Source: Shewanella dokdonensis (GTDB taxonomy: Bacteria > Pseudomonadota > Gammaproteobacteria > Enterobacterales > Shewanellaceae). Taken from it: 64,000 bases of DNA. The stretch spans positions 496,001 to 560,000 of the forward strand of contig NZ_CP074572.1 of the NCBI RefSeq assembly GCF_018394335.1. The letters are read 5' to 3'. Below, one piece after another: positions 1 through 64,000 of this stretch. Position numbers and translations under genes: made by a program. The notes under the pieces were generated by a model. The model had not been told where the DNA came from and did no database searches. It was given only the letters and a program-made list of their open reading frames with translations. The number at the start of each line of letters is the position of its first letter. Position 1 is the stretch's first letter.

Positions 1-1
1 A

Positions 2-886
2 TCAGCCCCCAAAATAAGCCGTTGCCTCAGTTCTCTTAGAGCAGCATTCGATGATGAGTTGTTTTACCGTCGCCAACAGAAACTGAAAGCCACACCGCTT
101 GCCGAAAATTTGTATCGCCCTGTTTGTGATTTTATTCAGTCTGTTTATCAGCTTGAATTACAAGCCAGTAGTCGTCGTGACTGCCTCACCGAAGGCTGTC
201 TGCAAATCGCGGTGGGATACGGCTTGTTAAGCGCACTGTCCAAAGTATTTGGTCAGAAAGAGATAACAGAAAAACTCGGTAAAATCCGCTTATATAAATG
301 GCGCGGTGACTCTGCCGATCTGATCCACAGCGGCGAATTGGATCTGGGGATAAGCCTAGAAATACCAGACAATCAGGAGCTGCAACTCACCACAGTGGGC
401 GAATGCCGTGAGATAGGTTTGGTATGCCGCGCCGATCACCCGATTTGGCAACACTACCCCAATATTACGCTAGAAGATATTACCCACTACCCTTACGTTT
501 ATATGAGCGTAAAAAATTTCAACGAACGTATAGATCCACTCGAACTCTATTGCCAGCAAGAAAATTTACCTTCACCGGAAATGGACTCAGTCGAAGATGT
601 GGAAGAATGGCATGCACATCTGCTTACTATGAATAGCATAGGCCTTGCCCCCGCTACCGAACTTTGCCAGACAGACAGAATGAGTGAGTTAAAGTATTGT
701 CTGTTGCCCGCCAGCGAAGTCGATAAACTCCAAAGAACATTGGCACTGCCATGTTATCAGTTAATTGAAAGGTCAAATGATTATCGTCGTTATAGTCAGG
801 CACAACGGCAGCTCATTATTGATTTAGTTTCTAAATTACTTGATTTCAGGGTACAGCCCGCAGAAGAACGTCGCTTTGGAACATAG
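2..886 (+). CDS. LysR-family transcriptional regulator (5' partial)
   Basis: The reading frame is open from the window edge. Upstream of a possible TTG at 59 it encodes a stretch ending in residues like SRCLSSLRAAFDDELFYRR, typical of the second half of a LysR winged helix-turn-helix. The first part of the DNA-binding domain therefore lies outside the window and the TTG is not the start. The remaining ~250 residues match a LysR effector-binding domain in length and pattern. A hairpin follows the stop. It lies 260 bp upstream of, and co-oriented with, the decaheme cytochrome gene, so it could regulate it, but this is inference. The effector is unknown. Confidence 0.85.
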   Translation, partial: SAPKISRCLSSLRAAFDDELFYRRQQKLKATPLAENLYRPVCDFIQSVYQLELQASSRRDCLTEGCLQIAVGYGLLSALSKVFGQKEITEKLGKIRLYKWRGDSADLIHSGELDLGISLEIPDNQELQLTTVGECREIGLVCRADHPIWQHYPNITLEDITHYPYVYMSVKNFNERIDPLELYCQQENLPSPEMDSVEDVEEWHAHLLTMNSIGLAPATELCQTDRMSELKYCLLPASEVDKLQRTLALPCYQLIERSNDYRRYSQAQRQLIIDLVSKLLDFRVQPAEERRFGT

Positions 887-904
887 CATTTAAATTTAGG
901 TGCC

Positions 905-937
905 CTATCATCCTATTTTTAGGATGATAGTCTGTCT
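905..937 (+). terminator. Hairpin terminator after LysR gene
   Basis: A perfect 11-bp stem (CTATCATCCTA, four T loop, TAGGATGATAG at 905-930) is followed by a T-rich stretch. It lies 19 bp after the LysR stop and separates it from the cytochrome gene. The U-tract is interrupted, so it may be weak. Confidence 0.6.
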
Positions 938-1145
938 TTGATTTAATTGATTTATATCATCTCTTAGCTTTGTTCTCTTAAAAAATAAACCCCAGTAAAT
1001 TACAGTTTTCGAAATCCGGAATTTCCATTTCAATTTCTTAACCCATGTTTCACAATTTGTGCATGTACTCGCTTAATACCTCGTTAGATGTAGGTATATT
1101 TAAGCTACTGCAAATGCAGTACACATAATTTGAACAAGGGACGCA

Positions 1146-3569
1146 ATGATGAAAAATCATAAGAAGTCATTACTCGCGTTAGTCCTGTTAGGCCTGTTCG
1201 GGCTTTCAGCCTGTACATTTGACGGCGATGACGGGAAAGACGGAGCAGATGGTGCACCAGGTACTCCAGGTGCTGACGGTCAAAATGGTCAAGATGGACA
1301 AGACGCTGGTTCAGCTGTTTCTGCCGTTTACAATGCTGGCGATGTAGCTTTTACTATTGAACCTGCTGACAATACTTTGGCTGGTACAGGTACTTTCGCA
1401 CTGAAGTTCAAAGTAACCGCAAAAGACCAAGCTGGTGCTGAAAAACCACTATCTGGTATTAATCAGGTTGCGATTTACTCAACTACCGCTATGCCTAATG
1501 ACACTGGTGATGGCCCAGCTACAGTGTGGGTAAATAACGGTGCTGACGGTGCTCATTCAATGTACTGTACCTTAGATGGTACATATTCTTCTCGTGGTGA
1601 AACTGGTGATGCCTGTATTTTGGCAGAAGATCCAGCAAATCCAGGTACCTATACAGGCACTTGGCAGCATGATGGTGTAGCCCCCATCATGAATGCCAAC
1701 GATGATTTGAATGCACCCCACCGTGTATTCTTGCGCGTATATAACCTGAAAGATGCTACTGATGTAACCAAGAGCCTCAGTGGCAAAGTATTATCTCAGC
1801 CACTGGACTACGTTCCAGCAACTGGTGCGCTGGTTGAATCTACAGGTAAAGACACTGTAGCTGACGCAGCTTGTATCCAGTGTCATGGTGAAAATGCCAA
1901 AGGCACAATCGCCAATATCGAAGCACATGGCAATTATGAAAGTGTGAAAAACTGTATTGCATGTCATAACCCAGCCACTCAACCAGATGCAGACCAGGCC
2001 GCCAAGGGTTATGTATTTGACCTGCCAGCAATGATCCACCGTATTCATGGTGGCAAACATGTTGCTGATTACTCAGGTGGCGTTCCAGGTGCTTGGGCAA
2101 ATATTGAGTTCCCAGCACCAGTTTACGAATGTACTACTTGCCATAATGCAACCGATGAAGAGAAAACAACTTGGAATACAGCTCCTACTCGCGCTGCGTG
2201 TCAAGGATGTCATACTGGTGTTAACTTCGAAACTGGCGTAGGCCACGAAGGTATCCCACAAGCTAATGACGAAAACTGTTCAGGTTGTCACCGTGGTTCT
2301 TTAGCACCTATCAATGCTCACAAAGTTGGTAAACGTGCTGAATATTCAAAATTAGCGGATATCAGCTTTACTGGTGCCAAAATTGTTGGACCTAGTACTA
2401 CAACAGGTTATACCACTGTTGAAGTAACTGCTGATGTAACCATTGCTGGTACACCAATTACAGCTACCACAGCGTTTGCCAATTTCAGCAAGATTTCTAC
2501 TTTAATGGGTAACGTAGACAGCACTACTGGTGAAGTAACCCGTTGGAGTGGACGTCCTAACTTGGATGGCTCAGGCTCTAACCCGGCATCAACAGACGCT
2601 GCTGTTGCGAACCTGAATGCCAGTGCTGCTGTTACTGATGGCGTGTTAACGCTGACTTTCGATGTTATCGATGCTAACGCTACCGGTTCTATCTATGTTG
2701 GAACTGAAGCCAATTACTGTGTAAGCAAAGATGGAGCAATCGCAGCTTGCGATTCTGCAACTACTTATAACCCAGACTTGGCCTTCCATTATGGTGATCC
2801 TGTAGGTGCCAGCTCAACTGTTAAGTTCTTCAACCTGACAGACCCAACTGCCGCCGCTAAAGAAGCGCGCTTTGTTGATCCAGCACGTATCACTGTAGCA
2901 GAAGCAAAATGTAATGCTTGCCACAACTCTCTTGATTATATCAAGGGTAACCGTCATGGCGTTTACACCTTTGACCAATGTATGGACTGCCATAACAATA
3001 CTTGGAGTGGTTCATATCACCCAGAAACTCAAATCCTGACAATGGCTCGCGAAGCTAATGGAAGCGTAAAAGTTGATGCAACTGATGCTCCGATTGTGCT
3101 GAGCACGGCACCAGCACCAGTGATCTTCCACAACCGTGATTTGGTGACTGTTGCCCACCGTTTCCATAGCGGTAACATGCATAATCCAGAAACTGGAGCA
3201 GAACTTGAGTCAGCAGGTATCTTCTTGGACGAAAAGGGCGTACTGCATGGTTACCCAGCACCATCTAATGACTGCTCTGTATGTCACAAAGATGGAACCA
3301 AGTTCTTCGATGGCAATGGTATGTTGACCTCTGGCAAACGCGCTATCGCAGTTAGCAACTATGGTCCTGTTTCTCAGGTATCACCAATTGCTGAATCTTG
3401 CCGCAGCTGTCACACCAGCGCATCAGCAGAAGCCCACTTTGTGTCTAATGGTGCAACTGTAGAAAGTGATGGTCTGACAGATCCTAACACTGTACCAGTT
3501 GAATCATGTGCCACTTGTCATGCTCAAGGTAAGTCCTACGGTATTGAGAAGTTCCACATCATCAAGTAA
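1146..3569 (+). CDS. Decaheme c-type cytochrome lipoprotein, OmcA/MtrC family
   Basis: The protein has 807 residues. A signal peptide ends in a lipobox LSAC with Cys23 as the lipidated residue, so it is a lipoprotein, in this family usually displayed on the cell surface. Residues ~27-55 form a collagen-like Gly-X-X stretch. There are ten CXXCH heme motifs, with first Cys at about 243, 270, 329, 352, 378 and then 589, 612, 710, 752, 788. These are two pentaheme domains separated by a ~210-residue heme-free region and preceded by a ~190-residue N-terminal domain, the classic MtrC/OmcA four-domain layout. Family members pass electrons to extracellular acceptors. No mtrA- or mtrB-like partner is adjacent. 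The start has an AAGGGA ribosome site; a second ATG follows immediately. It is a paralogue, not assignable to MtrC or OmcA itself. Confidence 0.95.
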   Translation: MMKNHKKSLLALVLLGLFGLSACTFDGDDGKDGADGAPGTPGADGQNGQDGQDAGSAVSAVYNAGDVAFTIEPADNTLAGTGTFALKFKVTAKDQAGAEKPLSGINQVAIYSTTAMPNDTGDGPATVWVNNGADGAHSMYCTLDGTYSSRGETGDACILAEDPANPGTYTGTWQHDGVAPIMNANDDLNAPHRVFLRVYNLKDATDVTKSLSGKVLSQPLDYVPATGALVESTGKDTVADAACIQCHGENAKGTIANIEAHGNYESVKNCIACHNPATQPDADQAAKGYVFDLPAMIHRIHGGKHVADYSGGVPGAWANIEFPAPVYECTTCHNATDEEKTTWNTAPTRAACQGCHTGVNFETGVGHEGIPQANDENCSGCHRGSLAPINAHKVGKRAEYSKLADISFTGAKIVGPSTTTGYTTVEVTADVTIAGTPITATTAFANFSKISTLMGNVDSTTGEVTRWSGRPNLDGSGSNPASTDAAVANLNASAAVTDGVLTLTFDVIDANATGSIYVGTEANYCVSKDGAIAACDSATTYNPDLAFHYGDPVGASSTVKFFNLTDPTAAAKEARFVDPARITVAEAKCNACHNSLDYIKGNRHGVYTFDQCMDCHNNTWSGSYHPETQILTMAREANGSVKVDATDAPIVLSTAPAPVIFHNRDLVTVAHRFHSGNMHNPETGAELESAGIFLDEKGVLHGYPAPSNDCSVCHKDGTKFFDGNGMLTSGKRAIAVSNYGPVSQVSPIAESCRSCHTSASAEAHFVSNGATVESDGLTDPNTVPVESCATCHAQGKSYGIEKFHIIK

Positions 3570-3610
3570 GTGGTGTTTTTACGGATAACGTTTAGTTAGT
3601 ATCTGTAACG

Positions 3611-3638
3611 AAAAAGGGATCCATCCGGATCCCTTTTT
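3611..3638 (+). terminator. Rho-independent terminator after decaheme gene
   Basis: The stem AAAAAGGGATCC pairs with GGATCCCTTTTT around a four-base loop and ends in a run of T. It is 41 bp past the cytochrome stop and is the last element before the IS debris. The A-tract on the other side makes it potentially bidirectional. Confidence 0.85.
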
Positions 3639-3689
3639 ATTTGTTGTGTGTCCCGTCCTGGAATATGTTGACATAAAGAGGACTTCTTT

Positions 3690-4084
3690 ATGGCAACATC
3701 AACTAACTCAAGCCGTAAGCGCACGCAACGTGATTACACCTTAGCCTTTAAATTAGGTGTCGTAGAGCGTGTAGAAAAAGGCGAAATGACGTACAAACAA
3801 GCCCAGCAGCGCTTTGGCATTCAGGGTAAAACAACCGTACTCGTTTGGCTCAGAAAGCATGGTAGACTCGATTGGTCGAAACCTTTTCAGCATCCCCTTA
3901 TGCCTAATTCAAAAGAAACCCCAGCACAAACTATCAAGCGCCTTGAGCGTGAGCTAGCCGAAGAGAAACTGCGTAACCAAATCCTCAATGGTATGGTCGA
4001 TATCATGGATAATGAATACGGAGCTGGTTTAAGAAAAAGTACTTATCCGGTATGTCTGGCAAGCCAAAACCCAAAGAGAAATAA
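3690..4084 (+). pseudogene. IS3-type transposase OrfA (helix-turn-helix protein)
   Basis: The product begins MATSTNSSRKRTQRDYTLAF and contains an HTH region (YKQAQQRFGIQGKTTVLVWL, residues ~37-56) followed by a leucine-zipper-like coiled coil (ETPAQTIKRLERELAEEKLR). This is the usual IS3 OrfA layout. The frame is lost near 4033 in an AAAAA run. Adding one A restores ...LRKKYLSGMSGKPKPKEK and a stop at 4082-4084, giving 131 residues. That break is probably a sequencing error, although A-rich slippery sites do occur in IS3 elements. Its orfB partner is truncated, so the pair is non-functional. Confidence 0.75.
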
Positions 4085-4166
4085 ACTTAGCCGCAGCATG
4101 TCGTGCAGCCAGTATTTCAAGGCAAAGTGTCTATCAAGCAGTAGCTCGAATGGAAAGCCGAAGAGC
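4081..4166 (+). pseudogene. IS3-type transposase OrfB, N-terminal remnant
   Basis: The frame overlapping the end of orfA encodes INLAAACRAASISRQSVYQA and about ten more residues, the typical start of an IS3 OrfB before the integrase core. It then runs into the second IS end at 4167. The catalytic DDE domain is absent. Confidence 0.6.
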
Positions 4167-4226
4167 TGTGTCCCGTCCTGGAATACGTTGACATAAAGAG
4201 GACTTCTTTATGACAACATCAATTAA
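4167..4226 (+). repeat. Second copy of IS left end, inserted in the first
   Basis: These 60 bases repeat 3647-3706 with only a few differences (for example GAATACGTTG versus GAATATGTTG, and TATGACAACATC versus TATGGCAACATC), including the TG terminus and the orfA start codon. The similarity stops at about 4226. This indicates one IS copy inserted into the orfB of another, followed by deletion. Confidence 0.8.
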
Positions 4227-4627
4227 CGCATCGAATTAAAAACTAACCCATTGCAAGCAACCGACTCGCATACGCATCGAGAGATTAAGATTTGTGGTGT
4301 GCAGTCGCTGGCATCTCTGTTATTTCTCAATTAAGAAACCCCGAAAATAACCAAGCGGCTAAAGCCGTACACTACGTAAGTGGCTCTATTATGAATTGGA
4401 ATGGAAATCTGAGGGCCGGAAGGCTTAAGCCTAGATACGAAGTTACCATCGTAAATTCGCCACTGATGCGATGATACAGCAGCAACCTAACATCAATATA
4501 TAGACAGAAACCATCAGTTAACTGTTTGAGCTATTTGAGATTAATGCTTTCAATAACGGCAAATAACACAACAATAGAGGATTATCTTTCGAGGCGGGAA
4601 CCACAGGATGAAAGCCTACCTAAGTGG
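4227..4627. other. Degraded sequence without an intact gene
   Basis: Four hundred bases between the nested IS ends and the DUF2982-like gene. Only short open stretches interrupted by stops are seen, and none is recognisable as a known protein. It probably contains decayed insertion-sequence or gene remnants left by the nested insertion and deletion. No right IS end could be identified. Confidence 0.4.
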
Positions 4628-5308
4628 TTATTTATCAAGAGCCAGTAACTGCTGTTGTCTATATTCCCGTAGTTGCCGCAACAGTTGTTCAGGAGCCAGC
4701 GGCAGGAACTCAACGGGGATATACAGATGAAACCCCAGATATTTATCCAGCATTAAACAGCGGCGGCCAAACATTGCCAATAGTCCTCGATATCGGTCGC
4801 CGTTCACGACTAATGGCTCAAACTCTGCGGATAGGTAATGCTCCAGACTCTGCAGTTCGTCATCATTGGCCACCGCGGTCATCACTAAAGCACGCTGTTC
4901 TGCCAGTAAGCCAGTGGCCAGTCGTGGTGATATGGTATCAAGCACCGGATTAATCGCTTTGAGTTTGATGCCAAGATAAGGCAGTGTCAGCCAATCAACA
5001 CCCCGTTGTACCCGCAGTAAATCCAGACGTTGAATGTTCTGCCAACTTACCTGTAATTGGCCCCGACGATGAAAAAATACCATGCCCTGGGCATCGAGCC
5101 GTAATATAACTTCCGGTTCGATCTGCTTGGCGATGCCCAATACCAAAGCAACAGCCCCGGCCGAGAAACATACCAGCGCAACGATGAAAGATTCACGCCA
5201 ACTCACAAACAGGCAAAGTCCCAGAAGCACAAACAAAGCACCGACAATAGTTAGCGTAAGTGCATTGCGTTTACCTAGGGTGCGTATTGCTACCGATTCA
5301 TTGCTCAT
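4628..5308 (-). CDS. Two-TM membrane protein, DUF2982-like
   Basis: The protein has 226 residues, with two hydrophobic segments near the N-terminus (residues ~17-33 and ~41-58) followed by a soluble C-terminal domain. This resembles the DUF2982 proteins of Shewanella and Vibrio, which have no established function; the family assignment is from memory of the pattern, not a search. The C-terminal domain contains a WQNIQRLDLLR segment reminiscent of membrane-anchored PH-like domains. It is the first conserved chromosomal gene after the IS debris and is followed 19 bp away by elyC on the same strand (elyC lies upstream in transcription). Confidence 0.7.
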   Translation of the reverse strand: MSNESVAIRTLGKRNALTLTIVGALFVLLGLCLFVSWRESFIVALVCFSAGAVALVLGIAKQIEPEVILRLDAQGMVFFHRRGQLQVSWQNIQRLDLLRVQRGVDWLTLPYLGIKLKAINPVLDTISPRLATGLLAEQRALVMTAVANDDELQSLEHYLSAEFEPLVVNGDRYRGLLAMFGRRCLMLDKYLGFHLYIPVEFLPLAPEQLLRQLREYRQQQLLALDK

Positions 5309-5327
5309 AGAAATAACAATATGGAAC

Positions 5328-6114
5328 TCAAGCGCCCAACATAATACGGATACTCAACCAAGTCATGCCCAAATATTCATGAATGGCTTTCGCTGAATTA
5401 TCCAGATTTGCCGTGCTTAAGCGCCACCAATGATCGCGTCTGGCAAGAAAATCCGTAGGTGCGGCCACGGGCTCCATTCCTGCCATCTTAAAAATCTTCA
5501 TTGCTCGGGGCATATGGGCAGCGGAGGTCACGAGTAGCAGTTGACGCCCCCTACAGCATCATCCCCCATATCGGTTGCCGCAGCACCAAACGCCTGACGT
5601 AGCGCCAAGGCTTCTTCTATGGTGTCACGCGCATCAGGCAACTCTAAGATCCTATTGGGATTGGCCCCCATTGCTACGGCAGCATCACGCAACTGCTGGG
5701 CATGAGAGGAACTGTTCAAACCACCCGTCCAGCCGCTCACGACCAATAGGCAATCATTGCTGGCGGCTTTTTCACCTGCGCGACCCCTTCGGTTAACCGT
5801 GCCAACGCAGTAGTCGACAGCTTATGACGTGCTTCCCCCATCAATGCATCATCATGCCCAGATCCCAACACCATTACCACGCAGGCATGTTTGGGGGCCG
5901 CAGTTCTCACGGAATATTGATGTTCGAGCGGCCATAGCAGCCAGTAACTGCCAAAACTGCTACTGAGTAACAGCAACCAGGCCATGGAAAACACCACCAA
6001 CCCTTTAGCTAGTTTAGGGCGACTCCGCATGAAACATAACGCCAGGAGTAATAAGATCAATGCCAGAGGAATTGGCATAAAGAATTGAGAAACTACTTGT
6101 TTTATCAGAAACAT
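5328..6114 (-). CDS. elyC: ElyC/YcbC-type DUF218 envelope protein (two frameshifts)
   Basis: Three consecutive reading frames together make one ~262-residue protein matching E. coli ElyC. Two N-terminal membrane helices (MPIPLALILLLLALCFM and VVFSMAWLLLLSSSFGSYW) are followed by a DUF218 domain with VVMVLGSG, LVVSGW, TIEEALALRQAFG and LLLVTSAAHMPRAM. In E. coli ElyC supports peptidoglycan assembly and lipid carrier metabolism at low temperature. The breaks are near 5740 and near 5548; the second lies in a five-base C run (G on the coding strand). One base added at each restores the family alignment, so these are likely sequencing errors. If real, the gene would be a pseudogene. Confidence 0.85.
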
Positions 6115-6195
6115 GAATTGTCGTATTGTCAGTTGTAATCGTCAAAGAGTGTACGTGGCTGCACTGTTGCAAACCAGTGAACTTAAGTTAATGGG

Positions 6196-7091
6196 CTATA
6201 ACGGCCATAACCAAGCTGCGCCGCGCACACCAGAAGAACTACCATGCAGATTTTTAACAACAGGCGTTTCACACTCGTTGCCCACCACATATTGCGTCAG
6301 CATCGCCGGGATACGATCATAAATAGCATCGACATTAGACATGCCGCCGCCCAGCACAATGACATCAGGATCTAGAATATTGATCATCGATGCCAACGAG
6401 CGCGCCAGACGATCCAGAAAACGTTCAAATGCCGCCGTTGCCAACTTATCGTCCTGAGCCACTAACTGCATGATTTCATTCCCGGATGCCAGCTTATGAT
6501 TGACGGTCAGATTATAATCCCGCACAAAACCAGTACCTGAAATATAACATTCGGTGCAATCATAATTGCCGCAAAAACATTTGGCCGAGCGAAACTCTTC
6601 GGGGTGCATCCAAGGCAAAGGAATATGTCCCCACTCACCTGCGATACCATTACCCCCGGCGTGAACCTTGCCATCAACGGCAATGCCACCGCCCACACCT
6701 GTGCCAAGAATAACCCCAAAGACCAGACGTTTGCCGGCGCCAGCACCATCCACAGCTTCTGAAACAGCGAAGCAATTGGCATCATTGGCAACCCGAACTT
6801 CGCGGTTAAGGCGCTGCCCAAGATCTTTATCTAAAGGATGTCCATGCAGCCATACAGAGTTGCCATTTTTAACTTCGCCAGTAAACGGAGAGACCACACC
6901 GGGAATACCCACGCCAACCGTTCCCTGCTGACCAAGCGTATTTTCCGCTGTGACAACTAAATCGCATATTGCATCAAGGGTACCAGGATAATTTCTGGGA
7001 GTAGCCACCCGCTGCCGATAAAGCTCCTTGCCGCATCGTCTAAGGCGACTAATTCTATTTTAGTGCCGCCTAAATCAATCCCAAATTTCAT
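6196..7091 (-). CDS. mak: Fructokinase (ROK family, Mak-like), one frameshift
   Basis: The protein starts [20 protein letters not shown], the phosphate-1 motif of ROK sugar kinases. After a one-base deletion near 7030 it continues [17 protein letters not shown]. Other motifs are [58 protein letters not shown] with the zinc cluster [11 protein letters not shown], and [10 protein letters not shown]. The pattern follows E. coli Mak very closely up to [10 protein letters not shown] at the C-terminus. It phosphorylates fructose (and related hexoses) with ATP. The restored length is 298 residues. No sugar transporter is adjacent. Confidence 0.9.
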
Positions 7092-7352
7092 TATGTTTAC
7101 TCCTGGATCTCAATACTGGATCTGGTAATCAAAGGGGATAATGATTACCTAAAAACTGCGGTCTTATAGGGTGTCACAATGCCAGCCTAGCAACGGGTAC
7201 TGGCGGGATGCGACAATACTTGATCTACAGCAAGATGCCAACCATCAAAGCTGTTGCTGGCCTATTTACCCAGTGTGCTAACGTTGTGCCTATCGATAAA
7301 TGCTCAATGCGATGGTCCAATAGCGCAGACAGAAACAGGCTCCGCGCTAGCA

Positions 7353-8096
7353 CTAGGCAAAATATGCCAGCAGATCACTGACGGTACGATGACCACGTGT
7401 CTGCAAAAAATTTAACAGCTTATTTGGTGAGTAATTTAGCAAGCGTTGGTGCGAATATCCCACGGCATCAATGATCTTCAATGCCTCATCAAACTGGCCT
7501 AAGGTAAACGCGACATGAGAATCTGACCCTAGCACCAATTGTGCATCATACTGTTTGGCTAATTTGGCAATAGACAGACAATTCGATTCACTACCTTTGC
7601 GCGAAGACACAAACGATGAGTTGTTGATCTCCAACGCCACATTATGCTCTGCGGCGGCACGGACAATCAGTTCCTGTTCAATAGGATAACGGGGATTACC
7701 AGGATGAGTAATAATGTCAACATTGCCACTTTGAATGCAGGCAAGCAGCGCCTCGGTGTGATGGGCAACATCCGCCGGCGGGAATACCGGCTCATGAAAA
7801 CCCGCCTGAACCAGATCGAGTTCAGCCAGATAGTCACCGTAATAGTCAATATCGCCCTGGGCGTTACAGATGTTAGCCTCAATACCACGCAAAATGGCAA
7901 CGCCATCCACAACCCGAGGTAACACCCGCAGGTTTACGAAATGCCAGAAGTGAGGCGCATCCGCCATTGCTGGGCCGTGATCCGTTAATGCAAACAACTG
8001 TATTCCCCGTTGTTTAGCAACATTCAGATAATCATGTACCGTGCTATAGGCGTGGGTAGAAGCAATAGTATGGGTGTGGGTATCAACCGAAAACAT
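7353..8096 (-). CDS. PHP-domain phosphatase, YcdX family
   Basis: The start at 8096 ([10 protein letters not shown]) is preferred over an upstream ATG because AGGGA lies seven bases before it. Metal-binding motifs of the PHP fold are visible: [29 protein letters not shown] and GSDSHV. The 247-residue length and motif order match E. coli YcdX, a trinuclear-zinc phosphatase-like hydrolase whose physiological substrate is unclear. It is transcribed on the same strand as the fructokinase but 260 bp away, so it is probably a separate unit. Confidence 0.88.
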
Positions 8097-8303
8097 GGCA
8101 GTCCCTATGGAATAACGTGGGTGGTTCAAGGCATCACTTTAGCGAAAGCTTAGCAGCAATGCCAGTAACACAGGCAAGCAGTTGTTAATGAGGAAAGTGC
8201 AACAACTGCTGGTTACTAAACAACGGCATGTTGCAGAAAACACCGTCACAACGACCAAGATTGACCTGCTCCGGCCAACCTTGGTCGATACGCTTAGCGA
8301 GTG

Positions 8304-9311
8304 TTAGCGCTGATAATATTCTTGGTACCACTGCGCGAAAGCATTAACGCCTTCTTTAATCGCAACGCTAGGTTTGTAACCTACAGCTTGAAATAAGTCG
8401 TCAGTGTCAGCCCAGGTGGCCTGCACATCGCCATCCTGCATCGGCAGCATAATTTTCTCAGCCGTCTTACCCAACGCCAGCTCCAGTTCGGAAATAAAAT
8501 CCATTAAGCGTACCGGGCTACCATTACCGATATTGTAGATCCGGTATGGCGCACTGCTGGTCGCCGGGCTGCCATGCTCTACAGTCCAGGCAGGGTTAGC
8601 TTGCGGTACTTTGTCGGCACACAATAAGACCCCGGCGACAATATCATCGATATAGGTAAAATCCCGGCTCATATCTCCGTGGTTGAACACCTTAATCGGC
8701 TGATTGGCACTGATGGCAGAGGCAAACAACATCGGCGCCATATCCGGGCGGCCCCACGGCCCATAAACCGTGAAGAAACGCAACCCTGTGGTCGGCAAGC
8801 CATAGAGATGTGCATAGCTGTGAGCCATCATCTCATTAGCTTTTTTGGTTGCCGCATAAAAAGATACCGGATGATCCACCGAATCACTGGTGGCAAACGG
8901 CATTTTTTTGTTAAGGCCATAGGTTGAGCTGGACGAAGCATAAACCAGATGCTCAACCTTGTTATGCCGACAACCTTCCAGTACACACAAAGTTCCCACG
9001 AGATTGCTGTCCGCGTAAGCAAACGGATTACTGATGGAATAACGCACCCCAGCCTGAGCCCCCAGATGGATCACGCGTTGAAACTGCTCTTTGGCAAACA
9101 AGGCCGCCATACCATCACGGTCTGCCAGATCTAATTTCAAAAACCGAAAGCCGTGATATGCCGCTAGATGGTTGAGCCGAGATTGTTTCAGACTGACATC
9201 GTAATAATCATTCAGGTTGTCAATACCAACCACCTGATGCCCAGCCTCGCACAGTTTTTCGGATACCCGCGCCCCAATAAAACCTGCGGCCCCAGTCACT
9301 AAATATTTCAT
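8304..9311 (-). CDS. NAD-dependent UDP-glucuronate 4-epimerase
   Basis: The start at 9311 gives MKYLVTGAAGFIGA with the Rossmann GxxGxxG motif at the N-terminus and AGGA seven bases upstream. The SDR catalytic set is present: YASSSSTYG (Ser/Thr) and YAATKKANE (YxxxK). IDNLNDYYDVSLK and RFFTVYGPWGRPDMA are signatures of the UDP-glucuronic acid epimerases that form UDP-galacturonate. The length is 335 residues. It lies 73 bp downstream of ugd on the same strand. The two enzymes would convert UDP-glucose to UDP-glucuronate and then UDP-galacturonate for surface polysaccharide, so co-transcription is likely. Confidence 0.88.
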   Translation of the reverse strand: MKYLVTGAAGFIGARVSEKLCEAGHQVVGIDNLNDYYDVSLKQSRLNHLAAYHGFRFLKLDLADRDGMAALFAKEQFQRVIHLGAQAGVRYSISNPFAYADSNLVGTLCVLEGCRHNKVEHLVYASSSSTYGLNKKMPFATSDSVDHPVSFYAATKKANEMMAHSYAHLYGLPTTGLRFFTVYGPWGRPDMAPMLFASAISANQPIKVFNHGDMSRDFTYIDDIVAGVLLCADKVPQANPAWTVEHGSPATSSAPYRIYNIGNGSPVRLMDFISELELALGKTAEKIMLPMQDGDVQATWADTDDLFQAVGYKPSVAIKEGVNAFAQWYQEYYQR

Positions 9312-9384
9312 TTCCAAATCCTGTACGGTAAGTAACTGCACGTAGCGGGTTACTTACCGAATATCATCAAGCTGTTAATGGCGG

Positions 9385-10548
9385 TTAGTCTTGCCCGAAC
9401 AGATCGCGTGTATAAACTTTATCAGCCACATCGCGTAACTCATCCATCATACGGTTGGAAATAATCACGTCAGACATCGCCTTGAATTCATGCAGATCGC
9501 GAATGACCCGCGAATTAAAGAACTGCGCTTCTGTCAGCACAGGTTCGTAGACGACAACTTCAATGCCCTTGGCCTTGATCCGTTTCATAACACCTTGCAC
9601 CGCTGAGGCGCGGAAGTTGTCAGAGCCGTTCTTCATAATCAACCGGTACACCCCAACAATCTTAGGTTTACGGCTAATAATAGAGTCAGCCACAAAGTCT
9701 TTACGGGTGCGGTTTGAGTCAACAATCGCCGCGATCAGATTGTTTGGCACATCGTTATAGTTCGCCAGTAACTGTTTGGTATCTTTGGGCAAACAGTAAC
9801 CACCATAACCAAAAGAAGGGTTATTGTAGTGGCTGCCAATACGGGGATCCAAACACACACCATCAATGATCTGCCGGGTATCCAAGCCGCGCGAATCTGC
9901 GTAGGTATCAAGCTCATTAAAGAAGGCTACGCGCATCGCCAAGAATGTATTGGCAAACAGTTTGATGGCTTCGGCTTCAGTACTGTCGGTGAACAGCACA
10001 GGGATATCGGGTTTTAAGGCACAGTCAGCCAGCAACCGGGCAAAGGTTTCAGCACGCTGTGAACGTTCCCCCACAATAATACGGGAAGGATAAAGGTTAT
10101 CGTACAAGGCTTTGCCTTCTCTCAAAAACTCTGGAGAGAAGATAATATTCTCGGTGCCAAAAGTGGCGCGAACTTCCTGGGTATAACCCACAGGAACGGT
10201 GGACTTGATAATAATACAAACGTTGCGATTAGCAGCGAGCACATCTTTGATCACTGACTCCACGGAGCCAGTATTAAAGTAGTTAGTTTTGGGGTCGTAA
10301 TCAGTAGGTGTGGCAATAATGACAAAATCTGCATCTTTGTAGGCGGATTTATCTAATGTAGCCGTCAGATTAAGGTGTCTTTCCACCAGATATTCTTCGA
10401 TCATCGGGTCGACAATCGGCGACTTACGGGCATTGACCAAATCCACTTTTTCCGGGATCACATCAATGGCAACCACTTCATGTTTTTGCGCCAACAACAC
10501 CGCATTAGACAGGCCCACATAACCTGTTCCTACCACAACAATCTTCAT
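9385..10548 (-). CDS. ugd: UDP-glucose 6-dehydrogenase
   Basis: From the ATG at 10548 the protein is [20 protein letters not shown]..., 387 residues, the same size as E. coli Ugd. An NAD-binding GxGxxG is followed by [20 protein letters not shown], the substrate loop around [25 protein letters not shown] residues, and [11 protein letters not shown] with the catalytic Cys. It oxidises UDP-glucose to UDP-glucuronate in the cytoplasm using two NAD+. An in-frame extension upstream of 10548 lacks similarity; GGGA precedes the chosen start. It is upstream of the epimerase gene and 58 bp downstream of the DHH gene. Confidence 0.95.
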
Positions 10549-10606
10549 AGATTTTATCTTCCCTATGCTCTCATTATCGATTCCAGAGTCAAGGGCCACA
10601 ACTATA

Positions 10607-11569
10607 CTAGCCGCGGGCATAATACGCTATGACGGATTCCCGGAACAGAGCCAATTGTTGCGCAGGTAATGTATTGATGCCAGCGGCAGCGGCTCTACCG
10701 CCGCCAGAGACAAAACGACTACAAAGGGTTCCAGCCCCCTGCCGATTATTGAGTGGTGCCCGTAGTGAGATCATCAGTGTGCTATCGGGATTATCAGTGA
10801 CGATGGCTATCGCTTTATCTGGGTTGGCATTGGCAAGCTGGTTTCCCAAGACGCCGCTGATACGTTTTGCCCAGGGCGCATCCGGTAATCGATACAGCAG
10901 CAGGACATCATCATTATGCGCAGGCATTAGCGCACTAAGCTGTTGCATATCACGTGCATAAGCTGCCTGTAACACATAATAAGGTGATGAAAAATCGTCC
11001 CGTAAAGCCCATGGTGAGTGATAACCCACTAACTGGCGAAACAGCGTTGCCGGGTCGATATGTAACTCAGCGACCTTATTCCCATATGCGTTATAGTTGA
11101 TTAATGTGCCGAGTTGTTGCAGAAATGCAGTGTCGGTGTCATTCAGTGCTAACGTTACCGCTAAGCGCCGGGCGGCCGTCAGCATATTGTCACCAAAAGC
11201 GGCCGCGATTGCCCAGAGACGTTGTTGACCATCCAGCAGTTTGTCAACAATCAATGCAGTACAGGTATCGGCACTCAGATCGATATGGGTGGTTAGTAAC
11301 GGCGATTGCGGTATTTCGCCAGCGCGGTGATGGTCAATATAGTCGACTGCTACATCTTGTTGCAACAGACGTTGCAGCGGCAAAAGATTTTGCTCCAGGG
11401 AGATGTCCAGCACTTGCACCGTATCGCCAGCAGCCGCTGAGACTCGTTGCAACAGTGAAATATCGCGCTTTACGCCTGTCACCAGGACGGCTTCTCGCGG
11501 AGCCAACAGGCGCAATTGCACCAGCGACAGAATGCCGTCGGCATCACCGTTAAACACATCATAATGCAT
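10607..11569 (-). CDS. DHH-family phosphoesterase
   Basis: The start at 11569 ([16 protein letters not shown]) has a GAGGAA site overlapping the cysC stop. DHH-superfamily metal motifs are [23 protein letters not shown] and FGDNML. The C-terminal DHHA1-type motif is [10 protein letters not shown], with Arg where NrnA-type enzymes usually have His. The length is 320 residues. Related proteins hydrolyse nanoRNA or pAp. Its position immediately behind cysC, 11 bp from its stop, raises the idea that it recycles the 3',5'-nucleotide from PAPS use, but this is inference. The changed His means activity should not be assumed. Confidence 0.8.
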
Positions 11570-11579
11570 CGCAAATTCC

Positions 11580-12198
11580 TCAGCCTCGCGGCTGCAAATA
11601 ACCACCGTCTGTTAAGTATTGCAAAATGGCCGAGACACAACTGTCAATGTTCATGTCAGCGGTGTGCAGATGAATTTCCGCGCTAAGCGGCACTTCATAG
11701 GCGGAATCAATCCCAGTAAAATGCTTAATCTCCCCGCCCGAGCCTTGAGATAGAGTCCTTTCGGATCGCGCTGTTCACAAACAGCCAAGGGCGTATCCAC
11801 AAAAATTTCAATAAATTCGCCAGCGTCATGCAGTTGTCGTACTAATTGCCGGTCAGACTGAAACGGGAAATAAACGCTGTCAACACCAGTAGTCCGGCGT
11901 CAACAAACAGTTTGCTGACTTCGCCGATGCGCCGAATATTTTCCACCCGGTCAGCATCACTAAAACCCAGATCCCGATTCAAGCCATGCCGCACATTATC
12001 GCCGTCTAGTAAATACGTGTGATAACCCAGTTGCGCCAACCGTTGTTCCAAGGCATTGGCAATCGTTGATTTACCAGAACCACTCAAGCCGGTAAACCAC
12101 AGCACTGCGGATTTATTGAGGCCTTTGGCATGTGCTCTAGCGGTCTTACTGACCTGGTGCGGATGCCAGACCACATCAGAGGAATGTTGTTTTGTCAT
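11580..12198 (-). CDS. cysC: Adenylylsulfate (APS) kinase, two frameshifts
   Basis: [18 protein letters not shown] leads to the P-loop GLSGSGKST, then [18 protein letters not shown] (APS site) and [14 protein letters not shown]. The frame breaks near 11872 (CCC run, should read [15 protein letters not shown]) and near 11747 (GGGG run, should read [14 protein letters not shown]). The restored protein is about 206 residues, ending DGGYLQPRG at the stop 11580-11582. It phosphorylates APS to PAPS, the sulfate donor. It is the distal gene of the cysD-cysN-permease-cysC operon. Both breaks fit homopolymer undercalls. Confidence 0.92.
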
Positions 12199-12230
12199 GA
12201 AAATATCCTTCACCAGTACCACGGCTATGC

Positions 12231-13956
12231 TTAAAACGGAAAAAACACTGGCACCATCACCACCACGATAGCGCCATACGTTAACGCCATCGGCACACCC
12301 AGTTTAAAAAAATCACTCAGGCGATATTTCCCGGCGTTATACACCATCAGATTGGTCTGATAACCAAAAGGGCTGACAAAACTGCCACTGGCAGCAAACG
12401 CGACCACCATGACAAACGGCAGAATATCAACCTGCAACCCTTTCGCCAAACCAATCCCCAGCGGGAACATCAATGCGGCGGCAGCATTGTTGGTGACCAC
12501 TTCCGTCAGCAACCAGGTAGCGACATAAGTTACTAACAGTAAATAGAAGGGTTGCAGTCCACTGGCATGTTGCCGCACCTGCTGCGCAAACCACTCGGTC
12601 ACGCCGCTGTTCATTAAGGCAAAAGACAATAAAATCGCCACCGACACAATCAGCCAGATATCCAGCGGGAATCGGCGCAGCAGCTCATTGACAGTAATGC
12701 AGCCACTAAAAATATAAAGCCCCAATAACAACAACATCGACTGCAGTAAATCCATCACGCCCACAGCCGCTAGTGTCACGGCCACCATAAAACTGCCGAC
12801 CGCCAACCATTCGCTGCATCCACGCAGTTGCTGTTCCGGCTCAACGCCACTGAGACTGATGAAATTTTTGCTGATGTTATGCCGCTGTCGATAATCCTCG
12901 CCCACCGCCAAAACCAGAAAATCCCCCGCGGCCAGCGTCACGTCCCCTAGTTTGCCAGAAAGGTTCTGCCCGTCACGGCGAATGGCGACTACTGCCGCAT
13001 CAAACAATGCCCGAAAGCCAACACTTTTTAATGTTCGGCCAACCACAATGCTTTCTTGACGTACCACCACCTCAGTCAATTCCCGCTGCAGCAAACCATC
13101 TTTATCCGCAAACAGCTCTAGTCCGTGGAAATGATGTAACTGCATCACTTTATTGATGTCACCAGCAAACACCAGGCGATCCCCCGGCTGTAAAATCTCT
13201 GTCGGCACTACAGGCGACAACAATCGCCCGCCGCGTACCACTTCAACGAGGAACAGTGACTGTAAATGGCGCAGACCATTGGCCTCCACACTCTTACCGG
13301 CAAGCGTGGAGCCTTGAGTGATTTTGGCATCAATGAAATAGCCTTTTAAATTCAGGTCATTACTTTGCCAATCCGGTAACATGCGGCTGCACAGTGCCAG
13401 CACTACGCCACACCCCAGCACCAACAGTAGCCCAACCGCAGCAAAGGAAAAAAGGGCAAGGACTTGCCGGTTTCATTGATATAAAAGCTGTTAACTATCA
13501 GGTTAGTGGAGGTGCCGATTAGTGTTACCGTCCCCCCAAGATGGCGGCATAGGACAGAGGCAGTAGCAAACGGCTAGCATTATGGTGCGGATTCGTACGG
13601 ATCGGCGCCATCAAAGTAGCAACCACCGCCGTGTTATTCAGAAATGCCGAACACAGCGTAGTCAGTCCAAATAACCGTAACCAACTGGAACGGTAACTGG
13701 TCACGATGACTTTCTTGGCAATCAACCGCAGAATACGGGTTTTCTCCAATACCAACGAACACAGCATCAACAGGATTAAGGTCACCAAACCAGAGTTTGC
13801 CATTCCCGTGAGTATCTGTTGCCGATCAACTAGCCCCATGGCGACGAGACACAATAGCAAACCGCCAAATACTGCCGCCGGCCGAGTCTGAAAACGGATC
13901 AGACCGGCAACGGTAGCAACAAACAGTAATAAGGTAAGATAGGCATCCAGCGCCAT
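12231..13956 (-). CDS. SLC13-family permease with TrkA-C domains, probable sulfate transporter (two frameshifts)
   Basis: The restored protein is ~575 residues: N-terminal membrane helices with [15 protein letters not shown] (the SNT-like motif of SLC13/DASS carriers), two cytosolic TrkA-C/RCK-C-like domains in the middle (for example [16 protein letters not shown] and [14 protein letters not shown]), then the second helix bundle with [12 protein letters not shown] and GYQTNLMVY. The frame is broken in a C6 run near 13536 and an A6 run near 13452; adding one base at each restores the repeat. Its place between cysN and cysC indicates sulfate uptake for the assimilation pathway. A thiosulfate or other anion substrate cannot be excluded. 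Confidence 0.88.
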
Positions 13957-13992
13957 GGCATCATCCTCGCCAACGAGTCAGCATCATGGCCG

Positions 13993-15402
13993 TTAGTCTT
14001 GGCTGATATCGCGCACATTCCAGTGCGGGTATTGCTTACGTATCAGCGCATTGAACTCCAGCTCAAATTCACTGTAACGTGGCCGCGGCGTATGCTCTGG
14101 CGTTGGCAGTCGGCGGATCATCCCGGCCCCAACCGTAGCATTGGTGAGCCGATCAATAATGATAAAAGCACCGGTATTTCGATTTGTATCATATTGATCA
14201 AATGCTATTTTTTCGTTGAGTTCCCAGCGGCACTCACCCATTTCATTCAGCAACAACTGTTTAGCATCGCTCTGTTGCAGCGTATTGACATCTACTTTGA
14301 AATTTATCGCCCGAACATAGCCGGAGGTGAGTTTACTGCCGGCTTTGACAAGGTATTCACGGTCAGCATACAGCGGCTCTTGCGCCATCCACACTACGTC
14401 GGCAACAAAGCTGTCGCTGACAACACAGGCATCTTGAGGCCGCACGAGCATATCGCCACGGCCAATATCAATTTCATCGGTCAGGGTTAACGTCACCGCC
14501 ATGCCAGCGGTAGCTTTGGGCAGATTACCGTCAAAAGTCACAATGGCCTTGACCTGGCTCTGTTTGCCCGATGGCAGCACGGCCACGATATCACCGACAC
14601 GGATATCACCAGAGGCAACCGTGCCGCTAAACCCGCGAAAATCCAGATTGGGGCGGTTCACATACTGCACCTGGAAACGGAACGCATCAGCCACACGCCG
14701 GTCAATCGTCACAGTATTCAATAGTTTTAACAGGGGTGACCCGGGATACCAGCTCATGTTATCGCTGGCATTCACCACATTGTCGCCTTTCAGCGCTGAA
14801 ATAGGCACAAAACGCACATCGGTAAATTTCAGCTGTTCCGCAAAATCGCGGTAATCCTGTTTGATCTTTTGATAAACCGCTTGGTCATAGTCAACGATAT
14901 CCATCTTATTGATGGCAACAATAATGTGTTTAATGCCGAGTTGGGAGCAGATGTAGCTGTGGCGTCTGGTCTGTACCTGCACACCGTGACGGGCATCGAT
15001 CAGAATAATGGCCAAGTCACAGGTAGAGGCGCCCGTGGCCATATTGCGGGTGTACTGCTCATGCCCGGGCGTATCGGCAATAATAAATTTGCGTTGTTCG
15101 GTCGAAAAATACCGATAAGCAACATCTATGGTGATCCCCTGCTCGCGTTCTGACTGTAAACCGTCCACTAACAGCGCCAAATCAAAGGCTTCATTGGTGG
15201 TATTAAAACGCTGCGAGTCTTTCTCAATGGCCGCTAACTGATCTTCAAAGATCATTTTGCTGTCATACAATAACCGCCCAATCAGCGTGGATTTCCCGTC
15301 ATCGACACTCCCGCAGGTAAGAAAACGCAGCATATCTTTGTTTTCATGAACCTTGAGATAACTTTCTATATCTGTGGCAATTAATTCAGAACTATGTGAC
15401 AT
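13993..15402 (-). CDS. cysN: Sulfate adenylyltransferase subunit 1 (GTPase)
   Basis: The protein has 469 residues with EF-Tu-like GTPase motifs: [19 protein letters not shown] (P-loop), [15 protein letters not shown] (switch I), [17 protein letters not shown] (G3) and NKMD (G4), followed by beta-barrel domains. With CysD it makes APS from ATP and sulfate, driven by GTP hydrolysis. It lies 55 bp downstream of cysD and is intact. The length is close to E. coli CysN, without a fused CysC domain, which is consistent with the separate cysC. Confidence 0.96.
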
Positions 15403-15457
15403 CTGTGTGCATTCCTGACCGTAAAACGAATTCTGCTGGCAACTTTTTCAGTAAAAA

Positions 15458-16377
15458 TCAGAAGTAACCTTCCATTTTTTTCTTTTCCATCGAGCCGTTA
15501 CTATCGTGATCAATCACCCGGCCCTGGCGTTCAGAGGTGGTGCTCAGCAACATCTCCTGAATGACCTCTGGTAATGTGGTAGCCGATGATTCAACAGCGC
15601 CGGTCAACGGATAACAGCCCAAGGTTCTGAAACGCACTTTGCGCATTTGAGGAACTTCCCCTCTTTTAGCGGCATACGTTCGTCATCGACCATGATTAAT
15701 GCGCCATCGCGTTCAACCACTGGACGTTCTGCCGCCAAATACAGGTCAGGTATTTCGATGTTTTCTAAGTAGATATATTGCCAAATATCCAACTCCGTCC
15801 AGTTGGATAAAGGAAACACGCGAATGCTCTCGCCTTTATTCACTTTACTGTTGTAGATATGCCACAGCTCAGGACGTTGATTTTTAGGATCCCAGCGGTG
15901 TTTGCTGTCGCGAAATGAATAAACCCGCTCTTTGGCTCGGGATTTTTCTTCATCACGGCGAGCGCCACCAAATGCCGCATCAAATCCATACTTATCCAGC
16001 GCCTGCTTCAGCGCCTGGGTTTTCATGATATCGGTGTGTTTGGCACTGCCATGATCAAACGGGTTGATGTTGAGTCTCACCCCTTCTGGATTGCTATGAA
16101 CCAACAGTGTAAAACCGTGCTTACGCGCCATCTCATCGCGAAACCGGATCATTTCGCGAAACTTCCAGGTGGTGTCCACATGCAGTAACGGAAAAGGGAT
16201 TTTGCCGGGATAAAAAGCTTTACGTGCCAAGTGCAGTAAAACCGAAGAGTCTTTGCCAATAGAGTAAAGCATGACGGGGTTATCAAACTCAGCCGCCACT
16301 TCACGCATGATGTGAATCGATTCAGCTTCCAGCGCTTGCAGATGCGTCATGCGCTGCTGATTTACGTTTGTTACCAC
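15458..16377 (-). CDS. cysD: Sulfate adenylyltransferase subunit 2, one frameshift
   Basis: The core reads [40 protein letters not shown] (PP-loop SGGKDS-like motif), [16 protein letters not shown] and [14 protein letters not shown], all diagnostic for CysD. The frame is lost in a four-base C run near 15662; restored it reads [19 protein letters not shown]...GRVIDHD...MEGYF. I place the start at a GTG (16377) because GAGG lies nine bases upstream; an ATG at 16350 without a clear ribosome site is the alternative. The restored length is 297-306 residues. It is the first gene of the sulfate activation operon. Confidence 0.92.
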
Positions 16378-16967
16378 TCCACTTAACCTCTTACAGCAAA
16401 GCCAGTTTGAAGGAACCCGGTAGGTACCCGCCACCAGCAGATTTGCGACTATTTGTGTTTGTTTAAGCGGAGTTTAACAAAACCCCATATAAGCCGAATC
16501 ATCATTTTTTGAATTTATTATTCAAATACTGAATATCGACAGACAGCACCTTACCTCTCGATAATCTGGGTATTGCCCCCTAATTAGCCTCATAACCAAG
16601 AGAGCAGCACGCATTTAATATAATCCCGATGAAATGAATATTTCTATCACACTACCATATAGAATCAGTGCCTACCTATGTATGTTACCGAAGCACAATC
16701 AACAATGAGTGAAAAATCTCACACATTGCAATATATATCTCACATATGAACAGCAGAACCTAGAAACGATAAATTACTTGAGCCAGACATCCAAAGCGGC
16801 TAGTTCTTCCGCTTGCCGATTTTGGGATTTGTTTGTTCGAGCACTTAAGACATTGAACATCCTTTTACAAAGCTGCCACCACCTTAAAGGATAATAACAG
16901 TAAACCGACCATGATTCGGCGTTTACCGGGAACAACAAGGCAATTTTTTGTCGAGAAGGAAAAATTT
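16378..16967. other. Intergenic region between cysD and the lasso locus
   Basis: About 590 AT-rich bases with no convincing gene. It must hold the promoter of the cysD operon (minus strand) and the 3' end of the lasso minus-strand arm. A 7-bp inverted repeat lies at 16508-16526. Near 16900-16930 there is an imperfect inverted repeat (GTAAACCGA ... TCGGCGTTTAC) that might serve as a weak terminator for the nucleotidyltransferase gene. Nothing else is recognised. Confidence 0.5.
16508..16526. promoter_or_regulatory. Inverted repeat upstream of cysD, possible operator
   Basis: TTTGAAT-TTATT-ATTCAAA is a perfect 7-bp inverted repeat about 130 bp upstream of the cysD start. Sulfur assimilation operons are usually activated by CysB, a LysR-type protein that binds AT-rich dyads. 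The assignment to CysB is inference from position only. Confidence 0.25.
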
Positions 16968-17996
16968 TTAAAAAAACCACTTAGCTTTACCTACTATTCC
17001 CCTAGCTTTAATTTTGCTTAATGTGGCATGAACTGCGCGTGACTCATAATCCTGTAGCATTAATAGCGCAAATCGCTCAGCATCCATCGCTAAGCTTTGC
17101 CCCTTACTACCTAGATCATCAAGAGACTCTATCCGTATCTCTGGGAAATAATACTTCACCATATGCAACACTAAAGAACAGCCATCTTTGCTACTACCGA
17201 CCTGAGCCGCTTGCCAAAATAACGACCAGTCAATGGTGCAATGTTCGATCAAATAGGCAATATCCGTCAGAACCAGCGGGCCATTATTAAATCGATGGTC
17301 ATAACTAGCATGCATAATCAGATGCAGCAATAAATCAGTAGGTGACATAAACAGGATTTGTTGGCCTGCAACGTGCGCGACAATACAACGATACCAAAAG
17401 TTATCGTCAGCCACTAAGTCTTCACTCGGACTATTTTCTGGGTGAAAAACCTTATGATGCAGTTCTACTATAACCCCTGTCGGAGAAAGCAATGGTGGAA
17501 TATGTTTACTGAATTTTAGCCAATCATCAGAGCTTCCTTTATATTTGGCATATTTTGGTGGGTGGCGATATCCATGCTTAATCAGTTGTTCATAAGCTCC
17601 AGCCAGTTGTGCCTGAGGGAGCAGCAGATCGATATCGCGCATCGGTCTGAGCGCAGCATGAGGATAAATCACATTGGCGAGATAACTCCCTTTAAGGGCA
17701 ATATGGTGAATTCGCTGCGATGACAACAGTTGGTGTAACTTGAGCAGTTCAGCCTGCATCTTAACCGCTCTTATTGCTGACTTTTTATAGATATTCCGCA
17801 AACGCTCACTCACCGAAACAGGAATCACTAACATTTTTTGTTTCAGTTGCCAGTAAAGTAAAGGCGCAATCCGATGTGACATTGCCATTTCACATATTGT
17901 GGCCCAATCAGCATCAGTTAGCACATCAAGTTGCTGCTGGGTAATGGTTTGGCGCTCAGAAATTAAGTCGAGTAATAGCCTTTTTAGATGCATCAT
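16968..17996 (-). CDS. Lasso-cluster nucleotidyltransferase (NTP_transf_5-like)
   Basis: The protein is about 342 residues with an N-terminal helical region (SHRIAPLLYWQLKQK), then IALKGSYLANVIYP and MRDIDLLLP. The second carries the paired aspartates (DIDLL) of nucleotidyltransferase-fold proteins of the type common in RiPP and polysaccharide loci; VIVELHHKV and ADLL-like helices follow. Its start overlaps the ABC exporter gene by about 40 bp, so it is the last gene of the minus-strand lasso arm. In some kinase-containing lasso clusters a homologue takes part in further phosphate or nucleotide decoration; that role here is inference. The start could be 17996 or 17993. Confidence 0.8.
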   Translation of the reverse strand: MMHLKRLLLDLISERQTITQQQLDVLTDADWATICEMAMSHRIAPLLYWQLKQKMLVIPVSVSERLRNIYKKSAIRAVKMQAELLKLHQLLSSQRIHHIALKGSYLANVIYPHAALRPMRDIDLLLPQAQLAGAYEQLIKHGYRHPPKYAKYKGSSDDWLKFSKHIPPLLSPTGVIVELHHKVFHPENSPSEDLVADDNFWYRCIVAHVAGQQILFMSPTDLLLHLIMHASYDHRFNNGPLVLTDIAYLIEHCTIDWSLFWQAAQVGSSKDGCSLVLHMVKYYFPEIRIESLDDLGSKGQSLAMDAERFALLMLQDYESRAVHATLSKIKARGIVGKAKWFF

Positions 17997-19734
17997 CACC
18001 ACCGTGTTGTTGTTTCAGTTGTTGCCACGTACCTTGCGCAACAACACTTCCCTGTTCAAGTTTAATGACCTGATCGGCATGTTCCAGTGTCGGTAATCGA
18101 TGACCAATAACTAGCACCGTCATATTACCGTGCAAATTTTCAATCGCTTGGCGAATACGCTGTTCGTTCTCAACATCCAAAGCACTGGTAGCTTCGTCTA
18201 AGATCAGTAGCGTAGGTTGTTTTAGTAACGCTCTAGCTAACACTATACGTTGGCGCTCACCGCCGGAGAGCCGAACACCTCCATCGCCAACCATGGTATC
18301 CAGTTGGTTTGGTAAATCAAAAACAAACTCCGCGGCAGCCAATGTCAATGCTTTTAATAAGTCCGCTTCCGATGCTTTGGGATTACCCCACAGCAAGTTG
18401 TTACGAATGCTGTCATTAAACAAAAATACCTCTTGCGGTACATAAGCAACCGATTGCCGCCATTGTCGGCGTAAGGGCCCAGTCAGCAAGATATCATCCA
18501 ATAAAATCTCACCACTATCAGCGGCTAATAACCCCATCAACAGATCGGCTAGCGTACTCTTCCCTGCGCCAGAGTGGCCTATCACCGCCGTAGTGGTATG
18601 CACTTTCAACGTTAATGACACTTGTGCTAGTGAAGGTGAATTTTTACCCGGATATTGAAACGACACATTCTTAAGTTGAATTTGCTTGCCGATGACAATA
18701 GGTTGATGGCTGTCGAGTTTGGTGGGTTCGGCATTAACACGATAAGCATCTTGCAGTCGCTGAGCATCTTCAAGTGCCGGCAATGCATGTAAACAATGGT
18801 GTAACTGCTGTTGCGCTGACATAAACAACGGGATCATGCGCCCAAACACAATCACTAAAGTCAACAGTTGCGCAACCTCAATATGCCACAGATTCAACCC
18901 GGCTAGCAGATAACCAATAAGCAGCGTCGCCCCAAAAATTTGAAACAAGACTTTCGATAAACTAGTGTCTTTTTGGAAAGCCAGTTGTTGCTCACGTAAT
19001 GTTGCAATTGTGTGGTCAAAACGTTCAATAAAACTCGATTCCTGCCCCAAAATTTTGGCGAGTTTTATACCCGCTAAACTCTGCTGTACTGTTGCCTGCA
19101 TGCTCCGATTAGCCTGACCTAACTGCTGTCCCAACGACAGTGCTTGTTTTCGCTGACCACTTAGCACTAACAAAATGAGGCCACCACTGATAAATGCCAG
19201 CAGCGTTACTTGCCAAGATAAACTCACTGCGGCAATCAAGTACGCAAGTAACGTCATCAACGATGCCAACAAACCCAGTAGAAAATTAAACCCTACGCCG
19301 ATGCGGTTGATGTCGACTAACAAGCTGTTAGCCTGATCAGATTGATTTTGCTGCGTTAACCAACGCCATTCAGCATGTAACAACAGCGCGAAGCTACGCA
19401 GTCGCATTTTGTCGACTAGCTGATGTTGCATAATGGTGCTGAGGCGCTCACGGGCGTACAGTAAAGTTGCTCTTAATATAATCAGCAATAATACGATGCC
19501 CATCAGGAATGAAGTTGATGTGGGAACACCTAACTCCGCCATGCGCTGTAGCATCTGCCCTGATACATTGTGTGTCACCGCAGCAGATTGTAATGATTGC
19601 AACAATGGCACCAGTAATAAAATGCCCGAACCTTCGGTTAAGCCCGCCAGAATCATGAGTAGCAATATGAGTAACACTCGTTTAAATGTCACAAGTGCAA
19701 TTAGCGGCTTAATAGTAGCGTAAGAGGGCATCAT
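17956..19734 (-). CDS. Lasso peptide ABC exporter (fused permease-ATPase)
   Basis: The protein has 592 residues. An N-terminal six-helix exporter domain (residues ~1-330) is followed by one ATPase domain with Walker A GHSGAGKST (~residue 386), signature LSGGERQR, Walker B LLILDEATSALD and the switch His in VIGHRLPT. It has the half-transporter layout of LarD/McjD-type exporters, which pump out mature lasso peptide and give self-immunity. It is translationally close to B2 (stop and start two bases apart) and overlaps the nucleotidyltransferase gene, so it belongs to the minus-strand lasso operon. Confidence 0.9.
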   Translation of the reverse strand: MMPSYATIKPLIALVTFKRVLLILLLMILAGLTEGSGILLLVPLLQSLQSAAVTHNVSGQMLQRMAELGVPTSTSFLMGIVLLLIILRATLLYARERLSTIMQHQLVDKMRLRSFALLLHAEWRWLTQQNQSDQANSLLVDINRIGVGFNFLLGLLASLMTLLAYLIAAVSLSWQVTLLAFISGGLILLVLSGQRKQALSLGQQLGQANRSMQATVQQSLAGIKLAKILGQESSFIERFDHTIATLREQQLAFQKDTSLSKVLFQIFGATLLIGYLLAGLNLWHIEVAQLLTLVIVFGRMIPLFMSAQQQLHHCLHALPALEDAQRLQDAYRVNAEPTKLDSHQPIVIGKQIQLKNVSFQYPGKNSPSLAQVSLTLKVHTTTAVIGHSGAGKSTLADLLMGLLAADSGEILLDDILLTGPLRRQWRQSVAYVPQEVFLFNDSIRNNLLWGNPKASEADLLKALTLAAAEFVFDLPNQLDTMVGDGGVRLSGGERQRIVLARALLKQPTLLILDEATSALDVENEQRIRQAIENLHGNMTVLVIGHRLPTLEHADQVIKLEQGSVVAQGTWQQLKQQHGGDDASKKAITRLNF

Positions 19735-19735
19735 C

Positions 19736-20194
19736 TCAGCTCATTTTCAATGTAAAAAGGTAAGCACCTACTACGGTAAACTGATTAAAACTGTAACCAC
19801 CAGTCACTCTTACTGATCCAGAGCATACCCAAGCATGGGCTTTAATCTGCCCCGCGTCTCTGCATAAGCCAAAATATAACGCTCCAGGAATGCCATACAA
19901 CCCCAACAAAAAACGTGCAGTAATGGCTTGCGGGAAACAATTGGATTCCCAAGGTGTATAGGGCGCAATTCCTTGAACGAGTTTACTTATCTGCTTTGCT
20001 CTTAGTCGCTGCTTTTCAGATATCAGCGGGATCCAATACCCTTTAGCCTGTAGAATCCCTAATCGCGGCGCAAGCTTGCGAAACGATAAGCGAAAAATAG
20101 CCAGCTTGCTTAGCCCTAACAGCAGCCAAGTGGGAATGGCCCAACATTGAATAAATAGTGATTGGCGTAAAAATTTAATCCAAGCAGAGGTCAA
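19736..20194 (-). CDS. Lasso peptide leader protease B2 (transglutaminase-like)
   Basis: The protein has 152 residues. The C-terminal half shows the transglutaminase-like cysteine protease signature of lasso B2 proteins: ESNCFPQAITARFLLGLYGI with catalytic Cys86, and KAHAWV with His120. The usual acidic third residue is not obvious after HAWV, where the sequence reads VRVTGGYSFNQF. The N-terminal half has hydrophobic helices. It cleaves the leader from the precursor while B1 holds it. Its ATG overlaps the B1 stop by four bases (ATGA), indicating translational coupling. Confidence 0.9.
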   Translation of the reverse strand: MTSAWIKFLRQSLFIQCWAIPTWLLLGLSKLAIFRLSFRKLAPRLGILQAKGYWIPLISEKQRLRAKQISKLVQGIAPYTPWESNCFPQAITARFLLGLYGIPGALYFGLCRDAGQIKAHAWVCSGSVRVTGGYSFNQFTVVGAYLFTLKMS

Positions 20195-20475
20195 GACTGA
20201 ATATCTACCAGTTGATTATCAACTAAAGATTGACAAAAAATTAAGGTGTCTTGCTGACACTGCTGTTCGGTAACGTCATATTCGTTACAAATCTGCTCAA
20301 CAATGTCAGCAATAGATTGTGGCGCTTCAAGAAGCTCCCAAATACGGCTCCCCGTTCCGCTAATACCAAAATAGTTACCAGTTTCAGGTACCATCATTAC
20401 TGTATCGCCATCCATATCAGTAAAAATCTGATCAGGCTTACGGCGCAGTTCGCAATCAAGTGTCAGCTCAGACAT
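20191..20475 (-). CDS. Lasso B1 protein, PqqD-like RiPP recognition element
   Basis: The protein is about 94 residues, with a PqqD-like fold visible as ELRRKPDQIFTDMDGDTVMM (beta wing), NYFGISGTGSRIWELLEAPQ and a C-terminal helical part around ICNEYDVTEQQCQQDTLIFC. Such stand-alone domains bind the leader peptide and deliver it to the B2 protease and the cyclase. The ATG at 20475 is preferred to that at 20481 because AAGGA lies six bases before it. It is the first gene of the minus-strand arm, directly next to the divergent promoter region. Confidence 0.9.
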   Translation of the reverse strand: MSELTLDCELRRKPDQIFTDMDGDTVMMVPETGNYFGISGTGSRIWELLEAPQSIADIVEQICNEYDVTEQQCQQDTLIFCQSLVDNQLVDIQS

Positions 20476-20675
20476 GTTCATTCCTTGTACTAAATAAGCT
20501 ATTGATAAATCCGATAATACTTAATAAATAAGTTATATTCTAACAATAATAATCTAGCCATTTGAAACTTTGGCTAACTTTATCCAAGCACCGATAAAGT
20601 GATGGTGACCTAGAGATATACATTATCGATAAGTGATTATAATATGGTGCATCCATCTTTATTGTCAGATTTTTT
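20476..20675. promoter_or_regulatory. Divergent promoter region of the lasso locus
   Basis: Two hundred AT-rich bases separate the B1 gene (minus) from the cyclase gene (plus). On the plus strand TATAAT at 20638-20643 is a good -10 box; no good -35 box is seen. Just upstream lies a perfect palindrome TTATCGATAA (20623-20632), a possible operator. The minus-strand promoter must also be here but is not clear. Confidence 0.55.
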
Positions 20676-22534
20676 ATGTTTGCTGGAGTCTATTCTACTC
20701 ATTCTCAACTTCCCGCAGTTAATACTGATGTGATAAAGCAGTCCCTTGCACCGTACCATCAACCCGATAATGATGGCTTTTATACTGAGCCGAACTTCTG
20801 GCTCTATGAGCAACGCCACCACCACGGCTATTTTGACCGTGATCCGCATCTGCCACTTTATTGTGAACAAAAAGGCGTGGTCGTGGCATTTTGGGGGCGA
20901 CTCGACAACCGCGAACAATTAGCCGCCACACTAGGTTTAAATCATAAAGATGAGCAACTCACCGATGCGCAGTTAGTGCTTGAGGCATGGTCACATTTCT
21001 TACAACAGCTACCCGAACAACTTTTGGGTGATTTTGCCATCGCTATTATTGATAAACCACGACAACAGCTATTTTTAGTGCGCGACCCGTTAGGGGTTAA
21101 ACCACTGTATTATAGTTGGCAGCAAGGGAAACTATTCTTTGGGTCATCAGCTGCGGCACTTAAAGCTATGGATGGCATTGTCCTGAGCAAAAGTACTGAG
21201 TGGATGGCGCGCTATCTTTGGTTGTGCTTATCCAAAGATCCTATCAAGACTGCGTACAATGAAATGCGCAAACTACCACCCGCCCACTGCCTGTTATTGG
21301 CGCACAATGCCGAGCCACAGCTACGCCGCTGGCATTTTTGGCGTGATGATGCACCAATAGCGAACCAACGCGATGAACGCTGGGTCAATGACTATCGGGC
21401 AGTGCTGGAAGAAAGCATCCGTTGCCGCATGCATAGTCCTTACCCTTTGGGCACCGAAAACAGCGGTGGCATCGACTCGGCAACACTCACCGCCTACCTA
21501 GCAAAATTCTTAGATAATCCGGTAGAACAACTACACAGTTTTGGCTTTGCGATGTGCGAGCAAGAGCCGGAATATATTCTTGAAACCAGCCAAGCCTGCG
21601 GTATTGCCCATAATTACTTAGTGAGTGCTCAGCTTGGTAACCAAACTGAGCGGATGGAACGTAGCTTAAAAGTATTGGGGTATCCTGAGGAACATGGTAA
21701 CGCCAGTCTTCATCTACCGTTTTATCAGCAATGTCAGCAGCGCAATATCAAAGTGTTGTTTTCAGGTTTTGGCGGTGATGAAGTGGTCACCAACCCGGCA
21801 AATTTGGCGCGTTATGAGTTCCTCGATAATCACCAATATGGCGCGTTATTCAACATTCTGTCTGGCAACGCAATAACTCGGCCATTACGCCTTGTTAAAG
21901 CAATATTGAAACCGCAAAACCCCGCCTATCGCCCCACTTTTTTAACCGCTTGGCGTCAGCGCTGGCCCTACTGCCTATTAAAAAGGAGGTGATCGAGGCT
22001 TACAATATTCAGCACGATTATATGGAAAGCGCCCGTTATGATGCACCTTTTAGACGAGTCAATGATTTTATTCTACAACATCACTTGCACGAACTGCATG
22101 TGACCACTCGCCTAGATAACTGTACTCTCATGGCAAATTCATTTGGCATCGACTACCGTTGGCCACTCTGGGATGTGCGTTTAGTACAGCAATACCTTTC
22201 CACCCCAACCATTGAAAAAATTGGCCCTAAAGGCATGGGGCGCTATCTGCACCGCCGCGCAATTACTGGCACAGTGCCCAATAAAGTGGCTTGGAAGTCT
22301 AGTAAAGACATGGGCTATGGTGCTCAGCATGTAAAACGACAGCAAGCAGCGATTGCTAAGCCACCAGTATTGATGGATTTACCCCCTGACATACAAGATT
22401 TGTTGGATCCGTTTAAGTTTGCACAATGGCAGCACTGGAGTACTCAAAATGCCTCTGAAGCTAACGTCACTGTATTAGATAGAGTATCGATTGAGAAAAA
22501 CAGTCAAGCGTTAAACTGGCTAACAAGATGGTAA
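20676..22534 (+). CDS. Lasso peptide cyclase C (asparagine synthetase-like), one frameshift
   Basis: The restored protein is ~619 residues. The N-terminal domain is like class II glutamine amidotransferases (FWGRLDNREQL, LGDFAIAIID, RDPLGVKPLYY) but begins MFAGVY, lacking the catalytic Cys at position 2, so it cannot use glutamine in the normal way. The C-terminal domain has the ATP-pyrophosphatase loop ENSGGIDSATL (~residue 262) and FSGFGGDE. These are the lasso cyclase features: it adenylates the ring Glu/Asp side chain and closes the isopeptide bond with the N-terminus. The frame breaks in a CCC run near 21965; one C restores WRQRWPLLPIKKEVIEAYNI. It is divergent from B1 and followed by the precursor gene. 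Confidence 0.9.
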
Positions 22535-22647
22535 TAACTTTACCCATCTGTTATACCCGTAATATTTTACTATTATTAATAGCAATGACATCCAGCGCTA
22601 TTCATAGGGTTTGTTGTCTAACGTAGAACTTATTGAGAGGAGACGAT

Positions 22648-22818
22648 ATGAAATCATCTGTAGCAAAGACTGAAATGGTTAAAGATTCAGGAAAGGACAC
22701 AGAGACTAAGCGTCCATATTGCCCGCCAATGTTAAAGAATCTCACTTTGGGCGATACACGTGCGAAAGCGAATCAAACCACCACTGAAATCTCTCTTAAT
22801 TCGGGAGTAGCTTCCTAA
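22648..22818 (+). CDS. Lasso precursor peptide A (56 residues)
   Basis: The ATG at 22648 has a strong GAGAGGAG ribosome site. The 56-residue product lies between the cyclase and a strong terminator. The leader contains YCPPML (a YxxPxL recognition motif for PqqD-type B1 proteins) and ends LGDTR with Thr at -2, the conserved penultimate leader residue. The predicted core is AKANQTTTEISLNSGVAS: Ala1 and Glu9 would form a nine-residue ring, leaving a nine-residue tail ending in Ser. Thr-2, the position of Glu9 and the terminal Ser suited to the kinase gene all support this cut. Spacing from YxxP to Thr-2 is two residues shorter than usual. No Cys is in the core. Confidence 0.82.
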   Translation: MKSSVAKTEMVKDSGKDTETKRPYCPPMLKNLTLGDTRAKANQTTTEISLNSGVAS

Positions 22819-22832
22819 GTTCAGAGGTACGG

Positions 22833-23318
22833 CTAGATTGAAAAGTCCAGATCCACCATGGCGTTTGGGCAGTCGCAGCTAATTAGCTGCGACTGTTTTG
22901 TTTTATGGGAATAAATAGCCGTTGCATTTGCGGCGCATATACCACCTGTTGCTTTAGCCCAGCCCGCCGATAAGCCATACCCTCCACTGCGTAAGATAGC
23001 GTCGCACCACCGCATTGGTTGTGCTTGCTCGTGAAGCTGAGCTAAATGCCGTAGCAGTTGGGTTAAGGTCCAGGCAACAGGTAACAGCATTGTTTGGCAA
23101 ATACTCTGGTAATAGTGATAAACAACAAAACGTGCAACAAAACGATAATGATTGCAGGCGGTTTGTGTGGCTCTTACAACGGCTTTTAACCTGCCATGTC
23201 CTTTGATATGGGGATAGCGTTGGTTCAGTAATGGGGCTAAATATCGATATAACTGTTGCTGCCATACTCGCTGTTGCGCGGGACTCTTGATTTGAATAGA
23301 TGACAGCGCTGCCGCCAA
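22833..23318 (-). CDS. Hypothetical protein opposite the precursor gene
   Basis: A 161-codon open frame on the minus strand with no recognised domain. It is rich in Gln, His, Tyr and Arg (for example HYRFVARFVVYHYYQ). Its last ~35 codons run through the perfect hairpin that terminates the precursor transcript, and its stop is 14 bp from the precursor stop. Both features argue against a real gene. It is the longest frame between the precursor and the kinase gene, so it is kept with low confidence. Confidence 0.3.
   Translation of the reverse strand: MAAALSSIQIKSPAQQRVWQQQLYRYLAPLLNQRYPHIKGHGRLKAVVRATQTACNHYRFVARFVVYHYYQSICQTMLLPVAWTLTQLLRHLAQLHEQAQPMRWCDAILRSGGYGLSAGWAKATGGICAANATAIYSHKTKQSQLISCDCPNAMVDLDFSI
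22870..22904 (+). terminator. Strong terminator after the precursor gene
   Basis: The stem CAGTCGCAGCTAATTAGCTGCGACTG is a perfect 26-bp palindrome (13 bp per arm; in the folded hairpin the loop is AATT or so), followed by TTTTGTTTT. It lies 52 bp after the precursor stop and separates precursor expression from the downstream kinase genes. A strong terminator with partial read-through would give high precursor and lower enzyme levels. Confidence 0.85.
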
Positions 23319-23446
23319 AAATACATAGGCATCAGTAATTACTAAAATTACTAAGCGAAATTTGTATGGTTGTAGCTAATCGTTATTAAGTTCATTATGT
23401 TATGCTCTTTGCCGGTATTCCTCACTCAATCACACTATTTTTAACG

Positions 23447-23480
23447 CTAGCTCAGGATACTCTCTAGCTCAGGATACTCT
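23447..23480 (+). repeat. 17-bp tandem duplication at the kinase ribosome site
   Basis: CTAGCTCAGGATACTCT occurs twice without a gap (23447-23463 and 23464-23480), immediately before the kinase ATG at 23487. Each copy contains AGGA; the second copy's AGGA lies about 12 bases before the ATG. Such a duplication could alter translation, or it may be a sequencing or assembly artefact. Confidence 0.8.
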
Positions 23481-23486
23481 GATTTC

Positions 23487-24374
23487 ATGTATTACTCCGC
23501 TTACCAACTAACCATTGCCAGTGAGTTGCCCTTACCAGAACTTGTACCTGTTAATGGCACACAGACTGACGTCACAATTCGCTTTGACAATGTTGCAAAA
23601 AACGGGCTAGCAGACGGAGAACAATTGGGACCATTTTTATGGGCAGCTCCCAATACACTGTGGTTGCAGGTACCGAACGTTGCCCGTTTTTTAGTGCGCA
23701 ATGGTAACGAGATTATTATTGACCCTGCTGATGGCATTGATGACGATAGTATTCGGGTGTTTTTGTTAGGTTCCGCGTTCGGAGCCTTGCTGTTCCAACG
23801 TGGCTTGTTGGTGATCCACGGCAATGCAGTGCGCATTGGTGATGAATGTTTAATTTGTGTAGGACCGTCCGGCGCAGGTAAATCGACTTTAGCCGCTGCG
23901 TTTATGCAACGTGGGTTTGATGTGCTGGCGGATGATGTGGTGCCGGTAAATGATGCGGGGTTGGCGCTGCCAGGATTTCCGCGGATTAAATTATGGCAGG
24001 ATGCAGCGGAGCAATTTGAGATTGTCACTGATGACTTACGCCGTATTCGCCCCGAGATGAATAAGTTTAACCTGCCGGTTAATGGTGTAGTGCAGCAAGC
24101 ATTACCGATCCGTTGGATTTATATTCTAGGTAGCGACCATATCGATGAAATCACCTTTGAAGCTATCAACGGTATGGCGAAATTTATGCCACTGCAAAAC
24201 AATACTTATCGCGCTAAGTTCCTCCATGGGATGCAACTAAAACCGCAGCATTTGAGTATGTGTGGCAAGTTAGCCAGTAAAATCCGTTTGTCACGGCTAA
24301 CCCGACCTAAATTAGGATTTACCGCCAATGCGATGGTGGATGCCATTCTCAAGGATATTGAGGTTAACCCATGA
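23487..24374 (+). CDS. HPr-kinase-like lasso peptide kinase
   Basis: The protein has 295 residues. It begins MYYSAYQLTIASELPLPEL, as in RiPP-cluster HPr kinase homologues, and contains a P-loop GPSGAGKST (residues ~126-134), LVIHGNAV before it and VLADDVVPV (Asp149-Asp150) after it, the catalytic core of HPr(Ser) kinase C-terminal domains. The N-terminal regulatory domain of true HPr kinase is absent. In paeninodin-type clusters such kinases phosphorylate the C-terminal Ser of the precursor; the precursor here also ends in Ser. It overlaps the sulfotransferase gene by four bases (ATGA). Substrate assignment is inference from context. Confidence 0.85.
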   Translation: MYYSAYQLTIASELPLPELVPVNGTQTDVTIRFDNVAKNGLADGEQLGPFLWAAPNTLWLQVPNVARFLVRNGNEIIIDPADGIDDDSIRVFLLGSAFGALLFQRGLLVIHGNAVRIGDECLICVGPSGAGKSTLAAAFMQRGFDVLADDVVPVNDAGLALPGFPRIKLWQDAAEQFEIVTDDLRRIRPEMNKFNLPVNGVVQQALPIRWIYILGSDHIDEITFEAINGMAKFMPLQNNTYRAKFLHGMQLKPQHLSMCGKLASKIRLSRLTRPKLGFTANAMVDAILKDIEVNP

Positions 24375-25300
24375 GTAGTCTCTATTGGTTAGCATCCTAC
24401 CCAAAATCTGGCAACACTTGGTTTCGTGCTTTTTTGCAGAACTTACTTGAAGATGGCGATAAGCCCGTGGTCATTGATGAACTCAGCACCGGCAGTATTG
24501 CCAGTGCGCGCGGCTGGTTAGATGAAACCTTAGGCTTTGATACGGCAGATTTGACTCAAGATGAAATCGATGCGCTGCGCCCCAGTGTGTATAACTGGCA
24601 ACATGATGCGACTGAGCTTGGTTACCATAAAATTCACGATGCATACACTATGGTTGACGGCGGTACGCCTATTGTCGGTGTTGCGGGTACTAAAGGTGCG
24701 TTGTACATCGTACGCAATCCGTTAGATGTAGCCCCTTCCTACGCTAACCATTGCCAATGTTCGCTGGATCAAGCCATTGAACATATGGGCAACCCGCAGC
24801 ACTGCATGGCACAAAATAAACGCCGTTTAACCAGTCAAGTGCGGCAACAACTGTTGACGTGGTCTGGGCATGTGCGTAGCTGGTTAGATGCACCGCAGCT
24901 TAACCGCTTAGTTATCCGCTATGAGGATATGCTCAATCATCCGTTAGCTACCTTTACGGCAGCTTGCCAATTCTTGGAGTTACCGCTTGATCAAGCGCGC
25001 ATAAAAAAGGCAATCGCCTTTAGTGATTTTAAGGTGTTATCACAACAAGAAAAGCAACACGGCTTTAAAGAGCGCCCTCCACAAACGCAGCAGTTCTTTC
25101 GACAAGGTAAAAGTGGTGATTGGCGAGATAAACTCACAGGGGAACAAGTGGCGCGGATTATCCAAGACCATGGTGAAATGATGCGGCGCTTGGGGTATTT
25201 AGATGTGAATGGTCAACCTTTGGTCACACCACGCCCATGGTGCGAGCTTTCAGTTGATGTTGAACGCCGAGGTGATGGTGTTGCATGCGTTAATCAATAG
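24371..25300 (+). CDS. Sulfotransferase, probable lasso tailoring enzyme
   Basis: The protein has 309 residues. The 5'-phosphosulfate-binding loop is LASYPKSGNTWFRAFLQNLL at the N-terminus and the 3'-phosphate-binding segment is LYIVRNPLDVAPSYANH, the two hallmarks of PAPS-dependent sulfotransferases. RYEDML and FFRQGKSGDWRD are also typical of the Sulfotransfer_1 family. It is translationally coupled to the kinase gene, which places it in the lasso modification set. Thr or Ser hydroxyls in the peptide are plausible acceptors (the core has no Tyr), but a different acceptor is possible. PAPS could come from the neighbouring cysDN-cysC operon. Confidence 0.88.
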   Translation: MSSLYWLASYPKSGNTWFRAFLQNLLEDGDKPVVIDELSTGSIASARGWLDETLGFDTADLTQDEIDALRPSVYNWQHDATELGYHKIHDAYTMVDGGTPIVGVAGTKGALYIVRNPLDVAPSYANHCQCSLDQAIEHMGNPQHCMAQNKRRLTSQVRQQLLTWSGHVRSWLDAPQLNRLVIRYEDMLNHPLATFTAACQFLELPLDQARIKKAIAFSDFKVLSQQEKQHGFKERPPQTQQFFRQGKSGDWRDKLTGEQVARIIQDHGEMMRRLGYLDVNGQPLVTPRPWCELSVDVERRGDGVACVNQ

Positions 25301-26480
25301 ACTCAAGCAACTGTCTATGCGCCGCCACCCCCATGGTTTGCTAAGTTGGCGTTATTTACTGCCACAATTATCATCGCCGTTAATGCAACACCGAGCTTAT
25401 TGGTGGCATAGTTGCGGGACTCGTTCGCGGCTGTTGTGGGGGCTGTGGCAGTTATATTTATGGTTACGTTGGCTCGCATTCAGCAGTTGGCGCGCGAGTT
25501 ATCGCACGGTGCAGTTGCATGGGCCTCATGTCAAAAAGCAACACAACATAAGTCAATGGCAGCAATTTTGGCGTGTGCAAGCATTAGCCTGGCGCTGGTG
25601 TATTCCGCCTGCGGCTGCGTATCGTTTCCAATTGTACCGTTATCCTGAGCGAGCACTAGAGTACGTCTATGATATAGAAGTGGGGGCTTATCATCGGTTA
25701 CAAAGTGAAGCGCTAGGACTCACTAAAAAGTCGCTACAGCTGTTGCAAGATAAGCAACGACTAGCCGAAAAACTCACGCCTTTGGGAGTAACCATTGTGG
25801 ATGGCTATCCCGTGGCATTTCGCAGCACTAATAAGTTAATCGATACGCTCGCTGGCGATGGGAAATTTTTTTAAAGACACGCAGTGGCAACCAGGGTATT
25901 GGCGCGTTCGCTGTAACAGCAAAAAATGGTCAATTGCAGGGAAAACCTTTGCTGGCGAATTATTATCTGATAGCAACGCAGTGGAACACGCATGGCAGCA
26001 GTTGTTGCAACTCGACGATGCACTGATCCAGCCGCTGCTGACAAATCACCCTGCATTACAGACATTAACCCCGGCTGATGAAGCCATTACCGTGCGTGTG
26101 ATTACCCAATGGCATGAGCAACAACTAAGGGTGTTCACCGCATTCATTGAAGTACCGTTTCAAGATATACAACGCACAGTTTACAGTGTGTTGCCGATAA
26201 CTTCGGCGGGTGATTTTGCGCGTTATCCGGCAGAAATTCTGGATGAGCAAGTGGCACAGCGGGCAAATACCTTATGGCAGCAAGCACAAGCAATTGGCCT
26301 ATTACCCTTTTGGTCTCAATTAATAGAACAAAGCATAAAAGCTCATCAGCCGTTCTCTGATGTCAAAGCCATCGCTTGGGATTGGGTAGTCACAGCAACG
26401 GGGGCGTGATGTTGGAAGGTAATACTGGATGGGGCACCATGATGCCACAACTCATTCATGGCCCGTTTCTTAGTAAGTAA
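25257..26480 (+). CDS. ATP-grasp-type protein (sugar-transfer-associated ATP-grasp-like), two frameshifts
   Basis: Two overlapping frames form one ~407-residue protein. A 7-T run at 25866-25872 reads correctly with six T, giving ...LAGDGKFFKDTQWQPGYW. A missing base near 26402 then restores VMLEGNTGWGTMMPQ and a stop at 26478-26480. Features recall ATP-grasp proteins associated with sugar-transfer loci: LLQDKQRLAEKL, IQPLLTNHPALQTL, AITVRVITQW, WDWVV and the C-terminal LEGN motif. The start is uncertain (ATG 25257, 25275 or 25317), since all overlap or abut the sulfotransferase end. ATP-grasp enzymes join a carboxylate to an amine or other nucleophile. A role in decorating the lasso peptide is inference. 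Confidence 0.65.
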
Positions 26481-26485
26481 ATAGC

Positions 26486-26719
26486 TCAGACTTTTTTCCA
26501 TATAAGTGCCAGTCCCGATAAAAATTTACCAGGGGTAAAGGCCAGCGATAGCATCAGTAGCAGAGCGAACCAGCGCATGAGATTGCCAGCCCCGCAGATT
26601 ACCCCAAAACGTCCCAGCAGGTACGCCAAGGACAGTGCCAGATGAGTACCAACCACAGCAATAGCAACGGTGCGCCATTTCTGCCGCTCAGAAACCAGAC
26701 ATGCCGCGCCGCCCGCCAA
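26486..26719 (-). CDS. Small hydrophobic hypothetical protein or gene fragment
   Basis: A 77-codon frame starting at TTG, with two predicted membrane segments (around AVVGTHLALSLAYLLG and MRWFALLLMLSLAF). Another ATG frame begins just upstream (near 26757) and could be joined by one indel, so the gene may be longer and broken. I do not recognise the family. It is convergent with the ATP-grasp gene and six bases from its stop. Confidence 0.35.
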   Translation of the reverse strand: MAGGAACLVSERQKWRTVAIAVVGTHLALSLAYLLGRFGVICGAGNLMRWFALLLMLSLAFTPGKFLSGLALIWKKV

Positions 26720-26849
26720 CAGAGTTCACAACAACCCAACCACAACTTATTTACCATTCACGCCACCTAGCAACCATTCATCGCAAACTCAAGCAGCACA
26801 TTTTGCCACTGCATAAGCTCACTCTGTCATTCATTACAGGAACAGACTT

Positions 26850-27482
26850 ATGCGAACGTTCATTTCATTGATTTTGGCAACGCTAATATTAGGCAATGTC
26901 ATCAGCGCTGAGGCCGCCCCCTCTGCCGCATTAATTGCCGAATACAACCAGGCGGCCGCCAAAGGCGATATGGGCAGTGTGTTACTCAAACTTGAGCAGC
27001 TGAAACAGCAACAAGCTGATGATCCGCTAACGCTAGTGTATTGGGGCAGTGCTAAGACCATGACAGCCAAGGATGAATTCTGGCCTTGGTCAAAATACCA
27101 ATGCGCTGAAACCGGCCTGAACGCTATCGACAAATCACTGGTGCTGTTAGCTCAGGCACCTAATGATGAGCGGCGGCTGGGGCTAGATATTCGTAGCCTT
27201 ACCCAGGCGTTAGCAGCGGTAACCTATACGGCGGTACCCAAAATGTTTAACCGTTTTGAACGCGGTTACGATCTATTTATCACCCTACTCGCCTCGCCGC
27301 AATTTCAAGCGGTTCCGGCTGAGTACACGGCATGGATTTACCAACGCGCTATCAGCGCCGCCCTCGTCGCCAAAGACTTAGCACGGGCGCAACAATGGCA
27401 GCAACAGTTGGCTAAACAAGCGCCAACACATCCTCTGACGCAGACAATGGCAGCCATGATTGCCAAAGCCAAAGGAGAGTAA
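26850..27482 (+). CDS. Periplasmic protein of the ABC operon, unknown function
   Basis: The protein has 210 residues with a clear Sec signal peptide (MRTFISLILATLILGNVISAEA followed by AP). The mature part is helical with TPR-like character (EYNQAAAKGDMGSVLLKLEQ; LARAQQWQQQLAKQAP). AGGA lies 13-15 bases upstream of the ATG. It is the first gene of a tightly packed operon, with only two bases to the ABC ATPase gene. It may act as a periplasmic partner of the transporter. The family is not recognised. Confidence 0.7.
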   Translation: MRTFISLILATLILGNVISAEAAPSAALIAEYNQAAAKGDMGSVLLKLEQLKQQQADDPLTLVYWGSAKTMTAKDEFWPWSKYQCAETGLNAIDKSLVLLAQAPNDERRLGLDIRSLTQALAAVTYTAVPKMFNRFERGYDLFITLLASPQFQAVPAEYTAWIYQRAISAALVAKDLARAQQWQQQLAKQAPTHPLTQTMAAMIAKAKGE

Positions 27483-27484
27483 TC

Positions 27485-28159
27485 ATGTTGCGTTTTGACA
27501 ATATCTGTAAAAGTTATCGCGCGGGTAAGCAAACGGTAGCGGTACTCAAGGGGGTAACCGGCCAGTTGGCGATGGCGGAAATGGTCGCCCTATGTGGCCC
27601 ATCCGGCTCCGGCAAGAGTACGCTCTTGCAGATCTTGGGAGCACTGGATTTACGCTATCAAGGTGAAATCCAATTTTCCGGACAAGCCTTCCCACGAACC
27701 GTACACAAGGCGACATTGCTTAGACGGCAGCAGCTCGGTTTTGTGTTTCAACGCTTTAATCTAGTGCCAGTGTTAACCGCCGAAGAAAACGTGATGCTGC
27801 CGTTACAACTGCGAGGCTGGCCGTTGAATAAACAGCAACAAGCAGCACGCGACATGCTGGCTCAAGTTGGCTTGGCACCACAATTACGGCAAAAGCCCGC
27901 TGAACTTTCTGGCGGCCAACAACAACGTGTAGCCATTGCCCGTGCCATGGTCAGTCGCCCAGCACTGGTGATTGCTGATGAACCGACCGCCAGTTTAGAC
28001 ACAGGATCAGCCACCCAAATTATCAGCCTATTACGAGAACTCTGTCATCAGCATCGCAGTGCTGTTTTAGTGGCAACACACGACCCACGTATGGCTGCCA
28101 GCTGTGATCGCATCATTCAGCTGCAAGACGGCTGCATTGCGGCGGAGAATGCCGCATGA
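27485..28159 (+). CDS. ABC transporter ATP-binding protein, LolD/MacB type
   Basis: The protein has 224 residues with Walker [10 protein letters not shown], the Q-loop in [14 protein letters not shown], signature [15 protein letters not shown], Walker [14 protein letters not shown] and the switch His in [19 protein letters not shown] is characteristic of the LolD/MacB/FtsE subgroup that works with FtsX-like permeases rather than carrying substrate through a channel. It overlaps the permease gene by four bases (ATGA). It energises the mechanotransmission-type transporter encoded next. Confidence 0.92.
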
Positions 28160-29409
28160 ACGCTTTTCAATTACAAGCTATGCGCCTTGCCTGGCGCAAT
28201 CTGTGGCGTAATCAACGCCGCAGTCTGCTGTCACTGCTGGTGATCGCCATCGCCATTTTTGCAACAACCGCCATCGCCGGTTTTGGGCTAGCCACATACC
28301 AGTCCCTTGAACAGGCCGCTATCCGCGCCAATGGTGAATTACTGTTGAACCGTCCTGGCTACCTGAAAGAACAGGAAGAGACGCCATTAGCCGAAGGGAT
28401 CAACGGCAGTCAGCAGTTGACCAAACAGTTATTGGCGCGCGCCGAAGTGACACAAGTCGAACCTAAGGTACTGTTTTCTGGTTTGATCTCTAACGGACAA
28501 AAATCCGCAATCTATCTTGGACAAGGCGTATCCCCGAGTTTGTTTGATCTGCAAGGGCCGATGCTAACCGTCAGCCAGGGGCACGCGTTGTTACCTGCGG
28601 ACTCACCACGTTTCAATGCTGATGAACCACAGATTATGCTCGCCAGTGATTTAGCACAGTCGCTCAAGCTGAAGGTGGGTGATTGGGCCACGCTGATGAG
28701 CACCACCAGCAGTGGAGCGCTCAACGCCATGGACGTCAAAGTGTGCGGTATTTTCAGCACCGGCGTACCTGAGCTAGATAAACGTCAGTTGTTTGTGTCG
28801 CTCAGCACCGCCCAGTCATTACTGATAAGCGATAGAGTCAGTACCCTATCGGTCTACTTGCAAGATAGCAGCCAGACCGCCGCCATGAGCCAGTGGGTAA
28901 CCGATGCATTAAACAGCCCCCAACAAATGCTGGAAGTTACCCCTTGGTATGAAAGTGCATTTTTCTATCAAAAAGTAAGGGCGCTGTACGATCGTATCTT
29001 CGGCGTGATTGGCTTCATTTTAGCGCTTGTGGTGTTCGCCGCGCTGTTTAACACGCTCACTATGTCAGTCACCGAACGCACAACCGAGATTGGCACACTG
29101 GCGGCCATGGGCGCTTGGCCGCGGGAGATCATTGGCGGTTTTATGCGTGAAGCAGCATTGCTCTCACTACTTGGCGCATTGGTTGGAGGTTTAGCAACTG
29201 CGGCGCTGAGTCTGAGTTTGCTGCAACTTAACATCCAGATGCCACCACCACCGGGGCGGACTCAGGGATATCCGCTCACCATTTTATTCTCTGTCGATAT
29301 GTGGCTTGCCAGCAGTTTACTGGTACTGCTGGTGTGTGTGCTGGCCGCTTGGCTGGCCGCCCGTAACGGCGTAAAGAAACCGATCACCGAGGCACTGACT
29401 TATGTGTAA
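28156..29409 (+). CDS. FtsX/LolC-like ABC permease
   Basis: The protein has 417 residues. One N-terminal membrane helix (SLLSLLVIAIAIFATTAIAGF) is followed by a ~220-residue periplasmic MacB-PCD-like domain and three C-terminal helices (VIGFILALVVFAALF, LLSLLGALVGGLATAAL, LVLLVCVLAAWLAA). RTTEIGTLAAMGAWPREI is the typical coupling motif of FtsX-domain permeases. With the ATPase gene and the LolA-like gene it resembles a lipoprotein- or lipid-handling system. The substrate is unknown. It overlaps the following gene by eight bases. Confidence 0.9.
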   Translation: MNAFQLQAMRLAWRNLWRNQRRSLLSLLVIAIAIFATTAIAGFGLATYQSLEQAAIRANGELLLNRPGYLKEQEETPLAEGINGSQQLTKQLLARAEVTQVEPKVLFSGLISNGQKSAIYLGQGVSPSLFDLQGPMLTVSQGHALLPADSPRFNADEPQIMLASDLAQSLKLKVGDWATLMSTTSSGALNAMDVKVCGIFSTGVPELDKRQLFVSLSTAQSLLISDRVSTLSVYLQDSSQTAAMSQWVTDALNSPQQMLEVTPWYESAFFYQKVRALYDRIFGVIGFILALVVFAALFNTLTMSVTERTTEIGTLAAMGAWPREIIGGFMREAALLSLLGALVGGLATAALSLSLLQLNIQMPPPPGRTQGYPLTILFSVDMWLASSLLVLLVCVLAAWLAARNGVKKPITEALTYV

Positions 29410-30184
29410 CTTAGCGAATCGCAGCAGTCTTCGTTTACTCGCCAACGGGCTGATAGTCCTGCTCTGGCTAACCAGCAATGGCCTCCAGGCCGATGAAATC
29501 GATGCCAACGCCATGCTTATGGCAGCCGATCATTATCGCCTTGACAGTGAACAAGCGCGGGTTGTGACCGAAGTTAGCGAGTACGAGCAACAACAGCTTA
29601 TTAATCAACGCCGTTACCATGTGTATCTCGACGGCAATAACTCGCTGGTGATGTTTAAATCAGTGGCCGAGCTGGGGCAAAAGATGCTGATGCTCGGTCA
29701 ACAATATTGGCTGATCATGCCTCGCAGTAGCCGCCCGATCCGGATCACCCCCATGCAAAAACTGCTGGGGCAAGCCTCCATTGGTGATATTGCTACCTTA
29801 ACCTGGCATCGCGACTATGACATAACGCAAGTCACCGCAACTGAGCTGACCCTTAACGAACAACAGTACTCGTGTTACCAGTTACAGCTAAGTGCTAAGA
29901 CCGATAGCAACAGTTACCAACGCATCACCCTATGGCTAGATAAACAAGATAATTTTCCGTTGCAGGCCGCCTTTTACCTGTCTTCAGGAAAACTGGCCAA
30001 AATGGCACAGTTTCACGCGGGCGAACTTAACGGCCAACGTCGGGTGGTCACTATGCGGCTCAGCGACAAACTGCAACCGCTCAAAACCACCGAAGTGCAA
30101 TATCTCAATATTAGTCACCATCCGTTGCCCGCCAGTTACTTTAATCCGGTGTTTTTAACCCGCACCGTGTTGGAACAGTTGTGA
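29402..30184 (+). CDS. Outer membrane lipoprotein-sorting (LolA-like) protein
   Basis: The protein has 260 residues with a signal-peptide-like N-terminus (LANGLIVLLWLTSNGLQADE). The remainder has the beta-rich pattern of periplasmic LolA-like proteins often encoded beside LolCDE-like ABC modules: YHVYLDGNNSLVMFKSVAELGQKMLMLGQQYWLIMP, described here by its extended strands, then RITPMQKLLGQASIGDIA and a C-terminal YFNPVFLTRTVLEQL. That last motif recalls proteins annotated as outer membrane lipoprotein-sorting proteins. It probably carries a hydrophobic cargo across the periplasm, delivered by the ABC permease. Confidence 0.75.
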   Translation: MCNLANRSSLRLLANGLIVLLWLTSNGLQADEIDANAMLMAADHYRLDSEQARVVTEVSEYEQQQLINQRRYHVYLDGNNSLVMFKSVAELGQKMLMLGQQYWLIMPRSSRPIRITPMQKLLGQASIGDIATLTWHRDYDITQVTATELTLNEQQYSCYQLQLSAKTDSNSYQRITLWLDKQDNFPLQAAFYLSSGKLAKMAQFHAGELNGQRRVVTMRLSDKLQPLKTTEVQYLNISHHPLPASYFNPVFLTRTVLEQL

Positions 30185-31419
30185 TGCGTTGCCAGTTATT
30201 AGCTGGATTACTATGTTTCGGCACTTTTGGGGGAGGAGCTGCGGAATGGCAATGGGATTGGCAAAGCGGCATTGCCGTTGAGGACACCCGCGCGACCACC
30301 TTTTTTGCTGACGTTGATAATGACGCCCAGTGGCAATCATTGTTATCACTACAGCTCACAACAGGTGCTTGGCGTAGTACCGGTAGTGTGCAACACAATC
30401 AAGCAGTGAATAGTAGTGAGCAGCAAAGTCATGCCACACTGAGTTCTCTTTACTGGCAGCAAAGCCTGAATGCACAAGCCGATTGGGAACTCACGCTCGG
30501 GAAGCTACAACTGGATTGGGGCGTTGGCTACGGTTATCGGCCATTAAATATTTTTAGCGATTATCAGCGTCATCCGGTGGGGATCCAAGTGGAGCAAGGC
30601 GCGCAGGTTGCCATGCTGACGCGATTTACCAGCGATGGCACCTGGCAATGGCTTACCAGTCGCTCGCACCATTCATCATTAGATACGAGTCAAACCCAGC
30701 AGGGGCTAGGCCTGCGCCGTTACTGGCTAACCGATGCGAATGAATGGCAAGCGCTCGTGTACTGGGATCAACAACGTCATTGGCTAGCGGGAGCTTCGCT
30801 AGTAACGGTAATAGGTGAAAGCCTTGAACTGCACGGCTCAATGTTATATCAGCAGCAATATACTCGCCTGAAATTAACAGATTTGACGCCGGGAGCAACA
30901 ACCGTAGCAATACAACGGCAAACTCAGCAGCATAGCTGGCAAACCCTGTTAGGCTTTACTTGGGCTAGTAGCCATGGTGTGCAGTTGATTGGTGAATATT
31001 GGTACGATAGCCGCAGTTGGTCAAAAGCGGACTGGCAACGAGCACAACAACAAGCGCAGTTTTGGCAACAACCCTGGCAATCGAGCAGCACGCAACGCAA
31101 TGCCGGTCTGTATGCCATCGGCTATAGCCACACCAATATTCTGCAACATACCGTGTTATTGCATCTGGCGGCCAATTCGCGCTTTTGGCGACAATTCACT
31201 ACGGCATTATCGCCGTTAACCATAAGCATCGACTGCTTGTATGGCCCCAGCGATGGCAGTGTCGTACTGACACCCAGAGTGCAATATCAACTACTGGATG
31301 GCCGCAGCAGTTTAACGCTGTCATTGTCATGGCGCTATTATGGTGGTCAGCCGTCAGCGGCATTTGCTAATCTGGGCCAACAAAGCGTGACTTGGTTTGG
31401 ACTCTCTGGACGTTTTTGA
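30184..31419 (+). CDS. Putative outer-membrane beta-barrel protein
   Basis: The protein is about 411 residues with a short signal peptide (CQLLAGLLCFGTFGGGAAEW) and a mature part full of alternating aromatic/polar strands, many Trp and Gln, ending in WFGLSGRF. A terminal Phe is the usual BAM signal of outer-membrane barrels. The ATG at 30184 overlaps the previous stop (TGATG). I do not recognise a named family; it looks like the outer-membrane end of the ABC / LolA-like chain in this operon. Paralogous roles in siderophore, lipid or peptide export are only guesses. Confidence 0.7.
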   Translation: MRCQLLAGLLCFGTFGGGAAEWQWDWQSGIAVEDTRATTFFADVDNDAQWQSLLSLQLTTGAWRSTGSVQHNQAVNSSEQQSHATLSSLYWQQSLNAQADWELTLGKLQLDWGVGYGYRPLNIFSDYQRHPVGIQVEQGAQVAMLTRFTSDGTWQWLTSRSHHSSLDTSQTQQGLGLRRYWLTDANEWQALVYWDQQRHWLAGASLVTVIGESLELHGSMLYQQQYTRLKLTDLTPGATTVAIQRQTQQHSWQTLLGFTWASSHGVQLIGEYWYDSRSWSKADWQRAQQQAQFWQQPWQSSSTQRNAGLYAIGYSHTNILQHTVLLHLAANSRFWRQFTTALSPLTISIDCLYGPSDGSVVLTPRVQYQLLDGRSSLTLSLSWRYYGGQPSAAFANLGQQSVTWFGLSGRF

Positions 31420-32474
31420 TGACCCATATTTTTGCTCAGCCACGGCACAATCTCGTTATCCGCTTAGTGGTGATCACCTTGGCGTGTAGTTTGATTGCGG
31501 CATTTACCTACTCAGTTTGGCCGGGAGATTTTCTCAACCATCTGCTCATTAGCTTGGGTTACGGGATTGCCGCCTTCTTATCTTCCGCCGTTCTGGGCTA
31601 TCTATTGCCACATTTTCATCAACTGGGTCGCGCACTACTCAGTATTGTATTAACGCTGCTACTCGGCAGTATCAATGCGGCATATTGGATCCTTGGCAGT
31701 TGGCAATGGCAGCATCTTCCTAAGTTATTTCCAGGCATGTTGCTGGCGCTGACCATCACCGGGGCGCTCACTTTTGGTTTTTACTTCTTTGAGCAAAAGT
31801 TTCGTATGCAGCAAGCGTTAGAAGTGGCCAAACGTCAGCAGGCTGAGCAACAACAAGCGCTATTGTTGGCCGAGCTTAAGCAGCTACAAAGCCAGATTGA
31901 GCCACATTTTTTGTTTAATACGCTGGCAAATATTAACGCCCTGATCAGCCTAGATCCCAATAATGCACAACAACTGCTTACTCGGTTTACCTCGCTACTG
32001 CGGCGCAATTTGCACAGCAGCAGACAATTAGTCGGCACCCTCAATGATGAATTAGCACTACTGGAAGATTATCTGGCGATTCAGCAAATGCGCTTAGGCG
32101 ACAGACTCACTTATCAATTTGCCATTGCGGATGGCTGTAACCACCTGCCATTTGTGCCCATGTTACTGCAACCTTTAGTCGAAAACGCAATAGTGCATGG
32201 CATCGAGCCGAGCAGCCACGGAGGCCACATCACTATCAGTGCCACATTACACGTACAAACATTACAACTCGTCATTAGCGACAATGGCGTGGGTTTTGGC
32301 AATGTCCCGACCATATCGGGTCATGGTGTTGCACTCAGTAATATCCGCCAACGACTGCACCACTTATTTGCCGGGGCAGCCAACTTGCAGTTGCAACCGC
32401 AGAGTCCGCATGGGGTAATTGCCACCCTATCTCTACCGTTAACACCATTAATGCAGCTCAGCGAGAGGAGCTAA
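31419..32474 (+). CDS. LytS/YehU-type sensor histidine kinase
   Basis: The protein is about 351 residues, starting with the ATG that overlaps the previous stop. Four or so membrane helices cover residues ~15-125, followed by a short coiled coil (QQAEQQQALLLAELKQLQ), the His_kinase motif QIEPHFLFNTLANINAL with the phospho-acceptor His, and an ATPase domain with VPMLLQPLVENAIVHGIE (N box) and SDNGVGFG (G box). It pairs with the LytTR response regulator gene four bases downstream. The signal is unknown; it is presumably linked to the transport operon it belongs to. Confidence 0.9.
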   Translation: MTHIFAQPRHNLVIRLVVITLACSLIAAFTYSVWPGDFLNHLLISLGYGIAAFLSSAVLGYLLPHFHQLGRALLSIVLTLLLGSINAAYWILGSWQWQHLPKLFPGMLLALTITGALTFGFYFFEQKFRMQQALEVAKRQQAEQQQALLLAELKQLQSQIEPHFLFNTLANINALISLDPNNAQQLLTRFTSLLRRNLHSSRQLVGTLNDELALLEDYLAIQQMRLGDRLTYQFAIADGCNHLPFVPMLLQPLVENAIVHGIEPSSHGGHITISATLHVQTLQLVISDNGVGFGNVPTISGHGVALSNIRQRLHHLFAGAANLQLQPQSPHGVIATLSLPLTPLMQLSERS

Positions 32475-32478
32475 TACC

Positions 32479-33249
32479 ATGTCTCAGGCCATAACCGCCA
32501 TCATTGCCGATGACGAGCCATTACTCAGGTTTCATCTTAAACAGATGTTAGCCGAGGTGTGGCCGCAACTGGAGATCAGCGGCATGGCCGAAAATGGCGC
32601 GCAAGCGCTAACACTTATCGCTGAGTTACAACCTGATGTGGTGTTTTTGGACATTCGGATGCCGGGTTGCGATGGTTTGGCCGTGGCCAGCAAACTCTGT
32701 CAGCCGTCACTAGCACCATTACTGGTATTTGTTACCGCCTTTGACGAGCACGCCGTTAATGCCTTTGAAAAAAACGCGGTGGATTATCTGCTAAAACCGG
32801 TGACAGAGCAGCGCCTAGCCCACTGTTGTGAGCGGCTACAAAACCGTTTGCGCAACAACAATAACCTCGATTACCAACAGTTACTGAGTCAGCTCAGCTC
32901 GCAACTACAGCAACCACCCGCGGCCAATTACCGCAAGTGGTTAAAAGCTAGTAAAGGCGATGATATTCACCTGATCGCTACAGAGCAGATCCTATATATC
33001 CGAGCAGAAGATAAATATCTCAGTCTGGTGGTTAAGGAAGGAGAACAACAACAAACTTATTTGCTACGGCAATCGTTACGCCAATTATTAACGGAATTAG
33101 ATCCAGAACAGTTTTGGCAAATCCATCGCGCCATCGTCGTCAACGTGGCACGGATCGGCAAAGTGCGCCGCACTTTTAGCAGCATGGAAGTCATTATTGC
33201 CGACACGGCACTGCCAGTCAGTCGTGCCATGCAAAAATTTAAAAATTAA
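32479..33249 (+). CDS. LytTR-family response regulator
   Basis: The protein has 256 residues. The receiver domain has the acidic pair ADDEP, the phospho-acceptor Asp in VVFLDIRMPG, VTAFDEHAV and LLKPV (conserved Lys). The C-terminal LytTR DNA-binding domain shows ILYIRAEDKYLSLVV, LRQSLRQLLTELDPEQFWQI, HRAIVVNV and LPVSRAMQKFKN. It likely controls its own operon in response to the LytS-type kinase. It is the last gene of the unit that begins at 26850. Confidence 0.92.
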   Translation: MSQAITAIIADDEPLLRFHLKQMLAEVWPQLEISGMAENGAQALTLIAELQPDVVFLDIRMPGCDGLAVASKLCQPSLAPLLVFVTAFDEHAVNAFEKNAVDYLLKPVTEQRLAHCCERLQNRLRNNNNLDYQQLLSQLSSQLQQPPAANYRKWLKASKGDDIHLIATEQILYIRAEDKYLSLVVKEGEQQQTYLLRQSLRQLLTELDPEQFWQIHRAIVVNVARIGKVRRTFSSMEVIIADTALPVSRAMQKFKN

Positions 33250-33384
33250 TTCGAAGACAGTGCTACGGCAACGCCATCTGGTAAAACCAGCGACGAGAAT
33301 GACTTATCTTAATAATACCCTCAATAGAGTAAACCGTAGCCCAGGTATTTCTCATGGACAGATGACAGGTTCGCTATCAGGCAT

Positions 33385-33423
33385 AAAAAAACGTACACAC
33401 CCTCATCTGGAATATGTACGTTT
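33385..33423 (-). terminator. Terminator of tyrS (minus strand)
   Basis: AAACGTACA (33389-33397) pairs with TGTACGTTT (33415-33423) around a 17-base loop. Read on the minus strand the stem is followed by seven T. It serves tyrS and may also stop transcription arriving from the response regulator gene. Confidence 0.65.
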
Positions 33424-33506
33424 CTGATCGCCCCCAACATCCATAACTAACCACAACTAAACAACATGTTAGCGGTGAGCAAATAAGAAGCTGTAGAGAT
33501 ATGACC

Positions 33507-34705
33507 TCAGGCCACAGTAACCTTGGCAAACTTACGTTTACCCACTTGGAATACCGCGGTGATACCCGCAGCGAAGTGCTGTTTGCTGTCATCCAACCGC
33601 TCACCATCCATCTTCACCGCGCCTTGCTTAATCATGCGCAGAGCTTCAGATGTAGATGCCACCAGCCCGGCATCTTTCAGCAGATTAGCCACCGCAACAC
33701 CTTCGGCCCCGGCAGTCACAGTGATCTCTTCGATATCCTCCGGCAAAGCACCTTTCTGGAAACGGTCGATAAATGCCTGATGCGCGGCCTCGGCAGCGGC
33801 TTCACTATGGAAGCGGGCAATGATCTCTTTTGCCAATAATATCTTGATATCACGAGGATTGGCACCGTTATTCACATCGGTCTTGAACTGTTCAATTTCG
33901 CCTAGAGGGCGAAATGACAGCAACTCAAAATAACGCCACATCAGTTCATCAGAGATAGACATTAACTTGCCGAACATCTCGTCAGGAGCTTCGCTAACAC
34001 CGATATAGTTACCCGCAGACTTGGACATCTTTTTAACGCCATCAAGCCCTTCCAGCAATGGCATCATGATGACGGCCTGTGGCTTCTGTCCTTCAGCCTT
34101 TTGCAGTTCACGGCCCATCAACAAGTTAAACTTCTGATCGGTGCCCCCAGTTCTACATCGGCGTGCAAGGCCACAGAGTCATAGCCTTGCAACAAGGGGT
34201 ACATAAATTCATGGATAGCAATTGACTGGCCCGCAGCGTAACGCTTTTTAAAATCGTCCCGTTCCATCATCCGCGCAACGGTTTGCCGTGATGCCAGACG
34301 GATCATCCCAGCCGCACCGAGTTGTTCCAGCCAGCTGGAGTTGAACTCAATCCGGGTTTTCGCTGGGTCGAGGATCTTATAAACCTGCTCTTTATAGGTT
34401 TCGGCATTGGCCAATACCTGTTCCCGAGTCAGCGGTGGGCGGGTACTGTTCTTACCGCTTGGATCACCCACCATCCCGGTAAAATCACCGATGAGGAAAA
34501 TCACCTCATGACCAAGTTCCTGGAAAGTGCGCAGCTTATTCAGGATTACCGTGTGTCCCAGATGAATATCGGGTGCGGTTGGATCGGCACCGAGTTTAAT
34601 CTTCAGCGGGCGCCCTTCTTGCAGTTTTTCAACCAGATCAGATTCCAGCAGAATTTCTTCTGTCCCGCGTTTAATCTCTGCCATTACCTGCGCTAAATCA
34701 GCCAT
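33507..34705 (-). CDS. tyrS: Tyrosyl-tRNA synthetase (TyrRS-2 type), one frameshift
   Basis: The start at 34705 gives [19 protein letters not shown]. The class I HIGH motif appears as [19 protein letters not shown] and the KMSKS motif as [18 protein letters not shown]. The C-terminal S4-like domain ends [14 protein letters not shown]. The frame breaks at a five-G run (coding strand) near 34147; six G restore [18 protein letters not shown] and a 399-residue protein, the normal size. The gene is essential, so the break is almost certainly a base-calling error. It attaches tyrosine to its tRNA. It is divergent from the M23 peptidase gene. Confidence 0.95.
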
Positions 34706-34828
34706 TTTGCCAACAACTCCCAAGGCACTTCAAAATCAAAGAGACTTATGTTACTTGTTAGCCAGCCTAATTTAAAGTGTGTAAACTGGTGCGCAATGCC
34801 CAAGTTTGACGATTTGGTACCGGGGTCA

Positions 34829-36232
34829 ATGGCAAAACTTATAACACTGTTGCAACTACTGCCGAAAAAACACCAGATTCTGCTCTGTATTCTCGTTGTC
34901 TTCGCTTTTATCGTACTGATATTTCCCGCTGATGATGCCTCGGCTTCTCGCCAAACACCTGTGGCTAACAGCAATATCCGCTACGAGGTGCCGCTGGCAT
35001 TCCGTACGCCGGAGGCGCCATCAGCCGTGGAAACTTCTGAAAGTGGCGAGCCCGAGGAGTCTGAAGCGGCCGCCGAAGCCATTACTTCGGAGATCACCGA
35101 CGAAACCCAACAAGCGCTGGAACCCAAAACCGATACCAAACCCAGTGCGATGGCCGAGCTGGAACATTTTGATATCAAGCAAGGTGACACGCTGGCGGCC
35201 GTGTTCAACCGGGCGCAGCTGAGTGCTCGTGAAGTCTATGACATCACCCAACTGCCACTGGCCAAACAGAATTTAATCAAAATCATACCGGGTGAAGAGA
35301 TCATCATAGGTAAAGATGGCAATGGCGCATTACAGGAACTGCGCTACCAGATAGATGCCATCACTACCCTGATCATTTTAAAGAATGGTGAGGGTTATCA
35401 AGCCAAGGTGACCAACAAAGATGTGGAAAACCGGCAGCAGTTTGTCAGTGCCGAAATCAAAAGTAATTTCTGGAACGCTGGAGTTGATGCTGGACTCACC
35501 CCAGCGCAGATCATGCAACTGGCGACCATCTTTGGCTGGGATGTGGATTTTGCATTGGATCTGCGTGCTGGCGACAGCTTTGCCCTAGTCTATGAACAGG
35601 AATATGCCGATGGTGAGTTTTTACGCAACGGTAATATTATGGCGGCAGAATTTATCAACCAAGGCCAGCGTTACACCGCCGTGCGTTATACCGATGGTAA
35701 CTATTATTCGGCGGATGGCCGCAGCATGCGTAAAGCCTTCTTGCGCTCGCCGGTAGACTTTAAGTATGTCAGCTCTAACTTTAACCCTAAACGTCTGCAT
35801 CCGGTTACTGGCTTGGTGCGCCCACATCGGGGCGTGGATTATGTGGCCGCCATAGGTACGCCCATAAAAGCGGCGGGTGATGGCAAAGTGATTGAAGCCA
35901 GTTATAACCAGTACAATGGCAATTATGTGTTTATCAAACACAATGACACCTATACCACCAAGTATCTGCATTTAAACAAACGCAAAGTCAAACGTGGCGA
36001 TAACATCAAGCAAGGGCAAATTCTCGGGACGTTAGGGCGAACAGGCCGAGTGACCGGCGCCCATCTGCATTACGAATTTATCGTCAACGGTGTTCACCGT
36101 AATCCGCGCACCGTTGACTTGCCGAAGGCTTTGCCTATCGCCACCAAAGAAAAGGCTAAATTTATGGCTATCAGTAACCAGCTCATGGCAACGATAGCCC
36201 ATAATCAACAGATCAGAATTGCCAGACAATAA
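34829..36232 (+). CDS. M23-family peptidoglycan endopeptidase with OapA/LysM-like domain
   Basis: The protein is ~467 residues from [16 protein letters not shown] (start 34829, GGGG nearby; an ATG at 34796 is an alternative). A single membrane anchor ([16 protein letters not shown]) precedes a Glu/Ala-rich linker and a LysM/OapA-like segment [19 protein letters not shown]. The LytM domain carries the zinc motifs HRGVDY and HLHYEF, so it is predicted to be catalytically active. It belongs to the MepM/YebA group that cuts cross-links for cell-wall growth at the inner-membrane face of the periplasm. Its location between tyrS (divergent) and anmK (13 bp downstream) is the usual one in this lineage. 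Confidence 0.9.
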
Positions 36233-36245
36233 CGGAAATATGCAC

Positions 36246-37354
36246 ATGAAAACCGCTTATTACATCGGACTGATGTCAGGCACCAGCATGGATGGCGTAG
36301 ACGCTGCACTGGTGGATTTTTCGGGAAACAAACCTAAACTGGTGGCCCATCATACAGAGGATTATCCCGAGCATCTGTACAAAGGGCTACAGCGGTTGTG
36401 CCAACCCGGCAACGACGAAATCAATCGCCTGGGTCGCCTTGATCGCACGGTAGGGAAAACATTTGCGCAAGCAGTCAAACAACTGCTGGCAAAAGCGCAC
36501 ATTCCAGCTTCAGAGATTATCGCAATCGGCAGCCACGGCCAGACGGTCAGACACATGCCCAATCTTGAAATAGGCTTTACCTTGCAGATAGGCGATCCCA
36601 ACACCATTGCGGCAGAAACCGGTATTGATGTTATTGCCGACTTTCGCCGCAAGGATATCGCGCTGGGGGACAAGGCGCACCGCTAGTTCCCGCGTTCCAT
36701 CAACAGGTTTTTGCCGAAGCTGGCGTTACTCGGGTGATCCTCAACATTGGTGGCATAGGTAATGTCACGTTTCTGCCTGGCGACAGCCGCCAAGTGCTAG
36801 GATTTGATACCGGTCCCGGCAACACGCTTGTCGATGCGTGGATCCAGCAGGTGAAACAGGAGCCATTCGATCACAATGGTCTATGGGCTGCCAGCGGTAC
36901 TACCCATCAGGGATTATTGCAGCAGTTGCTATCTCATCCCTATTTCTCACAGGCCTATCCCAAAAGTACCGGGCGCGAGCTGTTCAATCAGGCGTGGCTG
37001 GAGCAACAGTTATCTGAATTTGGTCAGTTGAGTGAAGAAGATATCCAGTCAACACTACTAGATTTGAGCTGCTACAGCATCGCCAATGACATTCGCAAAC
37101 TATGCACCCATGGTGAAGTTTACGTCTGCGGCGGCGGTGCCCTGAATAAAACACTGATGCAACGACTGACAGCGCTATTACCGCAACACCATTTACTGTC
37201 GACTGCCGCGCTTGGCGTAGATCCCAAATGGGTTGAGGGCATCGCTTTTGCGTGGTTGGCACTACGTCATGTTGAAGGCTTACCAGCCAATCTGCCAGCG
37301 GTCACTGGCTCTTCCCGAGAAGCCGTGCTGGGTGCTAGATTTCCGGCAAAATAA
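36246..37354 (+). CDS. anmK: Anhydro-N-acetylmuramic acid kinase, one frameshift
   Basis: The protein begins [21 protein letters not shown], the ATP-binding signature of AnmK, with [44 protein letters not shown] and [14 protein letters not shown]. The frame is lost in a five-G run near 36666-36670; six G give [19 protein letters not shown] and a protein of 369 residues, equal to E. coli AnmK. It recycles cell-wall anhydroMurNAc to MurNAc-6-phosphate. It follows the M23 peptidase gene closely, joining cell-wall cutting and recycling. An ATG at 36240 is an alternative start. Confidence 0.94.
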
Positions 37355-37428
37355 TAGTGTGGATGCTTTATCATCTCACACCACAGTGGTAGCATGCGCC
37401 GCTTCAACAGTTGACAGGAATTAATGCT

Positions 37429-37805
37429 GTGAAAGCTGAAACTTCCACGAAAAAGGCCCCGAAGATGTCACCGGATAAACGCTTTGACTACATGATTGAG
37501 CAAGTCCGTGAGAAAAAGAGTTATGGGTGTTACATGACGATAATGGCTGCGTAATGCTGACCACAGATGAAGAAGACTGTATCCCGGTTTGGCCTAGCGA
37601 AGACGCCGCCACAGAGTGGGCCCAGGAAGATTGGCAGGATTGCCAAGCGCTAGCGGTCAGCCTCAAAGACTGGCAGGAGCGCTGGACGCCCGGTATGGCC
37701 GATGATGATCTGCTGGTAGCCGTATTTCCACTGGTTGACGATCTGGGGGTGGTAGTGTCCCCTTATGAGTTCGACGAAACTCTCTCGCCCAAAAAATCAC
37801 ACTGA
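37429..37805 (+). CDS. DUF2750-like protein, one frameshift
   Basis: A GTG at 37429 with AGGA upstream starts VKAETSTKKAPKMSPDKRFD. After a one-A deletion in the A run near 37513 it continues ELWVLHDDNGCVMLTTDEED, then WPSEDAATEWAQEDW and LVAVFPLVDDLGVVVSPYEF. The pattern (small acidic protein with WPS..A..WA and a final strand) matches DUF2750, whose function is not known. The restored length is 125 residues. It lies 74 bp after anmK. Confidence 0.75.
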
Positions 37806-37812
37806 GTTGCTG

Positions 37813-38226
37813 ATGACCGCGCCCACTAAAACGCCCTTACCGAAACGTTTATTAGCGCTGATGCTGGTATACGCAATACTGGCACTGAGTGGGCTGTTTT
37901 ATGGCCGCGGAGTTATCCTGTCGCTGTTAACCTTGATGATGTTACTCGCCATCATGGCACGTCATAAGGCAGGTTTATGGCTGTTACGGGGTTACGCTAT
38001 CATCGGCCTTGTAGGCAGCACATTGCTGCCATATCTGCTCGACATTAATCCACAATTACAGCAACAGTTGCAGCAAAGTGCGCTGTGGCACTCTCTGGAC
38101 AGCATCCCCGGGTGGTTAAGTGTGGGATTATTGATCGCACTGACCATGCTACAACTGTGGCTGGTGTTCAGCGCTAAGGTCAGTCATTTTTTCAAGCGGG
38201 AGATCAACTTCAATATCATGCAATAA
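37813..38226 (+). CDS. Hypothetical four-helix membrane protein
   Basis: From MTAPTKTPLPKRLLALMLVY (start 37813) the 137-residue protein has about four hydrophobic segments: LLALMLVYAILALSGLFYG, ILSLLTLMMLLAIMA, GYAIIGLVGSTLLPYLL and LSVGLLIALTMLQLWLVF. The linker between the last two is Gln-rich. It starts seven bases after the DUF2750 gene and is followed by a strong terminator. No family is recognised. Confidence 0.65.
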   Translation: MTAPTKTPLPKRLLALMLVYAILALSGLFYGRGVILSLLTLMMLLAIMARHKAGLWLLRGYAIIGLVGSTLLPYLLDINPQLQQQLQQSALWHSLDSIPGWLSVGLLIALTMLQLWLVFSAKVSHFFKREINFNIMQ

Positions 38227-38252
38227 CAGATGTTGAGGTTGAAAAAACGATA

Positions 38253-38280
38253 AAAAAACCGTCCATCTGGACGGTTTTTC
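38253..38280. terminator. Bidirectional terminator
   Basis: AAAAAACCGTCC and GGACGGTTTTT pair around ATCT. T tracts occur on both strands, so it can end both the plus-strand anmK-side unit and the minus-strand erpA transcript that converge here. Confidence 0.85.
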
Positions 38281-38293
38281 GTGTCACTGGCAA

Positions 38294-38644
38294 TCAAACC
38301 GAGAAACTGGCACCACAGCCACAGGTGGTTTTAGCATTCGGGTTTTTGACAAAGAAGCGCGAACCTTCCAGCCCGGAAGTGTAATCCACTTCGCCACCCA
38401 CCAAGTACTGCAAACTCATGGGGTCAACAATCAGCTGTACCCCTTGTTTTTCCACGGTCAAATCACCATCGTTGATCTTTTCATCGAAAGTAAAGCCGTA
38501 CTGAAATCCTGAACAGCCGCCACCGGTCACATAAACCCGCAGTTTAAGTGCACTGTTTTGTTCTTCTTCCAGCAAAGCTTTCACTTTTGCAGCCGCCGCA
38601 TCAGTAAAACGGATGGGCATTGCTGATTCAGCTTGTTCAGTCAT
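38294..38644 (-). CDS. erpA: Iron-sulfur cluster insertion protein ErpA
   Basis: The protein has 116 residues, A-type carrier fold. The three conserved cysteines are in [13 protein letters not shown] and [11 protein letters not shown], and [19 protein letters not shown] is the usual ErpA N-terminus. It hands Fe-S clusters to apo-enzymes in the cytoplasm. It overlaps the end of the upstream coiled-coil protein gene by eight bases, so the two are co-transcribed. Confidence 0.95.
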
Positions 38645-39443
38645 TATTACCTCTTACATCTGGTTGCTGTGGCGAATTATCTAATACCTGACTTTCTTGT
38701 TCAAGTATTATGCTGGAGTCTTTTTCCCCAGTCAGTAATTCGGGCACACTATAATTCTGTTCGGTTTCACCGCCTTTGCTCCAACGGCTAGCAGGGACAA
38801 TCACTTTTGCCAAGATCCGTTGCAGTTCAAAGGATTTGGGGAGCACAAATTCGCTTTCGACGACCTGAAAATACTTAAAGTTGAAATTAAGTTTGCCTTT
38901 ACCAATCAAAGATTCAAGATTGATTTCAGCTTCTTTACCCGCCTTAAGCCCTTGCAATATCACTTCGGCACGGCCTTTTAACGACTGCTTACGTTTCTGC
39001 AGTTGAGTCAGTATCAGGCGTAGGCGATAACTTCCAGCCTTATGCCCCGCTTGTAACTCCATCCCGTTAATTGCCACACCATCAACATTATTATCTGGTG
39101 CCATAATGCTGCGGTAAAAGGCTAGTTCTCGCTCCAACTCCTGTTGCTTTTGATGTTGTTTGGTAAACATCTCCTGCATCTGTTTATTGGACTCTTTTGC
39201 TAGCTGTAATTCAAGGTTGCGACTGGCCAATATTTGTGACTGGCCAGTCAATTCAGCTCTCAATTGATTGATCTTATTAATATTAGATTTATTTGAAGTG
39301 GGACTATTATCCTGCCATAACGACAGCGATAACGCGCCGACAGCAAACGCAATCACTAGCAATGCCAGCAAATATAAGGAGGATGGCCGGATACTTCGCT
39401 CAAGCAACTGCAGGCGAAATAACCAACGGTGATATCTTGCCAT
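38637..39443 (-). CDS. Membrane-anchored coiled-coil protein, DUF6776-like
   Basis: The protein has 268 residues. One membrane helix ([20 protein letters not shown], residues ~21-40) is followed by a long coiled coil ([20 protein letters not shown] ... [15 protein letters not shown]) and a beta-rich C-terminal domain ([20 protein letters not shown]). The topology fits the uncharacterised DUF6776 proteins of gammaproteobacteria; this is pattern recall, not a search. It overlaps erpA and is presumably transcribed with it. The function is unknown. Confidence 0.65.
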
Positions 39444-39633
39444 TATCTTACGGCCCCTTTATGCAATTATTAGTAGGAAGAACGACAGTAACCGCTGCTA
39501 AATGTGGCTGTTGGCAATAAAAATTAAAAAGTATGCCGACAATAACGGAACACAAAACAGGATTCTACGGACTTATAGGCTTGCTGGCGAGTCTTCCACA
39601 AACCCGCAGTTGCCTCGCAGCCGTATCACAATC

Positions 39634-41141
39634 TTACGATTTATTGGCAGTATCGGGCTGATCTTCGGCGTTGTTTAACGCTACATCCGCAGCCACCGCA
39701 GTTGCTGCCGCCTCCGCGGGTTCAGCTTCAACAGTAACAACATCTGAGGTAGCAACACTGGCGGCCGCGTTAGCTTCTGCCGCTTTGGCTGCCAATGATT
39801 GTTGCAGTAAAGCCGAGTACAAAGGACTGCCACCCAATGCTTGGGCAATAAAGGTTGCCCCCAAACAGGTAGCGAGTAAAGGTAGAATTAACTGGTAGTT
39901 ATCGGTCATCTCTACCACCAACACTATCCCGGTAACAGGCGCGCGCACCGTAGCAGCAAATAACGCCCCCATGCCGGCCACCGCATAAACACCGGGTTCA
40001 GCAACTAAACCAGGAAATAATCTTGCGGCGATAATACCGTAAGCCAGCCCCAGTAACGTTCCCAATGCCAGCATTGGCGCAAACACACCACCTGGTGCGC
40101 CAGAAGCAAAACAGCCTAGCGTCGCTAGCATCCGCAGCGCGAACAATAAAACCAAGATTGCCCACGCCATAGGCTCACGCACAAAATCTGTAATAAGTGC
40201 GATACCACCACCTGAAAGTGCTGGCACATAAAGCTGAAAAAACGCAAATACGCCGCCGAATAACGCCCCGGTTAAGGTCACTCTCAATAAGCGGTGATTA
40301 TGGTATTTTTAAAGGCGGCCGTTGCCCGCAACACCCAGCGGTTGAAATAAATCCCCACAATACCGAAGATAATCCCGAGTACGACAAACAGCCACAATGA
40401 AGCAAGAGGCGGAATTTTAAACGTCGGGATGTCCATCACCGCGTCCTGCCCACGGAAGAAACGTAGCACTATGGTGGCCATCAGGGTCGCCAACGTGATG
40501 CATTTAAACGAGGTAAAGTTATAGCGGAATTGTGGCCGCATCTCTTCGACGATAAACAGGATCCCTGCTAATGGGGCGTTAAATGCTGCTGCCAAACCAG
40601 CCGCAGCACCAGAAGCAGTTAACACATGTGGCGCATATTGAAAACGTTTAGCCGCTTCGGCACACATACGGCCAACTGCCCCACCGATTTGTACCGAAGG
40701 GCCTTCGCGGCCTAACACCATGCCGGAACTAATGGTACATACCCCGGCGATGAACTTGACCGGCAACACCCGCCACCAGCGAATATCATGTAACCCATCA
40801 AGGGCACCTTCAACATGGGGAATGCCACTGCCTGAGGTCTCGGGAGCAATACGTGCCGTCAACCAAAACCCCAACGCCGCAACGATGGCTCCGGCAATAA
40901 TGACCAAAATTGCCGTTATCCACGCGGGCAGTCCTAGATCATCAAAATAATGGATACGGTAATCCGCCATAAAATGAATGGCGATTTCGAACAGAGATAC
41001 GATCAGACCCGCAATCGCCCCTACCAACGCAGACAACGCCAATAACACCAGATAATCTGGGTGCGTTGTAAAATAGTTAGAACTTAAACGCAGTCTGAGT
41101 TGGGTTCCCGGGTGGAAGTGAAAATCTGGAAACTTAGGCAT
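39634..41141 (-). CDS. clcA: ClcA-type H+/Cl- exchanger, one frameshift
   Basis: The ClC selectivity motifs are all present: GSGIPHVEG, GREGPSVQIGG (with the gating Glu) and GAPGGVFAPMLALG. IEEM-like LFIVEEMRPQFRYNF supplies the internal proton Glu and the C-terminal half has TVRAPVTGIVLVVEMTDNYQ. The frame breaks near 40290-40300; one base restores ...HNHRLLRVTLTGALFGG and a ~502-residue protein. A C-terminal Ala/Glu-rich tail of ~55 residues is unusual. The protein exchanges chloride for protons across the inner membrane and may help acid resistance. Confidence 0.92.
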
Positions 41142-41560
41142 GTGTCTGGATACTTAGCTGTTAGTCAATTTGCCGGAAACGAGGCCGTCACAGGATGCAA
41201 GCGGCCGACTAATGCTAAGGCATACACGGTTAATTCTCCATTTTTTTATGTAATTGCATTAGCTTTCTGTGGTGTAGGCAACATCCAGAACCCTATAGCA
41301 GCAAAATATTTCCAGGTAAAAGTGCCAAATATTTACTTGATTGGTGCTAGCCATTTGTTTTTATTGCCATATGCTATTTTTTAGCCGCGATAACAAGCCA
41401 TTTATCCCAATGTTGCTAACAGTAGTGTTTAGGACAACTTTATGTAATTTTCCGAGACAGATCATTTTCATGATTAGGGTCATCTGTTATAGTTTCGCCT
41501 CAGCCAAACACCCTATAACCTCTGTGTCTCAGCGGCACACCCTACACGGAAACAAGGCTG
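41142..41560. promoter_or_regulatory. Long leader/promoter region between clcA and pyrB
   Basis: A 419-bp gap with no convincing gene (short frames only). It holds the clcA promoter (minus) and the pyrB promoter. An extended -10 TGTTATAGT (TATAGT at 41488-41493) has TTTTCA 17 bases upstream at 41465-41470, giving a plausible sigma-70 promoter with ~65 bases of leader before pyrB. No obvious pyrimidine attenuator hairpin with a U-tract was seen. Confidence 0.5.
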
Positions 41561-42580
41561 ATGAACCAATTCCAGGGATCTCACATCCTGTCTGTAAGCC
41601 AGTTAAATCTGGACAATATTCAAACCATTTTTGACGTTGCCAAACGCATGACTCCATATGCACTACGGGAAAAACGTACCCGAGTGCTCGACGGTGCCAT
41701 CCTCAGTAACCTGTTTTTTGAACCCAGTACCCGTACCCGCGTCAGCTTTGGCTGCGCCTTTGACCTGTTGGGTGGCCGAGTAGCCGAGACTGTCGGCATG
41801 GCCAATTCATCGCTGTCCAAAGGTGAATCGCTGTACGATAGCGCCCGCGTACTGTCTAGCTATTCCGATGTGATTGCCATGCGTCACCCTCAGTCCTTCT
41901 CAGTCAAAGAGTTCGCCGAAGGTTCCCGCGTGCCCGTAATTAACGGCGGCGACGGTGCCAATGAGCACCCAACCCAAGCACTGCTGGATCTGTTTACCAT
42001 TAAAAAAGAGCTGAACAGTAATGGGCTGACCATCAATGGTATGCATATCGCCATGGTGGGTGATTTGAAATTTGGCCGTACCGTGCACTCACTGTCACGC
42101 CTATTGTGCATGTATAAAAACATCAGCTTCACGCTGATTTCACCAAAAGAGTTGGCGATGCCAGACTCTGTGATCGCCGACATTGAAAATGCTGGCCATC
42201 GCGTCACAATTACCGATCAATTGGAAGGTAATTTACATGATGCTGATATTCTGTATCTGACTCGGATCCAGGAAGAGCGCTTCCCGTCTCAAGAAGAAGC
42301 CGATAAGTATCGTGGCAAATTCCGTTTAAACAGTGCCATCTACACCAAAAACTGTAAATCCAATACTGTTATCATGCACCCCCTGCCACGGGATTCCCGG
42401 GCACAGGCCAACGAGCTGGATAACGATCTCAACAACCATCCTTACTTGGCAATTTTCCGCCAGGCGGATAATGGCTTGTTGATCCGTATGGCACTGTTCG
42501 CCCTGACACTCGGCGTTGCCGATCAACTGGAAAAATACGAGTGTCCGGTCAACTGGTATTCACGTAAGGCCGACAGATAA
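41561..42580 (+). CDS. pyrB: Aspartate carbamoyltransferase catalytic subunit
   Basis: The protein has 339 residues with FFEPSTRTRVSF (carbamoyl phosphate site), ANSSLSKGESLYD, MRHP, HPTQALLDLFTI and MHPLPRD. It is the longer Shewanella-type PyrB; no pyrI regulatory gene follows. It catalyses carbamoyl phosphate + aspartate to carbamoyl aspartate in pyrimidine synthesis. The start ATG follows a GGAAACAAGGCTG ribosome region. It is 27 bp upstream of hemL, a pairing typical of Shewanella. Confidence 0.95.
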   Translation: MNQFQGSHILSVSQLNLDNIQTIFDVAKRMTPYALREKRTRVLDGAILSNLFFEPSTRTRVSFGCAFDLLGGRVAETVGMANSSLSKGESLYDSARVLSSYSDVIAMRHPQSFSVKEFAEGSRVPVINGGDGANEHPTQALLDLFTIKKELNSNGLTINGMHIAMVGDLKFGRTVHSLSRLLCMYKNISFTLISPKELAMPDSVIADIENAGHRVTITDQLEGNLHDADILYLTRIQEERFPSQEEADKYRGKFRLNSAIYTKNCKSNTVIMHPLPRDSRAQANELDNDLNNHPYLAIFRQADNGLLIRMALFALTLGVADQLEKYECPVNWYSRKADR

Positions 42581-42607
42581 GTCGGTTATCAACTGTAAGG
42601 AAATGAT

Positions 42608-43891
42608 ATGACCCGTTCTGAAGACCTGTTTGAACAGGCCAAGCAAACTATTCCCGGCGGTGTTAATTCACCGGTGCGCGCCTTTAACGGTGTAGGCGGC
42701 ACGCCACTGTTTATCGACAAGGCCGATGGCGCATACATCTATGACGCCGATGGCAAGGCTTATGTGGATTATGTGGGCTCATGGGGACCGATGATCCTGG
42801 GTCACAATCATCCCAAAATCCGCGAAGCCGTGTTAAACGCTGTAGCAAATGGCTTGTCTTTTGGTGCACCAACCGCACTGGAAGTGGAAATGGCGCAAAA
42901 AGTTCGTGAAATGGTGCCATCCATTGAACAGGTGCGCATGGTAAGTTCAGGCACAGAAGCCACCATGAGTGCTATTCGTCTGGCTCGTGGTTTTACCAAA
43001 CGCGACAAAATCCTCAAGTTTGAAGGGTGTTACCACGGTCATGCCGACTGCCTGCTGGTAAAAGCCGGTTCTGGGGCACTGACTATGGGCCAGCCAAGTT
43101 CTCCAGGGATCCCAGAGGACTTTGCCAAGCATACGCTGACTGCCGAGTACAACAATCTCGATTCAGTGAAAGCTTTGTTCGAACAATATCCGCAGGAGAT
43201 CGCCTGTATCATCGTTGAGCCCGTTGCCGGTAATATGAACTGTGTGCCACCACAACCAGGCTTCTTGCAAGGGTTGCGTGCGATATGTGATGACTACCAA
43301 GCGCTGTTAATCATCGATGAAGTGATGACAGGGTTCCGCGTCTCCAAAGGCGGCGCCCAAGGCTATTATGGCGTAACACCCGATCTCACCACTTTGGGTA
43401 AAGTGATTGGTGGTGGTATGCCAGTGGGCGCGTTTGGCGGCCGTAAAGATGTGATGCAATACATTGCACCAACCGGGCCGGTTTATCAGGCGGGCACGCT
43501 TTCTGGTAACCCCATCGCGATGAGTGCCGGCCTGGCGCAACTGGAAGCGTTATGTGAACCTGGGATCTATGAAGCGCTGGCAGAAAAAACCAAACGTGTC
43601 GCAGAAGGCATCAAGGCGGCTGCGGCCAAACATGGCATATCAATGGCGGTAAACTACGTAGGTGGCATGTTCGGTCTGTTCTTCACCGATGCTCCAGAAG
43701 TCACCAACTTTGCACAAGTCACCAAGTGCAATGTCGAGCAGTTTAAAGTGTTTTATCACGGTATGCTGGATGAAGGTGTGTACTTGGCACCGAGTGCTTT
43801 TGAAGCAGGCTTCTTGTCGCTGGCTCACGGTGACCAAGAGATTGCTGCCACCTTGGCTGCCGCAGATAAAGTATTTGCCAGTATGAAATAA
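42608..43891 (+). CDS. hemL: Glutamate-1-semialdehyde 2,1-aminomutase
   Basis: The protein has 427 residues. It is a class III PLP aminotransferase: [58 protein letters not shown] and the PLP lysine in [18 protein letters not shown]. It converts glutamate-1-semialdehyde to 5-aminolevulinate for heme. TAAGGA precedes the ATG. It may be co-transcribed with pyrB and ends at a clear terminator. A good heme supply suits an organism with multiheme cytochromes. Confidence 0.97.
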
Positions 43892-43911
43892 TTCATACCA
43901 TTGACTGAGAA

Positions 43912-43937
43912 GACGGGGCGTTGTGTCCCGTTTTTTT
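43912..43937 (+). terminator. Terminator after hemL
   Basis: ACGGG and CCCGT form a short GC-rich stem around GCGTTGTGT, followed by seven T. It starts about 20 bp after the hemL stop. The ~250 bp from here to nhaD contain no visible gene. Confidence 0.75.
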
Positions 43938-44185
43938 ATGGCATGCCGTTGCCATCATGATGCACGGCTAACACCGCTAAGAGCCCCGCCGTAATAGTAA
44001 CGCTACAGGATATATCAGCGCCTACAACCAATACCACCCGACCAAAGTCCCATCATTTCTAGGGAGTTAGCAGATTGCAACCCCGCCTGCAATGTGTTCA
44101 GATCTGTGCGCTTTATCACACTAACCTTAATTAAAGCTTGATAGCCAACTGACTAGGCTGGCGCTGATTCTGGCAGGGACGACCC

Positions 44186-45433
44186 ATGCTGCACACTTTT
44201 TTACTCATTCTGGCAGTGCTGGCACTGCTTAGCATTATTTTTGAAGAAGTCACTCACATCAACAAGGCGAAAACCACGCTGTTTTTAGGTTGCATCTCAT
44301 GGATTGCCTTGTTCGTTGCGGCAGGCGACAGCACTCATCAACGGCTGATCCAGCAACGGTTATCCGAAAACCTGTTGGAAATCGCTACGTTATGGTTGTT
44401 TTTAATGTCAACCATGACCTTTGTTGCCTACCTGAACGCTAAGGGCATGATCCAGATAATCGTTGCCAAGCTGTTTCCACAACAGATCAGCGTCAGGATG
44501 CTGATGATCCAAGTGGCCCTGTTCTCACTCGGGCTCTCGGCTATCTGTGACAATGTCACGGCAACGTTAGTGTCACTAGGACTATTAACGACTTTCCAGC
44601 TCGACAGCCATCTTAAACGGCGGATGGCGGTACTGATTATTTTTGCGGTTAACTCTGGCGGAGTGTCATTGATCACTGGTGACGTAACTACCCTGATGAT
44701 TTTTTTGGATGGGCATGTGCACATGGTAGATCTGCTGTTGCTGGTGATCCCGGCAGCAGTGGCGGTTATTTTACTGGCCATTTTGTTCTCGCTGAGTGCC
44801 AAAGGCACAGTCACCGCCGCACCAGTACAACAGCAATATGAAACAGTTGACCTGGTCATCGCACTGATTTTCATCAGCACCATCATCCTGACGATGCTAC
44901 TTAATATCTTATTTGGTATTCCGCCGGTGCTTACCTTTCTTAGCGGATTATCGGTGATGTTTCTGGTGGGTAAAACGGTTCACACCGATACCGAAGAGAT
45001 CCGCATCCTCGAATATATTCGCCAAGTGGAATACGACACCCTACTGTTTTTCTTGGGGATCCTGTTACTGGTGGGGATGCTCAAAGAGATTGGTGTACTC
45101 GATCAACTCGCACAAGTTTATGCGGGACATAATCCAGATATTGCCAATTTTGTCACCGGTATGGGGTCAGCGCTGCTGGATAACGTGCCACTGACAGCCG
45201 CCCTGCTTAAAGCCGATCCACAGTTAGAACTGTCTGGCTGGTTAGGGCTGACTTATGCGGTGGGCGTTGGCGGTTCCTTGCTGGTAATCGGTTCAGCTTC
45301 GGGCATTATTGCCATGAGCAAGGTTAAAGAGCTGACGTTTGTTTCCTATCTTAAATATGTACCACCACTGTTGCTGTCATACTGCACTGGCTATGGCCTG
45401 ACACTATTATTAGGGCATTATCTTAATCACTGA
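44186..45433 (+). CDS. nhaD: Na+/H+ antiporter, NhaD type
   Basis: The protein has 415 residues with 11-13 membrane helices. Ion-site-type motifs of NhaD are visible: FEEVTHINKAKTTLF near the N-terminus, SAICDNVTATLVSLGL, NSGGVSLITGDVTTLMIF and LLDNVPLTAALL, with the charged Asp and Asn residues in the helices. It belongs to the ion transporter superfamily and expels Na+ (or Li+) in exchange for protons, as expected for a marine or brackish organism. It is monocistronic, ending at a bidirectional terminator. Confidence 0.88.
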   Translation: MLHTFLLILAVLALLSIIFEEVTHINKAKTTLFLGCISWIALFVAAGDSTHQRLIQQRLSENLLEIATLWLFLMSTMTFVAYLNAKGMIQIIVAKLFPQQISVRMLMIQVALFSLGLSAICDNVTATLVSLGLLTTFQLDSHLKRRMAVLIIFAVNSGGVSLITGDVTTLMIFLDGHVHMVDLLLLVIPAAVAVILLAILFSLSAKGTVTAAPVQQQYETVDLVIALIFISTIILTMLLNILFGIPPVLTFLSGLSVMFLVGKTVHTDTEEIRILEYIRQVEYDTLLFFLGILLLVGMLKEIGVLDQLAQVYAGHNPDIANFVTGMGSALLDNVPLTAALLKADPQLELSGWLGLTYAVGVGGSLLVIGSASGIIAMSKVKELTFVSYLKYVPPLLLSYCTGYGLTLLLGHYLNH

Positions 45434-45455
45434 AAATGCCCCATATCCGCAAGAG

Positions 45456-45480
45456 AAAAGGCGCTTAACCGCGCCTTTTT
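45456..45480. terminator. Bidirectional terminator between nhaD and gspB
   Basis: AAAAGGCGC pairs with GCGCCTTTT around TTAACC, with T-rich ends on both strands. It lies between the convergent nhaD and gspB genes. Confidence 0.85.
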
Positions 45481-45485
45481 CATCA

Positions 45486-46445
45486 TTAAATCGCCGGGAC
45501 TTTAAAGTGCGTCCCTTGAATATCCAGCACCACATCACGTGGCCGGATCTCAATAATCTTGAGCTTTCCCTTAATCTTGTCGCCTTCCTGTAACTCCTTG
45601 CCGTCCACATTCAGCCAACGCTTAGCAGGATCTGTTGCGTACATATGCGCGGTAATATTGAATTCTGGCACCTGTAGCTGCAAGCTGGCGGGCAAGTTAC
45701 CATATGAAGGATATTGCAGGTTCTGTGGTTTCGGTACCGGTTGTTCATCAGTCGGTGTAATCGGCTTATCAATCGCGTTACGCCGCTCGACTTCACTCAA
45801 CGCCGCCTGAAACTTGGCAATCAAAGCCTGCTGGTCATCCTGTGCAGGTTGCGGTTGATCCTCCAGGCCATTCTCATCTGCGGCTGTCTGTACTTCACTT
45901 TTCAGCTCTTTTAGCGCTTGCAATCCCCGTTGATTTGGCTGAGCGCCGAGAATAATCGGTTCATTGCCATCGTCAGCCGCCACACTTGCAGTTGCCTGTG
46001 GTTGAGGTTGGGCGTTAGATGTTGGCACCGCCGCCGTTGTGGTGTCATTTGGCTGGGGCTGGGGTTGCGGCACCACCGGAGCACTGTACTGTGGCATTGG
46101 CAACGGCTGCGCGATAGGTAAAGCCGCACGGCCGGCGACCCGAACCTCAGGTTCAGTTGCAGAATCTTTGACAACCGCCTCATTAATAAGCGGTTTGCGG
46201 GTATCCACCGCTGACACTTGCGGTGTGGATGTTGGCACTATCGCTGGGGACTGAGCCTGCCACAGTTGCCAAGCAAACGCCAATGCGCCGCCAACAGCCA
46301 AAGCAGCCACAACCGCCAATGCAATTGGCAACCAGGGGAACGCTGCTGGCGTTTCTACAGGGAAACGAGGGGCCAAGACCGGATCGAGATTATCATCCAG
46401 TTGTTGTTGCTTGGCTCGGGTGACCGCGTCTAACAGAATTGACAT
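45486..46445 (-). CDS. gspB: Type II secretion assembly protein GspB/ExeB
   Basis: The protein has 319 residues. It begins MSILLDAVTRAKQQQLDD, the conserved cytoplasmic start of ExeB-type proteins, followed by one membrane helix (LPIALAVVAALAVGGALAFA), a long Pro/Gln/Thr-rich periplasmic linker and a C-terminal T2SSB domain (FNITAHMYATDPAKRWLNVD ... KIKGKLKIIEIRPRDVVLDI). With ExeA it helps insert the GspD secretin through the peptidoglycan. It directly abuts exeA, whose stop overlaps its start. Confidence 0.92.
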   Translation of the reverse strand: MSILLDAVTRAKQQQLDDNLDPVLAPRFPVETPAAFPWLPIALAVVAALAVGGALAFAWQLWQAQSPAIVPTSTPQVSAVDTRKPLINEAVVKDSATEPEVRVAGRAALPIAQPLPMPQYSAPVVPQPQPQPNDTTTAAVPTSNAQPQPQATASVAADDGNEPIILGAQPNQRGLQALKELKSEVQTAADENGLEDQPQPAQDDQQALIAKFQAALSEVERRNAIDKPITPTDEQPVPKPQNLQYPSYGNLPASLQLQVPEFNITAHMYATDPAKRWLNVDGKELQEGDKIKGKLKIIEIRPRDVVLDIQGTHFKVPAI

Positions 46446-48049
46446 CAGCGAACGCCTCCGCTTTGCAGCACTGGGCCAAGATTATGCTGATAGATACTCA
46501 GTTGTGCGAGTGTTGCCAAAGACGCATTGCTATCAACAGCTAAGCCATGTTGCCGCTGGAACGCCTTGAGTTCCTGTTCCAACTCAGTATCAAAGTAGCT
46601 CATCACCCGCGGTTGCCGTTGCGCTGCTGTCGCCAAAGCGTTTTCCAGCCATTGTACTTTTTCAAGGCTAGACACTGGCGTGATGGCCTGTTGCGCCTGT
46701 TCAGGTGGCTGCCACAATAACTCATACATGCCACTGAAGTGCTGATTGAACCAATCCATGCTCACCCAGAACTGCTGCTCGCCCAATTGCAGCAGCAGTT
46801 GTTGCGCGTTGCTGGCAACTAGCGTCCCATAAAATGCTTTACCTGCATCGTCAGTGAGATACACCACTGCCGGATAATTCAGTTGTTGCAGCGAACTCAA
46901 GTTTCCTTGCTGTTGAAAACACGCCATGCCCAATTGGCTGGCGGATTGGCAAGCAGAAACGCCCGCATAAGGAGCTTTATTCCATAAACCAAATAAGGCA
47001 GCAAAGGCTGTATCTATATCACGGCTCTTATCGATAGCGCCGTTTAATACCCGCTCGGTCAAATCAGCCTGTTTATTAGCCTGCACAGCTGCTGGCTTGG
47101 CAGGGGTCAACGCCACTGTGTTTTCTGAGGCTTGTGCCTGATTCATCGCCTGGTGATAGTTCAACCAGTAATATCCGCCACCGAAGGCCACGACCACCAC
47201 TAATGCAGCAGATAATGGCAGCCACCAGCGACGTTTTTGTGGTAATTCGCCGAGCACTTCGGCCGCCGCCGCATTCACCATCTTCCTATCAATAGGCGTT
47301 TTTGACTGGCCATAGCCAGCCATGAGCGCGCGTTCGCACAACAAGTTAATGATGCGGGGAATGCCGCCACTAAAGCGGTGTAATGCGCGAATCGCCCCTT
47401 TGTTGAACAAAGGTTCCATCCGCCCGGCGACCTGCAACCTGTGTTGCACATATAGCGCGACTTCCTGCTCAGTTAACGGCAACAAGTGATAGCGCGCCGT
47501 AATACGTTGCGCTAGCTGCCGCAATTCCTGCCGTTTCAGTAGTTGTTGTAATTCAGGCTGACCGATAAGAATGACCTGCAACAACTTTTTGGTATCGGTT
47601 TCTAGGTTGGTCAGCAAGCGCAGTTGCTCCAGCACTTCTGGACGCAGATGCTGCGCTTCATCAATGATCATGACGGTGTTTCTGCCCGCCTGATGATTAT
47701 TGAGCAGAAAACGGCTGATAAGGTCGGTAAGCTGCTTGAGTGTGGGGGTTTCGCCGTAGTGAATACCTAACTCATCACACAAGGTTGCCAGCAACTCAGC
47801 TTCTGTCAGTGACGGGTTCAGAATAAAAGCTGTGTCAGTATTCTCCGGCAGTTGTCGCAACAGACAACGCGACACCGTGGTTTTACCGGTGCCAACTTCA
47901 CCAGTCAACAATACAAACCCACCGGTTTCGCCCAGACCATATTTCAGGTGTGCCAACGCTTCCCGATGACGATCACTTAAAAACAGGTAACTGGGGTTGG
48001 GAGCAATGGAAAACGGGTTATCACTCAGTCCGTAAAACGCCTTGTACAT
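46445..48049 (-). CDS. gspA: ExeA-type ATPase (GspA), AAA and peptidoglycan-binding
   Basis: The protein has 534 residues. It begins MYKAFYGLSDNPFSIAPNPS, typical for ExeA. An AAA domain follows with Walker A TGEVGTGKTT, Walker B VMIIDEAQHL and GGIPRIINLLCE. A membrane helix (LPLSAALVVVVAFGGGYYWL, ~residue 280-300) separates it from a periplasmic part with a peptidase C39-like region and a peptidoglycan-binding motif near the end (AFQRQHGLAVDSNASLATLA). It forms the ExeAB complex for type II secretin assembly. Confidence 0.92.
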   Translation of the reverse strand: MYKAFYGLSDNPFSIAPNPSYLFLSDRHREALAHLKYGLGETGGFVLLTGEVGTGKTTVSRCLLRQLPENTDTAFILNPSLTEAELLATLCDELGIHYGETPTLKQLTDLISRFLLNNHQAGRNTVMIIDEAQHLRPEVLEQLRLLTNLETDTKKLLQVILIGQPELQQLLKRQELRQLAQRITARYHLLPLTEQEVALYVQHRLQVAGRMEPLFNKGAIRALHRFSGGIPRIINLLCERALMAGYGQSKTPIDRKMVNAAAAEVLGELPQKRRWWLPLSAALVVVVAFGGGYYWLNYHQAMNQAQASENTVALTPAKPAAVQANKQADLTERVLNGAIDKSRDIDTAFAALFGLWNKAPYAGVSACQSASQLGMACFQQQGNLSSLQQLNYPAVVYLTDDAGKAFYGTLVASNAQQLLLQLGEQQFWVSMDWFNQHFSGMYELLWQPPEQAQQAITPVSSLEKVQWLENALATAAQRQPRVMSYFDTELEQELKAFQRQHGLAVDSNASLATLAQLSIYQHNLGPVLQSGGVR

Positions 48050-48211
48050 GAGCTCGGCAATCCTTGGTTGAAAGAGACAGCCCAGTGTAAGACAAGGCGG
48101 ATGTTTGTCAAAACCTCCAGAGGGGAATTGTGTGATCGCTCGATGAAGTCCACAGCAATCATTGCTCGTGTTATCCTCTGCAGATACGAATTAGTGAAGG
48201 ATTTAGGGTAA

Positions 48212-49456
48212 GTGCAGATATATCTGGTTGGCGGCGCAGTACGCGATCAAATGCTGGGGTTGGCCGTTAAAGATCAAGATCATGTCGTGGTAGGAGCAAC
48301 CGAGCAGCAAATGCTAGCACTTGGCTATCGTCAAGTGGGTAAAGATTTTCCGGTATTTCTGCATCCACAAACGCAAGAAGAATATGCCCTCGCACGTACT
48401 GAACGCAAAACCGGACGCGGTTACGGCGGTTTTAGCTGTTATGCCAGCCCGGATGTTACGCTTGAACAGGACTTGCTAAGACGCGATCTCACCATTAACG
48501 CCATGGCCTTGGATGCTGATGGCAAACTGTACGATCCCTTCAACGGCCAGCAGGACATACAACAACGTATCCTGCGCCATGTTTCACCTGCATTTGTTGA
48601 AGACCCATTGCGAGTACTGCGAGTTGCGCGCTTTGCCGCACGTTTTGCCCCGCAAGGCTTCACCATCGCCACCGAAACCCTCGCGCTGATGCAACAGATT
48701 GCCGACAGTGGAGAACTACAGGCCTTGACCGCCGAAAGAGTATGGCAAGAACTGGAAAAAGTCTTGCACGGCGCTGAACCGCAGGTCTTTTTTGAAGTGC
48801 TGCGCAGCTGCAATGCCCTGCAACCATTAATGCCAGAACTGGATGCATTGTTTGGGATACCGCAGCCGGCTAAGTGGCACCCAGAAATTGACACCGGCAT
48901 CCACACCATGATGGCTCTCAAACAGGCCGCCAAGCTGACGCCGGATACGCAAGTACGCTTCGCAACGTTAATACATGATTTGGGCAAAGCGCTGACACCG
49001 AAAGAACTGTTGCCAAAACATCATGGTCACGGTCAGCGAGGACTTGCCCCTATCCGTCAGTTATGTGAACGTTTGCGGGTGCCCGCCGAATATCGGGACT
49101 TGGCACTACTCGCCAGCGATCAACACCAGAATATTCACATACTGGCGGAGTTGCGCCCGGAAACCATACTGAAATTGTTCGACAAAGCCGATTTCTGGCG
49201 CAAACCACATCGCTTAAAACAACTGGCCTTAATATGTCAGGCTGACGCCACTGGTCGGTTGGGATTGGAGCAGCAAGACTATCCCCAAGCCAGACTGTTA
49301 CAGCAGCTGTTTGACGCTGCCATCACAGTTAATGTGCAACCAATTATTGATGCCGGATATCAAGGAGCGGCTATTCGTGAACAGCTAAACCTGCAGCGTC
49401 TGGAAAAAATCAGTCTTGTTAAGCAAAACTACGTAAAAAATGGCACAATTTGTTAG
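48212..49456 (+). CDS. cca: Multifunctional CCA tRNA nucleotidyltransferase
   Basis: The protein has 414 residues, starting at GTG with AGGG before it. The nucleotidyltransferase motif is [23 protein letters not shown], followed by [25 protein letters not shown] and ERVWQELEK. The C-terminal HD phosphohydrolase domain is present (HTMMALKQ and LIHDLGK), as in the E. coli-type long enzyme. It adds or repairs CCA at tRNA 3' ends; the HD domain gives phosphatase and phosphodiesterase activity. It is divergent from gspA. Confidence 0.95.
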
Positions 49457-49637
49457 AAATTTCGTAGAGAAATCCAGAATTTGCCACTGAAACTTGCTTT
49501 TCTGATCATATTGGATAAGGTAAAAGGAGTTTTTGTTAATACCCATAGCAAATTAAATTGGCTATGAGATAATAAGCACGAATCGGTTGAACATCAGCCG
49601 AACGACTAAAAACCAAACCTTTAAAAGGGATTTCTTC

Positions 49638-49903
49638 ATGAACAAAAAGTACTGATGATTGCTGGCGTAGCAATGACTGCTCTGTTAGGTGGCTGTGCAA
49701 ACACCACTGCTTTGGAAGAAAGCGTTGCCAACTTGGGTAACAAAGTTGACCAACTGTCTGCCGAAGTAAGCGCAATGAAAGCTGACCAGAGCAAACTGTC
49801 TGCTGACGTGAAAGATGCCAAAGCAGCTGCTCTGGACGCTCAGGCTGAAGCAAAACGCGCTAACGACCGTCTGGACAATGTAGCTACTCGCTACAAAAAG
49901 TAA
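49638..49903 (+). CDS. lpp: Major outer-membrane (Braun) lipoprotein Lpp, one frameshift
   Basis: The ATG at 49638 reads MNKKY followed by stops; one extra A in the A5 run (49642-49646) gives MNKKVLMIAGVAMTALLGGC, a lipoprotein signal with lipobox LGGC. The mature part is a trimer-forming coiled coil (LEESVANLGNKVDQLSAEVS, AKAAALDAQAEAKRANDRL) and ends ATRYKK, where the terminal Lys is normally bonded to peptidoglycan. The restored length is 88 residues. A very strong terminator follows. It ties the outer membrane to the cell wall. Confidence 0.92.
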
Positions 49904-49927
49904 TAATGGTGGTTTACTCCGCCATAG

Positions 49928-49961
49928 AAATCGGCAACACCAAGGTGTTGCCGATTTTTTT
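49928..49961 (+). terminator. Strong terminator after lpp
   Basis: A 14-bp stem, AAATCGGCAACACC with GGTGTTGCCGATTT, is joined by a two-base AA spacer (in practice a four-base loop) and followed by a T run. Such a strong terminator suits a very highly expressed gene. Confidence 0.92.
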
Positions 49962-50010
49962 ACCTGCTAGCTAAGCCTCATCCAGGGTTTTGCTGAACAA
50001 GCACCAACCG

Positions 50011-50820
50011 TTAATTGCTGTGCAACACAATAAATCCACACAGACCAATGCCCAGCAATAGTCGGTAAATCACAAAGGGTGTCATCCCCATTTTACTGAT
50101 GATCTTAAGGAAATAATGGATACAAGCATAAGCGGCAACAAATGAAATAGAGGTTCCGAGGATCAACGCCCGCATATCCAGCGGCTCAGCGCTTTCCGCC
50201 AGATCCTTCACCACTAAAATGGCCGCGCCCAGGCTCACAGGAACCGACATCAGGAACGAAAAACGTGCGGCGGCTTCACGGGTTAACCCCAACATTAAAG
50301 CTGCCGTCATGGTGATGCCGGAACGAGAAGTACCAGGAATAAGTGCCAGCGCTTGCGCAAAACCAATCATCAGCGATTTACGCCAACCAGATTGATACTC
50401 TGTCAGCGCCAGCCGGGAGTGTTTGTCTGCCCACCACAACAACAAGCCAAATACGATGGTCGTAAAGGCGATCACGCTAGCACTGCGCAGATGGGTTTCA
50501 ATAAACCCTTTTGCCATGAATCCAAAGAACACGGCGGGCAACGTTGCTAAAATAATCCACCAGGCCAGTTGGCTTTCATTGCTGGTTTCCCGCTTGGCAA
50601 TACTCGCCAGCCAAGCCTTTGCCATGCGGTATAACTCATGACGAAAATAGATCACTACCGCCAACAGTGAACCGGTATTAACCGCGACATCAAACGACAA
50701 TCCCTGATCCTGCCAACCCAGCAGTTGCGATGGCAAAATCAAATGGGCAGAACTGGAAATCGGCAGAAATTCAGTCAATCCCTGAATAAGCGCGAGAATG
50801 ACCACCTGTATAATATCCAT
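50011..50820 (-). CDS. uppP: Undecaprenyl-diphosphatase UppP (BacA)
   Basis: From [20 protein letters not shown] (start 50820) the protein has 269 residues with about eight helices. The two active-site regions are [16 protein letters not shown] and [20 protein letters not shown], with the conserved Glu, Ser, Arg and His residues. It dephosphorylates undecaprenyl diphosphate to regenerate the cell-wall lipid carrier and gives bacitracin tolerance. It is 16 bp after folK and is probably co-transcribed with folB and folK. Confidence 0.95.
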
Positions 50821-50836
50821 ACAACTCCTTGAAATA

Positions 50837-51334
50837 TCAGGCCAACTGGCCAAAATCTACGGCTACCGGCCAAAGTTTCTGGCGCGTTTTATCATATTCA
50901 TCCCACAGCTGTGCGTAGGACTTACCGGCAATTGGATGCACTAATGTCGGCGCAAGTTCCGCCAGTGGCCATAAAACAAAAGCATTGGTGAGAATTTCAG
51001 CACGCGGTAATACCACCGGGGTCTGGCATACCTGCGCATCGTAGAGTAACAAATCAAGATCCAGCGTACGTGGCGCAAATTTTTTCGCACCCGGTAACCG
51101 CCCATGCCGCAATTCAATGGCTTTAAAACAAGCCACCACGGCGGCCACCGGCATCTCGGTCTGTAGAGATACCACCATGTTGAGAAAGTTGCTGCCGTTA
51201 AAGCCTACCGACTCACTTTCGTAAACCGGTGAACAACTGAGTTCTCCAAAAATTGTCTGCAGTTCCAGCAGTCCCGCCTGTAGATAACGCGCGGGTTCAA
51301 TATTGCTGCCCAGACTGATAAAAATACGACTCAC
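50837..51334 (-). CDS. folK: HPPK, 6-hydroxymethyl-7,8-dihydropterin pyrophosphokinase
   Basis: The protein has 165 residues: [60 protein letters not shown] (with the metal-binding DLDLLL) and [20 protein letters not shown]. It transfers pyrophosphate from ATP to the pterin in folate synthesis. It begins six bases after folB on the same strand; the two enzymes act in sequence. Confidence 0.95.
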
Positions 51335-51339
51335 GCTGA

Positions 51340-51690
51340 CTACCTGCTACGTTCAATTTCAACGCCAACAGCTTGGGCTGCGGCCACGGCGCCAGGTTTC
51401 ATCACCCGCACCTTTACCCAAGGCACGAAAAACTCTTCAAGCAGACAGTGGGCAACACGTTCGGCAACCGTTTCAATGAGTTCTATTGGTTTTTCGGTGA
51501 TCAGCTGTACCACCCTTTTACTGACAGTTTCATAACACAGCGCCTGCTGGTAATCGTCGTGCTCTGCCGCCGCTCGGTTATCCCAAGCCATTTCCAGATC
51601 CAGAACCAATGTCTGATGCAGCTGTTTTTCCCAGTCATAGATGCCAATCACAGTATCCACCTGCAGCCCGGTTATCAGGACTTTATCCAT
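51340..51690 (-). CDS. folB: Dihydroneopterin aldolase
   Basis: The protein has 116 residues: ITGLQVDTVIGIYDWEKQLH with the active-site Glu, CYETVSKRVVQLITEK, IELIETVAERVAHCLLEEF and VRVMKPGAV with the catalytic Lys. It makes 6-hydroxymethyl-dihydropterin, the FolK substrate. It is the first gene of the folB-folK-uppP unit, divergent from plsY across a 224-bp gap. Confidence 0.94.
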   Translation of the reverse strand: MDKVLITGLQVDTVIGIYDWEKQLHQTLVLDLEMAWDNRAAAEHDDYQQALCYETVSKRVVQLITEKPIELIETVAERVAHCLLEEFFVPWVKVRVMKPGAVAAAQAVGVEIERSR

Positions 51691-51914
51691 AGTATTCCTT
51701 GCAGATAATGGAGGTCAGATAAGCTTTCACAGCTAAAGCCGGTATAATCCACGCTTTACCTCCGGATATTAGCGGTCAGCTCTTTCTCACAGAACTAAGT
51801 TTCAGTAGGATAAGACGCTGGTGGAGATGCTACGCCATGAGCATAACCATCTAGCCGTTTAAGCCGCCCGTTGGGTGTGCGCGATAATACCTTAAGACGT
51901 GTAAGGAAACCAAT

Positions 51915-52514
51915 TTGAATACCGTAGTGCTGATAATTGTCATGATAGCCGTGGCTTACCTGCTCGGCTCTATCTCCAGCGCCATTCTGGTATGTCGTCT
52001 CAAGGGATTACCGGATCCTCGCAGCAAAGGCTCGAAAAATCCTGGTGCCACCAATGTGTTGCGAATTGGCGGAGTATGGGCCGCCGCACTGGTATTCTTT
52101 TTCGATATGCTCAAAGGTGCTCTCCCCGCATATGGAGCCTACTTGTTGGGGATCCACGGCATATGGCTAGGGGTGATTGCAATCTCTGCTTGCCTCGGAC
52201 ATATGTTTCCGCTGTTTTTTGATTTTAAAGGCGGTAAAGGCGTGGCTACGGCGTTAGGCGCCATGGCACCTATCAGTTACATGGCAGTCAGTTTGATGGG
52301 CACCTGGCTGTTAGTCGTGTTGCTGACCCGCTATTCATCCCTAGCAGCCATTGTGACTTGTCTGCTCGCGCCGCTCTATACACTCTGGTTTGATGATCGT
52401 TTCACCCTACCGGTCACCATGCTGTCAGCGCTGATCATTTGGCGTCACAAAGATAACATTCGTCGGCTCTTCCAAGGTGAAGAGCCAAAGATGTTTCGTA
52501 ATAAGAAAAACTAA
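51915..52514 (+). CDS. plsY: Acyl-phosphate glycerol-3-phosphate acyltransferase PlsY
   Basis: The protein has 199 residues with about five helices. Conserved loops are [46 protein letters not shown] and [13 protein letters not shown]. The start is a TTG (51915) with AAGGA seven bases upstream. No ATG in frame fits, since the first motif starts only 17 codons later. It acylates glycerol-3-phosphate in the first step of phospholipid synthesis. It converges with tsaD, with stops seven bases apart. Confidence 0.94.
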
Positions 52515-52521
52515 TCGAGGG

Positions 52522-53534
52522 TTAAATCGCAGGTAAGGAGTCTAAAGGCCAACGCGGTTGGGCCTTTACCGCTAAATCTTCAGTGGCTCCCGCCTTCAAC
52601 CGCTGTAAGCCCGCATAAGCGATCATGGCACCATTATCTGTGCAAAACTCGCCGCGAGGATAAAACACCCGGCCATGGCGCTTTTGCATCAGCTCGGCTA
52701 GCGCCGCACGTAAGCGCTGATTGGCGCTAACGCCACCCGCAATGACCAAACGCTGATATCCAGTCAATTCCAACGCGCGGCGGCATTTAATGGCTAAGGT
52801 ATCCACCACCGCCTCTTCAAAAGCCCGAGCAATATTGGCACGGGTCTGTTCATCATCAGGTTCTGCTGCAATAGTGTTAGCGGCAAAAGTTTTCAACCCG
52901 GAAAAACTGAAATCCAACCCGGGACGATCTGTCATTGGCCTGGGGAATTTGTAATCAGTTGTTTCCCCTTCGCGGCCAACTTAGATAAGCGCGGACCGCC
53001 GGGATAATCCAGCCCCATCAATTTAGCTGTTTTATCAAAGGCTTCACCGGCAGCATCGTCAATCGACTCACCCAGTACCTGATAACGCCCAATGCCCTGC
53101 ACATCAACCAGCATCGAGTGGCCACCAGAAACCAATAACGCCACGAAAGGAAATTCAGGCGCTTCCGCTTCTAGCATAGGCGCCAGTAGGTGCCCTTCCA
53201 TGTGATGCACGCCAACGGCAGGCTTGTTCCAAGCAAACGCCAGTGAACGGCCAACACAGGCGCCAACCAATAATGCGCCAATCAACCCAGGACCTTTGGT
53301 ATAAGCGATGCCATCCAGATCTTCGATGCGAGTCTCGGCCTTAGCCAGCGCTTCACGGATCAGCGGTACAATTTTACGGACATGATCACGGGACGCTAAT
53401 TCCGGCACCACGCCACCATAATCGGCGTGCAGCTTTACTTGGCTGTATAACGCGTGGGAAAGTAATCCCAATTTGTCGTCATAAATGGCGATACCTGTCT
53501 CATCACAGGAACTTTCAATACCTAATACCCGCAT
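52522..53534 (-). CDS. tsaD: tRNA t6A threonylcarbamoyltransferase TsaD, one frameshift
   Basis: From [20 protein letters not shown] (start 53534), it has the metal-binding [43 protein letters not shown] and, after the frame break, [20 protein letters not shown] and [13 protein letters not shown]. The break is in a four-G run near 52976; one more G restores [15 protein letters not shown] and a 337-residue protein, exactly the E. coli size. The gene is essential, so a sequencing error is likely. It installs t6A at A37 of ANN-decoding tRNAs. It is divergent from rpsU, as usual. Confidence 0.95.
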
Positions 53535-53634
53535 GATGCTTACTACAAAATCCAACAACTACAATGGCCGCTAATTCTACTGTGATTACCTAGGAATATC
53601 CAACCGGAATGCCATAAACTAACAGAGTGTCCCC

Positions 53635-53664
53635 TTTACAAGAGAGGGGGAATCGGTTTAGAAT
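53635..53664 (+). promoter_or_regulatory. Putative sigma-70 promoter of rpsU
   Basis: TTTACA (53635-53640) and TAGAAT (53659-53664) are separated by 18 bases, each five of six to consensus. It lies ~75 bp upstream of the rpsU start. Confidence 0.6.
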
Positions 53665-53738
53665 TCCGCACCATTTTTAATCTGACTTGTGTCACGTCTA
53701 GTGACTCAATACAAATTACACCTAAGGGGTGATGGCGT

Positions 53739-53954
53739 ATGCCAATTATTAAAGTACGTGAAAATGAACCATTCGACGTTGCTCTGCGTCGTTTCAAGCG
53801 CTCTTGCGAAAAAGCTGGTATTCTGGCAGACGTGCGTGCTCGTGAGTTTTATGAAAAACCTACTACAGCTCGTAAACGTGCCAAAGCTGCGGCGGTAAAA
53901 CGTCTGGCTAAGAAACTTTCTCGCGAAAACGCTCGTCGCGTACGTTTGTACTAA
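53739..53954 (+). CDS. rpsU: 30S ribosomal protein S21
   Basis: The protein has 71 residues, [20 protein letters not shown], ending in a very basic tail ([18 protein letters not shown]), the standard S21. It is the first gene of the rpsU-yqeY-dnaG-rpoD macromolecular synthesis block. The ribosome site is a GGGGTG-type sequence before the ATG. S21 takes part in translation initiation. Confidence 0.98.
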
Positions 53955-53962
53955 TCACTGTT

Positions 53963-54406
53963 ATGAGCCTTACAGAACAGCTTAAAGCGCAGATGAAACA
54001 GGCTATGGTGGCCAAAGAAAAGGCCCGCCTAAGCACTATTCGGATGGCGCTTGCTGCTATCAAGCAGGTTGAAGTGGATACCCGCGAGACCCTGACAGAC
54101 GAGCAGGTAATAGCTGTGCTGACCAAGATGGTGAAACAACGGCGTGATGCAATCGAGCAGTATCAAGCCGCTGGACGTCCTGAGTTAGCCGCTGCAGAAG
54201 AAGCAGAAGTTCTGGTACTGAAAGAATTTCTGCCGCAACCTTTGAGTGATGATGAACTTCATCAAATCATTGATGCTGCGATTAAAGCCACGGGTGCGTC
54301 GTCCATAGCCGATATGGGCAAAGTGATGGGATTAGTCAAAAACCAGGTATTAGGTCGGGCCAATATGGGTGCAGTAAGCACTCAAATAAAAGCCAAACTG
54401 CAGTAA
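53963..54406 (+). CDS. yqeY: GatB/YqeY domain-containing protein
   Basis: The protein has 147 residues: TEQLKAQMKQAMVAKEKARL, STIRMALAAIKQVEVDTRE, KQRRDAIEQYQAAGRPELAA, EEAEVLVLKEFLPQPLS and MGKVMGLVKNQVLGRANMGA. It resembles the tail domain of the GatB amidotransferase, but with no catalytic partner; its role is not settled. It lies eight bases after rpsU and before a hairpin that separates it from dnaG. Confidence 0.92.
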   Translation: MSLTEQLKAQMKQAMVAKEKARLSTIRMALAAIKQVEVDTRETLTDEQVIAVLTKMVKQRRDAIEQYQAAGRPELAAAEEAEVLVLKEFLPQPLSDDELHQIIDAAIKATGASSIADMGKVMGLVKNQVLGRANMGAVSTQIKAKLQ

Positions 54407-54420
54407 TCTGGTGTAGTTTT

Positions 54421-54456
54421 ACAAACAAGCCGTGCTTCAGCGCGGCTTGTTTGTTT
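54421..54456 (+). terminator. Hairpin between yqeY and dnaG
   Basis: ACAAACAAGCCG and CGGCTTGTTTGT pair around a short loop and lead into TTTACA. The T tract is limited, so it may attenuate rather than stop transcription into dnaG, as known for the rpsU-dnaG spacer in enteric bacteria. Confidence 0.75.
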
Positions 54457-54486
54457 ACATCGGTCTAAGGGCGAAGACTGAAACGC

Positions 54487-56204
54487 ATGGCAATACCTAG
54501 AGATTTTATCAACGAGCTTATTGCTCGAACCGATATCGTCGATCTCATCGACCACAAAGTGCCGTTAAAAAAGCCGGTAAGAATTATGCTGCCTGCTGCC
54601 CGTTCCACAGTGAAAAATCTCCCTCTTTTACCGTCAGCCGTGAAAAACAGTTTTACCATTGTTTCGGCTGTGGTGCCCATGGCAATGCTATCGACTTTGT
54701 CATGGAATATGAACGCATGGACTTCCTTGATGCTATCGGTGAACTCGCCGGGCAATTAGGGCTGGAAGTGCCACGCGAGTCTGGTAATCGTGCCGATGAA
54801 AGCATCAGCCGCGATTTGTACCAACTTATGGAAGACGCCGGACGTTATTTTCAAAAACAACTGCGCAGCCATCCACAAAAACAACGGGTATTAGATTACC
54901 TGCAACAGCGTGGATTATCTGAAGAGATTGTTGAACGTTTTGGTATCGGTTATGCGCCTGATGGCTGGGATAACCTGCTGAACTTGTATGCTCAAAAACC
55001 ACAACTACAAGAGAAGTTACTAACAGCAGGCATGCTCATCAATAATGAGCAAGGTCGCCGCTATGATCGCTTCCGCGATAGGCTGATGTTTCCTATCCGT
55101 GATCGTCGTGGCAGGGTCATCGCATTTGGTGGCCGAGTCCTGGGTGACGGTACGCCGAAATACTTGAATTCACCAGAAACGCCCATATTTCATAAGGGCA
55201 ATGAGCTTTATGGCCTTTATGAACTCAGGCAGCAACACCGCGATCCACAACGGATATTGATTGTTGAAGGTTATATGGATGTGGTAGCACTGGCGCAGTT
55301 TGGCGTTGATTACGCGGTAGCCTCGCTGGGCACATCGACGACCGCCGAACAGTTCCAGCTACTGCTACGCAGTGCTAAAGAAGTCGTGTGTTGCTACGAT
55401 GGCGATAATGCCGGACGCGAAGCCGCATGGCGCGCACTAGAAACCGCCCTGCCGATGCTCAAACCTGGCGATACCGTACGTTTTATGTTCTTGCCGCAGA
55501 GCGAAGATCCAGATTCTATGGTGCGCAAAGCAGGCAAAGAAGCGTTTGAGCAGTTGATTGACAGCGCCCAGCCACTGCAAGAGTTTCTGTTTGATACATT
55601 AACGGGACGTAATAGCAACGATAAAGCATCGCTTGCCAAGCAAGCCATGACACTAATAGAACGCATTCAAGACAATGTGTTACAGAACCTATTACTGGAA
55701 AATCTCGCGTATCGTTTGCGTATGGGAAACCTTGAAGAGATGAAGCGCCGCTTGGGTTTTCAACCCAAGAGTATTGCGCAAACACAGCAGCAACAGACAT
55801 TAAAAGGCAGAGGCACGCCCTTAAGATTGGCAATTGCCCTGCTGGTACAGGATCCCCGTTTAGGGGTTAACTTAGTGCCTCAACCGGCACTACAATTTTT
55901 GAAAATGGCCGGCATAGAGTTGCTGGTTCGCTTGTTAGAGTTGACTCGAAACCAAACGTTGAACAGCGCTCAACTACTTGAATATTACCGGGATACGGAA
56001 GATTACCCGATCCTGACCAAACTGGCCCAATGGGACCATCAAGTGGCGGATGATAACGTGCAGCAAGAGTTTAAAACAGCATTGGTATGGCTGAATAATC
56101 AATATATTGAACAGCGTTACCAAGAACTAAGTCTGAAGCAAGATCTGAGTAAAGACGAAAAGTTACAGCTTAAGAAGCTGATCGCCGCAATGAAGCGATC
56201 ATAA
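54487..56204 (+). CDS. dnaG: DNA primase, one frameshift
   Basis: The protein begins MAIPRDFINELIARTDIVDL. The frame is lost in an A6 run near 54567-54572; one more A gives KKAGKNYAACCPFHSEKSPS and the CHC2 zinc motif with CFGCGAHGN. The TOPRIM core follows (LIVEGYMDVVALAQFGVDYA; VVCCYDGDNAGREAAWRALE) and a C-terminal DnaB-binding domain. The restored length is 572 residues. It makes RNA primers at the replication fork. The zinc finger is intact when the missing base is restored, so the break is almost surely technical. Confidence 0.95.
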
Positions 56205-56262
56205 TGTAAAATTTTCCGCTCTTAGCAATTGCTCTGGGCTGGCACAGTATTGTGCAAATGGT

Positions 56263-56268
56263 TATAAT
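56263..56268 (+). promoter_or_regulatory. TATAAT box upstream of rpoD
   Basis: A perfect -10 hexamer 72 bases before the rpoD start, within the 135-bp dnaG-rpoD gap. The sequence 17 bases upstream (TGGCAC) is a poor -35 box. A separate rpoD promoter here is plausible. Confidence 0.4.
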
Positions 56269-56339
56269 TGATGGTTTGCGCGGCACACTAGAGTTGTCGT
56301 TGCTTATCGTTGTAACAGTTACCAAATTGGATGATATCT

Positions 56340-58193
56340 ATGGATCATACTCCGCAGTCGCAACTTAAACTGTTGCTCGCAAAAGGTAAAGAGCAAGGTT
56401 ATCTAACCTATGCAGAAGTGAACGATCACTTACCTGCCGACATGGTCGATTCAGACCAGATCGAAGATATTATCCAGATGATAAATGACATGGGTATCAA
56501 GGTGTTTGAAGAAGCGCCTGACGCCGATGACATTATGATGTCTGAAGACAACACTGACGATGACGCAGCAGAAGAAGCTGCTGCTGCGCTGGCTTCAGTT
56601 GAAAACGAACTGGGACGTACTACCGATCCTGTGCGCATGTATATGCGCGAAATGGGGACCGTAGAATTGTTAACCCGCGAGGGTGAAATCCAGATCGCTA
56701 AGCGTATCGAAGAAGGGATTAACGAAGTCCAAGGTTCTGTGGCGGAATATCCACAAGCTATTTCAATGATCCTGGAACAATATGATCAATATGAAGCCGA
56801 TCAGTTGCGTCTGTCTGACATTATCTCTGGATTTGTAAATCCTGATGAAGATGACATGGCCCCTACCGCCACTCATATCGGTTCCGAACTGTCTGATGAT
56901 GATTTAGACGATGAAGATGATCTCGATGATGATGACGAAGATGGCGACAACTCCGACAGCGAGGATGATGACGGTTCAAAAGGACCTGATCCTGAAGAAG
57001 CGCGTGAACGTTTCGCACAGCTACGTGCTGCCTACGAAAACTCACTGAAAATCATCGCCGAAAAAGGTCGTAATCACCCACATGCCGTAGGAGCACTGTT
57101 TGAAATTGGCGAAATCTTCAAAGAGTTTCGTTTAGTTCCAAAACAGTTTGATCGCTTAGTTAAAAGCATGCGTGCCATGATGGACAAAGTGCGCGTGCAA
57201 GAACGGCTGATCATGAAGCTGTGCGTTGAACAAGCGAAGATGCCAAAGAAAAACTTTATCAAGTTGTTCGGTGGCAACGAAACCGATATTAGCTGGTTCC
57301 AGAAAGAGGCTAGCGCGGCCAAAGCGTATTCCGATGCACTGAAAGCTGTAGAAGAAGACGTTGTCCGTTGCCATAGCAAACTGGCAGCGATAGAGGCCGA
57401 AACCGGTCTATCGATTACCGCGATCAAGGATATCAGCCGCCGTATGAGTATCGGCGAAGCGAAGGCTCGCCGTGCCAAGAAAGAGATGGTGGAAGCTAAC
57501 CTGCGTCTGGTTATTTCTATTGCGAAGAAATACACCAACCGCGGTCTGCAATTCCTAGATCTTATTCAGGAAGGCAACATCGGTTTGATGAAGGCCGTAG
57601 ATAAATTTGAATACCGCCGTGGTTACAAATTTTCTACCTATGCTACTTGGTGGATCCGTCAGGCAATCACCCGTTCAATCGCTGACCAAGCACGTACCAT
57701 TCGTATTCCGGTACACATGATTGAAACCATCAACAAGCTGAACCGTATTTCACGGCAGATGCTGCAAGAGATGGGGCGAGAGCCGTCACCAGAAGAGCTG
57801 GCTGAACGCATGATGATGCCTGAGGATAAAATCCGTAAGGTGCTCAAAATTGCCAAAGAGCCAATCTCCATGGAAACCCCTATCGGTGATGATGAAGATT
57901 CGCATCTGGGTGACTTTATTGAAGACACCACTCTGGAACTGCCACTGGACAGCGCCACCAGCGAAAGTCTGAAACAAGCAACTCATGAAGTGCTGGCAGG
58001 TTTGACCGCACGTGAAGCTAAAGTGTTGCGTATGCGTTTCGGTATCGACATGAACACCGACCACACATTGGAAGAAGTAGGTAAACAGTTCGACGTTACT
58101 CGTGAACGTATTCGTCAGATTGAAGCAAAGGCGTTGCGAAAACTGCGCCACCCAAGTCGCTCAGAAATTCTGAAATCCTTCTTGGATGAATAA
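56340..58193 (+). CDS. rpoD: RNA polymerase sigma-70 factor RpoD
   Basis: From [20 protein letters not shown] (start 56340, chosen by similarity to E. coli; an ATG at 56331 adds three residues), the protein has ~617 residues. Region 1.2 is [20 protein letters not shown], an acidic non-conserved insert lies around residues 185-220, region 2 contains [20 protein letters not shown] and [20 protein letters not shown], and region 4.2 contains [20 protein letters not shown]. It is the housekeeping sigma factor. A strong terminator follows. Confidence 0.98.
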
Positions 58194-58204
58194 CCCTTAA
58201 TTGC

Positions 58205-58232
58205 TAAAAAACCCGCATCTGCGGGTTTTTTA
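58205..58232 (+). terminator. Terminator after rpoD
   Basis: AAAAAACCCGC and GCGGGTTTTTT pair around ATCT, ending in a T run, 12 bp past the rpoD stop. Confidence 0.92.
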
Positions 58233-58366
58233 TTGCCAATTTATCAGTGGTTGCATAACAGATAACCAGTTGAAAGCGTTACAGTTCAATAAGCAGTAAA
58301 ACACGGGTGACAAGCTTGGACAAAGTTCGTATACTCACACCCGCTTGACGTAAACACCGTTAGCAC

Positions 58367-58443
58367 GGCCCCTTAGCTCAGTTGGTTAGAGCACACGACT
58401 CATAATCGTTAGGTCCACGGTTCAAGTCCGTGAGGGGCCACCA
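58367..58443 (+). tRNA. tRNA-Ile2 (anticodon CAT, lysidine-type)
   Basis: A 77-nt cloverleaf: acceptor GGCCCCT paired with AGGGGCC, D-arm GCTC...GAGC, anticodon loop CTCATAA, TpsiC arm CACGG TTCAAGT CCGTG, and encoded CCA. The acceptor and D-arm match E. coli ileX-type minor tRNA-Ile rather than tRNA-Met (which has GGCTACG). Its C34 would be changed to lysidine by TilS to read AUA. The C27-U43 pair in the anticodon stem is a mismatch. The terminator follows 15 bp later. Confidence 0.88.
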
Positions 58444-58458
58444 TCAAATTCCACGAAG

Positions 58459-58482
58459 AAGCCTGTTTTTACAGGCTTTTTT
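58459..58482 (+). terminator. Terminator after tRNA
   Basis: AAGCCTGT and ACAGGCTT form an eight-bp stem around TTTT, with a T run after it. It ends the tRNA transcript. Confidence 0.85.
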
Positions 58483-58675
58483 GTTTTTTGCTCCTACTGC
58501 TCAAAATGCCAAAAAAGTTGTTTTTTTGCTGGTGCGACCTCTGCGCTGCCGAAAAATTAACCCAGAATCTCTTGGTATGTACTAAATTCAGTTAACTCAC
58601 CACAAAACAACCTCCTCGTCTCTTTGCCTCGAATGAGTGCAGCGGTAACATCTGCTGTTCGTAACATTGCACCTA

Positions 58676-59106
58676 TATGGGGCGGGCACTTTTCATCGTT
58701 TTCAGCCAAAGATAACGCTTGATGAAGGACACGTTAATCTTATTGAAGAAGGTGGTGATGTAGCGATTAACTAACGCATCACTAGCCGGCTGCCGACTTT
58801 CAACCATTAGGATAGTGTTATCTGCCTCACCTAACTACCTAGGAAAAGCGGTATTCCTAATCACCCTCAGAAACGCGCAGAATACGATATTTATTTTATA
58901 GTCATTATCTTTCAGGGAATAAAGATCCGACAGGAACCGTCGGCGTTTATACCAACCAGAGTTTAATATCCGATAACGGCAATACCTGCGGTGCAGCGCG
59001 CTTTAGACAACTTGGGGATTATTTCCCAGCCAGCGTTTATGGTTGATAGCAATTTAGCCGAAGGAATATTGGGTAAATTAAGACCTAAATTTCGCGCCAT
59101 TGAGTG
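58676..59106 (+). pseudogene. Decayed LysR-family regulator gene
   Basis: Pieces in shifting frames give a recognisable LysR effector-binding domain: ITLDEGHVNLIEEGGDVAI, an HPQKRAEYDIYF piece, SLISDNGNTCGAA, then LDNLGIISQPAFMVDSNLAE and ILGKLRPKF ending at TGA near 59106. These match in order the LLEEGVDVAIR, NNGDALREAA and GLGIALLPDFLV segments of the family. Stops and frame changes are too many to be base-calling errors alone. The DNA-binding half is missing. It lies upstream of the dioxygenase cluster and may once have regulated a neighbour. Confidence 0.6.
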
Positions 59107-59724
59107 AGATATAAATGCGACTTACCCTAGCCGAAATACGTTTTCACTAAAGTCAGGGCATTAATTGCTATTTGAGTAAAAGTGTTCAGGAGAATATAGG
59201 CCCATAGGGCTAACCTTTGGTAACTATAATAAATTATTGTTTTTTTAACATGCCTTTTTAATATTTCACGCTTCCAAAGGACAAAAACAATTTAGCTGTC
59301 GTTACAGAAAAATTGACCCAAATAGGGACACGCCCATATGCATTTGCACCAAGTTAGTGCCACATGCCAACCTGCTTTAAAACTTCTTATTTAATTTTTT
59401 CATGATCTATCGATTGAGCGAACGCCATTAAAATTTATTCTGCGTTGTTCACGATAACGCAGTGGATCGCCCCCTCCATCATCAAAATACCCCGCTAATT
59501 TCGGCAATGCCAACATATCGCCAAAGCTAAGCAGAGCGCTTATATACCGGCTTTCGTGCAGCCCCGGCACTAGCATTGCATAACACCCGAGTAAAGAAAA
59601 ATAATATGTTTATTAAATTTCACATTGACATGGATCATGGAAATTATTAAACATAATAAATGTGAGCAGATATGAACAAGATGTAAAAAACATTAATAAA
59701 ACGTAATTTCACAGAGGTAATGGA
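59107..59724. other. AT-rich gap before the dioxygenase cluster
   Basis: About 620 bases without a recognised intact gene. On the minus strand a 58-codon frame (59400-59576) encodes MLVPGLHESRYISALLSFGD...; it may be a gene fragment, but I do not recognise it. Inside it CTGCGTT and AACGCAG form an inverted repeat near 59440-59462. TTGACA at 59625-59630 is a perfect -35 box about 100 bp before the first oxygenase-cluster gene, but no well-spaced -10 box follows (CATAAT is 21 bases on). Confidence 0.4.
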
Positions 59725-61229
59725 ATGGATATGAGCGATGCTCCAGTATTTTCAGGTTTCATAGAAGAGTTTGGTCTTTGGACTCATGAGCAGCAAGAGG
59801 CGGCGAAGAAAATAGCTGCGATGGCGGAAAATGGAGAATTGAAGACGTTTCGCGTATCTGTGCCAGATGCGCAATCTAAACTTCGCTCTAAAACGCTTCT
59901 TCCCGGCGCATTCAAGTCAGCGCTACGAGATGGCGTAGAATTCACTAGCGCCTACTTTAGCTTCGATTCGGCTGAGGGTGTCGCATTTAACCCCTTCAGT
60001 AAGGAAGGCGGACTGGGTATGGACGAAATGCACGGTTTCTCCAACGCCATTCTCGTTCCTGATCCATTGACCTTCCGAGTCTTACCTTGGGCGCCAACGG
60101 TTGGTTGGGTGCTTTGTGATATTTACCTACGTGATGGTCGGCCGGTTCCTTTTGATGGGCGCTACCAACTGAAATCAGCCATTTCACGTTTGAAGAATCT
60201 TGGTTTCAAATTGGTCACTGGGCTTGAAGTGGAGTTCTATGTAACCCGCGTGACCGACCAAAATCTTGGTGAACAGAATATGGGTGGTTTAGGTGTGCCA
60301 CCAGCGCCCCCTCAGTTGAAGCACTATGGCGTGGTTTTTCTTATATGTCAGAAGATCAACAAGATAAGATTAGTGAAATCACCGACACCCTCGCGGAAAA
60401 TTGTCTTGCACTGGGGTTGCCACTGCGCACCATGGAAGACGAAATGGGCCCCGGCCAACTTGAGTTTACCTTTGATGTACAAGATCCACTAGAAGCCGCC
60501 GATTCAATGGTGCTGTTCCGTTCGATGGTAAAACAGACAATGGCGCGCATGGGGCTGCATGCCACCTTCATGGCGAAGCCAATTTTCTCCAGTTTTGTTG
60601 CTTCAGGCTGGCATTTACATCAGAGTCTTTCAGCGCCAGGGGTGCCAAACGCCTTTGTTGCCGCACCTAACAGCGAAGAAGTCCTCTCCCCTACCGGTTT
60701 GTCATATGTTGCTGGACTCCTGGAACACGCGGTTGAAGCATCAGTATTTACCAACCCAACAATCAATGGCTACCGTCGCCGTAAACCAAACTCCTTAGCG
60801 CCAGATCGCTCAACTTGGGGCTACGACAACCGCGCCGCAATGGTACGTGTGCAAGGTCGCCCAAGACATATGTCTGGACATATTGAAAACCGTATTGGTG
60901 AGCCGACAGCCAACCCTTACCTTTATATTGCATCGCAAATTCTGAGTGGTTGCGACGGATTGGAACGCAAGCTTCATCCGGGGCCAATGGAGTCAAACCC
61001 ATACGAAGCTACCCATCGCCCCAAACTGCCCACAAATCTAATGGAAGCCACCGAAGCGCTGGACAAGAGTGAATTCTTCCGCTCGGCCATGGGTGACGGC
61101 TTCATTAATTGGTTGGTTACCATGAAGAAAAGTGAAATCAACCGCTTCCTTGCTGCCGAACCCAATTGGGAGCAAAAACCAGATGTAGTGACCCAATGGG
61201 AACATCACGAATACTTCACTCGCTACTAA
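59725..61229 (+). CDS. Glutamine synthetase-like enzyme (gamma-glutamylanilide synthase type), one frameshift
   Basis: The restored protein is ~501 residues. GS-family motifs: LEVEFYVTRV (metal Glu), MEDEMGPGQLEFTF, FMAKPIFSSFVASGWHLHQS, NSLAPDRSTWGYDNRAAMVR and ENRIGEPTANPYLYIASQI. The frame is lost near 60329; one C gives HYGRGFSYMSEDQQDKISE. It differs from nitrogen-assimilating GlnA in length and lacks the adenylylation loop. Directly ahead of a Rieske oxygenase, it matches the first gene of aniline-degradation operons, whose product ligates glutamate to the aromatic amine before oxygenation. The substrate is inference. GAGG precedes the ATG. No glutamine amidotransferase gene lies between it and the oxygenase. 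Confidence 0.82.
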
Positions 61230-61255
61230 TACAATAAAAAATAAGGAGATTTCTT

Positions 61256-62557
61256 GTGAGCATTCAGACTAGCAGCCCCCATTTTGATCATCTTATTGAA
61301 GCGGGGCGAGTCCATCGCACGCTCTACACAGATGGCGACATTTTTGATCTAGAAATGAGCCGCATTTTTGGTGGCACCTGGACATTTCTAGCACATGCAA
61401 GTGAACTGCCGAAACCGAATGACTTTGTACGCAAACGTCTCGGTAAACGCCCGGTGATAGTGACCCGTGATCGTGATGGCAATTTTCATGGTTTGCTCAA
61501 TCGTTGCACCCATCGTGGTGCCACCATTTGCCGACACGACGAAGGCAATGCCCGTCGCTTTACTTGCCCGTACCACAACTGGTCATTTACCAATACGGGA
61601 GATCTTGCCGCCGTGCCCATTGAAGACGGCTACGGCCCAGCGTTTGACAAGCAAGAGTTAGGGCTCGGCAAGCTACGAGTTGAGAGCTATCGCGGCTTTA
61701 TTTTCGGCACCTTCAATACTGAGTTACCCGACTTAAAAACGCACCTTGGTCCGTCAGCAGCTTTGCTAGATGAATGGCTAGACCGCTGGCCAGGCGCGGA
61801 ACTGCAACTACGCCGTGGACAAACCAAGTTTAGCTGCGCTGGCAACTGGAAGTTAATTTATGACAATGCCGCCGATGGTTACCACCCGGGCTATTCCCAT
61901 GCTTCGCTGCTACGTATGCGCAAAGACCGCTACGGCGGAGGTGTCGATATGCAATGGGCGCTTGGCAATGTTGATGAAGGTCTGCAAACCGTTTCTGACT
62001 GTGGTAATGGCGGTACTTTCATTGACCAACGTGCAGAGATCAAACGTTTTTGGGATCAGTCCGCCCCAATGCCGGGCGAAAGTGCTTATGAGCGTGTGAT
62101 CAAAGAGAAATTAGGCGATAAAGCGGATGCCGCCCTCGATGTGGTTATGGGCTCAGGCATGAACCTGAATATCTTCCCTAACCTGTTGATTATCGGTAAC
62201 CAGATCCAGGTGATAGAGCCACAAAGCGTGAACAAAACCCATATCAACTGGTATGCCACGGCGCTGGTAGCAGACGACCTGCCGGATGAAGTCAATTCAC
62301 TACGCATGCGTTTACAAGAAGACTTCCCTTCCTTTGGCGAACCGGACGACTTAGCCAATTTCGAAGAGTGTCAAATCGGCCTCGAAATTGAAGAAGTCGA
62401 GTGGGTACAAACGGGGCGTCACCTGGATACAGGCAAAGAATACATCGGCGCAAAAGGAATGCTAAGCGGCCCAGTTTCTGACGAGCTGCCGCTGCGGGTT
62501 TTCTGGAAAGAATGGCTCAAGCGCATAGAACAAGGCAATTTGGGGGTAGCAAAATGA
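61256..62557 (+). CDS. Rieske aromatic-ring-hydroxylating dioxygenase, large subunit
   Basis: The protein has 433 residues, starting at GTG with AAGGAG eight bases upstream. The Rieske [2Fe-2S] motif is LNRCTHRGATICRHDE ... FTCPYHNWSF (C-X-H ... C-X2-H). The catalytic iron ligands are in YDNAADGYHPGYSHASLLR and an Asp/Glu-rich FEECQIGLE region. It uses electrons from the reductase to dihydroxylate an aromatic ring. The gene order GS-like, large, small, reductase is that of aniline/chloroaniline dioxygenases. The substrate cannot be fixed from sequence alone. Confidence 0.92.
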   Translation: MSIQTSSPHFDHLIEAGRVHRTLYTDGDIFDLEMSRIFGGTWTFLAHASELPKPNDFVRKRLGKRPVIVTRDRDGNFHGLLNRCTHRGATICRHDEGNARRFTCPYHNWSFTNTGDLAAVPIEDGYGPAFDKQELGLGKLRVESYRGFIFGTFNTELPDLKTHLGPSAALLDEWLDRWPGAELQLRRGQTKFSCAGNWKLIYDNAADGYHPGYSHASLLRMRKDRYGGGVDMQWALGNVDEGLQTVSDCGNGGTFIDQRAEIKRFWDQSAPMPGESAYERVIKEKLGDKADAALDVVMGSGMNLNIFPNLLIIGNQIQVIEPQSVNKTHINWYATALVADDLPDEVNSLRMRLQEDFPSFGEPDDLANFEECQIGLEIEEVEWVQTGRHLDTGKEYIGAKGMLSGPVSDELPLRVFWKEWLKRIEQGNLGVAK

Positions 62558-63195
62558 GCGTGAATACAGATCCAATGCAGGATGGCTTCACCCTTGAAGA
62601 CATTCTACGCGATACGCTTGAGTCAACTTATATTGACGATGCTTATTATGCCAAACTGCGTAACGACATGCAGGAATGGGAAGGCTGCGGCACAGTACTG
62701 AATAATGAGGAACGCCACGCCTATGAATCGCTAATCCTCCATGAAAACTGGTTACTTGATCGTCGCGCCTTCGAAAAATGGTATCAGCTCTACAGCCGTG
62801 AATGTGTGTATTGGGTGCCAGCCGTTGGCGATTTACCCGATGCCGAGCGCGCGGATCCACAGCGTCAGGTGACCATCGCCTTCGATGACCGCCGTCGTCT
62901 TGGGGACAGAATTGTCTGGCTCAGAACTGGCGTGGCTTATTCTCAGCTGCCGCCGTCCTATACCTCGCATGTGAGCACCGCTTTTGTGCGTCTGCCTTCA
63001 GAAAACGCAGGTGAGGTGAAGATTCGTTCACAGTTTCTGATCCAAGAGATGCGCGCGGGCCATGAAATCCAAACATTTAGTGGTTGGATGGGACATGTCT
63101 TTATTAAAGAAGACGGCGTTACCAAAATTGCTCGCAAAGTGGTTTGCCTGCTTGATGCGCCACGCAACCACCACAATCTGACATTTTTGCTGTGA
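62554..63195 (+). CDS. Ring-hydroxylating dioxygenase, small subunit
   Basis: The protein has 213 residues from the ATG at 62554, which overlaps the large-subunit stop (ATGA), indicating translational coupling. It has the NTF2-like beta-subunit pattern: LLDRRAFEKWYQLYSRECVYWVP, VTIAFDDRRRLGDRIVWLRT, SHVSTAFVRLPS and KIARKVVCLLDAPRNHHNLT. It stabilises the alpha3beta3 hexamer and helps substrate placement. Confidence 0.9.
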   Translation: MSVNTDPMQDGFTLEDILRDTLESTYIDDAYYAKLRNDMQEWEGCGTVLNNEERHAYESLILHENWLLDRRAFEKWYQLYSRECVYWVPAVGDLPDAERADPQRQVTIAFDDRRRLGDRIVWLRTGVAYSQLPPSYTSHVSTAFVRLPSENAGEVKIRSQFLIQEMRAGHEIQTFSGWMGHVFIKEDGVTKIARKVVCLLDAPRNHHNLTFLL

Positions 63196-63204
63196 GATAA
63201 GCAG

Positions 63205-64000
63205 ATGAATATGACCACATCCAGAGAAGTAACATCTGATATTGCCCTAGCACCCAAATTCAGTTTGCGACTGACAGTGAAAGACAAAGAAACGCTCGCG
63301 GATGGCATCATCAAATTGCAACTTGCTGGTGATGACCTGCCATCTTGGGAACCCGGCGCGCACATTGAATTAGCGTTTCCTGATGGGTTAGTGCGTGCTT
63401 ACTCTATTGTTGCTGGTGAACCTGGGCTCAGTTATCAACTTGCCATTCTGCTTGAGCCTAACAGTCGCGGCGGCTCTCGATATGTGCACGAACAGTTGAA
63501 CGTTGGCGATGTCATCGCCGCAAGTGAGCCGAAGAACGCTTTCGCTTTAGAACCCGCCAGCCGTCACGTGTTCATTGCAGGTGGAATAGGTATTACCCCT
63601 ATTCTGCCAATGATCGCTCGCTTAAAACGCGAGGGCAAACCATGGCAACTTTACTATCTTGGCCGCACTCGTACACGGATGGCTTATCTGGCCGACGTCG
63701 AAGCCTTAGCTGGCGCAGCCACCGGCAGCGTTAGCCTACACATCAAAGACGAAGGCAGCCGTCTTGAGCTTACAACGCTTGTTGCAGAACTGGCAGATGA
63801 CACCGCGGTTTATGCCTGCGGCCCCAACAGTCTGATGGATGCTTTGTCTGCGGAGATCGCTCGCCGACCATCGATACATCTGTATATGGAACGCTTCGGC
63901 CGTGTTGAGCTTGCCCCGGTTGCTGAGATTGATGCAACGGCATGTGGTGATGAGACAACGAACGAAGCCTGTAACCCAGACGGTTCATTTGAGCTGGAAC
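63205..64000 (+). CDS. Dioxygenase reductase, FMN/NAD plus [2Fe-2S] type (3' partial)
   Basis: The frame is open from the ATG at 63205 to the window end, 265 codons. The FMN-binding region has PGAHIELAFP and LVRAYSIVAGEPG, the NAD(P)H region HVFIAGGIGITPILPMIARL and YACGPNSLMDAL, and the sequence then enters what should be the C-terminal plant-type ferredoxin domain (HLYMERFG). This is the phthalate/vanillate-type reductase order. It passes electrons from NADH to the Rieske oxygenase. The C-terminal cysteines lie beyond the window. Confidence 0.88.
   Translation, partial: MNMTTSREVTSDIALAPKFSLRLTVKDKETLADGIIKLQLAGDDLPSWEPGAHIELAFPDGLVRAYSIVAGEPGLSYQLAILLEPNSRGGSRYVHEQLNVGDVIAASEPKNAFALEPASRHVFIAGGIGITPILPMIARLKREGKPWQLYYLGRTRTRMAYLADVEALAGAATGSVSLHIKDEGSRLELTTLVAELADDTAVYACGPNSLMDALSAEIARRPSIHLYMERFGRVELAPVAEIDATACGDETTNEACNPDGSFELE

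What the first reader, a model, noticed from the sequence alone, without database searches (positions are those of the whole stretch)
16968..26480. Divergent lasso-peptide locus with an unusually large tailoring set
Seen: PqqD-like B1, transglutaminase-like B2 protease, exporter and nucleotidyltransferase genes on the minus strand; cyclase, precursor, HPr-kinase-like, sulfotransferase and ATP-grasp genes on the plus strand, around one ~200-bp promoter region. Known: split B1/B2, a C protein with SGGxDS and no N-terminal Cys, and an ABC exporter define lasso loci. Kinase and nucleotidyltransferase genes are reported for some. The combination with a sulfotransferase and an ATP-grasp protein in a Shewanella-like genome is one I do not know to be characterised.
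Basis: partly seen in the sequence, partly recalled or inferred. Interest (0 to 1): 0.92.

Follow-up and report, generated by a model that had tools for sequence, protein, structure and literature searches.

The report
Heavily decorated lasso peptide gene cluster
A Shewanella-like genome carries the genes for a knotted (lasso) peptide plus four extra decorating enzymes; relatives show that one of these, an ATP-driven enzyme of the amide-forming kind, goes with a lysine fixed at the second position of an otherwise fast-changing peptide, which points to an untested chemical step.

Summary
In detail: window 16968-26480 is a lasso-peptide cluster (B1, B2, cyclase C, exporter D, precursor A, HPr-kinase-like K, sulfotransferase S, nucleotidyltransferase N, ATP-grasp G). 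Predicted core: AKANQTTTEISLNSGVAS (Thr at -2, Glu9 ring, C-terminal Ser). In this assembly cysD, N, C and G are broken by frameshifts; Shewanella fodinae KCTC 22506 has all four intact, so I read the breaks as assembly errors. The tailoring set is not unique: S follows K directly in 47 of 78 kinase loci, G is in 17 of 78. What looks new is a rule: of loci with G and a readable precursor, 19 of 20 have a core with small residue-Lys-x5/6-Glu; of loci without G, 3 of 35 do (hand-curated lists). Two further G clusters, found after the rule was seen, obey it. G folds like amide-forming ATP-grasp ligases. Best reading: K phosphorylates the C-terminal Ser, N and S decorate further, G makes an amide on Lys2. 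The rule cannot be separated from the cyclase clade. Decayed UG4-like reverse transcriptases lie tail-to-tail with precursors, in this window too.

The parts
16968..18002 (-). N: nucleotidyltransferase (PF14907); the last ~60 codons are in another frame (ORF 16774-16980); intact 406-aa copy in S. fodinae
   Evidence: K104 and G105 in 43 of 43, D123 and D125 in 42 of 43
17956..19734 (-). D: ABC exporter, 592 aa
19736..20194 (-). B2: leader peptidase, transglutaminase-like; Cys86 and His120 in 50 of 50 (third catalytic residue not assessed)
20191..20481 (-). B1: PqqD-like leader-binding protein, 96 aa
20482..20675 (.). divergent start region between B1 and C; promoter-like matches in 20200-23600 are no more than chance (7 found, 6.8 in shuffles)
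20676..22534 (+). C: lasso cyclase, broken by a frameshift near 21980; intact 622-aa copy in S. fodinae
22648..22818 (+). A: precursor, 56 aa; leader Y-x-x-P-x-L and Thr at -2; core AKANQTTTEISLNSGVAS
22867..22898 (+). terminator-like hairpin (14 pairs) after A; a similar 59-bp element follows both S. fodinae precursors
22836..23318 (-). decayed reverse-transcriptase piece (UG4-like), tail-to-tail with A; best match 23079-23288
23487..24374 (+). K: HPr-kinase-like lasso kinase; His111, Lys132, Asp149, Asp150 invariant in 20 aligned sequences
24371..25300 (+). S: PAPS-type sulfotransferase (SYPKSGNTW, Lys87, His89, Arg115, Ser123 conserved)
25209..26480 (+). G: ATP-grasp ligase (PF14397), broken by frameshifts; intact 424-aa copy in S. 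fodinae

Best explanation
This is a class II lasso-peptide cluster (no cysteines in the core) of a kinase/sulfotransferase type. B1 holds the leader, B2 cuts after Thr-x, C joins residue 1 to Glu9, D exports. Before threading, K phosphorylates the C-terminal Ser; N may then load a sugar or nucleotide on that phosphate; S sulfates a hydroxyl not yet located. G, by fold an amide-forming ATP-grasp ligase, acts on the epsilon-amine of Lys2, most likely joining it to a carboxylate from outside the peptide. Shown: gene content, intact homologues, conserved catalytic residues, the predicted fold of G, the Lys2 rule. Inferred: order of steps, sites of S and N, and G's reaction.
Against: Lys2 tracks the cyclase clade as well as G: on the cyclase tree all 17 G rows sit in one set of 19 (support 89) with two G-less rows, L022 (Lys2, contig ends near C) and L048 (no Lys2); independent pairs on starred branches are 3, too few for a test. 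Three G-less loci have a Lys2-like core (L022, L053, L068), and no G was found in their assemblies. Two precursors at G loci lack it (the one of L043; one of several at L008). In L041, L051, L133 and two of four L139 precursors a strict Thr-at-(-2) rule would put the Lys at 3 or elsewhere. The lists were curated by hand, and the filter asked for a C-terminal Ser. PF14397 proteins also occur away from lasso genes. No chemistry was observed.
Confidence: 0.55

Rival explanations
1. Lys2 serves the cyclase, not G: this clade of C recognises small residue-Lys-x5/6-Glu, and G does something else, such as acting on the C-terminal carboxylate or making a small-molecule partner.
For: G loci are almost one clade on the cyclase tree but scattered on the kinase tree (3 against 11 changes); Glu, never Asp, closes the ring in the 32 curated cores.
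Against: L048 lies in the same cyclase set without G and without Lys2, but on a long branch. G often sits next to C, which fits either reading.
Confidence: 0.3
2. G makes a second ring: Lys2 amine to the C-terminal carboxylate, giving a bicyclic lasso.
For: The C-terminus is the only free carboxylate left in 19 of 32 cores; ATP-grasp enzymes make such macrocycles in graspetides (recalled; microviridin example in PMC8498205).
Against: Cores range from 16 to 25 residues, a wide range for one closure; the neighbouring C-terminal Ser is the expected kinase site.
Confidence: 0.1
3. The cluster is dead in this strain: the frameshifts in N, C and G are real decay.
For: The window's frames are broken in three cluster genes.
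Against: The housekeeping gene cysD next door is broken in the same way and intact in S. fodinae. Outside the precursor core, the frame-breaking differences in coding sequence are single missing bases in the window, none an extra base, and lie at or beside runs of four or more of one base. The assembly is 96.6% complete against 99-100% for the 35 same-genus genomes searched.
Confidence: 0.12
4. C is an ordinary asparagine synthetase and the neighbours are unrelated.
For: C shares Pfam domains with asparagine synthetase and is under the lasso model's curated cut-off.
Against: Better score with the lasso model, no N-terminal Cys, B1/B2 and precursor beside it, the same gene set in other genomes.
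Confidence: 0.02

Closest known systems
Paeninodin / PadeK and ThcoK, SyanK (phosphorylated lasso peptides)
   Same: HPr-kinase-like enzyme with His-Lys-Asp-Asp, precursor ending in Ser; SyanK is from a proteobacterium (PMC9266682 and PMC8498205 passages)
   Different: Sulfotransferase directly behind the kinase, ATP-grasp, Lys2; divergent layout
Pseudomycoidin (PsmK, PsmN)
   Same: Kinase plus nucleotidyltransferase; PsmN adds hexoses to the phosphorylated Ser (PMC9266682 passage)
   Different: Firmicutes; no sulfotransferase or ATP-grasp in that passage; I did not test that N belongs to the PsmN family
Triculamin, lariocidin, albusnodin (Lys-acetylated lasso peptides)
   Same: A Lys of a lasso peptide is acetylated, as self-resistance in two of them (PMC13352647 passage)
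   Different: There an acetyltransferase does it (title in the reference list for lariocidin; recalled for the others); here an ATP-grasp ligase is proposed
Graspetides (microviridins)
   Same: ATP-grasp ligase in a peptide cluster, amide with a Lys side chain (partly recalled)
   Different: Crosslink to an acidic side chain, absent from 19 of 32 cores
UG4 reverse transcriptases
   Same: The intact relative L030:14157-15056 scores best with RT_UG4 (E 5e-61)
   Different: UG4 is reported with fimbrial genes (66%, PMC8934634 passage); here it sits at lasso precursors

Membership tests
Class II lasso peptide cluster | B1 leader-binding protein and separate B2 peptidase | tested here: met
   NF033536 81.9 bits (cut-off 80), NF033537 82.4 bits (cut-off 33); Cys and His of B2 in 50 of 50
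Class II lasso peptide cluster | Precursor with Y-x-x-P-x-L leader, Thr at -2, small residue 1, acid at 7-9 | tested here: met
   window 22648-22818
Class II lasso peptide cluster | Asn-synthetase-like cyclase without N-terminal Cys, lasso model best | tested here: met
Class II lasso peptide cluster | Cyclase passes NCBI's curated cut-off (525 bits) | tested here: inconclusive
   247.5 bits with the intact S. fodinae copy: below the cut-off, which belongs to an 'exception' model and is not itself a defining trait
Class II lasso peptide cluster | Threaded isopeptide-ring product | not testable with these tools
   needs mass spectrometry or NMR
HPr-kinase-like lasso kinase | His-Lys-Asp-Asp catalytic motif | tested here: met
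   H111, K132, D149, D150 invariant in 20 rows; motif from PMC9266682
HPr-kinase-like lasso kinase | C-terminal Ser in the precursor | tested here: met
   window core; 18 of 19 Lys2 rows
PsmN-type nucleotidyl/hexosyltransferase | Same family as PsmN | not tested
   PF14907 match only
PAPS sulfotransferase | PAPS-binding motifs and catalytic His | tested here: met
   Lys12, Gly14, Thr16, Trp17 in 57 of 57, His89, Arg115, Ser123 in 55 of 55; their roles are recalled
ATPgrasp_ST (PF14397) | Model above curated cut-off | tested here: met
   63.8 bits, cut-off 31.4, S. fodinae copy; the broken window copy gives 30.1
Graspetide | Acidic side chain in the core as partner of Lys | tested here: not met
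   19 of 32 cores, the window's among them, have no acid besides the ring Glu
UG4 reverse transcriptase | UG4 model best | tested here: met
   for the intact relative L030 only; the window piece is a fragment

The most novel reading that the evidence does not exclude
Lasso precursor genes of this type travel and turn over as cassettes with a UG4-like reverse transcriptase lying tail-to-tail behind them: the enzyme copies or inserts precursor cassettes (or once did), so that leaders and enzymes stay and cores change. The nine reverse-transcriptase copies or remnants that I found at lasso loci (window, L003 two, L008, L030, L060, L066 two, L070; L031 is a near-copy of L030) each face a precursor candidate from the opposite strand at 50-346 bp, and in L003 and L066 the precursor-plus-remnant unit is doubled, the remnant side 88% identical while the precursors differ. 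Against it: two of the precursor candidates are weak (L030, L060), one intact copy (L164) has no lasso gene on its 5.8-kb contig, and most copies are dead.
Probability: 0.2. Interest if true: 0.8.

Novelty: new variant of a known kind. Interest (0 to 1): 0.6.

Why it matters
It turns a list of odd neighbours into one testable prediction: the ATP-grasp enzyme modifies Lys2. If true, it would add an ATP-dependent amide ligase to the known lasso-tailoring enzymes, parallel to the Lys acetylation that protects producers of triculamin and lariocidin. The kinase-sulfotransferase pair, seen from Proteobacteria to Bacteroidales and Scalindua, is a second common module for which I found no characterised product. 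Shewanella fodinae KCTC 22506, a named strain, has intact frames for the genes that are broken here and can be used.

Tried and rejected
Programmed frameshift in C: a Shine-Dalgarno-like stretch lies at the break, but the S. fodinae gene is one open frame and cysD, N and G are broken too, so rejected. The ORF 22836-23318 as a gene of the pathway: rejected, no family, only pieces of it in S. fodinae, a reverse-transcriptase fragment. Diversity-generating retroelement: no template/variable repeat pair stood out; not pursued further. Rfam: nothing at gathering threshold in 13000-30000. Plasmids: one weak G match. PDB by sequence for G: best E 0.14. Foldseek 'pdb' was not run; only VIA-align was. 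More distant UG4-like proteins (L165, six loci) are not beside lasso genes. In 24 genomes with kinase loci a search gave 21 UG4-like places in 11 genomes; some are the remnants above, the others I did not examine. L005, L020, L037, L094, L140 and L151 have G but no precursor I could read and were left out of the counts.

Rows dropped or set by hand: candidate small ORFs without a leader-like stretch or far from the cluster, mostly out-of-frame noise; the precursor candidates of L074 and L075 (G-less, no Lys2) were not counted; L060's is weak but counted. L132 precursors were read, the HK core of L008, the L068 core, L036, L064. L009 counts twice, as two clusters (one with G, one without); which precursor belongs to which is my assignment by distance.
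Full report
What is there. Window 16968-26480 holds, on the minus strand, N (nucleotidyltransferase), D (ABC exporter), B2 and B1, and on the plus strand C (cyclase), A (precursor), K (HPr-kinase-like), S (sulfotransferase) and G (ATP-grasp), read outward from a 194-bp gap at 20482-20675. The genome is one contig of 4.13 Mb; none of the 35 other genomes of its genus in that search has the kinase, but S. fodinae KCTC 22506 has the whole cluster, K at 98%, S at 97%, D at 97% identity.

State of the genes. In S. fodinae C is one frame of 622 aa, G of 424 aa, N of 406 aa and CysD of 306 aa. In the window all four are broken. Outside the precursor core, the frame-breaking differences in coding sequence are single missing bases in the window, never extra ones, at or beside runs of four or more of one base. 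Completeness is 96.6% against 99-100% for the 35 same-genus genomes. I take them as assembly errors, not decay and not recoding; this is inference.

Precursor. A is 56 aa: leader with Y-C-P-P-M-L and GDTR, core AKANQTTTEISLNSGVAS. The S. fodinae A1 leader is 94% identical in DNA (104 of 111 nt) but its core is GKAYSPVEMSINSGTGS. S. fodinae has a second precursor, core GKASSAPGEGAVFSYGPS. Stable leader and changing core are what a peptide precursor should show.

How common. A scan with 20 aligned kinases gave 252 relatives in genome contigs, of which the best 80 were kept as 78 loci, so the counts below are of that capped list. S directly follows K on the same strand in 47 of 78. G is present in 17 of 78. 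Over the 86 loci, all eight enzyme genes lie on one locus in nine (window, L003, L009, L010, L051, L057, L129, L139, L141), and K, S and G together in 20. The kinase-sulfotransferase pair spans Shewanella, Bacteroidales, Acidobacteria, Scalindua and Anaerolineales; the Bacillota loci mostly have K without S next to it. A review already names sulfotransferase and nucleotidyltransferase genes in Firmicutes clusters (PMC8498205, passages). In the held library no paper came up that describes a lasso cluster with an ATP-grasp enzyme or a sulfated lasso peptide (searches; I saw listings, and passages of three papers). Subscription papers were not searched, and the paeninodin paper (PMC4919450) was not held.

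The Lys2 rule. I collected small ORFs with a leader motif near the cluster genes and then read the cores; one search scored candidates by Thr at -2, small residue 1 and an acid at 7-9, by leader motif and a C-terminal Ser, neither by Lys. Where the locus has G, the core begins small residue-Lys and has Glu at 8 or 9: 32 curated cores from 19 loci. Position 1 is Gly 22, Ser 6, Ala 2, His 1, Asp 1. The misses are one precursor of L008 and the only one of L043. At locus level it is 19 of 20 with G, 3 of 35 without (hand-set lists). The three are L022, L053 and L068. A search of whole genomes of 22 G-less loci then found G elsewhere in three of them. Two of the three had a cluster around it, and all five precursors there (four in L139, one in L141) carry the small residue-Lys-x5/6-Glu stretch, two of the four in L139 with Lys at 3 if the core is counted strictly from Thr at -2; the third (L140) showed no precursor.

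Limits. On the kinase tree G is scattered (11 changes), on the cyclase tree nearly one group (3 changes) (quick trees, hand-set labels). So kinase/sulfotransferase and cyclase/G/Lys2 behave like two modules that have been exchanged, but G and the cyclase cannot be told apart as the cause of Lys2. Fisher's p is not corrected for kinship; the test on independent pairs has too few pairs.

Kinase, sulfotransferase, N. The kinase motif named in PMC9266682 is invariant in 20 of 20. Of 19 Lys2 rows, which did not ask for it, 18 end in Ser. S has the PAPS motifs (roles recalled) and its best-scoring solved relatives by sequence are TEG12 and Teg14, sulfotransferases of glycopeptide antibiotics (recalled). 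By eye I saw no hydroxyl conserved besides the last Ser, so the site of S is unknown.

Reverse transcriptase. The minus-strand piece between A and K is a fragment of a UG4-like reverse transcriptase; an intact relative overlaps the end of the cyclase gene of Zetaproteobacteria L030/L031. Nine copies or remnants at lasso loci are each tail-to-tail with a precursor candidate; the candidates of L030 (read by eye, not ending in Ser) and L060 are weak. Units are doubled in L003 and L066. By equal contig length, intact members probably also share contigs with K or G homologues: 4,000,216 (P0193 with P0008), 12,105 (P0194 with P0161), 13,341 (P0201 with P0168). Searching with the enzyme first, 4 places in 3 of 398 genomes of the phylum sample matched: two are L030 and L031 again, one (L164) has no lasso gene on its short contig, one is distant (L165). 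In the class sample 11 of 369 genomes matched, all weaker; six of those loci have no lasso genes. Published UG4 context is fimbrial (PMC8934634 passage). A paper search for lasso peptide with reverse transcriptase showed nothing of this kind by title (20 of 35 listed).

Verdict. A real, probably functional lasso cluster, a new variant of a known kind, ordinary in its kinase/sulfotransferase part and of interest for the ATP-grasp/Lys2 module.

Noticed in passing
window 22836-23318 (-); L003:9061-9189 and 9678-9872; L066; L070; L060; L008; L030:14157-15056: UG4-like reverse transcriptase, intact in L030 and decayed elsewhere, tail-to-tail with lasso precursor candidates; precursor-plus-remnant units are doubled in L003 and L066.
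   Followed up: partly
window 15458-16434 and 13993-15402 (-): cysD (broken by a frameshift, intact in S. fodinae) and cysN, sulfate-activation genes, lie right beside a cluster with a sulfotransferase; L003 has the same neighbourhood.
   Followed up: partly
window 21970-22000: The frameshift in C lies at a run of A followed by a Shine-Dalgarno-like AAGGAGGTGATC; taken as coincidence because the relative is in frame.
   Followed up: yes
window 23447-23484: A short tandem repeat (TAGCTCAGGATACTC twice) upstream of K; once in S. fodinae.
   Followed up: no
L049 and L139; L052 and L141; L009: Genomes with two kinase-type lasso clusters, one with and one without the ATP-grasp gene; the Lys2 stretch occurs in the precursors assigned to the former.
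   Followed up: partly
   Followed up: no
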